Shown piece after piece: positions 1 to 64,000 of a stretch of 64,000 nt of DNA. Both the position numbers and the translations under genes were made by a program. The notes under the pieces are model-generated. The model did no database searches. It saw nothing but the letters and a program-made list of their open reading frames with translations, and was not told where the DNA came from. Where the stretch lies: positions 4,376,394 to 4,440,393 of the forward strand of contig CP036432.1 of the NCBI GenBank assembly GCA_007753675.1, written 5' to 3'. Position 1 is the first letter of the stretch, and each line of letters begins with the position of its first letter. This DNA comes from Stieleria magnilauensis. GTDB lineage: Bacteria; Planctomycetota; Planctomycetia; Pirellulales; Pirellulaceae.

Positions 1-1934
1 CGCTGCATGAACGCGGTTTCTTCCAGCGGAACGGTTTGCTCTTCTTTCTGCTTGACGAACAGTTCGATGCGTCGCATCAGGTCGACGAATTCTTTGTCGG
101 CTTTGACGCGTTGCTCGGACTTTTGTCGCAGTTCGGTGAGCAGATCGTTCGGCACCAGGTTATAGATGTCGTGACGGGCGCCGTTGATGCGGTCTTCTTC
201 GAGAGCGTATTTTAGATCGCCTTCGGCAACATCCATCTTTTGCGTCAGACTAGGCAGCACGATATCGGCCGCGACACCGCCGCGTTGGGTGCTTTCGCCG
301 TCGGGCAGATAAAACTGTTGCAGGGTGACTTTCAACGCCCCGTAGTTTTGGCGTTGGGTCAGGAACAGGCGTTCGCCGAGGTCCATCAGCGTTTGCACGG
401 TGCCTTTGCCGTGGGTGGCGGGGTCACCGACGATGATGCCTCGGTTGTAATCCTTGATCGCACCGGCGAAGATCTCGCTGGCGCTGGCGCTGAACTTGCT
501 GGTCAGCACGACCAACGGTCCGCTCCAAACCGTGCCGACTTCTTCGTCGTTGTACTGTTGGATTTGTCCACGTGAATCTTTGACCTGGACCACGGGACCA
601 CGATTGATGAACAGCCCGGTCAGATTGATCGCTTCGGTCAGCGACCCGCCACCGTTGCGACTCAGGTCGATCACGACGCCTTCGACACCCTTGCTCTTGA
701 ATTCCATCAGGATGTTTCGGACGTCGCGGGTGCTGCTGCGGAAATCGGTTCGATTTTCGCGTGCCGCTTGCATGTCCATGTAGAAACTGGGCAGGTTGAT
801 GAAGCCGATCTTGCGAACGCTGCCATCGGGCATCGTGTGATCGAGAATCTTGCCACGTGCGGCGGACTCTTCCAGTTCGACCTTGGCGCGGGTGATTTGA
901 TAGGTTTCGACTTTGCCCTTGCCGCCGACTTTGACGCCCAGGCGGACGACGGTTCCGGCGTTGCCGCGAATCAGGCTGACGACGTCTTTCAGAGGCATTT
1001 CAACGATGTCCACCATCGGGCCTTCTTCGCCCTGGCCGACCGAAACGATCACGTCATCGGGCTGGAGCCGTTCGTCTTGATCGGCCGCACCACCGGGAAT
1101 GATTTGCATGACAACGGTATTGCCGTCTTTTTCACGCAGGGCGGCACCGATCCCTTGCAGCTTCAATCCCATCGAGATGTTGAAATCGTCCAGCGTCGAC
1201 GGCGACATGTAGGTCGAGTGGGGGTCAAAGGCGCTGGTGACCGACGTCAGATACGCTTCCAGCAGATCATCGTTGCTATAGGACTTGAATCGTCGGGCGT
1301 AACGCAGGTAGCGGCGGCGGAGAAGATCGCGTGCCTCGTCACCGACGGTGTCATCGTCACGCAGATCCAGCAGGGCGTACTTGATTTGCCGGCGCCAACG
1401 TTGGTTCGCTTCTTCGGGGGTTTTGGCGTAACTGGCCGCGTCGGCGTCGACGATGATGTACTCGTCTTTGGTGAAGTCGAATTCCGAATCGAGGATCTCC
1501 AATGCCATCGCGACGCGTTCGTCGACGCGTTGGGTGAATCGGTTGAAGATCGTGTAGGCCAAGCTCAGGTCACCCTGTTTGACCATGTCATCGATCTGGT
1601 TGCGGTGTTTGGCAAACTCGTCGATATCGGACTGATAGAAGTACAGTTTCAGGGGGTCGAATCGATCGAGATACAGATCGAGCGCCCGTTGGCTGATGGT
1701 GTCATCCAGTTCAGCCGACGAGATGTGGAATTTGGGAATCAGGGACGCAATCAACTTCGCAATCCGTCGATCCTGGGCCGTCGCTTGGGGAGGCGCCGTG
1801 GCGGTGGTATTCTCGACACCCGGAAGTTCGGGGACGGCGGGCTGGGCCAGTATCCTCTGCGAGGAACCGGCCTGCGCCAAACAAACAAGAACCGCGGCGG
1901 TGACGATCGTACGCATTGTGAAACGGCGATCCAT
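1..1934 (-). CDS. prc: Carboxy-terminal (tail-specific) processing protease, S41A/Prc family, truncated by window edge
   Basis: Translating the minus strand from the ATG at 1934 gives an open frame of 644 codons that runs off the window start, so the C-terminus is missing. It opens with a signal-peptide-like segment (MDRRFTMRTIVTAAVLVCLA) and has a long alpha-helical N-terminal region as in E. coli Prc (about 680 residues). A PDZ domain lies near residues 250-330 (GLKLQGIGAAL, DDVIVSVG), followed by an S41 protease core. The catalytic serine is seen in KFSASASEIFAGA (about residue 481) and the lysine in HGKGTVQ (about 507), forming a Ser-Lys dyad. Proteins of this family degrade or trim envelope proteins from their C-termini. 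The HtrA-like protease gene lies just upstream on the same strand (146 bp gap), so the two form an envelope proteolysis neighbourhood. Confidence 0.93.
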   Translation of the reverse strand, partial: MDRRFTMRTIVTAAVLVCLAQAGSSQRILAQPAVPELPGVENTTATAPPQATAQDRRIAKLIASLIPKFHISSAELDDTISQRALDLYLDRFDPLKLYFYQSDIDEFAKHRNQIDDMVKQGDLSLAYTIFNRFTQRVDERVAMALEILDSEFDFTKDEYIIVDADAASYAKTPEEANQRWRRQIKYALLDLRDDDTVGDEARDLLRRRYLRYARRFKSYSNDDLLEAYLTSVTSAFDPHSTYMSPSTLDDFNISMGLKLQGIGAALREKDGNTVVMQIIPGGAADQDERLQPDDVIVSVGQGEEGPMVDIVEMPLKDVVSLIRGNAGTVVRLGVKVGGKGKVETYQITRAKVELEESAARGKILDHTMPDGSVRKIGFINLPSFYMDMQAARENRTDFRSSTRDVRNILMEFKSKGVEGVVIDLSRNGGGSLTEAINLTGLFINRGPVVQVKDSRGQIQQYNDEEVGTVWSGPLVVLTSKFSASASEIFAGAIKDYNRGIIVGDPATHGKGTVQTLMDLGERLFLTQRQNYGALKVTLQQFYLPDGESTQRGGVAADIVLPSLTQKMDVAEGDLKYALEEDRINGARHDIYNLVPNDLLTELRQKSEQRVKADKEFVDLMRRIELFVKQKEEQTVPLEETAFMQ

Positions 1935-2079
1935 ATGATTGGTCCGGATTTCGGGTGGGATGTTTCGGGAGTCGAAAGAGGCGAGATTTCCTGGCGGAAC
2001 CCGCTCTATCATAGGCCCTCGCAAGTTGGGCCGTTGTGGAATGGTAGGAAAGAGGCGAAACGCAGACAATGTTGGTTTC

Positions 2080-3417
2080 TCATTCTTGACCGGTCGGATC
2101 GTCGACCGTCGCCAATTCGACGGTCAATTCGACGCGTTTTCCCTTGCGCCGGACGACGATTGGCTGTTTTGAACCGATCGGTTTGCGTTCAATGGCCTCC
2201 TGAAGCCCAATGGAATCTCGCACCTGTTCGCCGGCGAATTCCACGATCACGTCCTGAGGCTCGATGCCCGCCTGTTCGGCGACCGATCCCTTGATGATCT
2301 GATAGACCAGGATACCAGAATACGGCTCCAAATTAAATTGTTTCGCGATTCGCGGCTTCAGTTCCACCAGGGTGGTACCGATCGCGGCACGGCGAACTTT
2401 GCCGTGGCGGTCGAGTTCGTCGGCGATCCAGCGGGCCTGGTTGATCGGGATCGCGAACCCCACGCCCTGGTAAAACCCGCTCCGGGTGGCGATCGCGGTG
2501 CTGATTCCGACCACTTTGCCATCCAGATCGATCAGTGCACCGCCGGAATTTCCGGGATTGATGGCGGCATCAGTCTGCAACATGCTGCTGCGTCGAATCC
2601 GATCCAAACGGCGGTTTTTGCCGCTGATAATCCCCGCACTGACCGTCGCTTCCAATTTAAAGGGGCTGCCGATCGCCAGCACCCAATCGCCGATTTCCAG
2701 CTTGTCACTGTCGCCGACCGAGATCGGGTCGAGCGGTTCGGAAAAGTCCACGCGGACCATCGCCACGTCGCTGTCCGGGTCGCCGCGGACCACTTTCGCG
2801 TCCACGCGGGTCTCATCGGGCAATTGCACGACGACACGCGTCGCCCCGGTGATGACGTGGTTGTTGGTGATGATCAGCCCGTCGGCCGAGACGATCACTC
2901 CGGATCCCAACCCGGTCAGTTTCTCTTCGGCCGGCGGCGGCGTCGGGATTTCCGCGCGTTCCAACAACGGCAATTCGTCTTCCGGGACTTCCGTTTCACT
3001 GGAGTCACCCGGGTCCCCATTTTGGCCGTAGGCATACAACACGACGACCGACGGCGTGGCACGCTTGGCGGCCATGCGAAACGCCAGGGACAGCGCGCGT
3101 GGGCCCGCTTGCAGCGCCGCAAGCACTTCGGGGCTGGCCTCGGCCGCACCACCGGATTCGGCACTGGCCGGCTCCGCTTTCGGGGTCTCCGCTTTCGGCG
3201 GCTCGGCTTTGGCCGGCTCAGCTTTCGGCGGCTCAGCACTCGGGGTCTCGGCCGCCGCAGCGGGCGGGGCGGGTTCCTGGTCCGGCGATTCAGAAGCCGC
3301 TTGGTCGCCTTCGGGTGCGGTGACATTCGATTCCGTTTGGGCCGCCAGACACTGGGTGACCATCATCGTGGTGATGACGGAGAAAACCAATGCGATCAAG
3401 TAACGGGAGCACAACAT
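2080..3417 (-). CDS. HtrA/DegP-like trypsin-family serine protease with one PDZ domain
   Basis: 445 residues from the ATG at 3417, chosen because it begins a clear signal peptide (MLCSRYLIALVFSVITTMMV) and is preceded by an AGGA-type ribosome site. The frame is open 40 codons further upstream but that part does not look like protein. After the signal comes a low-complexity Ala/Pro/Glu/Lys linker (PPKAEPAKAEPPKAETPKAE), then a trypsin-like domain with His in TNNHVITGA (about residue 185), Asp in DSDVAMVRV (about 215) and Ser in NPGNSGGAL (about 291). One PDZ domain is at the C-terminus (about 365-440, GILVYQIIKGSVAEQAG). The family performs envelope protein quality control. It is divergent from the nucleoside phosphorylase gene. 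The charged linker may span the cell wall or hold the protease off a membrane; that is inference. Confidence 0.93.
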   Translation of the reverse strand: MLCSRYLIALVFSVITTMMVTQCLAAQTESNVTAPEGDQAASESPDQEPAPPAAAAETPSAEPPKAEPAKAEPPKAETPKAEPASAESGGAAEASPEVLAALQAGPRALSLAFRMAAKRATPSVVVLYAYGQNGDPGDSSETEVPEDELPLLERAEIPTPPPAEEKLTGLGSGVIVSADGLIITNNHVITGATRVVVQLPDETRVDAKVVRGDPDSDVAMVRVDFSEPLDPISVGDSDKLEIGDWVLAIGSPFKLEATVSAGIISGKNRRLDRIRRSSMLQTDAAINPGNSGGALIDLDGKVVGISTAIATRSGFYQGVGFAIPINQARWIADELDRHGKVRRAAIGTTLVELKPRIAKQFNLEPYSGILVYQIIKGSVAEQAGIEPQDVIVEFAGEQVRDSIGLQEAIERKPIGSKQPIVVRRKGKRVELTVELATVDDPTGQE

Positions 3418-3511
3418 CACTTTTCCTGGAGGTCGACAGAAAGGGGAACACGTGGCACGATCTTTGTTGACGCAATCCACTATAACGACCTTGCATACCA
3501 CGGTCATCCGC

Positions 3512-4798
3512 ATGCTGACGGCTAACCTGCTTGCCAAAAAGCGCGACGGAAACGCGCTCCACGATGACGAGATCCGGTTCTTGATCGATGGATTCTGTGA
3601 CGGCAGTGTCGCCGACTATCAAATGTCGGCCTTCGCCATGGCGGTCTGCTTGAACGGGATGACCGAGCGTGAGACAACGACGTTGACTCGTGCCATGCTG
3701 GAAAGCGGCGACCGGCTGCCGCGCGCGGTGTCTGGCCAGACGCCGCGCGTGGACAAACACAGCACGGGGGGACTGGGGGATAAAGTCTCCCTGATCCTGG
3801 CCCCGTTGCTGGCCGCCTGTGGCGTTCACGTGCCGATGGTCAGCGGCCGCGGATTAGGCCTGACCGGTGGCACGCTCGACAAATTGGAAGCGATTCCCGG
3901 TTTCCAAACCGATCTGTCCGAACAAGCCTCCGTTGAAGTGCTCCGCCAAGTCGGTGCGTTCATCATCAGCGCCAGCGAACGCATCGCACCGGCTGACCGC
4001 CGACTGTATGCACTGCGTGATGTGACCGGCACCGTCGAATCAATTCCGTTGATCACCGCCAGCATTCTCAGCAAAAAGCTTGCCGCCAACTTGGACGCTT
4101 TGGTGATGGATGTCAAAGTCGGCGGCGCGGCGTTCATGAAGACGCTCGATGACGCCCGCGCACTGGCAGGCTCGATCGAACACGTCGGCCGAGCGGCGGG
4201 GCTGCCGACACAGGCGTTGATCTCGGACATGGACCAGCCGCTGGGCAAGGCGATCGGGAACGCGATCGAAGTCAACGAAGCGGTGGGGATTCTGGCCGGC
4301 CAACCATCGGATCCCGCGCTCCAAGGCGTCCGCGACTTGACCGTCCGGCTGTGCGCCCTCTTGCTGACCAGCGTCGGCGTCGCCAGGGATGTTGACGATG
4401 CGACGCAGCGGCTCAACCGGGCCCTGGACGACGGGTCCGCGATGGAACGCTTTGAAGCGATGGTCGCCGCCCAAGGTGGTCGCATGGCGGGGGATTTGGA
4501 CGTCGCCCCCGGCCGGCCCCTGCAGTCCGAACACGACGGCTACGTCGGACGCATCGATTGTCACCGGATCGGATCGACGATCGTTTCACTCGGGGGCGGA
4601 CGCCGCAAGCTCGGCGATCCCATTGACCCGACCGTCGGGATCCGCATGCACGTGCGGATCGGAGACCGCGTCGAGCGCGGTCAACCTCTTCTGGATTTAC
4701 ACTGCCACACCAGCCGGCAAAACGAGTATCTTAGAAGTCTTCGCCAAGCCGTGGAGATCACGGCTGAATCCGTCGCCGCACGCCCCCTTTTCGTCTAG
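3512..4798 (+). CDS. Thymidine / pyrimidine-nucleoside phosphorylase
   Basis: 428 residues. It cleaves thymidine or uridine with phosphate to the free base and (deoxy)ribose-1-phosphate. The family signature is intact: KHSTGGLGDKVSLILAPL followed by SGRGLGLTGGTLDKLEAIPG, and the N-terminus MLTANLLAKKRDG aligns with the usual family start. I chose the ATG at 3512 for that reason. A GTG at 3452 preceded by AAGGGG would add 20 residues without family resemblance and cannot be excluded. The length matches the 430-440 residue family. Cytidine deaminase follows after 26 bp, so the pair forms a pyrimidine salvage operon. Sequence alone does not separate deoA-type from pdp-type specificity, so no symbol is given. 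Confidence 0.93.
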   Translation: MLTANLLAKKRDGNALHDDEIRFLIDGFCDGSVADYQMSAFAMAVCLNGMTERETTTLTRAMLESGDRLPRAVSGQTPRVDKHSTGGLGDKVSLILAPLLAACGVHVPMVSGRGLGLTGGTLDKLEAIPGFQTDLSEQASVEVLRQVGAFIISASERIAPADRRLYALRDVTGTVESIPLITASILSKKLAANLDALVMDVKVGGAAFMKTLDDARALAGSIEHVGRAAGLPTQALISDMDQPLGKAIGNAIEVNEAVGILAGQPSDPALQGVRDLTVRLCALLLTSVGVARDVDDATQRLNRALDDGSAMERFEAMVAAQGGRMAGDLDVAPGRPLQSEHDGYVGRIDCHRIGSTIVSLGGGRRKLGDPIDPTVGIRMHVRIGDRVERGQPLLDLHCHTSRQNEYLRSLRQAVEITAESVAARPLFV

Positions 4799-4824
4799 CT
4801 TCTTTCACGCTTTGCACTGCCCAA

Positions 4825-5238
4825 ATGATTGAGTTGAAAACCCGAGAGATCGACCAGTTGGTGCGTGCGGCTGTCGAGGCGCGCGATCAAGCGTACGCGC
4901 CGCACAGTCACTTCTATGTGGGGGCGGCACTGTGGATTCCCGGTGGCGCCGTCGTCAGCGGCTGCAACGTCGAAAACGCCAGCTATTCGTTGTCGATCTG
5001 TGCCGAACGGGTGGCGACGGCAACGGCGGTGTCCCAAGGTCACCGCGCGTTTCAAGCGATCGCGATCGCCAGCGTGGGTGGCGTCAGCCCGTGCGGGGCC
5101 TGCCGACAATTCCTTTCCGAATTCGCCAGCGACATGCAAGTCATCATGACCGATGTGTTGACCGGGGCGCGGCAGATTCGTCGGCTTTCACAGCTGCTGC
5201 CCGACGCCTTTGACGCGTCGAACTTGCCGGTGACGTAA
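4825..5238 (+). CDS. cdd: Cytidine deaminase
   Basis: 137 residues, the size of the short tetrameric (Bacillus-type) enzyme. It deaminates cytidine and deoxycytidine to uridine and deoxyuridine, feeding the upstream phosphorylase. Zinc ligands and catalytic residues are visible: CAE in SLSICAERVA (Cys ligand plus proton-shuttle Glu) and PCGACRQ (two Cys ligands). The substrate loop GCNVENASY is conserved. It lies 26 bp after the phosphorylase on the same strand. Two small hairpins follow the stop codon (5245-5259 and 5275-5292, the latter with stem GAGCGGA/TCCGCTC) but lack a T tract. Confidence 0.95.
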   Translation: MIELKTREIDQLVRAAVEARDQAYAPHSHFYVGAALWIPGGAVVSGCNVENASYSLSICAERVATATAVSQGHRAFQAIAIASVGGVSPCGACRQFLSEFASDMQVIMTDVLTGARQIRRLSQLLPDAFDASNLPVT

Positions 5239-5318
5239 CGGGCAGCATCCCCGAGGGATGAAAGCGACTAGCCAGAGCGGAGCGTTCCGCTCACGATAGC
5301 AACAAACGGAGTGCGTCT

Positions 5319-5399
5319 TGTTAGCGGCAGGGCGCGAGCCCTCCGGTCTTTGTTAGCGGCAGGGCGCAAGCCCTCCGGTCCTTGTTAGCGGCAGGGCGC
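5319..5399 (+). repeat. Cluster of three REP-like hairpin repeats (third interrupted by the IS)
   Basis: Three direct copies of a ~29 bp unit with consensus TTAGCGGCAGGGCGCAAGCC followed by CTCCGGT begin at 5319, 5350 and 5382. Each can fold as AGGGC-GCAA-GCCCT. The third copy stops at 5399 after GGGCGC, where the insertion sequence begins; its other half resumes at 7397. Confidence 0.85.
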
Positions 5400-5401
5400 T
5401 A

Positions 5402-7396
5402 GCGGCCTGTCGGTTTAGTGTATCCACAAAACGAGGGGAGGTGGCTTAGTAGGCATCGTCACGATGTTTGCTATTCTTGGCGGATCGTCGTCGCGATTCA
5501 CTTCTCACGCAGGGAGGCTTGCCCAGTGAGCCAGAGACAACCCAAGACCAGCTATTGGCAGGAAGCTCCTACACCACGCGGGCAACTGGTCCTCATTCCC
5601 ACCGCCCTGGAGGAACTCATCCCTCAGGATCATCCCGTTCGCTTGGTCGACGAGATTCTCGATCAGATGGACTGGACTGATTGGGAGGCGGCCTACAACG
5701 GCGGATTCGGTCAGCCGCCGATCCATCCCAGCGTAATGGCAAAGATCCTGCTGTTTGCCATGATTCGGCGAATCCGATCCAGCCGGAACATTGAATACGA
5801 ACTCAAGCATTCGATCGATTTTATCTGGCTTAGCAGCGGTCGCCGCATCGATCACAGCACGATCAGCGACTTCCGCCGAAACAATAGTGATGCAGTCAAA
5901 GGCATCTTCAAACAAATGGTCAAGCTGGCGATCAACCTGGGGATCGCCAATCTCTCGGAACTGTGCATCGACGGCACACGCATCCTGGCTGACGCCAACA
6001 AATACAAGACTTGGACGGCCAAACGATTAGCCAAAGCACTCGAAGAACTTGACGCGCAAATTGATGAGGCCCTGGAAACCTTCGAAGTCAACGACGCATG
6101 CGACGAAGATCTCATCGGCCAGGACGTTTCGGCGGACCGCCTCCCCGCCGCCGTCGCCAACTTGAAGTCACGCCGCTCACAACTGGCCGCTCATCTGGAG
6201 ACGGTCAATGCGATGGACGAAGTCCGCAGGAAAAATGGGACGAAGGGCCCCGCCCAGTTACCCAAGACTGACACGGACAGTCGCATTCTTCCCAATAAGG
6301 AGGGTGGTTACGCAGCCAACTTTACTCCGATGGCGACGACCGAAACGCAGAGCGGCCTGATCGTTGCGGCGGACGTCTTGATCGGCAACGTCGAACACCA
6401 CGAATTTGCCACCATCGTCGACTGTGTGGCCAACGACTTTGGAATTGACATTAAGCGAGTCATGGCTGACTCGGCTTACACGACGGGCAAAAACCTCACT
6501 GCGGCTGAGGAAAAACAGATCGAACTGATTGGCCCGCTTGCCGAAACCAATCGCGAGAACAACCCTGCCGAGCGTTCGGATTTGACTGAGCCCGTTGCCG
6601 CCGATCAGATTGATCAGTTGCCGGTTAATCCACAAACCAAACGATTTGACAAAGCAGCGTTTGTGTACGACGAAGCGAACGACTGCTATTACTGCCCGGC
6701 AGGCAAAGTGCTTTCACATCGGACGACCGAGAACACGACGCATGGCGACGGCTCTCCGGTGCAGCGAAAGGTTTACACCTGTTTTGAATGCGAGGGCTGC
6801 ACGCTGGCTGGGCGTTGTCGCAAGAACGTGAAGCCAAAAGACGAGGCAAGCAGCAGCGAGGCATCGTCCCAGGAGTCCAGCGAAGCGACCTCGTCGGACA
6901 AGCGAGCGGGCAAGCGACGTGGTCGCAAGCCTGGCCCGCCACGTGGTCGCGAGACGATGCATGATGAGCATGAAGGAGCGCGACGTCGGCAGCGTGCGCG
7001 AATGGAAACGCCTGCAGCCAAAGAGGCTTACTCTCGTCGTCAGCATTTCGGTGAAACGCCTTTCGCCGTGATCAAGAGCACGCTTGATATGCGGCGATTC
7101 CTGCTTCGAGGTATCGCAGGTGTGAATCAAGAATGGCGCTGGGCGGCGACCGGATTCAATCTGAAGAAAATCATGAGTTACTTGGCGAAGCTGCGCGCCG
7201 CCGCGGCGACACAATCGCTCGGAACAGCAAACTAGGGGAGATAGGGGGCATTTCGAACGAAATCCGCCACAAGCGAACGCCACGATCCCGTCAACACGCT
7301 TACCAACGACTCTGGATGCCCCGCATAGCACCATAAAAGCCTCGTCCGGAACCAAAATCGAATCAACCGTCCCCAGGAACTAAATCGACAGGCCGC
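5402..7396 (+). mobile_element. IS1182-type insertion sequence
   Basis: An ~1995 bp element with one transposase gene. The terminal inverted repeats are 18 bp with a single mismatch: GCGGCCTGTCGGTTTAGT at 5402-5419 against the complement of 7379-7396. Removing 5400-7396 exactly restores a complete copy of the surrounding hairpin repeat (GGGCGC joined to AAGCCC). The element therefore entered the loop of that hairpin with no target duplication, or at most a 2 bp GC duplication. The exact outer bases (TA at 5400-5401) are ambiguous. The ~124 bp before the transposase start and ~160 bp after its stop show no other gene. Confidence 0.88.
5526..7235 (+). CDS. IS1182-family transposase (DDE)
   Basis: 569 residues from the GTG at 5526, chosen because AGGGAGG lies 8 nt upstream; the frame remains open back to 5418. 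An N-terminal DUF772-type region (HPVRLVDEILDQMDW, HPSVMAKILLFAMI) is followed by the DDE core: Asp in LCIDGTRI, Asp in VMADSAYTTG and a candidate Glu in HFGETPFAVIKS. A cysteine-rich insert (CYYCPAGKVL, CFECEGC) may bind zinc, and a Lys/Arg/Ser-rich linker precedes the last motif. No frameshift or internal stop is seen, so the enzyme may be active. It moves the element that carries it. Confidence 0.92.
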   Translation: MSQRQPKTSYWQEAPTPRGQLVLIPTALEELIPQDHPVRLVDEILDQMDWTDWEAAYNGGFGQPPIHPSVMAKILLFAMIRRIRSSRNIEYELKHSIDFIWLSSGRRIDHSTISDFRRNNSDAVKGIFKQMVKLAINLGIANLSELCIDGTRILADANKYKTWTAKRLAKALEELDAQIDEALETFEVNDACDEDLIGQDVSADRLPAAVANLKSRRSQLAAHLETVNAMDEVRRKNGTKGPAQLPKTDTDSRILPNKEGGYAANFTPMATTETQSGLIVAADVLIGNVEHHEFATIVDCVANDFGIDIKRVMADSAYTTGKNLTAAEEKQIELIGPLAETNRENNPAERSDLTEPVAADQIDQLPVNPQTKRFDKAAFVYDEANDCYYCPAGKVLSHRTTENTTHGDGSPVQRKVYTCFECEGCTLAGRCRKNVKPKDEASSSEASSQESSEATSSDKRAGKRRGRKPGPPRGRETMHDEHEGARRRQRARMETPAAKEAYSRRQHFGETPFAVIKSTLDMRRFLLRGIAGVNQEWRWAATGFNLKKIMSYLAKLRAAAATQSLGTAN

Positions 7397-7523
7397 AAGC
7401 CCTCCGGTCTTTGTTAGCGGCAGGGCGCAAGCCCTCCGGTCTTTGTTAGCGGCAGGGCGCAAGCCCTCCGGTCCTTCAATATCTTCTCCAGCTTCACCGG
7501 ACGGCTCGCGCCGTTCCGCTAAG
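7397..7523. repeat. REP-like hairpin repeats downstream of the IS
   Basis: 7397-7409 is the right half of the interrupted unit. Two intact direct copies follow at 7411-7440 and 7443-7472. At 7496-7523 an inverted copy of the sister variant appears (complement of TTAGCGGAACGGCGCGAGCC plus GTCCGGT), the same variant found near 51.4 kb. The gap up to the aminotransferase stop holds no gene. Confidence 0.8.
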
Positions 7524-7563
7524 ACGTTCTCTGCCAACGGCCGTGCCGCTTACACCGTCAGCC

Positions 7564-8724
7564 CTACGCGGCCGCTTTGGCGCCGGCCTGATAGTATCCG
7601 CCGATGCAGTCGACGACTTGCTGCTGTTCGGCTTCGGTCAACGACGGGAAGATCGGCAGGTTCAAGATTTCCGCGCTGGCACGCTCGGTTTCCGGCAGCG
7701 TGCTGCCGTCCACGTTCAAGTACTCAAAGCATTGCTGCTTGTGCATCGGAACCGGGTAATAGATTTCGCTGCCCACGCCACGTTCGGCCAAGTAGGCACG
7801 CAAGGCATCACGTCGTCCACCGCCGACGCGGATTCCGAATTGATTCCAGACGTGGAACGCATGGGGATCGACCGTCGGCAAGACGATTTGATCGGGACCG
7901 ACGAGACCGCGGTCGGTCAACAGCTCCATGTAACCTGACGCGATCTTGCTGCGCGACGTGATGGCATCACCGAGGTGTCGCAATTTGACCCGCAACACGG
8001 CGGCCTGAAACGTATCGATCCGGCTGTTGATCCCGACCGCTTGATGGTAGTAACGGGGACGCATGCCGTGGCCGGCCAACAAACGCAAGCGATCGGCCAT
8101 CACCGCGTCGCCGCTGGTCAGCATGCCGGCGTCACCCATCGCGCCGAGATTCTTGGTCGGGTAAAAACTGAAGCACCCGACCAGTCCCCAACTGCCTGCG
8201 GGCCGCGAGTGGTACGCCGCGCCGATGGCTTGAGCGGCGTCTTCGACGACGGGGATGTCGTGTTCGTTGGCGATCTGGCAGATCCGATCGATTTGGGCAC
8301 ACTGGCCGAACAGGTGCACCGGGATGATCGCCTTGGTGTTTTTCGTGATCGCCTCGGCAACGCACTGGGGGTCGAGATTGAACGTGTCGGGACAGATGTC
8401 GACGAACACCGGTGTCGCACCCAACCGCGTGATGCAGCTGACCGACGCGAAAAAGGTGAAACTGGGCACAATGACTTCGTCGCCGGCTTTGATGTCCAAC
8501 GCCATCAACGACAGCAACAGCGCATCGCTGCCGGAGGCACAGCCGACGGCATGTTCGACTTGGCTGTACTGGGCGATCTCGTTTTCCAATTCTGCGACGT
8601 CGGGGCCGAACAGAAATCGACCGCTGTCGACGACCGCGGCGAGGGCTTCGACGAATTCGTCACGATGGGGCTTGTTGTCGCGGTTGACGTCCAGCAACGG
8701 GACGGTGGTGTTTGGGCCAGCCAT
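7564..8724 (-). CDS. DegT/DnrJ/EryC1/StrS-family sugar aminotransferase
   Basis: 386 residues from the ATG at 8724, preceded by AAGGAAGG at a good distance; the upstream open extension is not protein-like. This PLP enzyme family transfers an amino group to keto-sugar nucleotides for surface polysaccharide or glycan synthesis. The pyridoxal lysine is seen in SFYPTKNLGAMGD (about residue 190), with the conserved CASGSDALLLSLMAL and EDAAQAIGA motifs. The C-terminal substrate loop (VWNQFGIRV, YYPVPMHKQ) is typical of WbpE/DesV-like members. No other sugar-nucleotide genes lie next to it, so the substrate cannot be named. It is divergent from the ECF sigma factor. Confidence 0.92.
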   Translation of the reverse strand: MAGPNTTVPLLDVNRDNKPHRDEFVEALAAVVDSGRFLFGPDVAELENEIAQYSQVEHAVGCASGSDALLLSLMALDIKAGDEVIVPSFTFFASVSCITRLGATPVFVDICPDTFNLDPQCVAEAITKNTKAIIPVHLFGQCAQIDRICQIANEHDIPVVEDAAQAIGAAYHSRPAGSWGLVGCFSFYPTKNLGAMGDAGMLTSGDAVMADRLRLLAGHGMRPRYYHQAVGINSRIDTFQAAVLRVKLRHLGDAITSRSKIASGYMELLTDRGLVGPDQIVLPTVDPHAFHVWNQFGIRVGGGRRDALRAYLAERGVGSEIYYPVPMHKQQCFEYLNVDGSTLPETERASAEILNLPIFPSLTEAEQQQVVDCIGGYYQAGAKAAA

Positions 8725-8979
8725 GGTCGAACCTTCCTTGTTCGTATTGTTATGCGGAATTCGCGAGTGGCGGAGAGTCCCGTTTGCCGGTCGGACCACA
8801 CCGATCGCGATGATTTTTGAGCGGGGAACTCCGCGTTGGGTGATAACCGCGGACAATCGATCAGGTCAATAGAAAACGGCTTCACAAAAACGACAGAAAA
8901 ATCGAACCGTTTGCCTAACATTGGCGCCGCCCGTTCGTGTTGTCGTCTGTACCGCGTCCATGATTCGCCCCGGAACACC

Positions 8980-9588
8980 ATGCCAGACCACTCCGCAGCC
9001 GAAATGTTGGCCGACGACCCCGAATCGGGGCCGAACGCCGGCGCCGATCCGACCGCGGATTTGCCGCCCCACCAGCGGCAAGCCTGGTCCCCGGATGAAT
9101 TGTCGCAGCTGATCAGTCGCTACGAGGGGCAATTGCTTGCATATGCCCGCCGGATGCTCAATGGCGATTGGCAGGCCGCCCAGGACGCGGTGCAAGAAAC
9201 CTTTTTACGGCTGTGTCGCGAGGAGCGTGGAAAGATCGTCTCCCGAGTCCAGCCCTGGTTATTTGCCGTTTGCCGCAGCCGAGTGATTGACATGCAACGT
9301 ACCCGACATGCGCACCCGATCGATGCCGCCGAGATCACGGTGCAGGACCCCCACCCCGACGCCGCGACCGCGGCCCTGGCCGCCGAACAGACCCACGCGA
9401 CGGAGAACCGGTTGGCGGTGCTGGTCGAACGATTGTCCGGTCGGCAACAGGAAGTGCTTCGATTGCGGATGCAAGCCGGATTGAGCTACCGCGAAATCGC
9501 CGACGTCACGGGCCTGACCGTCAGCAACGTCGGCTTTCACCTGCACGCCGCCGTCCGCGCCCTGAAAGACGCCGTCGCCACCACCTGA
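8980..9588 (+). CDS. RNA polymerase sigma factor, ECF subfamily
   Basis: 202 residues from the ATG at 8980. Region 2 is at about residues 45-110 (LLAYARRMLNGDWQAAQDAV followed by QETFLRLCRE, with the DAVQETFLRL core), and region 4 is at about 150-200 (LSGRQQEVLRLRMQAGLSYR, EIADVTGLTVSNVGFHLHAA). A ~45-residue Pro/Ala/Asp-rich N-terminal extension precedes region 2, including DDPESGPNAGADPTADLPP. The next gene, 74 bp downstream on the same strand, starts with an anti-sigma-like segment and is the probable partner. Confidence 0.93.
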   Translation: MPDHSAAEMLADDPESGPNAGADPTADLPPHQRQAWSPDELSQLISRYEGQLLAYARRMLNGDWQAAQDAVQETFLRLCREERGKIVSRVQPWLFAVCRSRVIDMQRTRHAHPIDAAEITVQDPHPDAATAALAAEQTHATENRLAVLVERLSGRQQEVLRLRMQAGLSYREIADVTGLTVSNVGFHLHAAVRALKDAVATT

Positions 9589-9662
9589 ATCGACCGCCTT
9601 TTATTCGCCGCCGATTTATTTCAGCCGATCCATCCCAGCCCACACGCCGAGAGGCAAATACC

Positions 9663-12362
9663 ATGTCTGATTCCAATCGCCCCCAGGATGCAACCGACGA
9701 CTCGTCGGTTTGGGATGACGCCCGCATCACCGCCTATGTGATGGGAGAACTCTCCCCACAGGACGCCGCAGCATTCGAACAATCGATGGCCACGAACGAC
9801 CAGCTCCGCGCGGCCGTCGACCAAGCCGGACGAGTCACCGAACAGTTACAAACGTTGTTCGCCGACGAACCTCCCAAGACGCTCGACGGTGAGCGACGCG
9901 AACAGATTCTGGCAGCGTCGGCAAGCCACCGCGCAGACCAGGCGACGATCGAGCCGAGCTTGTTGGAAACCTCGAGCTCCTCCAAACGACTGGTGCCCTG
10001 GCTGTTGGCCGCCGCCGCATCGATTCTGTTGTTGATCGGCATCGTGCCGGCACTGAAGCAAGCGCAGGTCGCCCAGTCTTCAACCGGCGCGTCCGAATCC
10101 GAACAGAAACCGGAACTGAAAGAGACAGACGACGAATTGCTGCTCGAATCGATCGCTCCAGTCCCCGCGGCGGAAGCGGAGCAGGACGAGCAACGTATGG
10201 AAGAACTCGCTGCCAGCGGCGCCAGCGACTCCATAGCCCGCCAATCGGTCAAGCTGAATCTCCAGCTGGAAAGCTCTGAAGCCGATGCGGGCGCAGCCAT
10301 CGCGACCGCGTCTGACCAGACGGCGATCCTTCTCCCAGCACCGCCCGTCGTGGAAAAGCAGGTTGCCCGGCGGAACCTGCCGATCGAGCTTTCGCGGGAG
10401 GCGGTAAACCGCGATTCCTTCGGCGCCATGCCGGGACGGTCGGTCGCGGTCGCACCGGCCCCCGCCAGTGAACCGGCCCCCGCCAGTGAACCGGCCCCCG
10501 CCAGTGAACCGGCCCCCGCCAGTGAACCGGCCCCCGCCAGTGAGTCGGGCCCCGCCAGTGAGTCGGCCCCCATCGATGCGACGGCCCCCAAAGATGCACC
10601 GGCCACCACCAACGAGCCGCATCCGTTCGGGTTGTCGGCGGCAGCCGATGGGGCGATCCCCGCAGCAGACTCTGCTCCTGCTACGCCCGGGGGCGGCTCG
10701 GTGGCGTCAGCCCCCTCGTCGGCTTCGGGTCTGGCGAAGTCGCTTCGTGGGGGACGCACCCGACGCCTCGCAACGTTGCCTGGGGCGGGTGTGCCCGACG
10801 TCGCTGAAGGGGAATCGAAAGCCTTCTTTGACAAACGAATCGCGGCTCCGTCCGGGGACGTCGCGCTCAAAAAATCCGAAGCGAGGCTGGACTTGTATGC
10901 GCTGTCGCCAGACGGCGGCGCGCTGCCCTATACCGACGGAGATCGTTTTGATCGGATCGTCGAAAACGAATTCAAACAAGTCCGCGAGCATCCGCTCAGT
11001 ACGTTTTCGATCGATGTCGACACCGCCAGCTACAGCAAGCTGCGACGCACGCTGGTCGAGGGCCGACTGCCGCGGCCGGACGCCGTTCGGATCGAAGAAT
11101 TGGTCAACTACTTTGATTACGACTACGACTCGCCCCAAGCCGATTCCGAGCATCCATTCGCCACCGACGTGACGATCGCCGGCTGCCCTTGGAATGACGA
11201 ACACCGCTTGGCCCGGGTCGCAATTCAAGGCAAACACCTCGCACCTGATTCCCGCCCACCTTGCAATCTGGTGTTTTTGCTGGACACCAGCGGATCGATG
11301 AATCAGCCGAACAAATTGCCGCTGGTGATCGAGGGCATGAAGATGCTGACCAAGCAACTGGGCAAGGAAGACCGTGTGGCGATCGTCGTTTATGCCGGTT
11401 CGGCCGGCATGGTGCTCGACAGCACTCCCGCCGGGAAACAAAAGAAAATCACCAAAGCGCTTTCGCAGCTCTCCGCCGGTGGCAGCACCAACGGTGGCGC
11501 GGGAATCCAATTGGCGTATGCGACCGCGCGAGACAACTTTATCAAAGACGGCGTCAATCGCGTGATTCTGTGCACCGACGGCGACTTCAACGTCGGCCTG
11601 AGCGGAACCGACCAGTTGGTGCGGCTGATCAAAGAAGAAGCGTCCGGCGGAATCTTCTTGACGGCCTTGGGATTCGGAATGGGCAACCACAACGACGCCA
11701 TGATGGAACAAATCAGCGGCGAAGGAAACGGAAACTATGCCTTCATCGACACCGTCAACGAAGCCCATAAGGTGTTGGTCCGTCAAACCGATGCGACGTT
11801 GGTGACGATCGCCAAAGACGTCAAAATCCAAATCGAGTTCAATCGCCGCGTCGTTTCCAAGTACCGATTGATCGGCTACGAAAATCGCATGTTGGCGAAA
11901 GAAGACTTTTATGACGACAGCAAAGACGCCGGTGAAATCGGAGCCGGTCACCAGGTCACCGCGCTGTACGAATTGGTCCTCTCGGGCGCAAACGACGACG
12001 TGGAGCGACAGGTGGCCCCGCTGAAGTATCAGAAGTCACGCGAACTGACCGAAGCCGCTTCGTCGGGCGAGGCCATGACCGTCAAGCTGAATTATAAACA
12101 ACCCGGCGGCGGCGCCAGCACGTTGATCGAACTGAGTGCCAAAGACAACGAACAAGCCTTTGCCAAAGCGGATTCGGATTTCCGATTCGCCGCCTCCGTG
12201 GCCGCCTTCGGCATGCAGCTTCGACAAAGCGAGTTCGCCGGCGACTGGACGCTCCGCAACGTCCTGGAAGTCGCCCAGGCCAACGTCGGCCCGGATGAGT
12301 TTCAGCTACGAAGCGAGTTCGTCCAATTGGTGACCGCGGCACTTCGTCTGAAGGGTGAGTAG
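9663..12362 (+). CDS. Membrane-anchored von Willebrand A protein (YfbK/DUF3520 type) with anti-sigma-like N-terminus
   Basis: 899 residues. The N-terminus (ITAYVMGELSPQDAAAFEQS) resembles the cytoplasmic part of anti-sigma factors, without zinc ligands. A single transmembrane helix follows at about residues 107-130 (LVPWLLAAAASILLLIGIV). Next comes a low-complexity linker with seven APASEP-type hexads. The outer part has the YfbK N-terminal domain (about 435-530, STFSIDVDTASYSKLRRTLV), a vWA domain with an intact MIDAS (DTSGSMNQ at about 540; CTDGDFNVGL) and a C-terminal DUF3520-like region (about 720-895). The architecture suggests an outside-facing adhesion or sensing domain tied to control of the sigma factor encoded 74 bp upstream. 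That control is inference; the domains are seen. Confidence 0.9.
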   Translation: MSDSNRPQDATDDSSVWDDARITAYVMGELSPQDAAAFEQSMATNDQLRAAVDQAGRVTEQLQTLFADEPPKTLDGERREQILAASASHRADQATIEPSLLETSSSSKRLVPWLLAAAASILLLIGIVPALKQAQVAQSSTGASESEQKPELKETDDELLLESIAPVPAAEAEQDEQRMEELAASGASDSIARQSVKLNLQLESSEADAGAAIATASDQTAILLPAPPVVEKQVARRNLPIELSREAVNRDSFGAMPGRSVAVAPAPASEPAPASEPAPASEPAPASEPAPASESGPASESAPIDATAPKDAPATTNEPHPFGLSAAADGAIPAADSAPATPGGGSVASAPSSASGLAKSLRGGRTRRLATLPGAGVPDVAEGESKAFFDKRIAAPSGDVALKKSEARLDLYALSPDGGALPYTDGDRFDRIVENEFKQVREHPLSTFSIDVDTASYSKLRRTLVEGRLPRPDAVRIEELVNYFDYDYDSPQADSEHPFATDVTIAGCPWNDEHRLARVAIQGKHLAPDSRPPCNLVFLLDTSGSMNQPNKLPLVIEGMKMLTKQLGKEDRVAIVVYAGSAGMVLDSTPAGKQKKITKALSQLSAGGSTNGGAGIQLAYATARDNFIKDGVNRVILCTDGDFNVGLSGTDQLVRLIKEEASGGIFLTALGFGMGNHNDAMMEQISGEGNGNYAFIDTVNEAHKVLVRQTDATLVTIAKDVKIQIEFNRRVVSKYRLIGYENRMLAKEDFYDDSKDAGEIGAGHQVTALYELVLSGANDDVERQVAPLKYQKSRELTEAASSGEAMTVKLNYKQPGGGASTLIELSAKDNEQAFAKADSDFRFAASVAAFGMQLRQSEFAGDWTLRNVLEVAQANVGPDEFQLRSEFVQLVTAALRLKGE
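10456..10571 (+). repeat. In-frame 18 bp tandem repeat coding for APASEP hexads
   Basis: Five near-identical 18 bp units (GCCCCCGCCAGTGAACCG) are followed by two variants with SESGP/SESAP codons, all within the vWA protein linker. The unit length keeps the frame, so copy number can change linker length without disrupting the protein. Confidence 0.9.
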
Positions 12363-12371
12363 CGGTTAGCT

Positions 12372-12424
12372 GCGTAGGGCATGCTGTGCATGCCAAAGTT
12401 AGCGTAGGGCATGCTGTGCATGCC
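12372..12424. repeat. Two tandem palindromic repeats, core GGGCATGCTGTGCATGCC
   Basis: Identical 23 bp units at 12372-12394 and 12402-12424, with a 30 bp period. The core is near-palindromic (GGCATGC..GCATGCC). The pair lies between the ends of two convergent genes. Inverted copies occur at 29903-29954 and a degraded one (GGCATGCACAGCAATGCC) at about 23437-23454. Confidence 0.8.
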
Positions 12425-12482
12425 AACGGGCGACACATCATTTCGATGTCGCGGCACCCTAAATCGAATCGTTGACGAAGCC

Positions 12483-13838
12483 CTAACGAACCAAGAACAG
12501 AATGTTCGCCATCGGGTCGGGCCCGGACTCGCCGCTGGGGTCGCCGCTGGGATCGCCGCCCGGCTGCGAGCTGATCAATTGCGCTTCTTGCTCGCCTCGA
12601 ACAGGAATGAAGGGTCGATCGGCGAGCTGTTGGACCCAGGCATCAAACACTTCGTCGGCGTCACTGACGATCGGAACGATTTGACCCTGGTGACGAATCT
12701 TGGTCGGATCGACCGTTCGCACCGACTCGATCGATCGCAACAAGGGTGCGTCCAGCTGGACACTGATGGCGGAGAACCCGACCGCTTCGATGCCATCGCG
12801 GTCGCTGACCAATCGCATCACCAGGCGATCCAGTTTCTTGGCGGGCGATTCAAGCAACAGTGCTCGTGGCGACTGGTCGGCCGAAGCGTCGGTGTCGGCT
12901 TGGGGAGCGACCGCACGGGCGAGTGCTTCGTCGACCCGTCGTTCCTCGCTCTCGGCGATCTGAATCTCCGCCAGTGCTTGATCAAACGCACCGGTTTGTC
13001 GGCCGGCCTCGGACTGTTTGATCTCCACGACCATCAGCATGTTGAGCGGTCGCAGGGCGACCAACGGGGCCGTCTCGGGCGTGTCGGCGCCCGTCATCGC
13101 CGGGGCATCCTCCACCGACGGAGTTTGTGTCGTGGGATTCACCTCGGCCAACATCGGGCCGTTTGATTCCGGTTGCGTCTCCGGCGACAAATCTGGACGC
13201 GGAACATCAAGCGAATCCGCGGCGGGCTTGGCCACCGAATCATCCAACGAGTCCCCGCTGGCGGCGATCGCATCGCTCGGCGGGGCCGCCATCGGGTCTA
13301 CCATCGGGTCCGCTGGGCGAACGGGATCGATCGATTCGGGTTGGTCCACGGTGGGCTGGGGCGACGTGACCAACAAAGGGTCCTCGGGTTGCGTCGTCGC
13401 AGAGCCGGAGAATTCTTTGACCGCCAGACCGATAAACAACACAGATGCCGCCAGGCCGGCGACCATCGCGATCAGTCGGGGCTTCGAAAAAGTTCGGTCA
13501 GATTGGGGGGCGACGAAGGATCCGCTTGCGGCCAACCGCAGCGGGTGGTCACTACGAAGCTCTTCGGCTTCGGCCCGGTCGATCGCGGCTTGCACGACTT
13601 GATCGGCGAACCCGTCGGGCAGCTTCGGGGTCGCCAACAAGGCCTGGCGATAGGCTTCACGCTGTCGCTTCAACCCTTCCAGCCGCTGGCTGATCGCGGG
13701 GTCATCGCTTAGCATCTGCTCGACCCGGGCGCGCTCGTCACCGCTGAGCGCACCATCCAGGTGCCCTGAAAGCAGCTCGTCGAGTAGTTCTTCTGGTAAA
13801 GCCATTTTTGAATCCGTCGCCGACAGTTTCCGAGTCAT
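12483..13838 (-). CDS. Anti-sigma-like single-pass membrane protein of unknown function
   Basis: 451 residues from the ATG at 13838; a second ATG at 13805 (MALPEELLDELLSGHLDG) is equally possible. The N-terminal ~85 residues (LLSGHLDGALSGDERARVEQ, MLSDDPAISQRLEGL) have the helical pattern of anti-sigma domains that begin many planctomycete membrane regulators. A transmembrane helix lies at about 118-140 (LIAMVAGLAASVLFIGLAVK). A Pro/Asp/Ser-rich stretch of ~130 residues follows, then an exported ~200-residue region with no family I recognise. The protein ends in FLVR shortly after a Gly/Asp/Pro-rich tail. No sigma factor lies immediately beside it. It converges with the vWA gene. Confidence 0.75.
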   Translation of the reverse strand: MTRKLSATDSKMALPEELLDELLSGHLDGALSGDERARVEQMLSDDPAISQRLEGLKRQREAYRQALLATPKLPDGFADQVVQAAIDRAEAEELRSDHPLRLAASGSFVAPQSDRTFSKPRLIAMVAGLAASVLFIGLAVKEFSGSATTQPEDPLLVTSPQPTVDQPESIDPVRPADPMVDPMAAPPSDAIAASGDSLDDSVAKPAADSLDVPRPDLSPETQPESNGPMLAEVNPTTQTPSVEDAPAMTGADTPETAPLVALRPLNMLMVVEIKQSEAGRQTGAFDQALAEIQIAESEERRVDEALARAVAPQADTDASADQSPRALLLESPAKKLDRLVMRLVSDRDGIEAVGFSAISVQLDAPLLRSIESVRTVDPTKIRHQGQIVPIVSDADEVFDAWVQQLADRPFIPVRGEQEAQLISSQPGGDPSGDPSGESGPDPMANILFLVR

Positions 13839-14169
13839 ATCGGATCTACCGGGCTCAATGATACAGTGAAGAGCGGTCGCCAAGTGGGGACAGTAACAGC
13901 GTCACGCCGGAGGATGGGTTCGGCTGAGTGCCCCGAGCAGTTCAGCGTTCACGTCAATCGGATGAGCACAAGGCGGCGAAAGTTCCAGAAATTCCCGCAT
14001 TTGACTTTTGTTTTCACCCCAGTTGTTGGGTTTTTCGTCAAAACAGCGGCCTGGCGGGATTTTTTTTGGGTCCATCCCGGAACAAAATGACCCGCCTGAC
14101 GCGGGCCGCGTTTGGTTGTCATCACCGTGGTCAAATCACCCGGACTTCCCACCTACCCGAGAGTGTTGT
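13839..14169. other. 331 bp intergenic region between divergent genes
   Basis: The region must hold promoters for the membrane protein (minus) and the methyltransferase (plus), but no convincing -35/-10 pair stands out. A TATCAT on the minus strand near 13858 is the best -10 candidate. A small hairpin CCCGC-CTGAC-GCGGG lies near 14091-14105, and an eight-T run near 14061. No gene or long repeat is seen. Confidence 0.5.
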
Positions 14170-14985
14170 GTGAATCACGACGCGACCCTGGATAACAATC
14201 GCCGTGTTTACGACCGAATGGCCGACGCGGGCAACCCGTTGTGCCGACCGGCCACCGAAGAGGAGTTGTCGCGTCCGCTGTCGGTCGTCGATCAGGCCGG
14301 TTGGTTGGGCGGATCGATCGCCGGCAAACGCGTGTTGTGCCTGGCAGCCGGGGGGGGCCGACAAAGCTCTCTGTACGCGGCCGCCGGCGCGGAGGTGACG
14401 GTGGTCGACCTGAGCGGTGCGATGCTGGAACTGGACCGCCAGGTGGCAGCCCAGCGCGGCTACCGCATGCGGGTGCTGCAAACGACGATGGAAGATCTGT
14501 CCGGGTTGAACAACGCCGAGTTTGACATCGTGATTCATCCGGTCAGCACGTGTTACGTCCCCTCGGTCACGCCGGTATTTGCCGAAGTCGCCCGGGTCAC
14601 CCGCCCCGGCGGTCTGTACATCAGCCAGCACAAACAGCCGATCAGTTTGCAAGCCGGCTATCAACGCTCGGCCGACGGCTATCCGATCCGTCATGCCTAT
14701 TACCGCGACGCGCCGGTTCCGCCGCCGGCGGTGATGTCGCCAAGTGCAAGTCGATTACGCGAACAAGGCGCGGTCGAATTCTTGCACCGCTGGGAAGACT
14801 TGATCGGCGGTTTGTGTCGCAGCGGGTTTGTGATCGAAGACTTGATCGAACCGCTGCACGCCAAAGCGAATGCCGTCGCCAACAGCTTCGCCGACCGGGC
14901 AACTTACATCCCGCCCTACGTCCGCATCAAAGCCCGCCGCATCGGCGATGCCGCAGCCGAGAGGCCTGCGATTGTGATCGCGTGA
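14170..14985 (+). CDS. Class I SAM-dependent methyltransferase
   Basis: 271 residues from the GTG at 14170; the open frame upstream reads through the non-coding gap and lacks protein character. Motif I is VLCLAAGGGRQSSLYAAAG (about residues 55-75), the acidic ribose-binding end of strand 2 is VTVVDLSGAML, and the post-motif region is FDIVIHPVSTCYV. RVTRPGGLYISQHKQP is the usual motif III. The substrate is unknown. Related planctomycete genes are annotated only as methyltransferase-domain proteins. There is no partner gene on the same strand. Confidence 0.87.
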   Translation: MNHDATLDNNRRVYDRMADAGNPLCRPATEEELSRPLSVVDQAGWLGGSIAGKRVLCLAAGGGRQSSLYAAAGAEVTVVDLSGAMLELDRQVAAQRGYRMRVLQTTMEDLSGLNNAEFDIVIHPVSTCYVPSVTPVFAEVARVTRPGGLYISQHKQPISLQAGYQRSADGYPIRHAYYRDAPVPPPAVMSPSASRLREQGAVEFLHRWEDLIGGLCRSGFVIEDLIEPLHAKANAVANSFADRATYIPPYVRIKARRIGDAAAERPAIVIA

Positions 14986-15008
14986 GGGGGAGTGGGAACT
15001 TGGCAGTC

Positions 15009-15036
15009 GTTTCAGGTTTCAGGTTTCAGGTTTCCT
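15009..15036 (+). repeat. Heptanucleotide tandem repeat GTTTCAG x4
   Basis: Three perfect units and a fourth degenerate one (GTTTCCT) start 23 bp after the methyltransferase stop and abut the left end of the long-inverted-repeat element. Confidence 0.8.
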
Positions 15037-15341
15037 GACACTAACGTTTTCTATGTTTACCCGCGATGAAGCCCGAAGGGCTGGCACAATGCTTGCCGGT
15101 GGCGTCAGCCACCGGAATGGAAAGACCTCGATCACGGAGGCCTGAAAGGCCGGCACAATCGGTTTGATGAACCGCGGGTATTGCTTGAAGCTGGGGAATT
15201 GTGTCGGCCCGCTGGGCCTCAGAGATTCCGTGTAACCATCTCCGGTGGCTCACGCCACCGGCATTCACTCTGCCGGCCCTCCGGGCCTAACAGACTTCGC
15301 CTGTCCGGCGAAACGCGATACATAGAAAACGTTAGAGTCAG
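15035..15341. repeat. ~307 bp long-inverted-repeat (MITE-like) element
   Basis: The ends are 22 bp inverted repeats with one mismatch (CTGACACTAACGTTTTCTAT-GT at 15035-15056 against the complement of 15320-15341). The two halves are also imperfect complements of each other. Each arm carries, in order from the end, a GCCCGAAGGGCTGGCA-type palindrome, a GCCGGTGGCGT.AGCCACCGG palindrome and a GGAGGCC..GGCCG.CACAAT palindrome. There is no coding frame of note inside. Confidence 0.85.
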
Positions 15342-15360
15342 CAAATCTCAAATCGAACAG

Positions 15361-15402
15361 CTAACAGCTAACCGCTAACCGCTAACCACTAACCGCTAAC
15401 CT
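15361..15402 (+). repeat. Heptanucleotide tandem repeat CTAACCG x6
   Basis: Six units (CTAACAG, CTAACCG twice, CTAACCA, CTAACCG, CTAACCT) run up to and into the stop codon of the solute-binding protein gene on the minus strand. A half-matching CGAACAG precedes them. Confidence 0.85.
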
Positions 15403-16834
15403 ACCCGCCGAAGCCGAGGGTCCGTTTCCAGGCGACGGATTGTTGTTCTCGGCCGAGTTCGTCGGTGATCGCGTCCCATTGCGTGGCGGCATCGGCGAGC
15501 GCCTCGGCGGCGGATTGTTCACCGGCCAAACAGCGCCGGACTTGCCGATCCAGCACGGCGTAATAGCGATCGGCGCCGGGCAGAATCAGTCCCCGCGTGA
15601 CTTGCAGCGTCTGCAACCGCTCGGCCAGCCAACGCGCATACGGGCTGCCCGAAGGCGACGACTCATTGCCCGGGGTGGTTCGCGTTTGGGAGAACAGTCC
15701 GATCTGTTGCCGCACCGTCGAGATCCGCTCACCGCCGGAGAGCCAACCGATGAATTGTTTCGACGCGCTGGTCTGTCGGCACCCGCTGCTGAGACAGGCG
15801 AGCGGGGTTTGCGGTCCCAGCCACAACTGATCGGTTTCCGTTTCTCGCGGACAGTCAAACACACTGACTTCGAATTCTTCGCGGCCGTCTGCAGCGCGCT
15901 GATCCGACTCCGCGTCGTTGACGGCGTCAGGGACTTCATAGCCGATCCCGCCGGCCAGTTCACCGCGACGGATGGCATGCCAGATCTGACCGGGCGTCAT
16001 CGCGGAATCGGGATATCGTTTTGCGGTCGCGGCAAGTTGTTCCAACGCGGCAACGTAGTCTTCGGAATCGATCTCCGGTTTCATCGTCGCGCGGTTGAAC
16101 AACCAGCGACGCGTGAACGTGGACGCGCAGCGATTGAGAAACGAGGATCCGGCCCAGCCGGGCGCCAGCGGTTCGGCGGCTTTCCCGTAGAGCTGCTCGA
16201 CCCAATCGTGATAGGCGGCCCAGGAATCACATTGGACTTCCGACTCGAGCGCCAACAGGGCCAGCACTTTGGCGCCGACGGCGATGCCCCAGGTGTTTCC
16301 GCCGTAATCGCCCAGTCCGTTGATCACGGCGGGGAAGGGTTTTCCGTACTGGGTCTGGTATTCCTTCAGCAGCTCGTCACTGAATCGGACCGCCGCGTCC
16401 TGTGCCCTGATTTCACCGAGATAGCTTTGCGGTGCGATCGCGACGTCGGCAAGCAGCATCTGAGCCGCGAAATCGGTCGCACGACTTTTCCCCACCGCGT
16501 CGTCAGACGACGATGACTCCGCTGACTCATCGGACACCGGTCCGGCTGAAACCGAGCCGTCGAACACTTCGATGTTGAGCGGCTGGTCTTGCGTCATCGA
16601 CCAGGCCACACGGATCGACTCGGCAACGGATTGGCCGTCGGAGAGCAAACTGCCTGCGATCAGGATGCGGAGCGGCACCTCCGAGCGAGCCTGCTGGGCC
16701 GATGAGGTTGCGCTGTCAGCCCCCGTGCCGGTGGATTTGATGCCGGAGTCACCGCATCCGGCCACCACCGAGGCTGCGAGAATCGAGACCGCCGTGCGGC
16801 GATCGATTGGACGGGAGCGAAAGTCACGAGACAT
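15401..16834 (-). CDS. Extracellular solute-binding lipoprotein with twin-arginine-like signal
   Basis: 477 residues from the ATG at 16834. The N-terminus DFRSRPIDRRTAVSILAASV ends in a lipobox (VVAGC), with a twin-arginine-like RRTA motif ahead of the hydrophobic stretch, so the protein is probably exported and lipid-anchored. The remainder has the pattern of ABC-type family 1 sugar-binding proteins (PFPAVINGLGDYGGNTWGIA, QFIGWLSGGER), with a C-terminal helical part. A Ser/Asp-rich insert (ESAESSSSDD) is unusual. An ATG at 16861 would add 9 residues. No permease or ATPase genes are adjacent. It is divergent from xylulokinase with a 178 bp gap, which hints at sugar uptake. Confidence 0.75.
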   Translation of the reverse strand: MSRDFRSRPIDRRTAVSILAASVVAGCGDSGIKSTGTGADSATSSAQQARSEVPLRILIAGSLLSDGQSVAESIRVAWSMTQDQPLNIEVFDGSVSAGPVSDESAESSSSDDAVGKSRATDFAAQMLLADVAIAPQSYLGEIRAQDAAVRFSDELLKEYQTQYGKPFPAVINGLGDYGGNTWGIAVGAKVLALLALESEVQCDSWAAYHDWVEQLYGKAAEPLAPGWAGSSFLNRCASTFTRRWLFNRATMKPEIDSEDYVAALEQLAATAKRYPDSAMTPGQIWHAIRRGELAGGIGYEVPDAVNDAESDQRAADGREEFEVSVFDCPRETETDQLWLGPQTPLACLSSGCRQTSASKQFIGWLSGGERISTVRQQIGLFSQTRTTPGNESSPSGSPYARWLAERLQTLQVTRGLILPGADRYYAVLDRQVRRCLAGEQSAAEALADAATQWDAITDELGREQQSVAWKRTLGFGG

Positions 16835-17012
16835 GGCGGCTGGCCGCGAGGGAAGCGGCATTTCTCGGTAATCGGGCGTGCGTGCGAGACATTTTGGCAA
16901 AACCATTCCCGTCAGAAGACGATGGAAATTACAGTCTGCCGGCGGCGCGATAACATACGCAGCACCCCGGGATCGGGTTCGGTAGGAAAGTTTCATTTCT
17001 AGTAGGCGCATC

Positions 17013-18536
17013 ATGAGTCATTATTTGGGAATCGACATCGGCACCAGCGGCACCAAGACGCTGCTGATCGACGAGAGCGGAAAAGTCATTGCAGAAGCCG
17101 ATGCGACGTATCCGATGGAGCAACCGAAACCGGGCTGGACGCAGCAGGACCCGGAGGACTGGTGGAAAGCGACGGTCAAGACGGTGCGGGCGGTGATGCG
17201 GTCGTCCGGTTGCAAACCGGACGACGTCAAAGCGATCGGGTTGAGCGGCCAGATGCACGGCAGCGTCTTCTTGGACCGCGACGACAACGTCATCCGCCCA
17301 GCGCTGCTGTGGAATGACCAGCGCACCGCGGCCGAGTGCGACGAGATCACGTCTGCCGCCGGCGGACGCAAACGCTTGATCAAACTGGTCGCCAATCCCG
17401 CCCTGACGGGATTCCAAGCGCCCAAGGTATTGTGGCTGCGGAACAACGAGAAACGACACTTTGATGCCTTGGCCAAAGTCCTGTTGCCCAAGGACGACAT
17501 CCGGCGACGTCTGATCGGGGATTACGTGACCGAAGTCAGTGATGCCAGCGGCACGCTGTTCTTGGACGTCGTCCATCGAAAATGGTCCGCCCCGCTGCTT
17601 TCCAAACTCGGGCTCGATGCCGATCTGCTGCCCCGGGTGGTGGAGAGCCATGAAGTGACCGGGACGTTGACTAAGGCGGCCGCCAAGGCGCTCGGGTTGA
17701 CCACCGATTGCAAGGTGGTCGGTGGCGCGGGCGACTGTGCCGCCGGCGCGGTCGGCAACGGTGTCGTGAAAAAAGGTGTGCTCAGCACCTCGATCGGAAC
17801 CAGCGGCGTGATGTTTGTCCACAGCGACCAACCGCAATACGACGCGGCCGGACGCCTGCACACGTTTTGTCACGCCGTCGACGGCGCCTGGCACATGATG
17901 GGCGTCAACTTGACCAGCGGCGGATCGCTGCAGTGGTGGGTCGAATCGGTGCTGCAAGGGCTGGCCGGAATGGGCGGCAGCGACGTTTATCGGGCCGCCA
18001 CCGCCGAAGCGCAAGCCTGTCCCGCCGGCAGCAACGGATTGTTGTTCCTGCCTTACTTGAACGGGGAACGCACACCGCACGCCGACCCACAGGCACGCGG
18101 CGCGTTCGTCGGATTGAATCTGACGCACACCCGCGGTTCGATGACTCGCAGCGTGATGGAAGGCATCACGTTTGCGCTGCGGGACAGCCTGGAAATCATC
18201 ACCTCGTTGGATGTCCCCGTCCGCGAAATCCGCGCCTCCGGAGGCGGCAGCAAAAACCCATTCTGGCGACAAATGCAAGCCGACGTGTTTGGTAAAAAGA
18301 TCACGACGCTGAAAGTGGAACAAGGACCGGCCTATGGCGTCGCACTGTTGGCCGCCGTCGGCGATGGCGCGTACAAGAACGTCCAAGCGGCCTGCAAAGC
18401 GACCATCGAAGTCGCCGAGCAAACGCCCGCCGATCGAAAATCCGTCAAGGCCTACAACGAGTTGTTCCCCGTCTACCGAAAACTTTACCACGACCTGAAG
18501 GACTCGATGCAAACGCTGGCCGGACTTCAACAGTGA
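17013..18536 (+). CDS. xylB: Xylulokinase
   Basis: 507 residues, within the FGGY-kinase norm. It phosphorylates D-xylulose to xylulose-5-phosphate, linking pentose uptake to the pentose phosphate pathway. The N-terminal phosphate loop is YLGIDIGTSGTKTLLID. SGQMHGSVFLD and LLWNDQRTAAECDEI are the xylulokinase-specific substrate motifs. The second domain shows GAGDCAAGAVGNG, STSIGTSGVMF and the adenosine motif ASGGGSKNPFWRQMQADVFG. No xylose isomerase lies nearby. The divergent solute-binding lipoprotein gene may belong to the same pathway (inference). Confidence 0.93.
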   Translation: MSHYLGIDIGTSGTKTLLIDESGKVIAEADATYPMEQPKPGWTQQDPEDWWKATVKTVRAVMRSSGCKPDDVKAIGLSGQMHGSVFLDRDDNVIRPALLWNDQRTAAECDEITSAAGGRKRLIKLVANPALTGFQAPKVLWLRNNEKRHFDALAKVLLPKDDIRRRLIGDYVTEVSDASGTLFLDVVHRKWSAPLLSKLGLDADLLPRVVESHEVTGTLTKAAAKALGLTTDCKVVGGAGDCAAGAVGNGVVKKGVLSTSIGTSGVMFVHSDQPQYDAAGRLHTFCHAVDGAWHMMGVNLTSGGSLQWWVESVLQGLAGMGGSDVYRAATAEAQACPAGSNGLLFLPYLNGERTPHADPQARGAFVGLNLTHTRGSMTRSVMEGITFALRDSLEIITSLDVPVREIRASGGGSKNPFWRQMQADVFGKKITTLKVEQGPAYGVALLAAVGDGAYKNVQAACKATIEVAEQTPADRKSVKAYNELFPVYRKLYHDLKDSMQTLAGLQQ

Positions 18537-18596
18537 CGTCCGGCGAGAGGAAAGCACCGATCGATTGACCCGTTGGCACGAAACGGTTTGTGCATG

Positions 18597-18624
18597 GTTA
18601 GCGGCAGGGCGCAAGCCCTCCGGT
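18597..18624 (+). repeat. Single REP-like hairpin repeat
   Basis: One intact copy of the unit seen around the IS1182 element (TTAGCGGCAGGGCGCAAGCC plus CTCCGGT), between xylB and the crotonase gene. Confidence 0.85.
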
Positions 18625-18670
18625 ACTGCCGACGGACATCGGATCATCCCCCGCCCTCAAACCAAACATC

Positions 18671-19456
18671 ATGCAACACGTCGAACTGACCATCACCGAC
18701 CACGTCGCCACGTTGGCGCTCAAGCGGCCGGAGGTGTGCAATGCACTCGATTCGGCATTGATCGCCGATCTCAGTCTGGCGCTGTCGGACGTGCACCAGG
18801 AACGCCGCGTCGGCGCGGTGCTGATCACCGGCAAAGGCGACCATTTTTGCAGCGGCGTCGATCTCAAAGCGTTCGCCAAAGTCGCCGAGCTGGAACCGAT
18901 CGACGCCCAGGTCAAATGGTTCGAAGTCTGGCGTGAGCTGACCGAATTGTGCGAGACGATCTTGCGTTTCCCCAAACCCGTGATCGCCGCGGTCGATGGC
19001 CAAGCGATCGGCGCCGGACTGGCCATCGCCCTGGCCGCGGACATGATCGTGATGTCCGACCGCGCGGAACTGACGGCCAACGCCGCCGAGCGGGGATTGA
19101 TCGGCGGATTGACCGCGCCGTTGTTGTCCTTCCGTTTCGGCGCGGCCATCGCCGCGCGAATGCTGTTGACCGGCGCGCCGCTCGATGCCGCCGAAGCGTA
19201 TCGGTTGGGAATGTGTTGCGAAGTCGTCCCGGCGAGCCAAATCTGGATCGCGGCGACCGCGTGGGCCAAACGCTGCGGCGCGGCGCCACGGGAATCGCTG
19301 CAAGCGACCAAGCGGATGCTCAATGAAAGTATCGGCGAGACCTTGCTGACCAATTTGACCAACGGCGCCGCGACCGGGGCGACGGTGTGCAACACCGAGT
19401 CGGCGGCCGAGGGCATTCGAGCGTTCGTCGAGAAACGGATTCCCCAGTGGCCCTGA
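18671..19456 (+). CDS. Enoyl-CoA hydratase/isomerase (crotonase) family protein
   Basis: 261 residues. Crotonase-fold enzymes act on acyl-CoA thioesters. The oxyanion-hole motifs are visible: GKGDHFCSGVDLKAF (about residue 56) and DGQAIGAGLAIALAADM (about 112). The region that usually bears the second catalytic glutamate reads TANAAERGLIGGLTAPLLSF, so Glu in AERG is a candidate but its spacing differs from the classic hydratase. The exact reaction is not assigned. The stop overlaps the start of the kinase gene by 10 bp, implying co-transcription and possibly translational coupling. Confidence 0.88.
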   Translation: MQHVELTITDHVATLALKRPEVCNALDSALIADLSLALSDVHQERRVGAVLITGKGDHFCSGVDLKAFAKVAELEPIDAQVKWFEVWRELTELCETILRFPKPVIAAVDGQAIGAGLAIALAADMIVMSDRAELTANAAERGLIGGLTAPLLSFRFGAAIAARMLLTGAPLDAAEAYRLGMCCEVVPASQIWIAATAWAKRCGAAPRESLQATKRMLNESIGETLLTNLTNGAATGATVCNTESAAEGIRAFVEKRIPQWP

Positions 19457-22400
19457 GCATCGACGAAATTGCCACCCACGCGATCAGCCTGGACAACCCA
19501 GTCGAACGGGATGTCTATCTGGCCGCGGCCTGCGGGGCGGATCAATCGCTGCGAAAACGGGTCGACTCGCTGCTGGCCGCACTGGAGTCCGCCGACGACG
19601 CCAGCTTTCTCGCCTCGGGGCTGTTCGGCGGCGGTGACCGACCGGCGGGCCTGGCGGAAGACGGCATCGCGGAAATCGGTGACGCATCCGACGATTCCGC
19701 TGATCGGTTCGAACTGCGAAGCAAGCACGCCGTCGGCGGCTTGGGCGAAGTCTGGGTGGCCTGGGACCGGCAACTCGGACGCGAAGTGGCGCTGAAACAA
19801 ATGCGTCCGGAGTGGTCCGGAAATTTTAATGCCGCCGCGCGGTTTCGACGCGAAGCCGAAATCACGGGCTTTTTGGAACACCCCGGCGTCGTCCCGATTT
19901 ACGCCCTCGGTCAGCAAGCCGACCGACGGCCGTTTTACGCGATGCAATTCATCCGCGGACGAACCCTGCAACAGGTCGTCGAAGAACAGCTGCATCGCCC
20001 CGTCACTCCGCAAGCGCTGGCCTCCCAAGATCGATCGCCACGCTGGTACGACACCGCATCGCTACGCAAGATCCTCGATCACTTTGTCGATGTCTGCCAG
20101 ACGATCGACTACGCCCACTCGCGACAAGTCGTCCATCGCGATTTGAAACCCGCCAACATCATGTTGGGGACCTATGGGCGAACGCTGGTCGTCGATTGGG
20201 GGCTCGCCAAATGGCTGGACCCCTCGGTGCGTCCCAGTGATTCACCGGGCACCGAGAAAGAGATCGACCAACAGATCGATGCCACGCTTTCTCTGGCCAA
20301 CCAAAATGATTCCTCCGTCGATGAAACCTGCCAGGGCACCACGCTCGGCACGCCCCGGTACATGAGCCCGGAACAGGCGGCGGGGATGATCGACCAGATC
20401 GGACCGGCCGCGGACATCTATTGCTTGGGCGCGACGCTCTATTTCATCCTGACCGGCCAGGCGCCGCACGCCGGTGAAGCGGATCTGCAGTCCACTTTCA
20501 ATCGGATCATCGAAGGCCGATTTGACCCGCCGACGAAAGTGCGTCACGAGATCCCCGGCGCCTTGCAAGCGATCATCTTGAAATCGATGGCCACGCGGAT
20601 GTCCCAGCGCTACGCCTCCGCCGGCGACCTGGCCGAGGACGTGCAAAAGTATCTGGCCGATCAACCGATCAGCGTGTTCACCGATCCTCCGATCGAACGG
20701 ACGCTGCGTTGGGCTCGCAATCACCGCGCCTGGACCGCGGCACTGGCGGTCGGTTTGCTGCTGACGTTTGTCGGCACCATCGCCGGTGTGATGGTGCGGG
20801 GCGAGATGAACCGCCGCGCGATGGAAGCGGCGCGAATCGAAACCGAAAAAGAACGTGAGATCCGGTTTCAAGAAGAGACACGTCGGTTGGAGGCGGTGGC
20901 GGCGTCCGGTGCCGCGCTCCAACGCAGCGAAGCGGCGCTGGCGGAAAGCCGTTATGCGGACGCCGCCGCGCTGGTCGGTGTCGCCATCGATCGAATGGAA
21001 CACCATGACTCGCTGGCCGGGCAACGCGAATCCCTGATCAGCCGCCGCGATCGGCTGCAGCGTTTGGGACGGTTTCATGCGCTGCAGCGTGAAGGCGAAG
21101 ATCTGGACCACTTGGCACGCGACACCGAAGCCGCAGTCTTGCTGCAAGCTTCACTCGATGAGTTGGGCGTCTGGAAAAGCGACACGTGGTGGGACGACTT
21201 GCCGGATGAGGATCTGACCGCACTGCAACGCGACCGGCTGCGTTGGCAGGTCTATCGTATCTTGACCGCCCTGAATTCGTTGTACGTGACCAAAATGGTT
21301 GTCGCGATGGGCGGCGACTCCGATGGCGGATCACCGAGTACGTTGAAGTTGATTCGCAGCTACTTGTCGTCCGGCGTTGGCAAACGGGAAGCGCGGGCAG
21401 CGATGGAGCTGACCACACGGATCCAATCGTTCCGACGCAGCGAATCGGCTCGGTGGTTGGGAAGCATCGCCTCGTTTCGGCTCAGCGGCGGAAAACGCGT
21501 GGAACCGGCCGAACTGGGGCCGCCCCGAAATCCAGCCGATGGTCGATCGATGGCGATCTTCAGCCTGATCGCGAGCGTCGATGCCAACTACCGCTCCTGG
21601 TTTAAAAACTACGGCGAGGCGTTCATGGAACCGAGCGACGACGATCCCGCCGACCGGGCACTCGACGTCGCATTGGAGTCGCTGCGACGCGTTTCCGACC
21701 AGGCACCGGATGACTGCTGGATCCACCTGACCATTGCCCAAGCGTATTACTTGAAGGCGCAGCGGGCCGAATCCAACGACGACTTCGACAACGCCCTGTT
21801 GTACTACGAACTCGCGCGCGGCGAATATGGACGCTGCATCGCGATTCGCCCCGGCGCCGCGTTTGTGTTCGCCGATCGATCCACCGTCGCGCTCCGCCAA
21901 GCCGTCTTGCTACGCGATCATCCGAAATCCCACGCCAGCCACCGGCCCCGCGCCAAGGAACTTCTGCAGACCAGCTTTCGTGATGCCAGCCAAGCCAAGC
22001 GACTCAAGCCGGACGCGCATTGGGTGTACTGGCATGTCGGGGCGACCGCTGCGGAGCTCGGGCAGACCGACACGGCGATCGAAGCCTTTTTCCAGGCCGT
22101 CGAACTGGGTCTGGACCTGCAGGACACGATGGATGGCCCGCTGGTGCGACTGGACGATCTCCGCGGACGCGCACAAGCGATTGAATTCGCCTACCGCGAT
22201 TCCGACCGCCTCGCCAACCTGACCGGCCCGGATCGCGCCGCCAGTCGCCGCGCGTCACTGATCGCATCGCTGGAGTATTCGCGCGGCAATCGAGAGCCCG
22301 CGCGGATCTGGTCGGCCAAAGCGATCGAGTTGGACGGCGACAACTCACGCGCCCACCAGATCGCCGGTTGGTGCGCCTTCCATGACCCGTCTTGGGAAAC

Positions 22401-23403
22401 GGCGCAGCGGCATTTTGAAAACGCGATTCGTCTGTCACCGACCGATACCGTTTCGCTGATCGGCGCCGCACGCGTCGCCGAACAAATCGATGCTCAGAGA
22501 TCGACGCAGGACGCCGGCCAGGAAGCAATGCACAGCGGGCAACTGGAGCAATCCGACAAGTGGTACCGTGCCGCCATCGAGGCGGCCGTTTCCCAGCGGC
22601 ATCGTTCGACCGCTTGGTTCGGATTGGCGAAACGTGAATTGCGACGCGGAGCGTTGGACCGGGCGCTCGCGGCGATCGAATCCGCCCGAACGCTCGACCC
22701 GGCCTGTGACGTTTCCCGGTTTATCGATTTGTCTCGCACCGAAGCCAGGCGGTTGCTGCTGCATGCCCGCTCGGCGCCCGACGAACGCGAGAAACAACAG
22801 GCACTCGATCAGATTCAAGCGTTAAAAAACTTCCTCGACGAAATCTCGTCGCTGCCGATCGCTTCAGTCAACCAAATCGTCGACTCGGCCAGTGACCGCC
22901 CGCCCGCCACGTTGCCGCTGCTCGGCAGCGATTTCGAATTGCCTTTGGAAACCTATTGGCGACTCGAATCGGTCAGCCAGTCCAGCGATTCCGGCGAACA
23001 GATTCTCGGCGGCAGCCCTCCCTTGGCCGTCGTGTCAGACGATGCAAAATCGGGCAATTGGTGCTTGACGATTCGCCGCACCGAACGCGAGCGGCCCACC
23101 GGCAACTGGGCATTGTCCCAAACCATCCCTGCCACAACGGGACTGGATTATCGCGTCACGGCACGGGTTCAATCGAAAGACACAGACCGGCAAACGGCAC
23201 AACTTGTGGTGCGTCACGCGGGAGCCGAACTGGTACGTCTGGAATTGGCGGGCGAGCGCGACACCTGGACGCGTCGGGCCGGCGAGTTTTCGATTCGGCG
23301 CACCGACACGTCGATCGATCCGTTGGAAATCCGCATCGAAGTCGCCGACCCGGAATTTGGAAGTGTCCTGTTGGATGAAATAAAAGTGACGCGGATCGAG
23401 TGA
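19447..23403 (+). CDS. Giant membrane Ser/Thr protein kinase with TPR-like and carbohydrate-binding-like C-terminal regions
   Basis: 1318 residues from the GTG at 19447, chosen because MALSIDEIATHAISLDNP is the usual N-terminal helix of this planctomycete kinase group. The kinase domain spans about residues 95-415: a degenerate glycine loop (AVGGLGEVWVAW), Lys in REVALKQM, HRDLKPANIML (about 229) and GTPRYMSPEQAAG. The DFG motif reads DWG (VVDWGLAK). A transmembrane helix follows at about 425-447 (ALAVGLLLTFVGTIAGVMV), then a coiled coil rich in Glu/Arg/Ala and TPR-like helical repeats to about 1130. The last ~170 residues form a jelly-roll-like domain (TYWRLESVS, YRVTARVQSKD, SVLLDEIKVTRIE) resembling carbohydrate-binding modules. 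The substrate is unknown. Confidence 0.9.
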   Translation: MALSIDEIATHAISLDNPVERDVYLAAACGADQSLRKRVDSLLAALESADDASFLASGLFGGGDRPAGLAEDGIAEIGDASDDSADRFELRSKHAVGGLGEVWVAWDRQLGREVALKQMRPEWSGNFNAAARFRREAEITGFLEHPGVVPIYALGQQADRRPFYAMQFIRGRTLQQVVEEQLHRPVTPQALASQDRSPRWYDTASLRKILDHFVDVCQTIDYAHSRQVVHRDLKPANIMLGTYGRTLVVDWGLAKWLDPSVRPSDSPGTEKEIDQQIDATLSLANQNDSSVDETCQGTTLGTPRYMSPEQAAGMIDQIGPAADIYCLGATLYFILTGQAPHAGEADLQSTFNRIIEGRFDPPTKVRHEIPGALQAIILKSMATRMSQRYASAGDLAEDVQKYLADQPISVFTDPPIERTLRWARNHRAWTAALAVGLLLTFVGTIAGVMVRGEMNRRAMEAARIETEKEREIRFQEETRRLEAVAASGAALQRSEAALAESRYADAAALVGVAIDRMEHHDSLAGQRESLISRRDRLQRLGRFHALQREGEDLDHLARDTEAAVLLQASLDELGVWKSDTWWDDLPDEDLTALQRDRLRWQVYRILTALNSLYVTKMVVAMGGDSDGGSPSTLKLIRSYLSSGVGKREARAAMELTTRIQSFRRSESARWLGSIASFRLSGGKRVEPAELGPPRNPADGRSMAIFSLIASVDANYRSWFKNYGEAFMEPSDDDPADRALDVALESLRRVSDQAPDDCWIHLTIAQAYYLKAQRAESNDDFDNALLYYELARGEYGRCIAIRPGAAFVFADRSTVALRQAVLLRDHPKSHASHRPRAKELLQTSFRDASQAKRLKPDAHWVYWHVGATAAELGQTDTAIEAFFQAVELGLDLQDTMDGPLVRLDDLRGRAQAIEFAYRDSDRLANLTGPDRAASRRASLIASLEYSRGNREPARIWSAKAIELDGDNSRAHQIAGWCAFHDPSWETAQRHFENAIRLSPTDTVSLIGAARVAEQIDAQRSTQDAGQEAMHSGQLEQSDKWYRAAIEAAVSQRHRSTAWFGLAKRELRRGALDRALAAIESARTLDPACDVSRFIDLSRTEARRLLLHARSAPDEREKQQALDQIQALKNFLDEISSLPIASVNQIVDSASDRPPATLPLLGSDFELPLETYWRLESVSQSSDSGEQILGGSPPLAVVSDDAKSGNWCLTIRRTERERPTGNWALSQTIPATTGLDYRVTARVQSKDTDRQTAQLVVRHAGAELVRLELAGERDTWTRRAGEFSIRRTDTSIDPLEIRIEVADPEFGSVLLDEIKVTRIE

Positions 23404-23512
23404 CCAGTTGCCGTCGGTCACGCGGTGCAGGGCGATCGGCATGCACAGCAATGCCTCCCTCGCCTAAAATAAAGGAAAGTTCGAACTAGGCTTCCCCAGG
23501 GAGACTTTTGCG

Positions 23513-25221
<1,709 letters not shown>

Positions 25222-25225
<4 letters not shown>

Positions 25226-25602
25226 CTGGGCTTGTGCTTGCTGTGACAGGCTTTGCAATTGCTCGCTTTCTTCAGCATCGCGCTGGCGTCGGCGTCACCT
25301 TCGACCGCGGCCTTGCCGGCTTTGACCAACGCACCGGTCAGCTCTTTCCAACTTTCTTCCTCGCCACGCGGTGGCTCGTTCTTCGAAAGGGCGACCAGCA
25401 TCGCGTGCAACTTCTTGGCGTCTTCGGCCGATCCGTCGCCACCGGCCACCTTTTTCAGCAACGGCCCCTTGAAGGCCTCTTTCATCACCTGCTTGGTCTT
25501 GAACTTGGGCTTGTCACCGTCATCGTCTGCGGCAATCGCCGGCAACCCGATCAAGGCCACCGCGACTAAACAAACCAGCCCACCGAAAATCTTCGCTCTC
25601 AT
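25222..25602 (-). CDS. Small exported mono-haem cytochrome-like protein
   Basis: 126 residues from the ATG at 25602, the start of a clear signal peptide (MRAKIFGGLVCLVAVALIGL, then PAIAADDD). A single haem-binding CxxCH sits at the very C-terminus (SNCKACHSKHKPS), preceded by a helical Lys/Ala/Glu-rich region. The overall pattern matches small periplasmic cytochromes common in planctomycetes, where the CxxCH is C-terminal as in c-prime-type proteins. The partner redox enzyme is not evident. It is convergent with the decarboxylase, whose stop codon it overlaps. Confidence 0.82.
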
Positions 25603-25770
25603 CGTTGTCAACTCTCTTAATGGTACCATGAAGAAAAACCGGCCCGGGCGCTCCTCCGGATAGCGATAGATATAGGTGATCGGTCGGGCGTGTGCCACAA
25701 AAGCAGTGCCAGTGGACGGTAATTGTCGAGAATTCCCCAAACGAGTCGCTCTCCGGGTAACCAATTGTTC

Positions 25771-26247
25771 ATGAACAAGCTGAGTCAAAACCAACGCGAA
25801 CAAATCCTCTCGGAGTTCCAGACACGCGGCAAAATTGCGGCCGTCAAACGGTACAAGGATTGGATGAAGTGCTCTCTGCTGGAAGCCAAGAACGCCGTCG
25901 AAGCCATCGAGCGTGATGCGGAGGACGTCGAAGCCGACCAACCACAGTCGTCGGACTCGGTCGAATGGGACCGTGCCATGCGCGAGATCGACGAGGCCCT
26001 CGCTCGACGCAAGAAACTCAGAGCAGTAAAGATTTATCGCCAACTCTCCGGCAAGTCGCTTCGAGAATGCAGGGCCTTTGTGGATGCCAGGATGGAGCAG
26101 TCTCGATCAACCTCCGCGGAGTCGCCGGCCAGTTCGACGGCGGTCGATTCGCAACGCTCGGGATGCTTTTCTGGAATACTGCTCTTTGCCAGCCTGACCG
26201 GGCTGTGCTGCATCAGCGGTTTGATTGCAATTATAATTCTCGAATGA
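25771..26247 (+). CDS. L7/L12 C-terminal-like duplicated helix protein with C-terminal transmembrane anchor
   Basis: 158 residues from the ATG at 25771. Two segments, residues 21-46 (KIAAVKRYKDWMKCSLLEAK) and 82-106 (KLRAVKIYRQLSGKSLRECR), each match the pattern of the ribosomal L7/L12 C-terminal domain (xAIKxYRexTGxxLkEAKxxVe). Here they are duplicated with an acidic linker between. A C-terminal hydrophobic helix (about 134-157, GILLFASLTGLCCISGLIAI) would leave the rest in the cytoplasm. Its TGA overlaps the ATG of the giant secreted protein gene as ATGA (26244-26247), suggesting translational coupling. The function is unknown; a membrane-attached protein-protein interaction module is an inference. 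Confidence 0.72.
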   Translation: MNKLSQNQREQILSEFQTRGKIAAVKRYKDWMKCSLLEAKNAVEAIERDAEDVEADQPQSSDSVEWDRAMREIDEALARRKKLRAVKIYRQLSGKSLRECRAFVDARMEQSRSTSAESPASSTAVDSQRSGCFSGILLFASLTGLCCISGLIAIIILE

Positions 26248-29200
26248 AATTATCATTCGCTCGACGAGTCCGCTACGCGAAGCTCAAGGGCCGACGGCTA
26301 CGACTGCAACACTTAGAACCGCGTCAGTTGCTCGCCGCCGGTGCGGATTTGGCGTTTTACGAATTTGCCAATCACACCACGGCAACACCGGAACTGTTTT
26401 CGGTCGACACGCATGCGCAGACGACCGCCAGCGACATCAACTCGCCGCTCGGCCTGGGATGGACCGGAAACGGCGAACCGCCGAACGGTCTGGCGCTCGG
26501 TGGTGCATTCAACGAAACCAGCGAACCGACACCCGCCGGCGGCCAGGACGATTATTTTGAATTGACGATCACGCCCGACCCCGGTTACGTGTTAAACCTC
26601 GCTCGATTCAGCATGCAGATCCGTCGCAACGATCCCGATTCCAAGGACAGTTACTCCGTCTACTTTGACAACGATCCGGGACCCGGCGGAGACAACTTCA
26701 CGACGAAACTGGCCAGCGGAAAAATCACCAGCGAAGACGTTTTTGAATCGATCAGCATTCCCCTGGAAGACGTGCCGGGATTGGCCGACCAAACCACGCC
26801 GATCACCTTTCGCGTGTACGCTTGGGGAACGGTGGGCTTGAACGCGATGCGGCTGGACAACATCCGTGTGCAGGAAGTGCAACGGACGGTCAGCGAATCG
26901 TCGTTGGCCTACTATGGCGATGCGGGTCGATTGCTTCATCCGTTGGACGCATTTGGCAATCGCATCGTCGATTTTTCGGCCGCCGGCTATCGCAACAGCA
27001 ACGAACCCTTGCCGGATGTCACCGCGACAATTGATCCATCGCGGTTTGTCACGGTCGCCCCCGTCGCCGGTGATGACATGGCGAGTCTGCAGGCTGCGAT
27101 CGATCAAGTCGGATCGTTGCCCGTCGCATCCGACGGCTATCGCGGCGTCGTGCAATTGACCGCCGGCGAATACCAAATCAGCGACCGACTCACGATCCTC
27201 GACAGCGGCGTGGTCTTACGCGGCGTCGGCGACGGCGACGATCCGCTGACCAGCACCATCCTCCGCGCGACCGGAACGACACAGCGGTCGGTCATCGTCG
27301 TCGGCCGGTCGTCCGGTTTCGCGTCCGGCATCGCCAACACGACGCACAACATCGTCGACAAATACGTGCCCGTGGGCGCGACAAGCCTGCGCGTCGATTC
27401 GACGGCCAACTGGAGTGTCGGCGATCCCGTCGTCGTCAAACGGCCCAGCACCGCCGAGTGGATCACCGCGATCGGCATGGACAACATTCCGCCGCGCAGT
27501 GACGGCGGAACCGTCAATCAATGGGCACCCGGCGGAAACTTTGACCATCTGTACGAACGCGTGATCACCCGGATCGAAGGCGATCGCGTCTTTCTCAATG
27601 CGCCGTTGATGTCGTCGTTTCAACAGGAATACGGCGGCGGCACCGTGTTTCGATACACGTTCCCCCGCATCGAAAACGTCGGCATCGAAAACATCCGCGG
27701 CGTGTCCGACTTTGTCAGCCCGACCGACGAGGCGCATGCCAGCACTTTCATCGAACTGCAATCCGTTCAAGACGCCTGGGTCCGCAACGTCACCGGACAA
27801 CATTTCATCTTCGCAACCGTTCATGCGACCAGTCGTGCGATCCGAGTCACCGTGGACGATGCCCAGAGCTTGGATCCCGTTTCCATCATCACCGGTGCCC
27901 GACGATACCCCTTCACGATCGATGGGCAATTCGTGTTGATGCAGAACCTCTACTCGGAAAACGGACGGCACGATTTTGTCAACAATTCCTCCTGGCGGAA
28001 TCGCGGACCAAACGTTTTTCTCAACGGAACGGCGGTCGATTCCCACAGTTCCACCGGCCCCCACCAACGCTGGTCGTCGGGCACGCTTTATGACACGATC
28101 ACGACCGACAATCTGATCGAAGCACGCAACCGAGGCAATTTCGGCAGCGGACACGGTTGGGGCGGCGCCAGCATGGTGTTCTGGAACGCGCGTGCCGAAC
28201 AGTTCATCGTTCAGAACCCGCAAACGGCCCAAAACTGGGTGATCGGGTCGACAGGCACACTGGTCAACGAAACGCGTTTCGGCCCCCAACCGCCGGCAAC
28301 CGTCGACGCACACGCCACGCCGATCGATTTTGGCGACCCACAAAACCCGACCAGCAGCCTGTTCGTTGCCCAACACAACCAGCGGATGGCCGACCCGACC
28401 GCGGAAACCCGTGAGTACGTGCTGGGAGATTTCGATTCGCTCACCTACGACGGTTCGACCTCGGCAGATTCGCTGCCCGTCGATCCACAATGGATGAGCG
28501 ACGTGACGACGTTGGCGGCGGGAACACCGATCCGGTCCAGCGACCAAGTGACCGACGGCCAGTACGTCACCTTTCGTTTCCAATACGCGCTGGACACCCA
28601 CGAGGTGGTGCGTTCGGCGGTGCTGTCGTTGGGATTACGGGGAACCGGTGGAGCGACGTCCGATGATTCCATCTGGATCGACGACCTTTCGCGACCGCGA
28701 TCGCTCGGCTCCCTTGGCATCACCGCTCCGCTGTCGACTTCCGAAACAACGACGCTGACGGTCGAACTGACCGGTCGGGATCTGATCGCGGCTCAAGACG
28801 GACAGCTGGACGTCTTGATCGGCCAGCACAGCGCCGTGGATTGGGCGGTCTTGAATCTGTCGGTCACCGAGCTCGACGTGTTTGATTTCGGCGATGCCCC
28901 CGCATCGTATCCCACAACCCTGGCCCAAGACGGAGCACGCCACGGAGCGACCGGGCCGCGTCTGGGCGAAACGCGCGATGAAGAATCCGATGGCGTGGCG
29001 TCCGCGGGAGCCGATGCGGATTTGGACGACGGAGTGTTGTTCGGTGCCATTCGCATGGGTCACCCGATGGCGGGCGTGAACATCGATCTGCAAAACGCGG
29101 CCGAAGCCAAAGTCGATGTCTGGGTCGATTTTGATTTTGACGGGACCTGGCAACCGAACGAACAAGTCCTTTCCGCCGCCCCCGTTTCCGCGGGACTGCA

Positions 29201-29897
29201 AACACTCAATTACAACCTGCCAGCCTCGGCGCCGCTCGGCCAGACCATCGCCCGCGTCCGACTCAGTTCGGTCGGTGGATTGCAACCGACCGGGTTTGCG
29301 TTTGATGGCGAAGTCGAAGACTATCCAGTCATCGTCCAAGCCGCCGTGGCCCCGGACGTCGAATCGATCGTGATCAATGACGGCCAGCCCCAACGCTCAC
29401 GCGTGGATCGTTTGACGGTGAAGTTCGACAGCGAAGTCGAAACGTCGGCGGGCGCATTTTCGGTCCGCGACCGAGCGACCGGCCAACAGGTCGATCTTTC
29501 GCTTGCCACCGAAATCCAAACCGGGAAGACCGTCGCCACGTTGACGTTCTTGCCCGGCCCTGCCGTGGTCACCCGCGCGACCGGTCTGCATTCGCTCCGC
29601 GATGGCAATTATGAATTGACCGTGATCGGATCGGGAGTCACTTTCGGCGGACTGGGCATGGACGGTGACGTCTCCTTCGGCGATCAAGCCGCCGACGCGT
29701 TCTTCCGGCATTTCGGCGACACCGATGGAGACCGCGATGTGGACGGCCAAGATTACGGCCGCTTCGGATTGACGTTTCTGCGTTCCCCGACCGATGATGG
29801 CTTCCGCGAAGAACTCGATTTCGACGGCGATGGCGACGTCGACGGCCAAGACTACGGCCGCTTCGGACAACGTTTCCTCAAACGACTTGAGTTTTAG
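26244..29897 (+). CDS. LEPR-XLL secreted protein: jelly-roll, beta-helix (pectate-lyase-like), GEVED and dockerin-like domains
   Basis: 1217 residues from the ATG at 26244. The basic N-terminus followed by LQHLEPRQLLAAGADLAF is the LEPR-XLL export-type motif of large planctomycete surface proteins. A jelly-roll-like region comes first (about 35-205). A pectate-lyase-type right-handed beta-helix then starts at about 275 (ASLQAAIDQVGSLP, GVVQLTAGEYQISDRLTILD) and continues to about 700. A GEVED domain is at about 880-1030 (DFGDAPASYPT, DGEVEDYPVIV). At the C-terminus two EF-hand-like dockerin repeats appear (DTDGDRDVDGQDYGRFG and DFDGDGDVDGQDYGRFG, about 1157-1215). It is likely a cell-surface polysaccharide-binding or degrading protein. 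Catalytic residues were not assigned. Confidence 0.85.
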   Translation: MKLSFARRVRYAKLKGRRLRLQHLEPRQLLAAGADLAFYEFANHTTATPELFSVDTHAQTTASDINSPLGLGWTGNGEPPNGLALGGAFNETSEPTPAGGQDDYFELTITPDPGYVLNLARFSMQIRRNDPDSKDSYSVYFDNDPGPGGDNFTTKLASGKITSEDVFESISIPLEDVPGLADQTTPITFRVYAWGTVGLNAMRLDNIRVQEVQRTVSESSLAYYGDAGRLLHPLDAFGNRIVDFSAAGYRNSNEPLPDVTATIDPSRFVTVAPVAGDDMASLQAAIDQVGSLPVASDGYRGVVQLTAGEYQISDRLTILDSGVVLRGVGDGDDPLTSTILRATGTTQRSVIVVGRSSGFASGIANTTHNIVDKYVPVGATSLRVDSTANWSVGDPVVVKRPSTAEWITAIGMDNIPPRSDGGTVNQWAPGGNFDHLYERVITRIEGDRVFLNAPLMSSFQQEYGGGTVFRYTFPRIENVGIENIRGVSDFVSPTDEAHASTFIELQSVQDAWVRNVTGQHFIFATVHATSRAIRVTVDDAQSLDPVSIITGARRYPFTIDGQFVLMQNLYSENGRHDFVNNSSWRNRGPNVFLNGTAVDSHSSTGPHQRWSSGTLYDTITTDNLIEARNRGNFGSGHGWGGASMVFWNARAEQFIVQNPQTAQNWVIGSTGTLVNETRFGPQPPATVDAHATPIDFGDPQNPTSSLFVAQHNQRMADPTAETREYVLGDFDSLTYDGSTSADSLPVDPQWMSDVTTLAAGTPIRSSDQVTDGQYVTFRFQYALDTHEVVRSAVLSLGLRGTGGATSDDSIWIDDLSRPRSLGSLGITAPLSTSETTTLTVELTGRDLIAAQDGQLDVLIGQHSAVDWAVLNLSVTELDVFDFGDAPASYPTTLAQDGARHGATGPRLGETRDEESDGVASAGADADLDDGVLFGAIRMGHPMAGVNIDLQNAAEAKVDVWVDFDFDGTWQPNEQVLSAAPVSAGLQTLNYNLPASAPLGQTIARVRLSSVGGLQPTGFAFDGEVEDYPVIVQAAVAPDVESIVINDGQPQRSRVDRLTVKFDSEVETSAGAFSVRDRATGQQVDLSLATEIQTGKTVATLTFLPGPAVVTRATGLHSLRDGNYELTVIGSGVTFGGLGMDGDVSFGDQAADAFFRHFGDTDGDRDVDGQDYGRFGLTFLRSPTDDGFREELDFDGDGDVDGQDYGRFGQRFLKRLEF

Positions 29898-29902
29898 CCT
29901 GT

Positions 29903-29954
29903 TGGCATGCACAGCATGCCCGACGCACTGTCGGCATGCACAGCATGCCCGACG
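29903..29954. repeat. Two palindromic GCATGC repeats
   Basis: Units at 29903-29925 and 29932-29954 are inverted copies of the 12.4 kb pair, core GGCATGCACAGCATGCCCGA. They directly follow the secreted protein stop codon. Confidence 0.8.
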
Positions 29955-30036
29955 TCCCCGCCTCCCCATCGTTCTGCCCCGTATGATTCTGCGTTCTATC
30001 GTTTTGCCCCCATCGTTTTGCCATCATTCCCAAACC

Positions 30037-30852
30037 ATGAACCGAGCCGCCACCACCTGCCTGCTGCTGATCCTCACCGTCTTCTCCGCGTCGACGCTGC
30101 CCGCCCAATCCGTCAAACCCGCCCGTCAAGCCCCCGCCCGTCAAGCTCATGCGCACAACGACTACCTCCACGACCGTCCTTTGCTGGACGCCTTGGACAA
30201 CGGGTTTTGTAGCGTCGAAGCGGATATCTATTTGATCGATGGCGAGCTACTGGTGGCCCACGACCGAGACAAAACGTCGCCGGACCGCACCTTGCAAGGG
30301 CTTTACCTCGATCCACTGCGGTCTCGCATCAAGAAGAACAACGGCAGCGTCTACGGCGACGGACAAACGCTGACGTTGTTGATCGACATCAAATCCGAAG
30401 GCGAATCAACCTATCGCGCCTTGGACGCCGTGCTATCACAGTACACCGACATCTTGTCCCACGTCGACGAGCAAGGCGTTCAACCGGGCGCGGTCACCGC
30501 GATCATCAGCGGCAATCGTGCGGTCGACTTGATCGCGGCCGATCCAACGCGCTATGCCGGGATCGACGGCCGGCTTTCAGACCTGGACAGTGACCTGTCA
30601 CCCGACTTGTTGCCATTGATCAGCGATCACTGGGGACGCAACTTCCAATGGCGCGGTGAGGGAGAAATGCCGCAGGCGGATCGTGAAAAACTAGAACGTG
30701 TGCTCCAGCAAGCTCACGCCGACCGTCGCCGTGTGCGTTTCTGGGCGACACCTGACAAGCAAACCGTTTGGGCTGCCCTGGCCGACGCGGGCGTCGACCT
30801 GATCAACACCGACGACCTGGTCGGGCTGGCCGAATTCTTGCGATCGCGATGA
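30037..30852 (+). CDS. PI-PLC/glycerophosphodiester phosphodiesterase-like secreted protein
   Basis: 271 residues from the ATG at 30037, which starts a signal peptide (TTCLLLILTVFSASTLPAQ); the frame remains open upstream but without protein character. The catalytic-type motifs of the TIM-barrel phosphodiesterase superfamily are present: QAHAHNDYLHDRPLLDAL and VEADIYLIDGELLVAHD, then LTLLIDIKSEG. The HAHNDY variant is typical of the AIM6-like branch, whose substrate is not well defined. The product probably acts outside the cytoplasmic membrane. PhoD phosphatase follows after 84 bp on the same strand, suggesting a phosphate-scavenging pair. Confidence 0.85.
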   Translation: MNRAATTCLLLILTVFSASTLPAQSVKPARQAPARQAHAHNDYLHDRPLLDALDNGFCSVEADIYLIDGELLVAHDRDKTSPDRTLQGLYLDPLRSRIKKNNGSVYGDGQTLTLLIDIKSEGESTYRALDAVLSQYTDILSHVDEQGVQPGAVTAIISGNRAVDLIAADPTRYAGIDGRLSDLDSDLSPDLLPLISDHWGRNFQWRGEGEMPQADREKLERVLQQAHADRRRVRFWATPDKQTVWAALADAGVDLINTDDLVGLAEFLRSR

Positions 30853-30936
30853 CGCAGGCAGACGCGAGATCGCGGCGGATCGGATAGACTGCAGCCTCGT
30901 TGCCCCCGCATTTCCCCGCGCCTTTGACTGCTCGCC

Positions 30937-32829
30937 ATGCGAACCACGCTCGCTTTGTTTTTGTCCGTTCTCGGATCGATCATTCACGCACAAGACGTTC
31001 CGCCACCGAAGCATCACGTTGCCGATCCGGCCGATGCCTCGATCACCATCTCCTCCGCCCGGGATCCGATCCGGTTGACCCATGGCCCGATGCTCGGCCA
31101 GCCCACCGCGACGTCGATGCGGGTCTGGGCGCGGACGTCCGATCCCGGACAATTCGAAGTCCATTACGGCACCGCGGCGGGCGCGATGGATTCGGTCAGC
31201 GAGCCCGGTGAGACGACGATCGGTCACGACAACACCGGCGTCGTTGATTTGGTCGAGCTGTCAAGCGACACCCGGTATCACTATCAGGTTTGGGTCAACG
31301 GGCGGCCCCACGGCTTGCCGGGCAGCTTTCGGACGCTGCCGAGTGCGGATCAGTCGCGGAACGAAACCTACAATCCCGACGGCTTGTTCAATTTCCGTTT
31401 CCAGATCGGCTCCTGTGCCAACCAAAATCCGCTGCACGGCAGCGGGCACCGAGCGACCACCTACGAACATCTGGTTCGCGACTGGGCCGACAAAGTCCAC
31501 TTCCACGTGATGAACGGCGATTGGCTGTACGAAGAACAGCGGCGGTATCCGCCAGACGCCTGGCAGCTCGTTCAAGGAGCCAGTGCCAAACCGCGAGTCG
31601 CCCAGATCGCGCCCACCATCATCGGCGTTTGGGAAAACTACAAACTGTACCTGGATCGTGGTGAAGCCCTGTCGCAGTGGCATCGTCATGTGCCCAGCTA
31701 CTTCACGTTCGATGATCACGAGTTGGTCAATGATATTTGGGGTTCGGCGGAAACGGGCAAACGTCACCGCCGCACGGTCTTTCGCGACATCGGCACGCAG
31801 GCCTGGTACGACTATTTAGGCTGGGCCAATCCGACCGAATATCACCACCCGATTCATTTCGGCAAAGCGACGATGCGCCGCGACAGCGAACTGCTGTACG
31901 ATCAAAACGCCGACTTCACCAAGATGCCGCTGGCGGAAATGGGCAATCTGCACGTCCACTGGGGCACGCCCGAAGCCGGCGTCAACGACATGGAATTCGA
32001 CGACGATTCCGGCCACAAGAATTCTTATGTTTACGACATCGTCGAAGTCATCGATCCGCACACCCTGCGGCTACACATGAAAGCCAAGATCGATGACACC
32101 AATGTCAGCTATTCGATCGGTCGACGAAGCTATGGCAAGAAACGTGTGGGCAATTGCGAGTTTTATTTCCTCGACACCCGCGGTGATCGTCAAATGCACG
32201 ACGTCACCCAGCGAGACAAACCGGGCGTTTCGATGCTGGGCCGGCCGCAACGCGAATGGTTGCTGCGCAGCATGCGTGAAAGTGACGCGGATTTCCGCTT
32301 CGTCATCTCGACCGTCCCCTTCATGATTCCCCACAGCGGTGCCGGCGGGTTTGAAGCCGACGCGGCGAACAAGGAAGAAGCTTGGACGGGATTCTTTGAT
32401 GAACGCGAGCAGTTGATCGCCGAATGGGAAAAGATCGGCAAGCGGGTCTTTGTGATGACCGGAGACTTGCACAACAGTTTTGCGATCAAGGTCACCGACA
32501 ACGTGTGGGAGTTCTGCTGCGGACCGCACAACAGCGTCAACCACGTGCCGGTCAACGACGAGAGCGACCGCCCGGCGACGGGCAAGTTCAAGTTCGGACC
32601 GCGGGAATGCGACATCCGTTGGAGCAGCTACATCCTGCCGGATCTGCCGCGTCTGGAGCGGTTGTACCCGTACTTCTGTGTCGTCCAAGTCAACAACGTG
32701 TTCAACATGCCCCAGAAGTTGGGCGACAAACGTTTGGTCGCCTACCCGCACCCGCAAGTCGTCTTCCAGTACTACGACGGTCGAACCGGGGAACTCGCCT
32801 ACGCCGAATCGATTTCAACGGAACGTTGA
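30937..32829 (+). CDS. PhoD-family alkaline phosphatase/phosphodiesterase, secreted
   Basis: 630 residues with an N-terminal signal (RTTLALFLSVLGSIIHAQD). A fibronectin-like N-terminal PhoD domain (about 45-130, RLTHGPMLGQPTATSMRVWA) is followed by the metallophosphatase core: MNGDWLYEE, YFTFDDHELVNDIWG and MTGDLHNSFAIKV supply the metal-binding Asp, Asn and His residues of the calcineurin-like fold. It hydrolyses phosphomonoesters or diesters outside the cytoplasm. The upstream phosphodiesterase-like gene could generate substrates for it. A Rossmann-type motif is absent. No Tat arginines are visible at the N-terminus, unlike Bacillus PhoD. Confidence 0.9.
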   Translation: MRTTLALFLSVLGSIIHAQDVPPPKHHVADPADASITISSARDPIRLTHGPMLGQPTATSMRVWARTSDPGQFEVHYGTAAGAMDSVSEPGETTIGHDNTGVVDLVELSSDTRYHYQVWVNGRPHGLPGSFRTLPSADQSRNETYNPDGLFNFRFQIGSCANQNPLHGSGHRATTYEHLVRDWADKVHFHVMNGDWLYEEQRRYPPDAWQLVQGASAKPRVAQIAPTIIGVWENYKLYLDRGEALSQWHRHVPSYFTFDDHELVNDIWGSAETGKRHRRTVFRDIGTQAWYDYLGWANPTEYHHPIHFGKATMRRDSELLYDQNADFTKMPLAEMGNLHVHWGTPEAGVNDMEFDDDSGHKNSYVYDIVEVIDPHTLRLHMKAKIDDTNVSYSIGRRSYGKKRVGNCEFYFLDTRGDRQMHDVTQRDKPGVSMLGRPQREWLLRSMRESDADFRFVISTVPFMIPHSGAGGFEADAANKEEAWTGFFDEREQLIAEWEKIGKRVFVMTGDLHNSFAIKVTDNVWEFCCGPHNSVNHVPVNDESDRPATGKFKFGPRECDIRWSSYILPDLPRLERLYPYFCVVQVNNVFNMPQKLGDKRLVAYPHPQVVFQYYDGRTGELAYAESISTER

Positions 32830-32841
32830 GACCGCCGGCGA

Positions 32842-33237
32842 CTATCCCGCCACCCTCCTGGTAGAGGCGGAAAGGTGGATCCACGGATGAAAGGGGTGCT
32901 GTTTGACCCGCTGCTCGCCACAGTACATGCAGCTCATGCGTCGTTTGCTGAGCGTGCGTCCGCACTTGCCGCACGAGTCCGTCCCGCTGCCCATCTTTCC
33001 GTCGGCCACTCCATCGCGCAAGTCGATCTCACTCACCTTGGCCAACAACTGTTCGTCGCTGAGTCCTGAATGGTCCCGGGCGACTTCCCAGAGCGCTTGG
33101 CATGTCAGCGCCAGAGACTCGATTTTGTCCTCCAGGCGAGCGATCTCGAAGTGAACGTTCTGTGATTTTGATTCCGCCCGGGCTGCCGTTTCGCTGGCAT
33201 CCCAAATTTGCGATTGTTGATACAGTTCCCACAACAC
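32842..33237 (-). CDS. Small zinc-ribbon protein of unknown function
   Basis: 131 residues from the GTG at 33237, which has AAAGGAGAG 7 nt upstream. The N-terminal half is predicted helical/coiled (NVHFEIARLEDKIESLALTC). The C-terminal part has two CxxC pairs (CGKCGRTL and CMYCG) that make a zinc ribbon. No wider family is recognised. It is convergent with PhoD 12 bp away. A candidate minus-strand -10 (GATACAAT) lies near 33380, but no good -35 is seen. Confidence 0.75.
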   Translation of the reverse strand: MLWELYQQSQIWDASETAARAESKSQNVHFEIARLEDKIESLALTCQALWEVARDHSGLSDEQLLAKVSEIDLRDGVADGKMGSGTDSCGKCGRTLSKRRMSCMYCGEQRVKQHPFHPWIHLSASTRRVAG

Positions 33238-33515
33238 AAGAGTCTCTCCTTTATCACGGATCGTTAGACTGACCGTGCCATTCGTCGTCACCCAGCCCGG
33301 GCTTAAGCAACAGGAGTAGCATCGGAACATTTGCGGTGACTTGCTGCCGAGGCGCCTGCGCGCTGGCATCGTTCGCATTGTATCCGGTCGACGCAGAGGA
33401 TGTTCAGAGCGTCTGGGATTGATTGCTCAGCGATCTGCAAGAGTTGAATCCGCGCATTGGACGAATCACGTCCGCGCCTCGGTCGATGTAACCCGCGCGA
33501 GTTCAATGCTCCGGT

Positions 33516-33932
33516 TCAACGCACAATGTCGTCTTCGTCGCAGCGGTCGATCGCGTGGGCGCTGGCCAACAGAAAAAATCGGGTCGCCTCGACGATCGCT
33601 TCGGCGCTGATGCCGCCTCGGATCGGGATGTGGTAGTCAAACACGATGGACTCACGTTCGTTGACGTGTGCCCGGACCGTCGAGATGTCGTTGTTGACGC
33701 GATTGACGAACTCCAGCTTCGCGGCGCGATCGGTGTTCTCTTTGACGCCGACGAAGGTCATCAACATCAGTCGCTCGTTCTCGGCCGTTTGCATCACGTA
33801 ACAGGAAACGCCACGCGTGACGACCAGGTCGCCATCGTTGTCACGCCGCACTTCCAGATCCGTCGGCTCAAAGATGGCGTCGAGTGTTTCTTCGGTCAGG
33901 TCGTTCGGTCGCAGCACTTCGTTGATTGGCAT
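33516..33932 (-). CDS. YbjN-domain-like protein
   Basis: 138 residues from the ATG at 33932. The pattern of two LEVRRDNDGDLVV-like strand segments and the sequence LMTFVGVKENTDRAAKLEFV followed by NRVNNDISTVRAHV matches the YbjN / type III secretion chaperone-like fold, a small alpha-beta domain of unclear role. No signal peptide or membrane segment is present. The gene is isolated: 278 bp without a gene separate it from the zinc-ribbon gene on one side, and 336 bp from GAPDH on the other. Confidence 0.72.
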   Translation of the reverse strand: MPINEVLRPNDLTEETLDAIFEPTDLEVRRDNDGDLVVTRGVSCYVMQTAENERLMLMTFVGVKENTDRAAKLEFVNRVNNDISTVRAHVNERESIVFDYHIPIRGGISAEAIVEATRFFLLASAHAIDRCDEDDIVR

Positions 33933-34178
33933 GTGATTTCCGGGGGCCAGGATGGATGCATTCGGCTTCAGGCGTGTTCGGCAAACCGACTTCGCCACGC
34001 CCAACCAAAACGGTAACGCCAACGGCTGTCAATGCCAATCCAATTCGCTGGCCCCAACCGCCGCGGGAAAGGGCCTTGCCCTCCATGGGACACAGGAGAC
34101 CAATCGGACATCGAAGTCGTATGCGACTTATCCATCCTGTTTGTCGATCATGACCTACCGGGTGCAGATCCACCCAAC

Positions 34179-34215
34179 AAAAAAACAGGCCCGCTGTTTC
34201 CAGCGAGCCTGTTTT
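34179..34215 (-). terminator. Rho-independent terminator after GAPDH
   Basis: Inverted repeat AACAGGCCCGCTG-TTTC-CAGCGAGCCTGTT (one mismatch), followed on the minus strand by seven Ts (complement of 34179-34185). It lies 54 bp after the GAPDH stop. This is the clearest intrinsic terminator in the window. The rest of the 33933-34268 gap shows no gene I can support. Confidence 0.88.
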
Positions 34216-34268
34216 GTGGTTCGTGCTTCAAACGCGGCGGCGGATCGTCACCGCGTCGGCGGCTGAAC

Positions 34269-35279
<1,011 letters not shown>

Positions 35280-35442
35280 TCATTGGGGTAGACTCAGCCA
35301 ATTCGCTGGCCGGCATCGGATAAAGGTTCGATGAGTCAGCGGGAGCCCATTCTCACTCGCTTGGAGAAGCTGCGAATCGCTGCGATGAGCTGCAGTCGTG
35401 GCGCTGATCATGACGCCGGGATTATAGGAAGACAAATCCGTT

Positions 35443-36291
35443 TTGAACCAGCCCCCGCATTCCCCCCGTCCCCCGGACTGGCTGCGACCGCCCGGCGTCG
35501 CCGCCGGGACTTGGCAATACGTCCATCAGCGGACGATCGCACGCCACTACGACGACTTTGTGGCGGACACCCCGCTCTGTGAACTCGATCGACGCTACGT
35601 CTTGGAAACGCTTGCCGCCGTTTCCGCCGATCGGGCGACAGAACGTGCCGCAGAATCCGAGGATTCCCGCCCCGTGATCCTTGATCTGGGAGCCGGCACC
35701 GGTCGCTTGGCCGATCCCGTCCGTCAACTCGGCTACGACGTCCTGGCCGTCGACCTCAGTCAATCCATGCTAGAAACCCTGGTGGAGCGTCACGGTGATC
35801 AGGCAGCGGAACATCGGCGCGCGGCCGGAACGATCCTGCCGATGCGTGCCAATTTGGTACAGCTTGATGCGATCGCCGACTCCATCGCCGATCACGCGAT
35901 CTGCATGTTCAGCACGATCGGCATGATTCAGGGCCGAGCCAATCGCGTTCGCTTTCTGTGCCATATCGCACGCGCCGTTCGCCCCGGCGGCTGCCTGATC
36001 CTTCATGTTCACCGACGCTGGGCGGCCTTGCGTGAAGCAGGCGGAATGCGGCGGCTGTTGCGCAGTTGGATCCATTCCTTTCGAAGTGACGCGGAATTCG
36101 GCGACGCGACCTATGCCTACCGCGGGCTCGACAAGATGTTCATGCACCGCTTCAGTGAACGCGAAATCAAATCGGAATTAAAAACGGCCGGCTGGACGGT
36201 CGAGCGGATCGACCGAGTGGGACTCGACGGCAGCGATCTGGCGAGGTCGGCTTGGGATGCGAGCGGGCTGTTCTTGGTGTGCACGCGATAA
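35443..36291 (+). CDS. Class I SAM-dependent methyltransferase
   Basis: 282 residues if started at the TTG at 35443, with AGGAAG 13 nt upstream; the N-terminal ~20 residues are Pro-rich and the true start is uncertain. Motif I is VILDLGAGTGRLADPVRQLG (about residues 77-96), followed by DVLAVDLSQSMLETL, DAIADSIADHAICMFSTIGM and the motif III RAVRPGGCLILHVH. The FMHRFSEREIKSELKTAGW C-terminal pattern is common in small-molecule methyltransferases. The substrate is unknown. It is convergent with cytidylate kinase, with a strong inverted repeat between them. Confidence 0.85.
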   Translation: MNQPPHSPRPPDWLRPPGVAAGTWQYVHQRTIARHYDDFVADTPLCELDRRYVLETLAAVSADRATERAAESEDSRPVILDLGAGTGRLADPVRQLGYDVLAVDLSQSMLETLVERHGDQAAEHRRAAGTILPMRANLVQLDAIADSIADHAICMFSTIGMIQGRANRVRFLCHIARAVRPGGCLILHVHRRWAALREAGGMRRLLRSWIHSFRSDAEFGDATYAYRGLDKMFMHRFSEREIKSELKTAGWTVERIDRVGLDGSDLARSAWDASGLFLVCTR

Positions 36292-36318
36292 AGAGGGGCA
36301 GGCGGCGGATGTCGGTGG

Positions 36319-36382
36319 GGTAGGAAAATTTTGGAGTTAAGAAAATTTCCCAAAATCTTCCTACCTCCAAAATCTTCCTACC
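36319..36382. repeat. Inverted repeat between convergent genes, with internal direct repeat
   Basis: Left arm GGTAGGAAAATTTTGGAG (36319-36336) pairs with CTCCAAAATCTTCCTACC (36365-36382) with one mismatch. The right side also contains a 17 bp direct repeat of CAAAATCTTCCTACCTC starting at 36351 and 36368. It fills the space between the methyltransferase and cytidylate kinase stops and may act as a bidirectional transcription stop, though no long T tract follows. Confidence 0.8.
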
Positions 36383-36383
36383 T

Positions 36384-37076
36384 CTACCGCGACTCGATCC
36401 GGGATCGGACCAGCGACACGATCTGCTGCAGCACTTCTTCGGGCAGCATGCCGTCGGTGTTGACGACCACGGCATCTTCGGCGGCGCGAAGTCGTCCGAC
36501 GTCGCGCATCCGGTCTTCCAGGTCACGTTGGTTTTGCGCCGCCAAGACGTCTTCCAGCGAAACATAGCGTCCCGAATCGGCCAATTGCCGCATCCGTCGT
36601 TTGGCGCGTTCGACCGGCGATGCCGTCAAGAAGACTTTGCACTCGGCATGTGGAAACACTTCGGCGCCTTGATCGCGTCCCTCGGTGACGATGTCGCGTC
36701 CCTCGGCAATGTCCCGTTGGATCTGTGACAATTGCGTGCGGACGGCGGGGACGTCGGCCAAGTAGCGAATTGACTGGGTGACCTCCGGGGTGCGAATCAA
36801 TTCCGAAACATCTTCCCCGTCGAGCCGGACGGTGCGATCCTGCCACGACAGATTGAGGGTAGCGACGAATTCGGACAGTCGTTCGGCGTCTTGCAAATCG
36901 ATTTGGGCGCGGATCGCGGCCAGCGTTGCCGCTCGATAGAGCGCGCCGGTGTCCAGAAATTCGAAGGCCAGTTGTGCCGCAACTTGGTGCGCGATACTGC
37001 TTTTGCCGGCACCGGCGGGGCCATCAATGGTGACGATCAACGGAAAAACATCCTGTAATTGACGAAGTAAGATCAC
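36384..37076 (-). CDS. cmk: Cytidylate kinase
   Basis: 230 residues from the GTG at 37076. A TTG at 37040 with AGGATG 9 nt upstream would give a more typical N-terminus just before VTIDGPAGAGKSS, so the start is open. It phosphorylates CMP and dCMP. The P-loop GPAGAGKSS, the substrate region FLDTGALYRAATLAAI, the NMP-binding ITEGRDQGAEVFP-like segment (VTEGRDQGAEVFPHAECKVF) and the lid ASPVERAKRRMRQL are all present. Length and motifs match the bacterial family. Neighbours are not functionally related. Confidence 0.94.
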   Translation of the reverse strand: MILLRQLQDVFPLIVTIDGPAGAGKSSIAHQVAAQLAFEFLDTGALYRAATLAAIRAQIDLQDAERLSEFVATLNLSWQDRTVRLDGEDVSELIRTPEVTQSIRYLADVPAVRTQLSQIQRDIAEGRDIVTEGRDQGAEVFPHAECKVFLTASPVERAKRRMRQLADSGRYVSLEDVLAAQNQRDLEDRMRDVGRLRAAEDAVVVNTDGMLPEEVLQQIVSLVRSRIESR

Positions 37077-37176
37077 CGCCTATGGTGATGGCGCGACCCA
37101 CGTTGTGCAATTGGGAGGAACTTCGAATCCCCACAACGATCAGGCTCCTCGCCCCCCACACCTGTCGTTTTGATTC

Positions 37177-38058
37177 GTGCGCGACTACCTGAAGCTCCAC
37201 TTCGTCGTCTTGATCTGGGGCTTCACCGCGGTGTTGGGAAAGCTGATCGAATTGAGTGCGACCCAAGTCGTGCTGTACCGCAGCGCCGCCGCGGCCGCGA
37301 TCCTGTTCGCCCTCCTGCCGCGCCGCGCGGCGGTTTCCAAACCACTCGCCGTGGCCTTGATCGCCAACGGCATGCTGGTCGGTGCACATTGGATTTTGTT
37401 CTTCCTGGCGGTCAAAGTCGCAAACGTTTCGATTTGCATGATCGGCATGGCCACCACATCGTTTTGGACGGCGCTGCTGGAACCGATTCTGATTCGAAAG
37501 GTTCGTTTTCAGTGGGGGAACCTGCTGTTGGGCTGTGTCGTGATTGCGGCGGTTTATTGGATCTACCGTAGCGAGACGCGATTTCACTACGGACTGTTGG
37601 TGGCGTTGGTCGGCGCGGTCGTGGCCACGTTGTTCTCGATCATCAACGGACTGTTTGCGGGCAAAGTCCATCCGCAATCCGTTGTCATGTACGAAATGGC
37701 CGGCGCCGGCGTGTTCTGCGGATTGGCGCTGGTCACGGCCGACGCCGTGGGGTTCCCGCTTGATTCGGACCGCTACTGGCCGACGGCCCTGGAATGGCTC
37801 TGGCTGGCGATACTCGTGCTGGCCGGCACGGTCCTGGCCTACCAGATCTACGTCGAACTGCTGGATCGACTTTCCGTGTTCACGATCAACTTTGCCAACA
37901 ACCTGGAACCCGTCTACGGCATCTCGCTGGGGGCGTTGTTCTTTGGCGATCACGAACTGCTGGGTAGTCGTTTTTACGCCGGCACGCTGGTGATCCTGGC
38001 GGCGGTGATCGTCCAGCCCTGGCTGATGAAAACCAAACGCACGCCCGGGGCGGAGTGA
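37177..38058 (+). CDS. EamA/DMT-superfamily transporter (10 TM)
   Basis: 293 residues from the GTG at 37177. The hydropathy pattern gives ten transmembrane helices in two five-helix repeats. The first repeat begins at LHFVVLIWGFTAVLGKLIEL and the second near VALVGAVVATLFSIINGLFA. The Glu-Pro motifs LLEPILIRKV and NLEPVYGISLGALFF at the fourth-helix ends are typical of drug/metabolite exporters of the EamA family. The substrate is unknown. No operon partner; the CehA-like genes follow 47 bp downstream on the same strand. Confidence 0.9.
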   Translation: MRDYLKLHFVVLIWGFTAVLGKLIELSATQVVLYRSAAAAAILFALLPRRAAVSKPLAVALIANGMLVGAHWILFFLAVKVANVSICMIGMATTSFWTALLEPILIRKVRFQWGNLLLGCVVIAAVYWIYRSETRFHYGLLVALVGAVVATLFSIINGLFAGKVHPQSVVMYEMAGAGVFCGLALVTADAVGFPLDSDRYWPTALEWLWLAILVLAGTVLAYQIYVELLDRLSVFTINFANNLEPVYGISLGALFFGDHELLGSRFYAGTLVILAAVIVQPWLMKTKRTPGAE

Positions 38059-38105
38059 TCCGATAGAATAGATCGCCCGCCCGATGAACTCCTGTAGGTA
38101 CGTCG

Positions 38106-40628
38106 ATGTTTGATCCCGCCGACATGCTCCTTAAGCCCCGACGGCGACCGACCTGGCTGTTGTGGGTCGCCTTCCTCGTCACGGTCTCGGCCGTCGCGAC
38201 AGGACGCTGCGTTGCGGAGGACCGGACGATCCAGCTGACGGTCGTCGATTCCGACACGGGCGCGCCCCTGGCCGCGCGGTTGTACCTGCAATCGACCGAC
38301 GGCACCCCGTTCTATTTTCGGTCCGATGCCCCGACCGGTTCGGCGGTGCGATACGAAAAACAGAACTGGATCAACAAGCAATCCGTCGAATACCACACGA
38401 CCGTCTCGGCACACCGCTGCTCGGCGACGGTGCCCGAAGGCGAGTACCGCTTGATCGTCCAGCGTGGCAAGACGTACTTTCCACATCGACAGACGTTGAC
38501 CGTCGGAGCGGACGACCTTGATCTGACGGTGCGTTTGAAACGTTGGAACAATCCTCAATCCCGCGGTTGGTATTCCGGGGACACGCACCTGCACCGCACG
38601 ATCGATGAACTGAAGAATGTGATCGTCGCGGAAGACTTGAATGTCGCATTGCCGCTGACGAACTGGGTGACGATCGCCGACCAGGCACCGCGTGCAGGAA
38701 ACAAAAACCTGACGGACATCCCCGATGGGTTAGTCGTCGTCGATCCGACGCATGTGATTTGGCCGCGCAATACCGAATACGAAATCTTCACCGTCGCCGG
38801 ACAGCGACACACCCTCGGTGCGTTGTTCGTGCTCGGACATCGAAACGGGCTGGAAACAGGCGTGCCCCCATGGCGACCGGTCGTCGAATCGGTCCGGTCC
38901 AGCGACCCGGGCGTGTTGTTCGACATGGACAAATTGGATTGGCCGTTCGCGATGGTGTTGCCGACGATCGTTCCCGATGCGTTGTACGAATTGTCCAACA
39001 ACCACGTTTGGCGAACCGAATTCGCCTTTCGGAAATGGAACACACCCGCACCCGCGTACATGCAGCCTCCTCACGGTGCCAGCGAAGGCGGGCATCGTCA
39101 GTGGATCGACTACACCTTGGGTATGTACTACACGCTGCTGAATTGTGGTTTTCGCATGCCACCCTCAGCCGGAACCGCCAACGGAGTCCATCCGGTTCCG
39201 GCGGGGTTCGGTCGCGTTTACGTGCACCAGCCCGACGGATTTGAGTTCGAAAGCTGGATGCGGGGATTGAAGGCGGGGCGGTCGTTCGTCACGACGGGGC
39301 CGATGCTGTACGCCCACGCCGCGGGACAAGATCCCGGACACGTTTTCCGATTTAGCGAACCACAAACGATGCCTCTCGCGATCGACATTCTCTCGCAGAC
39401 CAAGTTGTCCTACGGGGAACTGCTGATCAACGGTCGCCCAGAAACACTGCTTCGACCGCAAAACCAAGTCACGTCCGATGGAGCCTTTCGATCGGCGTTT
39501 TCCATCGACGTCTTGCCGAAACGATCGGGATGGTTTGCGGTCCGGTTTTGGGAACCCCGCGAGGACGGGCAGTCGCGATTCGTCCACTCGGCACCCTGGT
39601 ACGTCGAGATCGGCGATGCCCCCGTTCGCCCGATGGCCCATGAGAAACGTTACCTGATCTCTCGGGTCGAAAACGAAATGCGTCGCAGTCGGGGCATCGT
39701 TCCCGATGCCGCGATGCAAGAATACGAGCGAGCGCTGGCGTTCTACCAATCTCTGGACCTGCACGACGATACGGCCGACGTGGCGGCCGAGGCGAGACAA
39801 TCCGAAGGACAACCACTCGAACGCTGGCTGGACAACATGATCCTCGATCACCGCTTTGACGTCGATGAAGTCAGGCGGGCGACCGGACTGTCAACCGCAG
39901 ACGTCATCACCGCGATGCAGCGGCGCGCCGACGAACGGCCCCAATCCGGATTCCGCATCTTGCCCTATCCCGGTGGCCGACATCCGCGGATCGGGTTTCT
40001 CGACGGAGCGATTCGGCCGCAACGTGAAACGAAGGTCAGCGTGTTCACCCCCTGGGCCGACGGAGGCTACGTGGTCGTCGATGTGCCCGAAGCGGTGTTC
40101 TCGAATCTGGGGCTGACCTATCTGGCACACGAGCACATCCCGACGATCTGGACCGAGCAAGACATCGATCTGCCACGCTTGGAATGGTCACGCGAGGGCG
40201 ACACGCTGAACGTCCAGCGAAAGCTGCCCGGTGGGATCTTGATCGAAAGTCATGTGACCGAACAAGCCGGTGCAGCCAAGATGGAATTAAAACTGACCAA
40301 CGGTACCCAGGAAAAATTGACGGGATTGCGCGTCCAAGTCTGTGTGATGCTCAAGGGTGCCGTCGGGTTCAACGCACAGGAGCAACTTGAGAGCGTGACG
40401 GCACCGCCCTTCGTCGCAATCGGTGCCGAAGACTCAAACCGCTGGATCATCACGGCGTGGCAACCGAACCACCGCGTCTGGACCAACCCGCCGGTGCCCT
40501 GCATCCACTCCGATCCGATCTTTCCCGACTGTGAACCCGACCAGACGGTCACCGTCAGCGGCGGATTGTGGTTTTACGAAGGCGACGAGATCCAAAGCGA
40601 ACTCAAGCGTTTGGCCGATCAACCCTAA
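38106..40628 (+). CDS. CehA/McbA-family putative metallohydrolase, exported
   Basis: 840 residues. A signal or membrane segment (PTWLLWVAFLVTVSAVATGR) lies near residues 15-36. A carboxypeptidase-regulatory-like beta domain (about 40-140, IQLTVVDSDTGAPLAARLYL) precedes the PHP-like hydrolase domain, which starts with RGWYSGDTHLHRTIDELKN (about 150), where the His residues should bind metal. The CehA/McbA family has members that hydrolyse carbamate pesticides, but most members have unknown substrates, so no substrate is claimed. A paralogue follows after 14 bp, making a two-gene operon. Confidence 0.83.
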   Translation: MFDPADMLLKPRRRPTWLLWVAFLVTVSAVATGRCVAEDRTIQLTVVDSDTGAPLAARLYLQSTDGTPFYFRSDAPTGSAVRYEKQNWINKQSVEYHTTVSAHRCSATVPEGEYRLIVQRGKTYFPHRQTLTVGADDLDLTVRLKRWNNPQSRGWYSGDTHLHRTIDELKNVIVAEDLNVALPLTNWVTIADQAPRAGNKNLTDIPDGLVVVDPTHVIWPRNTEYEIFTVAGQRHTLGALFVLGHRNGLETGVPPWRPVVESVRSSDPGVLFDMDKLDWPFAMVLPTIVPDALYELSNNHVWRTEFAFRKWNTPAPAYMQPPHGASEGGHRQWIDYTLGMYYTLLNCGFRMPPSAGTANGVHPVPAGFGRVYVHQPDGFEFESWMRGLKAGRSFVTTGPMLYAHAAGQDPGHVFRFSEPQTMPLAIDILSQTKLSYGELLINGRPETLLRPQNQVTSDGAFRSAFSIDVLPKRSGWFAVRFWEPREDGQSRFVHSAPWYVEIGDAPVRPMAHEKRYLISRVENEMRRSRGIVPDAAMQEYERALAFYQSLDLHDDTADVAAEARQSEGQPLERWLDNMILDHRFDVDEVRRATGLSTADVITAMQRRADERPQSGFRILPYPGGRHPRIGFLDGAIRPQRETKVSVFTPWADGGYVVVDVPEAVFSNLGLTYLAHEHIPTIWTEQDIDLPRLEWSREGDTLNVQRKLPGGILIESHVTEQAGAAKMELKLTNGTQEKLTGLRVQVCVMLKGAVGFNAQEQLESVTAPPFVAIGAEDSNRWIITAWQPNHRVWTNPPVPCIHSDPIFPDCEPDQTVTVSGGLWFYEGDEIQSELKRLADQP

Positions 40629-40642
40629 TCAGGTGGAATCAC

Positions 40643-43102
40643 ATGAAAGCGACCATGATTGCGCTGTGTCTGGCGATCGTTGCGGTCACCTCGTTCGCGG
40701 CAGACTCCGTGCCCACGGTGCCCGTCGACGGGCAACCCCTGGGCGCCAACATCACGCGTTTGATCGAGGCACTGGAATACCTGGGACAGCCGCTCGATGA
40801 CGAGATCGCCCGTTCACTTCGGGCGGCCGCGAAACAGCGTGATGCTGCGGCGCTGCAAGAAATCCTCGACGACCACGTGCTGTTCGTCGTCTCGTTGAAT
40901 CCGGAGGTGCGTGTCAAGGTTGCACGTGGGCCGGCGCCGGCGAAACTGCAGCAAGCCGGTTACACCTGTCACATCGTCAAGGTGCTCAACAACAGCACGG
41001 TGACCCGTTCGCTACGCATCATGAGTCCCCAAGCCGGACCGGTTTATGCCGGTGCGGCGGAAGCGATCTTGAAGCGTCAGGCGCAAACCGAACTCAAAGA
41101 AAACGAAAACACCGATCGCGCCACCGATCGTTTCCTGGAACTGGAAATGTACAACGCCCAACCGATGTCAGCGCAGCTGAGCGGTCTGGAAGTCGAGTAC
41201 GCGTTGGCGATGATCTATTGCAGCGAACGCGGTCAACGCGAAGCGACGATCGGGTTTGACGTCGGGGCCGGCACCCAAGACATCGGGTTCCGCGGTGAGT
41301 TGCCCGTCTTGTTTGACGTCCGGCCGGCCCAACCGCTGACGCTGCGGATCAAAGATATTGACGGCGCGCCGACGACCGCGCGATTGACGTTTCGCGACAA
41401 ACTGGGGCATGTGTATCCGCCCCAAATGAAACGGCTCGCCCCCGATTTTTTCTTCCAGCCACAGATCTATCGCGGCGACGGCGAGACCGTTTTGCTACCC
41501 AGCGTTGAATTGGAAGTGACCTACAACCGAGGCCCGGAGTACAAGAACGTCACGACAACCGTTGCGTTGCAGGATCCAACCGTCGATGAACTGTCGTTGC
41601 AACTTCAGCGCTGGGTCAACCCGATGGCGTTCGGGTTTTATTGCGGCGACCACCACATCCATGGAGCGGGGTGTTCGCATTACGACAACCCGACCCAAGG
41701 CGTGACGCCCCGCGACATGTTCGCCCAGGTCAAGGGTGAAGGATTGAACGTCGGTTGCGTGCTCACTTGGGGGCCGTGCTTTGAGTACCAACGCCGTTAC
41801 TTTTCACCGATCGCCGACACGGTCAGTGAGCCGACGACGATCCTGAAGTATGACTTGGAAATCAGCGGCTTCGGCTCGGCGGCGCTCGGACACGTCTGCC
41901 TGTTGCGGCTAGACGACCAGACCTATCCCGGATCCGGCGGCACCAAGGAGAAGGGCTGGCCGACGTGGACGGTTCCCGTCATGCGTTGGGCTAAACAGCA
42001 AGGCGGCGTGACCGGCTACCCGCACTCGGCGATGCACGTCAATCCCGGCGCCGCGGCCCAGCGGATGATCCGGCGCTACGATCGTGATCAGGACCAGTTC
42101 CTGAGCCGTGCGGAAACGTCAGACGCGCTGCTGCCAAAACCGTTTCCCAAAACGGACATCGACGGCAATGGAAAGCTGGACTTGAGCGAACTCGCCCAAA
42201 CGATCGACGCGGCGGCTGATGAGATCCCCAATTGGTGCGTACCGGAAATGAACGGCGCCGGCGCGATGGAAATCTGCGTCAGCACGGCCGAGGGCGTTTG
42301 CGATTTCATCAGCGCGATGGACACCGAACGCATCCCGGAATGGAACACCTGGTATCACCTGCTCAATTGCGGGTTCCCATTGAAACTGAGTGGCGAAACC
42401 GATTTCCCCTGCATGAGCAGCCGGCGAGTCGGTCAAGGGCGGGTGTATGTTCAATTGGGCGATCCCCAGAACTTTAATTTTGACAGCTGGTGCGAAGGGT
42501 TGCGACGAGGCCAGTCTTATGTGTCCGATGGATTTGCACACGCGTTGCAGTTCTCCGTCGATGGTCAGACGCCGGGCAACAACGATGTAACACTGGACGT
42601 CCCCGCGTCGGTGTCGATCGAAGCCAAAGTCGCGTTCGCGGCCGAACAGCCCAATGCGGTCGCGTACGGCGGAATCATGCCTTCGGGCGGACGCCGGGTC
42701 GTCGGAGACACGCGACTGTTGCACGCGCCGCGAGAGTCCGGAATCCAGCGAGGCGGGAACCGTATGGTGGAGATCATCGTCAACGGCAACGTCGTCGATT
42801 CACGTGAAATTCCTGGCGATGGCCAGGTTCACGACCTGTATTTCCGCGTCCCCATCGAACAGAGCAGTTGGGTGGCGCTGCGTCAGTTTCCGCAACTGCA
42901 CACCAACCCCGTCAACGTGATCGTAGCCGGCAAGCCGATTCGGGCGTCCCGCGCCAGTGCCCGTTGGTGCGAGGAGACGATTCACTTGCTATGGAAAAAC
43001 CGCGAGCGATTCATCGCCGAAGATGAACGCCCCGAAGCGAGAGCGACGTACGACCGGGCGATCGAAACCTACCGAAAGATCGCCGCCGAAACGGCGTTGT
43101 AA
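40643..43102 (+). CDS. Second CehA/McbA-family protein with inserted EF-hand pair
   Basis: 819 residues from the ATG at 40643, with AGGTGG 7 nt upstream and a signal peptide (MKATMIALCLAIVAVTSFAA). It shares the family core FGFYCGDHHIHGAGCSHYDN (about residue 330) and TWGPCFEYQRRYF. In the middle, at about 478-520, lie two EF-hand-like loops (DRDQDQFLSRAE and DIDGNGKLDLSE), absent from the upstream paralogue, which could bind calcium. The C-terminal part (RRVGQGRVYVQLGD, RGQSYVSDGFAHALQFSV) matches the first protein. It is probably in one operon with the gene 14 bp upstream. Confidence 0.83.
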   Translation: MKATMIALCLAIVAVTSFAADSVPTVPVDGQPLGANITRLIEALEYLGQPLDDEIARSLRAAAKQRDAAALQEILDDHVLFVVSLNPEVRVKVARGPAPAKLQQAGYTCHIVKVLNNSTVTRSLRIMSPQAGPVYAGAAEAILKRQAQTELKENENTDRATDRFLELEMYNAQPMSAQLSGLEVEYALAMIYCSERGQREATIGFDVGAGTQDIGFRGELPVLFDVRPAQPLTLRIKDIDGAPTTARLTFRDKLGHVYPPQMKRLAPDFFFQPQIYRGDGETVLLPSVELEVTYNRGPEYKNVTTTVALQDPTVDELSLQLQRWVNPMAFGFYCGDHHIHGAGCSHYDNPTQGVTPRDMFAQVKGEGLNVGCVLTWGPCFEYQRRYFSPIADTVSEPTTILKYDLEISGFGSAALGHVCLLRLDDQTYPGSGGTKEKGWPTWTVPVMRWAKQQGGVTGYPHSAMHVNPGAAAQRMIRRYDRDQDQFLSRAETSDALLPKPFPKTDIDGNGKLDLSELAQTIDAAADEIPNWCVPEMNGAGAMEICVSTAEGVCDFISAMDTERIPEWNTWYHLLNCGFPLKLSGETDFPCMSSRRVGQGRVYVQLGDPQNFNFDSWCEGLRRGQSYVSDGFAHALQFSVDGQTPGNNDVTLDVPASVSIEAKVAFAAEQPNAVAYGGIMPSGGRRVVGDTRLLHAPRESGIQRGGNRMVEIIVNGNVVDSREIPGDGQVHDLYFRVPIEQSSWVALRQFPQLHTNPVNVIVAGKPIRASRASARWCEETIHLLWKNRERFIAEDERPEARATYDRAIETYRKIAAETAL

Positions 43103-43113
43103 GGCATGCATGA

Positions 43114-46100
43114 CTACTGACTGAGCAAATCGCTGGCGTGGATGTGGACATACGCATCGAACCAGTCTTGGCGAGTGGGTAGGTCATCCGTCGTGAGTTC
43201 GTTGGATTCCGCTTTGCTCCGCTTCCAACGGACTTGTGCGGGCGTCATCGATTCCCAATCGACTGAAACCGCGTTCAGGTCGCTCTGCTTGAAGAGTTGT
43301 TGCACCGCGTTGTAACCGTCCGCCGTTTCTTTCTGCAGCCGTTCCAATTGCGGCGCGAGTGTTTTGGCCAATCGCAATGGCCGCACCAATCGCAATAATT
43401 CCACGATCGGATCGGAGTGCCGGAAATCACGCGTCGTGCTGACACTGATGTGTGAGACCCAGCTCTCCGGATAATTGCGCACCGCGAATTGACCGGGGGT
43501 GTGCCCGTTGAAGTAGGGATCGCCGAGTGGCGGATACGCATTGCTCCATTCCAGGCGGTTCGTTTCTTCAAATCGTTTGACGATTGCCTCGGTCAACGAT
43601 TTATCACCACTGACGCGCGACGCAAATTCAAGATGTTTGTCCTGTTTCAGCCGCAGGACCGCTAGTGCGGCGGACAAATCAACCGGTTCTGTTTCATCGT
43701 CGGCAATCAATTGTTTGCAGAGGTCGAAGATCAGTTCGCCGGTCCAACCGCCTTCCGTTTCCCAGACCCAATTGCCCAACCAAAACATCGGCGAGATCAG
43801 GGGATCATCCGAGAGTGTCACTTCCCGCAGACGGTCACGCAGTTGTTTCCGCAACGTTGCGTCGTAGTTGGGATCAAAGGCGATCGCCACGCAGTAATCA
43901 CGTGCCTCGTTGACCAGCTGAACATGACCGTCAGGGACCAGCACACTCTGCAGAATCCAGCGGCAAATCGCTTCGTGCGTTTCGATGTCGTCGCTTGCGA
44001 TCCGACTCGCGTCGATCATTTTCGCAGCCCACCGCGGATCGCCACGTTCAAGCTGTTCGATCAGAAACGTTGCCAATTCATCCTCGGCGACCACGATCCC
44101 CAACGCGCGGGCGACATCGACCTTGGAAATTCGTTCATGATTGGAGATCACGATGTCGATCACTGCTGCCGCATCGTCGGGTGTCGCCAACGCCAACACG
44201 GCTTGCATGGCCGCTTTCAACCGAGCCTCCTCACGTTCGGTCTCGATAATGTTCAACCATTGCTGCAGCGTTTGACCTTCAAAAACGGGGACTTTTTCGG
44301 CGATGGGTTTGCTGTTCGCTCTGGCCGGCGTTCCGAGTGGAAGGTGGGGCGGTCCCGGCAAACCGACGGGGCTGCCGGTTCGCGGCGCGTCGAAATACAT
44401 GAACAGCTCGACCGCGGGTTCGGCGTACCATTTCTTGTATGCCTGGTTCAGTTTCGTTTCGACCTGTTGCAGCGTCTGGTCGCGCACCGAGACGACCCCC
44501 AGCAAAGGTGGCTTGATCGTCGCGTCGGCCATCACCGTCAACTCCATTTCAAGCTCGTTGGCAGCCGATGAAGTCAGCTTCAATCGTTGTCCCGGCCGCA
44601 AGGTTTGGTCCGATGCGGGGATCGGCGAGCGGTCCTTCAACGCGGCGATGAAATCACTCGGGCCAGGTTGTGCAGCGACGGCCGCCAATTGTAAATCCTT
44701 TGATTCGCGGATCCGCGCGATCGTGGTTTCGCCGCGACGAATCACAATCGTTCCCTTGTCGATCGTCACTTGATCGCTGCCCGCCCCCAAGACCACCTGG
44801 TAGGCACCTGATCGCAAACGCGTCGTATTCACCCCGGGTTCGACGTTAAGTTGCGCGGCCGGTTCACCGTCTTGGATTAGACGGACTGAGACCTCATCGA
44901 CTTCCGATTCGATCACCAGTTGCCCCTCGTTGGTCTTTAGGATGATTGCAATCCCCGCAATCAAGAACAGCGGCAGCGCAGCGACGGCGATCCACCAGCG
45001 ACGACGCGGCGGGGGCTGTTGATCAGCCGCGGACAACGTCCAGGTCGCCGGGCCGGTGGGAGGCTCGGGAATCGACTCACGCGGCATTTCGTTCGATGCG
45101 TCGTGGACCAGCGCGGCCAGATCGCATCCGACGCAAAACTGTGACAACGCCTCGGCCACGTGCGACGCACTGGCCGGCCGCTGGTCGGCGGCAGACAGCA
45201 GACTGGCGGTCAACTCGACCAACTCGGGCGGTAAATCATCACGCAACGTATCCAGCCGGGGCGGCCGATGGTTGGCCAGCAATCGCAGTTTTGCCAAGGG
45301 TGACAGATCGGGGGCGGCTGCGAGCGGCGCTCGGCCGACCAGCAGACGGAACAACGTCGCACCGAGTGAATACAGATCAGCCCGATAGTCGACCGCGGTC
45401 GGCTGCTCGGCTTGTTCGGGTGACATGTAATCCAACGTTCCCATCAGCTGACCGACCGTCGTCAATTCGGCCAACTCGCCGTCCCAGCGGCTTACCTGTG
45501 CGAGCCCGAAATCCAGAATCTTCAATTCCCCATCGCGGCGCAACATTAAATTTGAAGGTTTGATGTCGCGATGCACGACGCCTTCGGCGTGGGCGTGTGC
45601 CAACCCGAGCGCGGCCTGACGCACGACTTCGCACGCGTCGGCGACGGAGAGTTTCACCGCACGGGCGACCTGGCTGAGATCCAATCCGTCGATGTATTCC
45701 ATCGCCAAGTAGTGAACGCCGTCGTGCTGCCCCGCATCGGTCGCGTTGACGATCGATGCGTGTTCCAAACTTCCGGCCGCGCGGATCTCACGCAAGAAAC
45801 GCTCCAATCGTTGGTCGTTACCGGTGGGCGCAGCCGGCAGCACCTTGATCGCCACCTGTTTTCCGAGGTCTCGATGACGTGCCAAGTAAACGGTTCCCAT
45901 GCCGCCGCGGCCGATCGGCCGCAGCAACTCGTAGGGCCCGATCCGCTTGCCCGGTGCCATCATGCCGTTCGCGGCGTTGAAGTGGTTGGATTGGTCTGCG
46001 CCGATGAGCATCCGCGAAGACTCCAAGGCATTCTGCACGACGGGATCCAGCGGATTCGATTCGCCGGTTGCCCCCGATCCGGCGCGAAGCCGCCGCACAA

Positions 46101-46263
46101 TCGTGTCGCCTTCACCCTCCAGCGATGCGAGCGTTTCATCGCACGATTGACAAACCGCCAGATGCGATTCGATCGCGGCGGATTGGAGTTCGTCCACGGA
46201 GCCGCCCAGGTAATCGCGCAGCGTGCTGGCTTTCAAACAAGCGTCGGTCTTGGCCATGATCAT
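43114..46263 (-). CDS. Membrane Ser/Thr protein kinase with N-terminal zinc-binding anti-sigma-like motif
   Basis: 1049 residues; the ATG at 46257 is an equal start candidate. The N-terminus has an H-x3-C-x2-C motif (His34, Cys38, Cys41 in HLAVCQSC), the hallmark of zinc-binding anti-sigma domains. The kinase domain (about 108-365) is complete: IGRGGMGTVYLA, QVAIKVLP, HRDIKPSNLML, ILDFGLAQV, GTLDYMSPEQAEQ. A transmembrane helix follows at about 422-442 (WIAVAALPLFLIAGIAIILK). The outer part begins with PEGA-like strands and a segment like the polysaccharide-export N-domain (about 540-620, LRPGQRLKL, VMADATIKPPLLGVVSV). It ends in a ~400-residue helical region of unknown type. It is divergent from an ECF sigma factor, as in other planctomycete ECF-kinase pairs. 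Confidence 0.9.
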   Translation of the reverse strand: MIMAKTDACLKASTLRDYLGGSVDELQSAAIESHLAVCQSCDETLASLEGEGDTIVRRLRAGSGATGESNPLDPVVQNALESSRMLIGADQSNHFNAANGMMAPGKRIGPYELLRPIGRGGMGTVYLARHRDLGKQVAIKVLPAAPTGNDQRLERFLREIRAAGSLEHASIVNATDAGQHDGVHYLAMEYIDGLDLSQVARAVKLSVADACEVVRQAALGLAHAHAEGVVHRDIKPSNLMLRRDGELKILDFGLAQVSRWDGELAELTTVGQLMGTLDYMSPEQAEQPTAVDYRADLYSLGATLFRLLVGRAPLAAAPDLSPLAKLRLLANHRPPRLDTLRDDLPPELVELTASLLSAADQRPASASHVAEALSQFCVGCDLAALVHDASNEMPRESIPEPPTGPATWTLSAADQQPPPRRRWWIAVAALPLFLIAGIAIILKTNEGQLVIESEVDEVSVRLIQDGEPAAQLNVEPGVNTTRLRSGAYQVVLGAGSDQVTIDKGTIVIRRGETTIARIRESKDLQLAAVAAQPGPSDFIAALKDRSPIPASDQTLRPGQRLKLTSSAANELEMELTVMADATIKPPLLGVVSVRDQTLQQVETKLNQAYKKWYAEPAVELFMYFDAPRTGSPVGLPGPPHLPLGTPARANSKPIAEKVPVFEGQTLQQWLNIIETEREEARLKAAMQAVLALATPDDAAAVIDIVISNHERISKVDVARALGIVVAEDELATFLIEQLERGDPRWAAKMIDASRIASDDIETHEAICRWILQSVLVPDGHVQLVNEARDYCVAIAFDPNYDATLRKQLRDRLREVTLSDDPLISPMFWLGNWVWETEGGWTGELIFDLCKQLIADDETEPVDLSAALAVLRLKQDKHLEFASRVSGDKSLTEAIVKRFEETNRLEWSNAYPPLGDPYFNGHTPGQFAVRNYPESWVSHISVSTTRDFRHSDPIVELLRLVRPLRLAKTLAPQLERLQKETADGYNAVQQLFKQSDLNAVSVDWESMTPAQVRWKRSKAESNELTTDDLPTRQDWFDAYVHIHASDLLSQ

Positions 46264-46364
46264 GATGGGGTGACAGCCGTTGGTGGAGTGTGTGACAATT
46301 CGATGCTAACATCATTTAGACTGATGCACGCAATTGGTCCGCTATTTCCTAGAACGATCCGGGT

Positions 46365-46973
46365 GTGACAGTGGTTTCTCAAAACGCCGATTCACACGCC
46401 ACACGAACCAGCCTGCTCGGTCGCGCCCGTGATCGTGACCCGCTGGCCTGGAGCGAACTGGTGGATCTATACGGCCCATTGATCGCACATTGGTGCGGCC
46501 GCTGTGGGCTGGATCCCCATGCCGCGGCCGATTGCACGCAAGAGGTTTTTGCCGCGGTGGCGCGATCGATCGGAGAATTCGAAACGAAGCACCCCGGCGG
46601 TTCATTCCGGGGGTGGTTGTGGACGATCACGTCCAACAAGGCAAAGGACCGTCACCGCGCCGACGCGCGACACGTCCGAGCCGATGGAGGAAGCACGGCG
46701 TTTCGGACGCTGAGCGACATCCCTGATCCGATTGCCATCCCCGACGAAGAGCCGACCGGTGACGATCAACTCGATGAACTACTCGGCAGGGGATTAAAAC
46801 AGATCCGCCACGAGTTCGCAGACAAGACGTGGCGAATCTTTGAGCGAGCGGTCATCGACGAGATCCCGTCGGCAACCGTCGCCGAAGAGTTTGGCATCAC
46901 TCCGGCGACGGTTCGGCAAACACGCAGCCGCATCCTCCGACGGCTCCGCCAACATCTCGGCGACGTGAGTTAA
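46365..46973 (+). CDS. RNA polymerase sigma factor, ECF subfamily (kinase-associated)
   Basis: 202 residues from a GTG at 46365 (GTG at 46371 also possible). Region 2 is at about 20-90 (ARDRDPLAWSELVDLYGPLI, DCTQEVFAAVARSIGEFE, FRGWLWTITSNKAKDRHR) and region 4 at about 140-195 (FERAVIDEIPSATVAEEFGI, TPATVRQTRSRILRRLRQHL). The FRGWLWTITSNKAKD form is typical of the planctomycete ECF groups linked to protein kinases. It lies 101 bp from the divergent kinase whose N-terminus carries a zinc anti-sigma-like motif, its likely regulator. Confidence 0.93.
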   Translation: MTVVSQNADSHATRTSLLGRARDRDPLAWSELVDLYGPLIAHWCGRCGLDPHAAADCTQEVFAAVARSIGEFETKHPGGSFRGWLWTITSNKAKDRHRADARHVRADGGSTAFRTLSDIPDPIAIPDEEPTGDDQLDELLGRGLKQIRHEFADKTWRIFERAVIDEIPSATVAEEFGITPATVRQTRSRILRRLRQHLGDVS

Positions 46974-46986
46974 GCGTCCCGCCTGC

Positions 46987-48198
46987 CTACCCCACCCTGG
47001 CCACACGACGCGTCACCGACGCATAGATCAAGCCGTACACCGCCACCGCGATCATCGCGACGACAAACGTGCCCGTCCACAGAGCCGTCGGCCCGAAACG
47101 GTACAACACCGCTCCGCCGATCGGAGCACCGATCGTCAACGCCGATGCGTAGCACATCGTAAAAATCCCCAGATAGCTGCCACGCAACTCGTCCGGAGCC
47201 ATGTCGGTGACGATCGCCTGGTTGAACGGGGCTTGAAGAATCTCGCCCAACGTCCAAATCGCGATGCACACCGCGACAAAGACCAGACCGCTGCCGGTGG
47301 CCGTCAGCCCAAACCCGATCGAGATCAACACGCCGCCGATCAACACAATCGTCATCGCGTTGAAACGTGACAACCAATGCGTCAGCGGCAGTTGAAGGAC
47401 CACGATCAACAACCCGTTGACGGACATCAGCAATCCGAATTGCAGGTTGCTGTAACCCAATTGCCGAATGTAAATCGGCAACGTGGACAAACCTTGCACA
47501 AACACCAACGCGATCAACAAGGTCGAGATACAAAACGACAGGAACGGAAGATCCAATCCGATCGTTCGAACTGACCTGAGCCAAGATCCGCGCGGCGACC
47601 GCGAAGGTTCCGCTTCGACAGACACTCGACGCGGATGGGTCTCTTCGATCGTCAGCGCAATGATCCCGCCGTACGCAATCATCGAAGCGGCATCGATCCA
47701 GAACAGCCACTCGAACGAGTAACCGGCCAGCAGCCCACCGATCGGTGGCGCGATGGCAAACCCCAGATTGACGGAGATGTACATCAGGGCGAACGCGTGC
47801 GGTCGGCGATCGATCGACACGAGATCCGCGATCATCGCAGCGGCGGCCGGCCGATACAGGTCCGCCACCAAGGCGAACACCCCGACCGACAGCATGAACA
47901 ACCAACGGTTCGTCACCGTCGAAAGCAACAACAGAATCGCGGCGCCACCGAACAGCGCCAGCAACATCACGCCACGCCGTCCAACTCTGTCAGCCAAATG
48001 CCCGCCGAGCAACGACCCGGCCATCGAGCCCAAGCCCAACACGCCGATACACGCGGTGGCAAACGGCACGCCGAACCCGAGTTGTTCGCTCGCATAGATC
48101 GACAGAAACACCAACACGAACGACCCGGCGCGGTTGATCAGCGATCCCAAGCATAGGATGCGTACCGGTAGGGGTAATTGAAGGTAATCACGGAACAT
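46987..48198 (-). CDS. Major facilitator superfamily transporter
   Basis: 403 residues from the ATG at 48198, with about 12 predicted transmembrane helices. The MFS loop 2-3 signature is visible as GGHLADRVGRRGVMLLALFG. SLINRAGSFVLVFLSIYASE and APPIGGLLAGYSFEWLFWID fit the MdtH/YfcJ-type exporters. The substrate is not identifiable. It converges tightly with the ECF gene (13 bp). The 222 bp between its start and the next gene contains GC-rich direct repeats (GGCACTGGCCCCGCTGGCAC, then AGGCCCCGCTG) of unknown meaning. Confidence 0.9.
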   Translation of the reverse strand: MFRDYLQLPLPVRILCLGSLINRAGSFVLVFLSIYASEQLGFGVPFATACIGVLGLGSMAGSLLGGHLADRVGRRGVMLLALFGGAAILLLLSTVTNRWLFMLSVGVFALVADLYRPAAAAMIADLVSIDRRPHAFALMYISVNLGFAIAPPIGGLLAGYSFEWLFWIDAASMIAYGGIIALTIEETHPRRVSVEAEPSRSPRGSWLRSVRTIGLDLPFLSFCISTLLIALVFVQGLSTLPIYIRQLGYSNLQFGLLMSVNGLLIVVLQLPLTHWLSRFNAMTIVLIGGVLISIGFGLTATGSGLVFVAVCIAIWTLGEILQAPFNQAIVTDMAPDELRGSYLGIFTMCYASALTIGAPIGGAVLYRFGPTALWTGTFVVAMIAVAVYGLIYASVTRRVARVG

Positions 48199-48420
48199 AC
48201 GTCACGGCCTCGTCGCCAGGTCCATCCGGTCGAAACAGAAATGATCCCAACAGGACAGGACTAGGGCCCCCCAGGTTCGCGACTGGCTGCGGGCACTGGC
48301 CCCGCTGGCACAGGCCCCGCTGAGTCTTGGCAGCAAAGGTAGCGACTGAACATCTGCTGGTCTGGCAGGCTACAATGGACGCCATCCCCGCCTTCCGCCC
48401 GAAACGCCCGCCGTCTTTTC

Positions 48421-51408
48421 ATGTCTCGCCTGTCCTGCACGATTCTGGTCGCCTTCCTCGCCCCGCTATGTGGTGTTTTTGACGGCATTGTTCTTGGAGG
48501 TGCTGCTGATCACGTCGCTGCTGCTGATGTCGACTTTGATTCGCAAGTCCGCCCGATCCTTTCGGACAAATGTTTCCAGTGCCACGGTCCCGACGAAGCG
48601 ACTCGTGAAGCGGACTTGCGGTTGGACACCGTCGAAGGGGCGCGGGCTGATCTGGGCGGGTACGCCGCCTTTGTCCCCCACGACCCGGAGAACAGTGAAG
48701 GGCTGAGGAGAGTGCTGTCGAGTTATCCCGACGAAGTCATGCCGCCGCCGGATTCCAAGCTCACCTTGACCGAGCGGGAAAAAAAGATCTTGCAAACGTG
48801 GGTCCAGTCGGGTGCCACTTGGTCGGAACATTGGTCGTTCGTTGCCCCGAACATGCCCGATGTCCCAGAGGACCCGTCGTCGTGGTCACGAAATGAAATC
48901 GATCGGTTCATCCGAGCCCGGGCGATCGCGGCGGGAGTCTCGCCGCAAGCGGAAGCGGATCGCGAAACCTTGATTCGCCGCGTCACCTTGGACTTGACCG
49001 GGTTGCCACCGACTCCACAAGAAGTCGACGCGTTTTTGGCCGACCCATCCGATGACGCCTATGAACGATTGGTCGATCGACTGTTGGCCTCGCCACGCTA
49101 CGCAGAACGGATGGCGTGGGACTGGCTCGACGCCGCCCGCTACGCCGACACCGACGGCTTTCAAGGCGACCCGACACGAACCATGTGGCCGTGGCGTGAT
49201 TGGTTGGTCGATGCGCTCAACGCCAACATGCCCTTTGATCAGTTCACGATCGAAATGCTCGCCGGCGACCTGCTGGACAACCCGACGCCCGAACAGATTT
49301 TAGCGACGGGGTTCAATCGCAATCACATGTTCAACGGAGAAGGCGGACGGATCGCCGAAGAGACGCGTGTCGAAAACGTCTTCGATCGCGCGGAAACGAC
49401 CGGCACCGTTTGGCTGGGTCTGACGATGACGTGCTGTCGTTGTCACGACCACAAGTTCGATCCGATTTCGCTGAAGGAATACTTTCAGTTCTACGCGTTC
49501 TTCGACAACACCTCGGAAACGGGACGCAGCGGTCGCGGCAAGACGCCGCCGGTGCTGAACTACCTGGACGAGGATCAGCGTCGGCGACGAGACGACGTCG
49601 CAGCGGAACTGCAATCGATTAAAGCCGAACTAACCGCACCGCGTCCCGACTTGGACAACGACCAAGCCGCATGGGAAATCGAATTGCGTGCCAAGCTGGC
49701 GTCCGATAGCGGTTCGGCCGAACTGGGACCCTGGTGGCAATTGGGGCCGATCCCGGCTGACGGGCGGCGAGCCTTTGACCAAGATCTCGGTCCCGAATCC
49801 GGTGTCGAACTTACGTCGGCCGTCGGCGAACTCACATGGACAAAGCGTGCGGACGTCAAAGACGGCGTCGTGCAGCCCTTGCCGGACACCGTCGGCGCGA
49901 CGTATTTCTATCGCAAGATCGACTCGTCCTCCAAACGCACCCTGCAACTGTCTCTCGGCAGCGACGACGCCATCAAAGTCTTCTTCGGTGGCAAAGAAGT
50001 GCTGGCGAACTTTACCGCCAGGGCGGCGGCCGCCGATCAAGAACGGTTGCAGATCGAACTGGCGCCCGGCGAGAACGAGTTGCTGATCAAGATCGTCAAC
50101 ACCGGAGGGATCGGCGGTTTTTATTTCAACAAGACCAGCGAATCGGTTTTCGGATTGCCGACCGAAGTGGTCGCCGCGGTCAAGACAGAGCCGCAGAAAC
50201 AAACGCCGGATCAGCGCAACGTTTTGCGAGAACACTTCCGGTCTAAACACTGGCCCCAATGGAAGACGCTTGCGCCGCGGCGTGATCAGCTGAACAAACA
50301 ACTCGCCGCGTTGGACAAACAAGCGGTCACGGTGATGGTGATGGATGACTTGCCGAGTGATCGGCAACGCCAGACGCTGATCCTGGAACGCGGGGGCTAC
50401 GACAAGCCGACCGATGTGGCCGTGCAACCCGGCACGCCGGCGGCGCTTCCGCCGTTGCCGGACGATGCCCCCCGCAACCGTTTGACGCTCGCCCGCTGGC
50501 TGGTGTCCCCGGCCAACCCGCTGACCGCACGCGTGACCGTGAATCGCTATTGGCAAACGTTCTTCGGGCGCGGCATCGTCGAATCCACGGAAGATTTTGG
50601 CCTGCAAGGCGATCGCCCGACCCATCCGGATCTGCTGGACTGGCTGGCCACCCACTTTGTCCAAAGCGGCTGGAACGTCAAACAACTGCACAAGCTGATC
50701 GTGATGAGTGCGACCTATCGACAATCATCCAAGTTCACCCAGGAATCGCTTCAATCCGACCCACAGAACAAATGGTTTGCCAGGGCGCCTCGCTACCGCC
50801 TTCCCTCCTGGATGCTCCGCGATCAGGCATTGTCGGTCAGCGGCCTGTTGAGCCCCGAACTGGGCGGCCCTGCGGTCAAGCCGTACCAACCCGAGGGCAT
50901 TTGGGCCGAAGCCACGTTCGGAAAGATCCGCTACACCCCCGACTCCGGCGAAAAACTTTACCGCCGCAGCCTGTACATTTTCTGGCGCCGAATCGTCGGG
51001 CCGACCATGTTTTTTGACGGAGCCAAACGGCAAACGTGTGAAGTCAAACCGACCCGGACCAACACGCCGCTGCACGCACTAACGACACTCAACGAGACCA
51101 CGTTTGTCGAATCGGCCCGGATGATGGCCCAACGGGTGCTTCAGGAAAAAGAGTCCCAGACCGCACGCTTGGGTTATGCGTTTCGATTGGCTACGGCGCG
51201 CAAACCCAAGGACCGGGAATTGACGGTTTTGAAAAACCGCGTCGAACAACTGCGCCTCGATTTTGACTCCAACCCCGAAGACGCGTTGCAGTTGCTGTCG
51301 GTGGGACAGTCGCCGCGTGATCCACAACTCGACCCCGCCGAGCATGCCGCCTACACCGTCGTCTGCTCCATCCTATTGAACCTGGATGAAACGTTATCGA
51401 AACCGTAA
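48421..51408 (+). CDS. DUF1549/DUF1553 (PSD1) cytochrome c-domain protein, secreted
   Basis: 995 residues with a signal peptide. A planctomycete cytochrome C domain (PSC1) comes first, with CxxCH at residues 51-55 (KCFQCHGPDEATREADLRLD). DUF1549 follows at about 150-370 (NEIDRFIRARAIAAGVSP, RRVTLDLTGLPPTPQEVDAF), including a second CCRCHDHKFDP (about 335). A middle insert with a beta-sandwich-like region (about 440-590) separates it from C-terminal DUF1553 (about 680-960, RLTLARWLVSPANPLTARVT, NRYWQTFFGRGIVE, EDFGLQGDRPTHPDLLDWLA). These proteins nearly always sit next to a DUF1501 gene, as here. The function is not established; it is probably an outer-face oxidoreductase or polymer-degrading system. 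Confidence 0.93.
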   Translation: MSRLSCTILVAFLAPLCGVFDGIVLGGAADHVAAADVDFDSQVRPILSDKCFQCHGPDEATREADLRLDTVEGARADLGGYAAFVPHDPENSEGLRRVLSSYPDEVMPPPDSKLTLTEREKKILQTWVQSGATWSEHWSFVAPNMPDVPEDPSSWSRNEIDRFIRARAIAAGVSPQAEADRETLIRRVTLDLTGLPPTPQEVDAFLADPSDDAYERLVDRLLASPRYAERMAWDWLDAARYADTDGFQGDPTRTMWPWRDWLVDALNANMPFDQFTIEMLAGDLLDNPTPEQILATGFNRNHMFNGEGGRIAEETRVENVFDRAETTGTVWLGLTMTCCRCHDHKFDPISLKEYFQFYAFFDNTSETGRSGRGKTPPVLNYLDEDQRRRRDDVAAELQSIKAELTAPRPDLDNDQAAWEIELRAKLASDSGSAELGPWWQLGPIPADGRRAFDQDLGPESGVELTSAVGELTWTKRADVKDGVVQPLPDTVGATYFYRKIDSSSKRTLQLSLGSDDAIKVFFGGKEVLANFTARAAAADQERLQIELAPGENELLIKIVNTGGIGGFYFNKTSESVFGLPTEVVAAVKTEPQKQTPDQRNVLREHFRSKHWPQWKTLAPRRDQLNKQLAALDKQAVTVMVMDDLPSDRQRQTLILERGGYDKPTDVAVQPGTPAALPPLPDDAPRNRLTLARWLVSPANPLTARVTVNRYWQTFFGRGIVESTEDFGLQGDRPTHPDLLDWLATHFVQSGWNVKQLHKLIVMSATYRQSSKFTQESLQSDPQNKWFARAPRYRLPSWMLRDQALSVSGLLSPELGGPAVKPYQPEGIWAEATFGKIRYTPDSGEKLYRRSLYIFWRRIVGPTMFFDGAKRQTCEVKPTRTNTPLHALTTLNETTFVESARMMAQRVLQEKESQTARLGYAFRLATARKPKDRELTVLKNRVEQLRLDFDSNPEDALQLLSVGQSPRDPQLDPAEHAAYTVVCSILLNLDETLSKP

Positions 51409-51423
51409 GCGGCCGTCAGTGAA

Positions 51424-51499
51424 CTTTAGCGCAACGGCGCGAGCCGTCCGGTGCTGCAGTACCCACGTTAGCGGAACGGCGCGAGCCGTCCGGTGCTGC
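51424..51499 (+). repeat. Two REP-like hairpin repeats, ACGGC variant
   Basis: Copies at about 51424-51456 and 51467-51499 (43 bp period) read TTAGCGGAACGGCGCGAGCC plus GTCCGGTGCTGCA. The stem is ACGGC/GCCGT instead of the AGGGC/GCCCT of the 5-7 kb family: a paired change that preserves the hairpin. Confidence 0.85.
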
Positions 51500-51600
51500 A
51501 AAACCGGAAGGGCTTGCGACCTACCGCTACGATCCATTCAGCCTTTGAGTCCGAAACGGTCGCTCACATTCGTTCCACCCGTCGCTATGAACCGCGCACC

Positions 51601-53049
51601 ATGACACAGCCCTTTAACATGCATCCGATGAATCAGACGCGTCGCCAGTTCTTCGGTTCGGCCGGGACCGGAGTCGGGCTGGCGGCCTTGGCGACGTTGT
51701 TGGGGAACCGCGCCGCCAGTGGTGCGGGCGGATTGCCGACGTTGCCGCACTATCCGGCCAAGGCAAAGCGGGTGATCTATTTGCTCCAGAACGGTGCACC
51801 GTCGCACGTCGATCTGTTTGATCACAAACCGATATTGACCAAGCTGCACGGCCAACAGATCCCGGATTCGGTCGTCGGCGGCGCCCGATTCAGCACGATG
51901 ACCGGCGGCCAGACCGCGCGCCCCTGTCTGAAGGAGATCACGACGTTCGCCCGTCACGGGCAAAGCGGAGCGACGGTTTCCAGCTTTCTTCCCGAAACGG
52001 CAAAGATTGCCGACAAGCTGTGTTTCATCAAATCGATGCACACGACACAGGTCAATCACGCTCCTGCGATCACGTATTTTCTGACCGGCGATGAACGCCC
52101 CGGTCGGCCGAGCATGGGGGCTTGGCTCAGTTACGGTCTCGGCAGCGAAACCGAAGAACTGCCTGCGTTTGTCGCCATGACCTCGCGCGACAAGGAAGCA
52201 TCGTGTGGACAGATCTTTTACGACTATTACTGGGGCAGCGGTTTTCTGCCGACGGTGCACCAAGGCGTCAAGTTTCGTGGCAGCGGCGATCCGGTGTTGT
52301 ACCTGTCGGATCCGCCCGGGATGAATCGTGATCGTCGCCGGGGCATGTTGGACGACCTCGCCGTGCTCAACCAAGGACAGCTCGATGTGGTCGGCGATCC
52401 GGAAATTGCGACGCGGATCAAACAGTATGAAATGGCCTATCGCATGCAAGCCTCGGTTCCGGAGCTGACCGATCTGTCGACGGAATCCGAATCGACGCTT
52501 GCGATGTACGGCCCCGACGTCACACGCAAGGGCTCGTATGCCTACAACTGTTTGATCGCGCGTCGACTGGCCGAACGCGGTACCCGATTCATCCAATTGA
52601 TGCATGCCGGCTGGGACCAGCATCGAAACCTGAATAGCCAATTGGAAATTCAATGTCGTGATACCGACGCCCCTTCGGCGGCGCTCGTCAAAGACTTGGA
52701 ACAGCGTGGGTTGTTGGATGACACGCTGGTGATCTGGGGCGGCGAATTCGGCCGCACTCCATTCTTGCAAGGGAAAATCGAAGACACCCAACGTTGGGGC
52801 CGCGACCATCATCCGTATGTGTTCACACTGTGGATGGCCGGCGGCGGCATCAAGCCCGGCGTCACGTATGGGGAGTCCGACGAATTCGGATTTACCGTGG
52901 CCGCCGATGGCGTCAGCGTCCATGATTTCCAAGCCACCATCCTGCATTTGCTGGGCATCGACCACGAACGATTGACCTACCGCTACCAAGGCCGACGTTT
53001 TCGTTTGACCGACGTTCACGGAGAGATCGTCGAACCCATCCTCGGATAA
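51601..53049 (+). CDS. DUF1501 (sulfatase-like) exported protein
   Basis: 482 residues from the ATG at 51601; the frame is open upstream through the repeats but that is not protein. The N-terminus carries a Tat signal (NQTRRQFFGSAGTGVGLAAL). RVIYLLQNGAPSHVDLFDHK, FLPETAKIADKLCFIKSMHT and DDTLVIWGGEFGRTPFLQG followed by RDHHPYVFTLWMAGGG are the conserved DUF1501 motifs, resembling alkaline phosphatase/sulfatase metal sites. DUF1501 proteins regularly accompany the DUF1549 cytochrome gene found upstream, and the two presumably act together at the cell surface. The substrate is unknown. Confidence 0.93.
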   Translation: MTQPFNMHPMNQTRRQFFGSAGTGVGLAALATLLGNRAASGAGGLPTLPHYPAKAKRVIYLLQNGAPSHVDLFDHKPILTKLHGQQIPDSVVGGARFSTMTGGQTARPCLKEITTFARHGQSGATVSSFLPETAKIADKLCFIKSMHTTQVNHAPAITYFLTGDERPGRPSMGAWLSYGLGSETEELPAFVAMTSRDKEASCGQIFYDYYWGSGFLPTVHQGVKFRGSGDPVLYLSDPPGMNRDRRRGMLDDLAVLNQGQLDVVGDPEIATRIKQYEMAYRMQASVPELTDLSTESESTLAMYGPDVTRKGSYAYNCLIARRLAERGTRFIQLMHAGWDQHRNLNSQLEIQCRDTDAPSAALVKDLEQRGLLDDTLVIWGGEFGRTPFLQGKIEDTQRWGRDHHPYVFTLWMAGGGIKPGVTYGESDEFGFTVAADGVSVHDFQATILHLLGIDHERLTYRYQGRRFRLTDVHGEIVEPILG

Positions 53050-53127
53050 GACCTCAGCCTGTCGATCGCTGACTTGGTTCATCATCGACGCGATCGCGTT
53101 CACCCTCTCACACCCAGGCAATTCGCC

Positions 53128-53985
53128 ATGACACGGATTCTACTTGTCGGCCTTGCGTTGTTTTCGATGACCACCCCCGCAGTCACGATCCGGGCTGAGT
53201 CCCCCGCGACCGGGCTGACGATCCAATGGAATGGCCGTTATCTGGACGTCCACGGGCCAAACCTCCCCGGCGACTTCATTCGCACACACTATCTGGAAGC
53301 TTATTGCCGTCCCGGATCGACCGATCGAGACTGGAGTGAAACAGTGATCAAGCACACCAGTGAATTGATCAAGGCGACGCCGGATCGCAAACGAATCGAA
53401 ATTCGTGACACACTCGTCGACGGCGTGATCGTCGACCACGTGATCCTGGCCGGCGAAGACGAAGTGACGTTTGAATTGACGGCGACCAACCCGACCGACA
53501 AAGCATCCGAGGCCCATTGGGCACAACCCTGCATGCGGGTGGACCGTTTCACCGGCGCAGATCCTGGCAACGCCCGCGACATCTATCCGCCTTACATCAG
53601 GAAGTGTTTCCTGATCGTCGACGGAACACTGACCCGACTTCCGACATCACCATGGGCGCTCAAGGCGCGCTACGTTCCCGGCCAAGTCTACGCCCCCGAA
53701 CACGTCGACCGCGACGACGTCAATCCGCGCCCGCTCAGTGATGTCGTTCCCTCCAGCGGCCTGACCGGATGCTACTCCGCCGACGAGAAAATGATTTTGG
53801 CGGTCGCCTGGCACCCCTACCAGGAGATCTTTCAAGGCGTGATCACCTGCATGCACAACGATTTTCGCATCGGCGGTTTGGCGCCGGGGCAGACGAAACA
53901 CATTCGAGGTAAGCTGTACGTCGTACCGGCGGACACGCAAGCGTTGATCCGGCGGTTTCAAACTGATTTTCCCGAATCGTTGTAG
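53128..53985 (+). CDS. Secreted protein of unknown function
   Basis: 285 residues from the ATG at 53128, which starts a signal peptide (TRILLVGLALFSMTTPAVTI). The rest is beta-rich (LTIQWNGRYLDVHGPNLPGD; MILAVAWHPYQEIFQGVITC), with conserved-looking His, Cys and aromatic residues, but no family is recognised. It may be a carbohydrate-active or binding jelly-roll protein; that is a guess from composition. The EEP-family gene starts 6 bp after its stop, and the DUF1501 gene ends 78 bp upstream, so all may be one transcription unit. Confidence 0.7.
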   Translation: MTRILLVGLALFSMTTPAVTIRAESPATGLTIQWNGRYLDVHGPNLPGDFIRTHYLEAYCRPGSTDRDWSETVIKHTSELIKATPDRKRIEIRDTLVDGVIVDHVILAGEDEVTFELTATNPTDKASEAHWAQPCMRVDRFTGADPGNARDIYPPYIRKCFLIVDGTLTRLPTSPWALKARYVPGQVYAPEHVDRDDVNPRPLSDVVPSSGLTGCYSADEKMILAVAWHPYQEIFQGVITCMHNDFRIGGLAPGQTKHIRGKLYVVPADTQALIRRFQTDFPESL

Positions 53986-53991
53986 CCCACC

Positions 53992-54864
53992 ATGTTTCGC
54001 CCACCGTTGTTCGTGTCTCTGTTTGCTTCGTTCTTCCTGTCTCTGATCGCTCCCGCGGTTGCCCAAGTCCCCGACGCCGCCGACCGGGCCACGCAGCAGG
54101 TGAAGGTCGCGACCTACAACATCCGCTTTGCCAACCCGAACGATGGGGATGACGTTTGGCCCAATCGCCAAGAGTTCGTGATTGAGTACTGTCGCGGCAA
54201 CGACATCATCGGGTTGCAAGAAGTCACCGAACCCCAGTTCGCCCAATTGCGAGCAGGCTTGTCAGACTTTGATTCCTACGGCGTCGGTCGCCACGATGGG
54301 AAAAGCGGCGGGGAGCACGCGCCGATCTTTTATCGTCAAGACAAGTTCGAAGTGCTCGACAAGGGAACGTTTTGGCTGAGCGAGACTCCCGAAGCGGTCG
54401 GTGTCAAAGGCTGGGACGCGGCACTGCCACGGACCTGCACCTGGATTCATTTTCGTGACCGACGAAATGGCGCCGAGTTGTATGTCGCAAACACCCACTT
54501 CGATCATCGAGGCGCAAAAGCGCGGGCCGAAAGTGGGAAACTGTTGGCCGAGCGTCTGGGCAAGTTGCCTCAAGAACTGCCGATCCTTCTGATGGGCGAC
54601 TTCAATTGCCTGATCGGTTCGGAGCCATACAACGCAATTGTTTCGGCGTTTACCGATGCGCGACAGGCCAGCAAGTCCAAACCGACCGGACCGACCAGCA
54701 CCTGGAACGGCTTCAGCAAGATCGCGCCCGACCGCATCATCGACCACATCTTCGTCCGCTCGGTCGAGGTGCTGCAGTTAGCCGTTGACAACCCCAAGAC
54801 CGACCAGGGGCGTTTCGCGAGTGATCACTTGCCGGTACAGGTGGTCGTTTCACTCGCCGAGTAA
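53992..54864 (+). CDS. Endonuclease/exonuclease/phosphatase (EEP) family protein, secreted
   Basis: 290 residues with a signal peptide (FRPPLFVSLFASFFLSLIAP). Core EEP motifs are complete: VATYNIRFANPNDGDDVWPN, NDIIGLQEVTEPQF (metal Glu), NTHFDHRG, LLMGDFNCLIGSEPYNAI and ASDHLPVQVVVSL (catalytic His). These enzymes hydrolyse phosphodiester or phosphomonoester bonds in nucleic acids, lipids or sugar phosphates; the secreted single-domain form is common in planctomycetes and Bacteroidetes. It is tightly linked (6 bp) to the preceding unknown gene. The 80 bp repeat array starts 42 bp after its stop. Confidence 0.9.
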   Translation: MFRPPLFVSLFASFFLSLIAPAVAQVPDAADRATQQVKVATYNIRFANPNDGDDVWPNRQEFVIEYCRGNDIIGLQEVTEPQFAQLRAGLSDFDSYGVGRHDGKSGGEHAPIFYRQDKFEVLDKGTFWLSETPEAVGVKGWDAALPRTCTWIHFRDRRNGAELYVANTHFDHRGAKARAESGKLLAERLGKLPQELPILLMGDFNCLIGSEPYNAIVSAFTDARQASKSKPTGPTSTWNGFSKIAPDRIIDHIFVRSVEVLQLAVDNPKTDQGRFASDHLPVQVVVSLAE

Positions 54865-55127
54865 ATCGGTGGGGTCACGTTCGGCTTTGACAGTGGCATG
54901 CGCACGTTGGTGTCCAGCCTTCAGGCGCATCCCCACGCGCTGCGAAGCAGCAAGATGGGCGGCTAAAGCCTGCACACCAGCAACCGTTGGTGTCCAGCCT
55001 TCAGGCGCATCCCCACGCGCTGCGAAGCAGCAAGGCGGGACGGCTAAAGCCTGCACACCAGCCACCATTGGTGTCCAGCCTTCAGGCGCATCCCCACGCG
55101 CTGCGGAGCAGCAAGATGGGCGGCTAA

Positions 55128-56864
55128 CCCGGATATTGCATCCGCTGACTGGTTGACTCTGATTTTAGACTGAGTTACGGCGAGGCTGTCCACGATAGCC
55201 GGTTTTTGCTGCAATCGATTCGCTGCGGGCAGAGGGCCCCCTACCCCCAGACGACCGGAAGTCGCTGCGCGGTGCCACACGATGCGATGGGAGTGGCTAA
55301 TCGCTACGGCACAGACGTGCCAGCACCTGATTGAACAGCGGTTCCCAGGGGCAATGGCTGCAAAGATGAAATACCACCCGACGACAAGTCACTCGAACTC
55401 GGGCTGCTATTTTCAACAGTCGCAATCGAATCGTGTCCACACGTAGACGACTCTGTTTCGTTCCACTCAGGCCCAGGCGACGCAACCCATCGAGTAGAAC
55501 GTAAGCAAATGATGAAAGCATCACGCGGAACTGATTGGCAATAAAACGGGTGCAACTGGTGCGATCAGCGAACAGACAAAGCTGTTGCTCTTTGATCCGA
55601 TTCTCCATCTCGCCACGCATGCAGTAGTGCTCTCGATAAAACTTCTCCGGGTCATAAGCGACAGAGCACCATGTCCCTGGAGTCTTAACTTGTAGCGGCT
55701 GCCTTTTGCCATCGACCATCGGTCGATGGTAGGTCGTGTCGACAATGTCGTCACTTGAGAAACAGTTTGTTACGACGAAGCGAGGATTGGGGCCTTTGGC
55801 GGTATACTCTGCTTTGCCGACCACCCAGCGATGGCGGTCCCACGTCCTGCCGGTGCGATAGCGAAACCACTTGTAAAAGGCTTGTTTGCCACCACGGTGG
55901 AATCTCTCGACTCTTGCGCGAGTCATTTCGCAGGCAATTTGCTTGACCAAAACCTTATTCTTGGGTAAACCAAAGACGTAGTGGACATCGTTTTTGTCGC
56001 ACCAGCGCATGAGGCGTTCGATCGCAAAACCTCCGTCACCACGAAGGGTGATTTTGACCCGAGGCCATCGTTGGCGGATCCTTGCGACAAGCAATTTTGT
56101 GATTCCGCGTGCGTGATGGCCATCACCGAGGTTGGCTGGACGAAGATACGAGACGAGAAGTTGGTCGCCGCAAAACACGTACAGAGGTTGGAAGCAATAG
56201 CTGTCGTAGTAGGCATTGAAAGCCTTTTTATCTTGATCGCCGTGTACCTTGTCGTCCGTTGCGTCTAGATCGAGTGTGATTTCATCAGGCGGGGTGTCGA
56301 AGCTGTCAAGAAAAATGTCGACGAGGATCTTGCTGAGTTCGAAGAGTTCTTTTTTGGTGATTCGGTTTTCAAATCGGGAATGAGTCGAGGGGCTCGCCAG
56401 AGTGGGATCCCAATCGTCATCCGACCTGTCATTGATTCGAGGGGGCCGTCCGGCGGCGACTTGAAAGGCGGCATCATCGCGAAGCTGCTGTTGATCGTTT
56501 GCGTCTTCGTATCCGGCCGCGATCGCAAAGATTCGACTGATAAGGATTTCCGCTTGAGAATGAACGGTGTGAATCGGATCACGCGGGTCGTGAATCGCTT
56601 GGTCGATCCGCTTGATCAAATTGAGCTTTTTGTCGACTTCGCGAAGCAGGACGAGGCCCCCATCGGAAGTGAGCGATCCGCCGTCGAAATCTACCTCAAC
56701 GGCCTGCCTTCTGAGGCGTTTCAATGCGGGACGATTTCGTTTACGCTTTGTCATTGCCGAAAGCCTTGGTTTTGTGGTCTATGAAGTGTCGTAACTCCAA
56801 TAGATACACGAACTAAGGCTTTCGCGCTATAGGGGCAGTCGAATAAGCGGATGCAATATCCGGG
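55128..56864 (-). mobile_element. IS1380-family insertion sequence
   Basis: 1737 bp. Perfect 19 bp terminal inverted repeats CCCGGATATTGCATCCGCT at both ends, and a 4 bp target duplication CTAA (55124-55127 and 56865-56868), both as expected of the IS1380 family. It lies inside the third unit of the 80 bp repeat array, in the GGCTAAAGCC hairpin; removing it with one CTAA restores the unit. Intact ends, intact transposase and matching duplications point to a recent insertion. Confidence 0.95.
55297..56754 (-). CDS. IS1380-family transposase (DDE)
   Basis: 485 residues. The IS1380 signatures are LTSDGGLVLLREVDKKLNL at the N-terminus, the DDE triad in LDLDATDDKVHG, ITLRGDGGFAIERL and GEMENRIKEQQLCLFADRT, and the C-terminal RFIANQFRVMLSSFAYVL. 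The frame is intact. Its base composition is visibly less GC-rich than the surrounding genes, consistent with a recent arrival. The 110 bp upstream and 169 bp downstream inside the element contain no other gene. Confidence 0.95.
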   Translation of the reverse strand: MTKRKRNRPALKRLRRQAVEVDFDGGSLTSDGGLVLLREVDKKLNLIKRIDQAIHDPRDPIHTVHSQAEILISRIFAIAAGYEDANDQQQLRDDAAFQVAAGRPPRINDRSDDDWDPTLASPSTHSRFENRITKKELFELSKILVDIFLDSFDTPPDEITLDLDATDDKVHGDQDKKAFNAYYDSYCFQPLYVFCGDQLLVSYLRPANLGDGHHARGITKLLVARIRQRWPRVKITLRGDGGFAIERLMRWCDKNDVHYVFGLPKNKVLVKQIACEMTRARVERFHRGGKQAFYKWFRYRTGRTWDRHRWVVGKAEYTAKGPNPRFVVTNCFSSDDIVDTTYHRPMVDGKRQPLQVKTPGTWCSVAYDPEKFYREHYCMRGEMENRIKEQQLCLFADRTSCTRFIANQFRVMLSSFAYVLLDGLRRLGLSGTKQSRLRVDTIRLRLLKIAARVRVTCRRVVFHLCSHCPWEPLFNQVLARLCRSD

Positions 56865-57851
56865 CTAAAGCCTGCACACCAGCAACCGTTGGTGTCCAGC
56901 CTTTAGGCGCATCCCCACGCGCTGCGAAGCAGCAAGGCGGGACGGCTAAAGCCTGCACACCAGCCACCATTGGTGTCCAGCCTTCAGGCGCATCCCCACG
57001 CGCTGCGAAGCAGCAAGATGGGCGGCTAAAGCCTGCACACCAGCCACCATTGGTGTCCAGCCTTCAGGCGCATCCCCACGCGCTGCGAAGCAGCAAGACG
57101 GAGCGGCTAAAGCCTGCACACCAGCACACGTTGGTGTCCAGCCTTTAGGCGCATCCCCACGCGCTGCGAAGCAGCAAGATGGGCGGCTAAAGCCTGCACA
57201 CCAGCAACCGTTGGTGTCCAGCCTTCAGGCGCATCCCCACGCGCTGCGAAGCAGCAAGACGGGGCGGCTAAAGCCTGCACACCAGCAACCGTTGGTGTCC
57301 AGCCTTTAGGCGCATCCCCACGCGCTGCGAAGCAGCAAGACGGGACGGCTAAAGCCTGCACACCAGCAACCGTTGGTGTCCAGCCTTCAGGCGCATCCTC
57401 ACGCGCTGCGAAGCAGCAAGACGGGACGGCTAAAGCCTGCACACCAGCAAGCGTTGGTGTCCAGCCTTCAGGCGCATCCCCACGCGCTGCGAAGCAGCAA
57501 GATGGGCGGCTAAAGCCTGCACACCAGCAACCGTTGGTGTCCAGCCTTCAGGCGCATCCCCACGCGCTGCGGAGCAGCAAGACGGGCGGCTGAAGCCTGC
57601 ACACCAGCGCATGTTGGTGTCCAGCCTTGAGGCGCATCCCCACGCGTTGCGAAGCAGCAAGATGGGCGGCTAAAGCCTGCACACCAGCAACCGTTGGTGT
57701 CCAGCCTTGAGGCGCATCCCCACGCGCTGCGAAGCAGCAAGATGGGCGGCTAAAGCCTGCACACCAGCAACCGTTGGTGTCCAGCCTTTAGGCGCATCCC
57801 CACGCGCTGCGGAGCAGCAAGACGGGGCGGCTGAAGCCTGCACACCAACTC

Positions 57852-60005
57852 TCACTCCCCCACGTCCCCTTCCCACTCCGACTGGTAACGGCGGATCATC
57901 TCCGCCTCGCGGTCGGTTCCGATGGCTGAGAAAACGTCCCAGGCGGGCTTTTCCGCGCCCAGCGGGTTCGCTTGACTCGGCAAACCACGCAGCCCCAATC
58001 GCAGCCCTCCTTCGTCGGGATGGTCACTGGGTCGGTGGTAATCAAAGGCGATGATGGAGGGACATTGGCGGAGTTTCTTCCAAGTCAGCAGCAGCGCGGC
58101 GGCCTGGGTGCGGAGCTGTTTTGGATCATCCTCGTCGGCGTGAAATCCCTGCTCGCTGCAGATCACCGGGCGGACGCTTCCGTCGACCGTTCGGCTCGTT
58201 GGCAGGTGCATGAATCGGTCGAGAACCTGCAAGTTCTTGATCGTGATCAATCGGGTCTCAAGATCGTCGGACACCTGCGTGTCGTTCCAGAAATCGGCCT
58301 TCCACAGGCTCTGCGGGTAAGGATGGTACGCAACGCCCCAAGGAAAGTCGCCTTCGAGTCGGCTGTCCTGGATCAATCGCTCCAACATCGCTTTGGGCGC
58401 ATACGTTTTCCAGTGCTGGTTGTCGGTCGTGTTCCAGCGGTGGGTCAAGGAAATGAACGCGCGGGCATGGGGATTGAATGGACGGGTCGCCGCATCGACC
58501 AACCGTATCGACCGGACGTAGTGATCCAAAAAGATCTCCAGGGGTTGCTCGCCCATGTTGGTCCACTGCCATCCATAGTCGACTTCGTTGTGCACGATCC
58601 AGTGATCGACCCGGCCGTGTTCGGGATGCAGCCCGCTGTAACGTTGACCGAGCAGATGCAATGCGGCAACGTAGCGTGCGACGGCTTGAGAATCGGTCAA
58701 GTTCGGCATCGCATAGGTGCCGGCGTCTGTCGATTCGGGGTGGGCGATCGGGGACCGTCCACGTGACGAGGTCGGGATCAGCAAGATTCCCGCAACGACG
58801 GCGCCGGCGTCGGTCGCGGTTCGAATGTCACGGTCTTGTTGCCGCAGTCGCGATTGGTTGCTCCACCAAGTCCGCCCCTTGATGTCGAACGGTTCCCAAC
58901 CGGGACGCGCCGTTTCGCTGACCAATCCGCTGACGACGATGTTGACCGAGGCATGTTGGATCCCGAGCGCGCGAAGTTGATCCGGCGAGAACCGCGAGGT
59001 AATACACGTCAATCCCTTGGCGGCTGAAAGTGTCTTGGCTGGCGGGACGGCGGCGTCTGGATTCAGGTCACGATATCGGGCTGCAGAAATCGGCGTCGGT
59101 GTAGACGTGGTCGCATTGTCGGTTTGTTGAAACAATTGAAACCGAACCCCCGCGTCCAACCAGGAAGAGCCAACCGGTGAATCAATCCGCGCCGTCCATC
59201 GCCGGCCGTCCTGATCGATGGTGACCGGCCAGCGCTGCGACAGCTCTGCGGTCGTCGGCGGATCGGCGGAAACTGAATCGGGATGCCGCGCGATCAAAAA
59301 CGCCGAGCGAACCACCGTGGATGGCGAAAGGGTTCCCGCCACCTGAATCCGCTCGCCGTCAAAGTCGATCGAATCAGTCTTCGCCGGCCAGTGACGGGAC
59401 CGATAATCGTTGATCCGTTCGGCCAATGCCGTCTTTTGCAACTGCCGTTGGGCGGCTTCGTCGCGTTGCCGGAGTTCCACGTCGTTCATGGGTCGAACGA
59501 CGACGCCGCGCACTTGCAACTGAACCCCCGATCGACTGCCCCAATCGATGCGGACCGGAACTTCGGCATCGCTACCGATCACATCGGGCGCCAGTGCGTT
59601 GAGCGAGAACGAGTACTTCGTCCAGCCCTCGGCGCTGGGCATTGACGGCAGCGCGGTGGCGGCGGGCCGATGAATCCCGCGTCCGCTTCGCCACTGGATT
59701 CCCCGAATCCCGTCGGGGCAGAAGTATTCCAGTTCCAGGATCCAGTCTCGCTCGGTCGCCGGCAACCGGGGCAATTCGAAACGAAAGTACGGATCGTTTC
59801 CCAAGGCAACGAACGAAACCACGCCGTCACGCTGCGACACGCGGAGCTGGTTGGCTTGGTCGCCGACGCCGGACCAATCCAACGGATACTCGTCCGCAAT
59901 CGTTGACGCCCCCGTCTCGATTCGGCCACCTTCGTCAGCCAGGCAATGACACAAAAACAAGGGGCTGATGACCAGCCAATACATCCAGACGAAATGGCGA
60001 AACAT
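57852..60005 (-). CDS. Secreted DUF5722-like (putative glycoside hydrolase fold) protein
   Basis: 717 residues from the ATG at 60005, which starts a signal peptide (FRHFVWMYWLVISPLFLCHC); an ATG at 60047 is possible. An N-terminal beta-sandwich region (about 20-190, VSFVALGNDPYFRFELPRLP, WILELEYFCPDGIRGIQWRS) precedes a TIM-barrel-like C-terminal half. That half has VDHWIVHNEVDYGWQWTNMG and RPVICSEQGFHADEDD, whose Glu residues lie at strand ends 4 and 7 as in clan-A glycosidases. My family assignment (DUF5722) is from memory of such motifs and is not certain. Its stop lies 3 bp from the repeat array. The next gene upstream (DASS transporter) ends 80 bp before its start. Confidence 0.72.
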   Translation of the reverse strand: MFRHFVWMYWLVISPLFLCHCLADEGGRIETGASTIADEYPLDWSGVGDQANQLRVSQRDGVVSFVALGNDPYFRFELPRLPATERDWILELEYFCPDGIRGIQWRSGRGIHRPAATALPSMPSAEGWTKYSFSLNALAPDVIGSDAEVPVRIDWGSRSGVQLQVRGVVVRPMNDVELRQRDEAAQRQLQKTALAERINDYRSRHWPAKTDSIDFDGERIQVAGTLSPSTVVRSAFLIARHPDSVSADPPTTAELSQRWPVTIDQDGRRWTARIDSPVGSSWLDAGVRFQLFQQTDNATTSTPTPISAARYRDLNPDAAVPPAKTLSAAKGLTCITSRFSPDQLRALGIQHASVNIVVSGLVSETARPGWEPFDIKGRTWWSNQSRLRQQDRDIRTATDAGAVVAGILLIPTSSRGRSPIAHPESTDAGTYAMPNLTDSQAVARYVAALHLLGQRYSGLHPEHGRVDHWIVHNEVDYGWQWTNMGEQPLEIFLDHYVRSIRLVDAATRPFNPHARAFISLTHRWNTTDNQHWKTYAPKAMLERLIQDSRLEGDFPWGVAYHPYPQSLWKADFWNDTQVSDDLETRLITIKNLQVLDRFMHLPTSRTVDGSVRPVICSEQGFHADEDDPKQLRTQAAALLLTWKKLRQCPSIIAFDYHRPSDHPDEGGLRLGLRGLPSQANPLGAEKPAWDVFSAIGTDREAEMIRRYQSEWEGDVGE

Positions 60006-60084
60006 GGAAATCAACGGAAGGAGGGAGCTAACGGTGGGCCCAATCATCGTTTCATCGGTCCGCAAGTGACAGGCTGACGGAGCA

Positions 60085-61890
60085 CTATTGCAGCGCCGGC
60101 GGCACAGCAAACGGGAACGCGATCGGGATCACGATCATCGAGACGGCAAACACGATCAGCGACAGGGGCAACCCGAAACGCAAGTAATCACTTGCGCGAT
60201 AACCGCCGACGGTGTAAACCATCAAATTGGTTTGATAACCGAACGGGGTCAGGAAACTTGCCGAGGCCGCGATCATCACGGTGATCACAAACGGCACTTC
60301 GCTGACCCCCAGCGTCCCGGCGGCTCCGATGGCGATCGTCAACATGATCAGCCCCGCAGCCGTGTTGGTGATCAATTCGGTGCACAGCATCGTGACCAGG
60401 TACACCAACGCCAGGCTTAACCAGGGGTCGCCGCCGGCCAGGTTGATCATCTCGACCGCGATCGCCTGGGCGGCACCGCTGGTCTCCAGTGACGTGCCGA
60501 TCCCGAGGGTCGCTCCGATCACAATCAGAATGCTCCAGTCGACCGAGCGTCTCGCTTCGCTTGCGGTGCAGCATCGGAACAGGATCATCGCCAGCGCCGC
60601 GGCCATCGCGGCGGTCAAGATCGATGCGATCTTCAGCGCCGCAATCAACACCATCGCAACCATAATGACGATCGCATACCACGCCCGATCGTGGCGGCGG
60701 ATGACATCCGAGCCGACTCGGCTGACCAGATAAAAATCGCGGAGTTCTTTGGCCCGGTGCAGAAACGACGGCGAGGCTTCGAGCAACAGCACGTCACCGG
60801 TTTCCAATTCGACGTCGCCGATTTTGCCCGTCAGCCGACGATCGCCGCGCGCGACGGCGACCACCGCTGCGTTGTAATTGCTGCGGAAACGTCCTTCGCG
60901 AATCGTTTTGCCCAACAGCGAGCAGCGGGGGCTGACGACCGCTTCGATCAGTGTCCGACGCCAAGCGGGGACTTCCAATTTGCGACCTTGGTCGTCCGGA
61001 GTCAGCAGACCGCGGATCTTTCTCAAGTCGACCACCGACTCCAACGCGCCGACCAAAATCAACGCGTCGTCGGCTTGCAGTTTTTCGTTCGGCTTGGCCG
61101 GGATGACCGAGTCGCCGCGCTGGATCTCGGCGACGTACAGCCCCGGCAGACTACGCAGTCCCGCGTCCTGAATCGTTTTGCCGATCAACGGTCCGTGGGG
61201 ATCGACCTGCATTTCGACGGTGTATTGTTTGGGATCGTCGCTGGCGCTGACGGCAGCTTTCCGCGCGGGAATCAACTTGGTCGAAAACAGAATCATGTAG
61301 CCGACGCCTAGAATCGCGGCGGGGACACCGACCACGGCCGGAGCAAAGAAACTGATCTCGCCGTCATACTTGGCCTTGAATTCCTCACGCACGATCAGAT
61401 TCGTGCTGGTCCCCATCACGGTGCACATCCCGCCCAGGATTGCGGCGTAGGAGAGCGGCAACAGCAACCGACTGGCGCTGGCCCCCAGCCGTTTGCAGAC
61501 GTCATCGACGATCGGCATCAGCGCTGCGACGACCGGCGTGTTGTTCAAGAATCCGCTGCAGATCGCGACGGGCAGCAGGATCCGCAACTGCGCATCGCGA
61601 AAGGTTTTCGCGCGATCGAGAAACCAGCCGGTCGCCAATTTCGTGCCCCCGGTCATTTCCAATCCCGCGACCACGGCAAACAACAACGCGATCGTCAACA
61701 GTCCCTGATTGCCAAATCCCAGCACCGCTTCGGCAGGACTGGGCAAGTTGGGCGTTCCGGTCAAGTCTTGGACAATCACCAAGACAGCTAAAAACACCAT
61801 CGCCAACAGGTCGGTAGATGCGATCCGGGTTGCCAAACTGGCCAGCAGTCCGAGCGAAACGGCGAGCGATAACCAGGCTTCCCAGATCAT
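60085..61890 (-). CDS. SLC13/DASS-type anion transporter with two RCK_C (TrkA-C) domains
   Basis: 601 residues. Two blocks of transmembrane helices (about 5-200 and 405-600) flank a soluble middle made of two RCK_C domains (about 222-300, GPLIGKTIQDAGLRSLPGLY, and 315-400, CSLLGKTIREGRFRSNYNAA). The helix motifs GFLNNTPVVAALMPIVDDVC and ITNTAAGLIMLTIAIGAAGT carry the SNT/NTA-type Na+/dicarboxylate (or sulfate) binding pattern of the DASS family. Similar RCK-bearing members transport sulfate or dicarboxylates in other bacteria, but the substrate here is unknown. Same strand as the flanking genes. Confidence 0.9.
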   Translation of the reverse strand: MIWEAWLSLAVSLGLLASLATRIASTDLLAMVFLAVLVIVQDLTGTPNLPSPAEAVLGFGNQGLLTIALLFAVVAGLEMTGGTKLATGWFLDRAKTFRDAQLRILLPVAICSGFLNNTPVVAALMPIVDDVCKRLGASASRLLLPLSYAAILGGMCTVMGTSTNLIVREEFKAKYDGEISFFAPAVVGVPAAILGVGYMILFSTKLIPARKAAVSASDDPKQYTVEMQVDPHGPLIGKTIQDAGLRSLPGLYVAEIQRGDSVIPAKPNEKLQADDALILVGALESVVDLRKIRGLLTPDDQGRKLEVPAWRRTLIEAVVSPRCSLLGKTIREGRFRSNYNAAVVAVARGDRRLTGKIGDVELETGDVLLLEASPSFLHRAKELRDFYLVSRVGSDVIRRHDRAWYAIVIMVAMVLIAALKIASILTAAMAAALAMILFRCCTASEARRSVDWSILIVIGATLGIGTSLETSGAAQAIAVEMINLAGGDPWLSLALVYLVTMLCTELITNTAAGLIMLTIAIGAAGTLGVSEVPFVITVMIAASASFLTPFGYQTNLMVYTVGGYRASDYLRFGLPLSLIVFAVSMIVIPIAFPFAVPPALQ

Positions 61891-62011
61891 GGACCGGCTG
61901 ACAATGGGGTGGAACGACGGGGAAAGGGAACAGGCGGAGAAGTGAAACGATAATCACTCAGACGCCCGATGTTCAGATGGGGTTCGGATTCGCCTCCCGC
62001 CAGGGGCGAGC

Positions 62012-62084
62012 GGAAAAGGGGTCAGGCACCAAAAACCAAATGGCCCAAGGGTGCTTCGCATTTTTGGTACCTGACCCCTTTTCC
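62012..62084. repeat. Long hairpin repeat GGAAAAGGGGTCAGGCACC type
   Basis: Left arm GGAAAAGGGGTCAGGCACCA plus AAAA (62012-62035) pairs with the complement of 62061-62084, 24 bp with one mismatch, around a 25 nt loop. Similar AAAAGGGGTCAGGTACC motifs are common REP-type repeats in many bacterial genomes, often tied to RAYT transposases; none is present in this window. Confidence 0.85.
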
Positions 62085-62101
62085 GAACATTCGACAACAC
62101 A

Positions 62102-62641
62102 CTAGCGAAGCAGCCGGCGCAACAGCAACGGGGCCACCACCACGGCAAATCCGGCCGGGATCAGCCCCACCAAGACGCTCGATGCCCCAGCTCCGACCAG
62201 CAGAATCGTCGGGATCCAGCCGCTGAGGAATCCGCAGACGGCCCCAAACTTGTTGATCGATCTGCGATCCCAATGCGGCGTTCCGGACGGTCTCAGGCCG
62301 CTGGCGAACAAAAAACAAACCGGCACCAAGATCGCCGAGCCGACGCCGGCGATGACCAGCCCGGCGGCCGTCGCAAATGCAACCGCCCAAAGAAGCGGCA
62401 GCACATCGGTACCGAATTCCGACATCCCACCGAACAACTGGATCGATCCGACGGCGACCGCCGAGAGCACGACCCCGAACAGCCCTCCCGAGCCCGTCAC
62501 GGCGGCGATGACCGAGAGAATGATGCGAAGATTCGAGAACTCCGCGGCCCCCGATGTCGCCTCGTTAAAGTCGACCGAACCGAGATGGGAGGTCGGAGCA
62601 AACGGATTCAGCGGGGGCGGTTGGCCATCAAGATCGTTCAT
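62102..62641 (-). CDS. Four-helix membrane protein of unknown function
   Basis: 179 residues with four hydrophobic stretches (ILSVIAAVTGSGGLFGVVLS, LPLLWAVAFATAAGLVIAGV, AVCGFLSGWIPTILLVG, LVGLIPAGFAVVVAPLLL). The Pro/Asp-rich N-terminus (DLDGQPPPLNPFAPTSHL) resembles the leader of many small planctomycete membrane proteins. No catalytic motif was found. It is divergent from the histidine kinase. Confidence 0.72.
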   Translation of the reverse strand: MNDLDGQPPPLNPFAPTSHLGSVDFNEATSGAAEFSNLRIILSVIAAVTGSGGLFGVVLSAVAVGSIQLFGGMSEFGTDVLPLLWAVAFATAAGLVIAGVGSAILVPVCFLFASGLRPSGTPHWDRRSINKFGAVCGFLSGWIPTILLVGAGASSVLVGLIPAGFAVVVAPLLLRRLLR

Positions 62642-62784
62642 CGCACTTCAATGCCGGCGTAAAACGGCAGGCCGCATCCATCGCCGACTATCTGGCAGTG
62701 GGACCATCGTTACAATCGTACCTGACACCGACGAAGGTCGCCACCATCGCACCCATCGATTGACCTCGCCCCTGACCGCCAGCA

Positions 62785-63510
62785 ATGACTTCCAACGAGA
62801 AAACCTCCCCCATCGACGCATTGCGGGCTCAGTACGAAGAGCTCGCCGAACTCGCCGGATCGCTCGCCCACGAGATCAAGAATCCGTTGTCGGTGATTCA
62901 CATGAACATCGACCTGCTGAGCGAAGACTTGGCCGATTGGAATTCGCCGCAAAGCCGACGGTCGATCGAACGGGTCAATATCGTGCGTGAACAGTGCGAG
63001 CGGATGCAGGGCTTGCTGCGTGATTTCCTGCGTTACGCTCGGCTCAGAGACATCGATCTGGTTTCCGGATCACTGAACGATCAAGTCGATACCGTGCTCC
63101 GCGCTTACAAGGCCGAAGCGGCTCAGCGGGGCATCGAGATCAAACGTTATTTGGACAGCGATCTGCCGTCGATCGCGCTGCACAGCGACTCGCTGCAAGC
63201 CGCCCTGATGAATCTGGTCAAAAACGCCCTCGAAGCGACCGGCCGCGGCGGACAGCTGTTGGCGCGAACCTATTCCACACAGACCAGCGTCGCCTTGGAT
63301 CTGATCGACAGCGGCCGCGGGGTGGACAACAACACCATCATGCACATGTTCGAACCGTTCTACACGACCAAGGAAGGCGGCAGCGGACTGGGATTGCCGA
63401 CCGCCCGGAAAATCATCGAAGCCCACGGCGGCCGCATCAGCGTGCAAAGCGAAGTCGGACGCGGAACCAAGTTCACGCTCGAATTCCCCGTGCTCAAGCG
63501 GATCGTCTAA
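62785..63510 (+). CDS. Soluble sensor histidine kinase (HisKA/HATPase_c)
   Basis: 241 residues, without membrane segments or a recognisable sensor domain, so it is probably cytoplasmic. The phospho-acceptor His29 is in GSLAHEIKNPLSVIHMN. ATP-binding boxes follow: N (LVKNALEATGRGG), G1 (LIDSGRGVDN), F (FEPFYTTKEGGSGLGLPTAR, also G2). The short N-terminus is NtrB-like. No response regulator gene is adjacent inside the window, so its partner is elsewhere. Confidence 0.93.
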   Translation: MTSNEKTSPIDALRAQYEELAELAGSLAHEIKNPLSVIHMNIDLLSEDLADWNSPQSRRSIERVNIVREQCERMQGLLRDFLRYARLRDIDLVSGSLNDQVDTVLRAYKAEAAQRGIEIKRYLDSDLPSIALHSDSLQAALMNLVKNALEATGRGGQLLARTYSTQTSVALDLIDSGRGVDNNTIMHMFEPFYTTKEGGSGLGLPTARKIIEAHGGRISVQSEVGRGTKFTLEFPVLKRIV

Positions 63511-63745
63511 CCCGCTCCTGGCGTTGGTGGAGCGTGACTCGACACGATGAACGCGATGCGGGTTTCGAAACGGGAACAATCCCGACATTCGGCACGACCG
63601 GTTCGATCGGATAGCGGCCGAACGACTTGCGCAACACCGCCGCTTGTTTCTTCGGTCCGCTGAAATAGTTTGATTTTCCGACCCGCGTGATTTGTTTGTA
63701 ACCTAGCGCGGCATTCATCTGCTACCGACGACCCAGAGCGTTTCC

Positions 63746-64000
63746 ATGTCCCTGACGATCCCTCGCCCCCGGCCGCTTTCGTTTCGTTCGGTGATCTGGA
63801 TCGCCGGCTTCGCACTCTCGATCGCCCCGCTACTGATGCTCTCCGCTTCCAGCGTCTCGGCACAGACCGACGAATCGAGCGACGTCGAGACGAAAGTCGA
63901 TGCAGACGCCGAGTCACCATCGGATGCGTTGGTGATCGAAGACGCCCAGACCTCGTTGATCAAGAACGCATTCATCGCCGCGCCGCTGCCGGGCGTCGTT
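63746..64000 (+). CDS. N-terminus of an exported HlyD/RND-adaptor-like protein, cut by window end
   Basis: 85 codons from the ATG at 63746 run in frame to the window end. A signal peptide (SVIWIAGFALSIAPLLMLSA) is followed by an acidic linker (DESSDVETKVDADAESPSDA) and the start of an adaptor-like segment (IKNAFIAAPLPGVV), which resembles the entry to a biotinyl-lipoyl domain of membrane-fusion proteins. With so little sequence the call is tentative. The 235 bp before it, after the histidine kinase, show nothing I can support. Confidence 0.5.
   Translation, partial: MSLTIPRPRPLSFRSVIWIAGFALSIAPLLMLSASSVSAQTDESSDVETKVDADAESPSDALVIEDAQTSLIKNAFIAAPLPGVV

Follow-up and report, generated by a model that had tools for sequence, protein, structure and literature searches.

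The genome studied comprises 10,769,056 bases in one contig, and Stieleria sp. TBK1r (accession CP036432) is a deep-sea planctomycete according to the available part of one report (PMC11588811). Within the window, that is, the whole stretch of 64,000 nucleotides that was analysed, an array of 15 units of 76-77 bp, arranged head to tail with 4-nt linkers, lies between two convergent genes. The convergent arrangement described in the first-pass annotation holds, with an Exo_endo_phos family gene (+ strand) on the left and a DUF5722 family gene (- strand) on the right. The number of 15 units also holds, as 15 left ends are present; however, the array is not continuous, because an insertion sequence at 55128-56864, overlooked at first pass, splits unit 3, leaving three left ends before and 12 after it. 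Therefore, about 59% of the span formerly assigned to the repeat is insertion sequence. TRF likewise reports two arrays of 80-81 bp period with 93-94% matches, at 54907-55127 (2.8 copies) and 56863-57847 (12.2 copies). The features of the locus are as follows.

53992..54864, + strand: left flanking gene, Exo_endo_phos family; its stop lies 41 bp from the array
54906..55127, + strand: array block 1, with units 1 and 2 and the left part of unit 3, 4-nt linkers
55124..55127, no strand: CTAA target duplication, left copy, within the micro-hairpin GGCTAAAGCC of unit 3
55128..56864, no strand: IS1380-family insertion sequence, 1,737 bp, inverted ends CCCGGATATTGCATCCGC
55297..56754, - strand: intact transposase gene, IS1380 family, 485 aa
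56865..56868, no strand: CTAA target duplication, right copy
56865..57849, + strand: array block 2, with the right end of unit 3 and units 4-15
57852..60110, - strand: right flanking gene, DUF5722 family; its stop lies 2 bp from the array

Each unit reads GTTGGTGTCCAGCCTTCAGGC, followed by a centre with GCTGCGAAGCAGC and then GGCTAAAGCCTGCACACCAGC. The three small palindromes (GGCTaaAGCC, GCCTtcAGGC and GCTGCgaaGCAGC), the imperfect inverted ends and the variable linker, all noted earlier, are real on inspection of the sequence; the inverted ends measure 21 bp each, and the centre usually carries the hairpin GCTGCnnnGCAGC. The array was correctly judged not to be a CRISPR, because the units are separated only by short linkers, mostly of 3-4 nt and recurring, in place of unique spacers of regular length. 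In Rfam, the region 53000-59000 gave two sub-threshold matches, both outside the repeats, and a 162-base query spanning two units found no match in plasmid and phage records. As RNA, the unit is predicted to fold into one extended hairpin interrupted by regularly spaced single mismatches (-35.7 kcal/mol versus a shuffle mean of -26.9; z = -2.7; none of 200 shuffles as good), and the end-linker-end junction into a hairpin with the linker as its loop (z = -2.7). Folding as DNA is weaker (z = -1.6 and -1.2); for the window unit, z was -1.6 and 18 of 200 shuffles were as good. An inverted pair of short palindromes predicted to fold as one hairpin is characteristic of REP sequences and REPINs, and the terminal inverted repeats in the unit are characteristic of MITEs.

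The unit is dispersed through the genome, where BLAST returned 275 matches. A pattern of the unit end, allowing up to three mismatches, matched 578 sites genome-wide (337 + 241) versus 5 (1 + 4) for the reversed control pattern, which together with the RNA fold argues that the repeat is not a product of chance. We then surveyed 99 spaced tiles (1.98 Mb in total, the tile beside the window excluded) with a profile built from 133 distinct units, calling clusters at E values up to 0.01. The tiles contain 37 clusters, 16 with one profile match, three of them weak (E 0.0016-0.0068), and 21 with two to 21 matches on the main strand, insert-split arrays being counted as two clusters. The 140 main-strand matches extrapolate to approximately 760 genome-wide. 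None of 39 clusters (37 in the tiles and the two window blocks) lies inside a called gene, with 82% of the sequence coding; genes were called by a codon-usage script from which ORFs consisting of more than 40% repeat were excluded, which biases toward an extragenic result. High copy number and extragenic placement are further characters of REP/REPIN elements. Units within a locus are 94.0% identical (1,228 pairs, multi-array loci treated as one locus) versus 89.0% between loci (15,243 pairs).

The clusters tend to lie near the 3' ends of genes. Of the 33 gene ends lying no more than 60 bp from a tile cluster, 30 are 3' ends, and the nearest gene end is a 3' end in 24 of the 33 clusters with two neighbours; for sets of 37 random intergenic points, the corresponding number is 16.7 on average (sd 3.0, maximum 25 in 500 runs). 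Among 35 placed clusters, 12 are in convergent and three in divergent gaps, compared with 195 and 211 of all 1,088 gaps. This placement, and the good folding of the unit RNA, would suit a block of terminators or mRNA 3'-end structures, in which the hairpins stop transcription or protect the 3' ends of both convergent genes, and the first-pass annotation had named a transcription terminator block as one possibility. However, a terminator scan found no GC-rich stem followed by a T run within the repeats, the two terminator-like sites of the region both being in the insertion sequence (shuffle mean 3.8). In co-directional gaps, the unit follows the direction of transcription in 10 cases and opposes it in another 10, without strand bias, though a near-symmetric hairpin could work either way. 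Moreover, 10 of 13 congeners are without a unit beside the DUF5722 gene, and harmless insertion also yields extragenic placement near 3' ends. A terminator block is therefore very improbable.

Among 39 relatives, BLAST matches were obtained in eight, all within the 13 congeners; with a maximum of 23 candidates scored in each genome, the match counts of the relatives are lower bounds. Absence from every relative combined with a lack of covariation, which had been named beforehand as evidence against the first-pass reading, is thus not what we found, since these eight carry it. A pattern scan of named genomes recovered 25 stretches, all of them in SM50, S. sedimenti and once in Planctomycetes bacterium CA13, where three units combine the same ends with a different centre. 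The numbers of end motifs in the Stieleria genomes are 578 (own genome), 323, 289, 256, 228, 169, 72, 48, 48, 14, 3, 3, 3 and 0, with 0-5 for the reversed control. Because the pattern also fits the mirror end within three mismatches, the numbers in relatives refer to ends and not to copies; among 160 matches in the tiles, 133 are left ends, 24 right ends and three undecided, and right ends make up 10 of 27 matches in a few loci of the congeners G001, G002 and G013. Tandem junctions, by a looser pattern, number 317 in the own genome and 33, 31, 21, 8, 5, 5, 3, 3, 2, 1, 1, 0 and 0 in the congeners, the lowest of which are at control level (0-2). A stricter pattern gave 261 in the own genome and 0 in G001 and G002; it missed variant junctions, such as those of a six-unit array in G002. 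Both motifs were derived from the own genome, which they favour in the counts, and draft genomes can collapse arrays; G001 and G002 are single contigs, with 5 and 31 junctions. In this strain, the tandem expansion of the family, which consists of extragenic palindromic repeats in Planctomycetota, is roughly tenfold stronger than in any of the 13 congeners searched.

The gene of the DUF5722 family was found in all 13 congeners, and a profile search within 1.5 kb of it detected the repeat, as a unit or a remnant, in three of them, G001, G003 (taken as S. sedimenti ICT_E10.1) and G006 (taken as Rhodopirellula sp. SM50), and none in the other ten. By eye, the copy begins at an identical base past the DUF5722 stop codon in the three congeners, and those of G001 and G006 are interrupted by other small elements; the neighbouring gene is conserved in G002, G013 and G009, the three copy-less congeners inspected by eye. 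One copy or remnant in three congeners and none in ten indicate that a dispersed palindromic element has expanded in tandem at this locus. At other sites matched on both flanks, the own genome has 12 units versus one in G001, seven versus one in G002, 10 versus three in SM50, and, at one site, three versus one in S. sedimenti or three in SM50; most of the relatives' loci were picked for holding the repeat, so the share of empty sites is not derivable from them. As single copies are preserved in relatives, the way in which a dispersed element becomes a long array lends itself to comparative study. At the site of an own seven-unit array, G001 and G006 are without the repeat and have a different palindromic repeat, of about 85 bp (GTGGGATAGGCTTCCAGCCTG), at approximately 594-690 of loci L041 and L048.

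For BIME-2 of E. coli, a role in organising the chromosome, through gyrase or nucleoid-protein sites, has been proposed, and regular spacing, alternating inverted ends and intergenic position, with 12 of 35 placed clusters convergent versus 195 of 1,088 gaps, would fit such a role here. Against it, the number of copies beside the DUF5722 gene ranges from 0 to 15, and four congeners have only 0-3 end motifs genome-wide. We regard a chromosome-organising array as improbable.

The first-pass annotation had also offered a structured RNA, with palindromes kept constant by structural constraint. Near-duplicates were dropped to leave 69 of 79 units; 12 of the 69 were excluded for a different centre or truncated end, and the remaining 57, with one window unit, formed an alignment of 58 sequences in which 26 pairs were counted. 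Changes on both sides occur at two pairs only, 36-54, which belongs to the central stem (CG 18, GC 12, UA 4, unpaired 24), and 20-66 (UA 24, UG 8, CG 6, unpaired 20). The number of doubly changed pairs does not exceed that of shuffles (2 versus 2.2), whereas covarying cells do (22 versus 14.0, a value reached by three of 500 shuffles). Compensatory change at pair 36-54 is clear; however, the unit ends are nearly invariant and therefore uninformative for covariation, and sliding the partners by +3 gave a covariation score of 0.056, nearly equal to the 0.058 of the true pairing. These data lend weak support to the array as a structured RNA.

The BIME-2 elements mentioned above consist of head-to-tail units with alternating inverted palindromes and one short and one long linker; the repeat here has the same unit arrangement and linker pattern, but its sequence, compared by eye, is unrelated. 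It also resembles REPINs, or REP doublets, as described in the available part of PMC3116915, in having an inverted pair of short palindromes with a spacer, a predicted hairpin, hundreds of extragenic copies, and, as in P. fluorescens SBW25, ordered tandem clusters. The largest ordered cluster reported there contains four REPINs, in contrast to up to 21 profile matches here. One end of REP and REPIN elements bears a tag, GTAG or CGTC (PMC3733652, available part), and by eye neither tag is present at the consensus ends in our alignment A1; in one G001 copy (L052), a variant base gives rise to GTAG. In addition, no RAYT gene adjoins the repeat at the 34 inspected Y1-transposase loci, out of 91 matches in 14 genomes, and no end motif occurs within about 1.5 kb of them (0 of 6 in the own genome, 0 of 28 in relatives). 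Because of the missing tag and the lack of a RAYT neighbour at these 34 loci, the repeat is not classified as a REPIN. Available parts of PMC3733652 and PMC6749651 mention REPs and satellites in Planctomycetes, including 29 satellites in Rhodopirellula baltica (PMC6749651), and we found no paper on repeats of Stieleria genomes in the open-licence literature.

Taken together, the array probably arose when a non-autonomous extragenic element, which forms hairpins and works much as a REPIN or BIME does, expanded locally in tandem. Of the options listed at first pass, the mobile repeat amplified in tandem is the one borne out: copies are dispersed, orthologous sites contain single copies, and copy number changes. 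Single copies would spread by means of a trans-acting enzyme that works on the hairpin ends and may be of the Y1/RAYT type. The own genome encodes three Y1 proteins above the IS200 cut-off, and two of its proteins resemble the REP-associated family NF047646 below the cut-off (56 and 62 bits versus 80). In locus L083 of G004 (1273-3164), a Y1-transposase gene lies within a tandem array of 231-bp multi-palindrome units, which contain GCTGCGGAGCAGC, the same 13-bp hairpin as the common central variant of the unit; that array is without the repeat's ends and without a profile match, and the gene is a lead to the enzyme of the repeat, not a link. Three IS200-type transposase genes lie amid several perfect hairpins in L032, L033 and L034, unrelated to this repeat family. 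Tandem growth may have proceeded through replication slippage or unequal exchange between near-identical units, as their sequences suggest, and exchange within arrays would keep units alike. The array would need no function of its own, while supplying the insertion sequence with landing sites that spare genes.

The inverted ends could also be terminal repeats cut by a DDE transposase encoded elsewhere in the genome, which would make the repeat a MITE of a DNA transposon. Single copies in relatives fit this reading, as does the flank sequence that many copies share beyond the 76-bp core and that differs between the two sides. However, no target duplication was recognised by eye at the cluster edges, no parent with the repeat's ends was encountered in the course of the other searches, and the ends of the IS1380-family element are unrelated to those of the repeat. 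For the repeat itself, neither target duplication nor an exact empty site was resolved. A MITE origin is possible, though on balance doubtful, and expansion of a REPIN- or BIME-like element is the reading we prefer.

The insertion sequence in unit 3 is placed in the IS1380 family by its transposase, which scores 381.3 bits against the NCBIfam IS1380 model (NF033539, cut-off 180) and also matches Pfam DDE_Tnp_1_4, and by its 18-bp inverted ends with a 4-bp TTAG/CTAA duplication at 13 of 13 copies. The 113 bp of the left end are identical in all 13 copies detected in the genome, and in the 12 besides the window copy the right end is again 1,737 bp from the left end. Compared with the window copy, eleven differ at two bases and one at three, with the transposase frame open throughout. 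As the copies are nearly identical, the burst looks recent, judged from sequence. Every copy is bordered at either end by TTAG or CTAA lying in the repeat's palindrome, G[GC]CTTTAG[GC]C. In the tiles, only 138 of 2,282 TTAG/CTAA 4-mers (6.0%), or 12.4% of the 1,117 intergenic ones, are in repeats, compared with 112 of 121 sites of the 10-bp palindrome. Since the palindrome is mostly confined to repeats, the 13 insertions are equally explained by a 10-bp target, and recognition of the whole unit need not follow. The insertions show that the target is the palindrome, in practice equal to this repeat, which makes the element's transposase a candidate case of natural target selectivity. Where another copy is inserted, the own genome has two three-unit blocks around the insertion sequence, and SM50 has five units without it and with a different linker. 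Among the 13 congeners, only G001 has a related element, with nine copies and a left end 84% identical. By eye, on their left flanks, five of the nine are in the repeat, one adjoins repeat sequence, one abuts an insertion sequence copy and two are elsewhere; specificity is thus weaker in G001. Blocks of this kind are best annotated as a repeat with an insertion sequence, and not as regulatory RNA or terminators.

Insertion into one palindromic extragenic repeat is known for IS1397, IS621, ISPsy8, ISPpu9 and ISRm22, among others, and the site of ISPsy8 is the symmetry axis of a predicted hairpin (PMC1525189, a 2006 survey available in part). The REP-targeting elements of that survey belong to the IS3, IS110, IS4, IS256 and IS5 families, unlike the IS1380-family element here, and the word IS1380 is absent from its text. 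By titles and abstract openings, we found no report of an IS1380-family element targeting extragenic palindromes in the open-licence literature, including the available parts of PMC10813416 and PMC9330008. IS1380 transposases serve as the outgroup of a piggyBac tree, and most piggyBac elements duplicate TTAA and a few TTAG or CTAA (PMC10813416, available part); in contrast, the element described here duplicates TTAG/CTAA at all 13 copies, and its copies in the own genome are confined to the 10-bp palindrome. The type of repeat is familiar, while the size of the arrays and the choosiness of the insertion sequence are unusual.

A palindromic element of about 135 bp, with ends CAATACCGCTAAGTTAAG, inserts at GGCTnAAGCC, the same micro-palindrome (L069 1340-1474; L113, L118, L120 and L134), with a clear 10-bp duplication in L069, which is the G006 copy at the DUF5722 locus. 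Among 25 distinct flanks of its ends, 16 are the exact palindrome and five have one mismatch by eye, 19 of the 25 being from loci picked for holding the repeat; the four flanks that came from unbiased tiles include no exact match and two with a single mismatch. It is tempting, if rather unlikely, that unrelated mobile elements share G[GC]CTTTAG[GC]C as a docking site, with an IS1380-family transposase specific to it and the repeat and insertion sequence a co-adapted pair. The transposase would then perhaps read the palindrome or a hairpin extruded from it, and long intergenic arrays would be a safe haven for both repeat and insertion sequence.

An element of about 390 bp, with ends GGGACGTCGATTG and 49 end matches in the genome (L011, L023, L031, L071 and G000 loci L178-L207), lies in the central hairpin of the repeat at some sites and was considered specific to it; this was dropped, as most of its inspected flanks are elsewhere. 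The window also contains another palindromic repeat, of 32 bp (CAGGGCGCAAGCCCTCCGGTC...), which forms two short arrays at 5317-5403 and 7389-7473, and sequence resembling it occurs in L069 of G006. At 10454-10608 of the window, about six to seven copies of an 18-bp repeat, ACCGGCCCCCGCCAGTGA, are present; its length is a multiple of three, so it is possibly coding.
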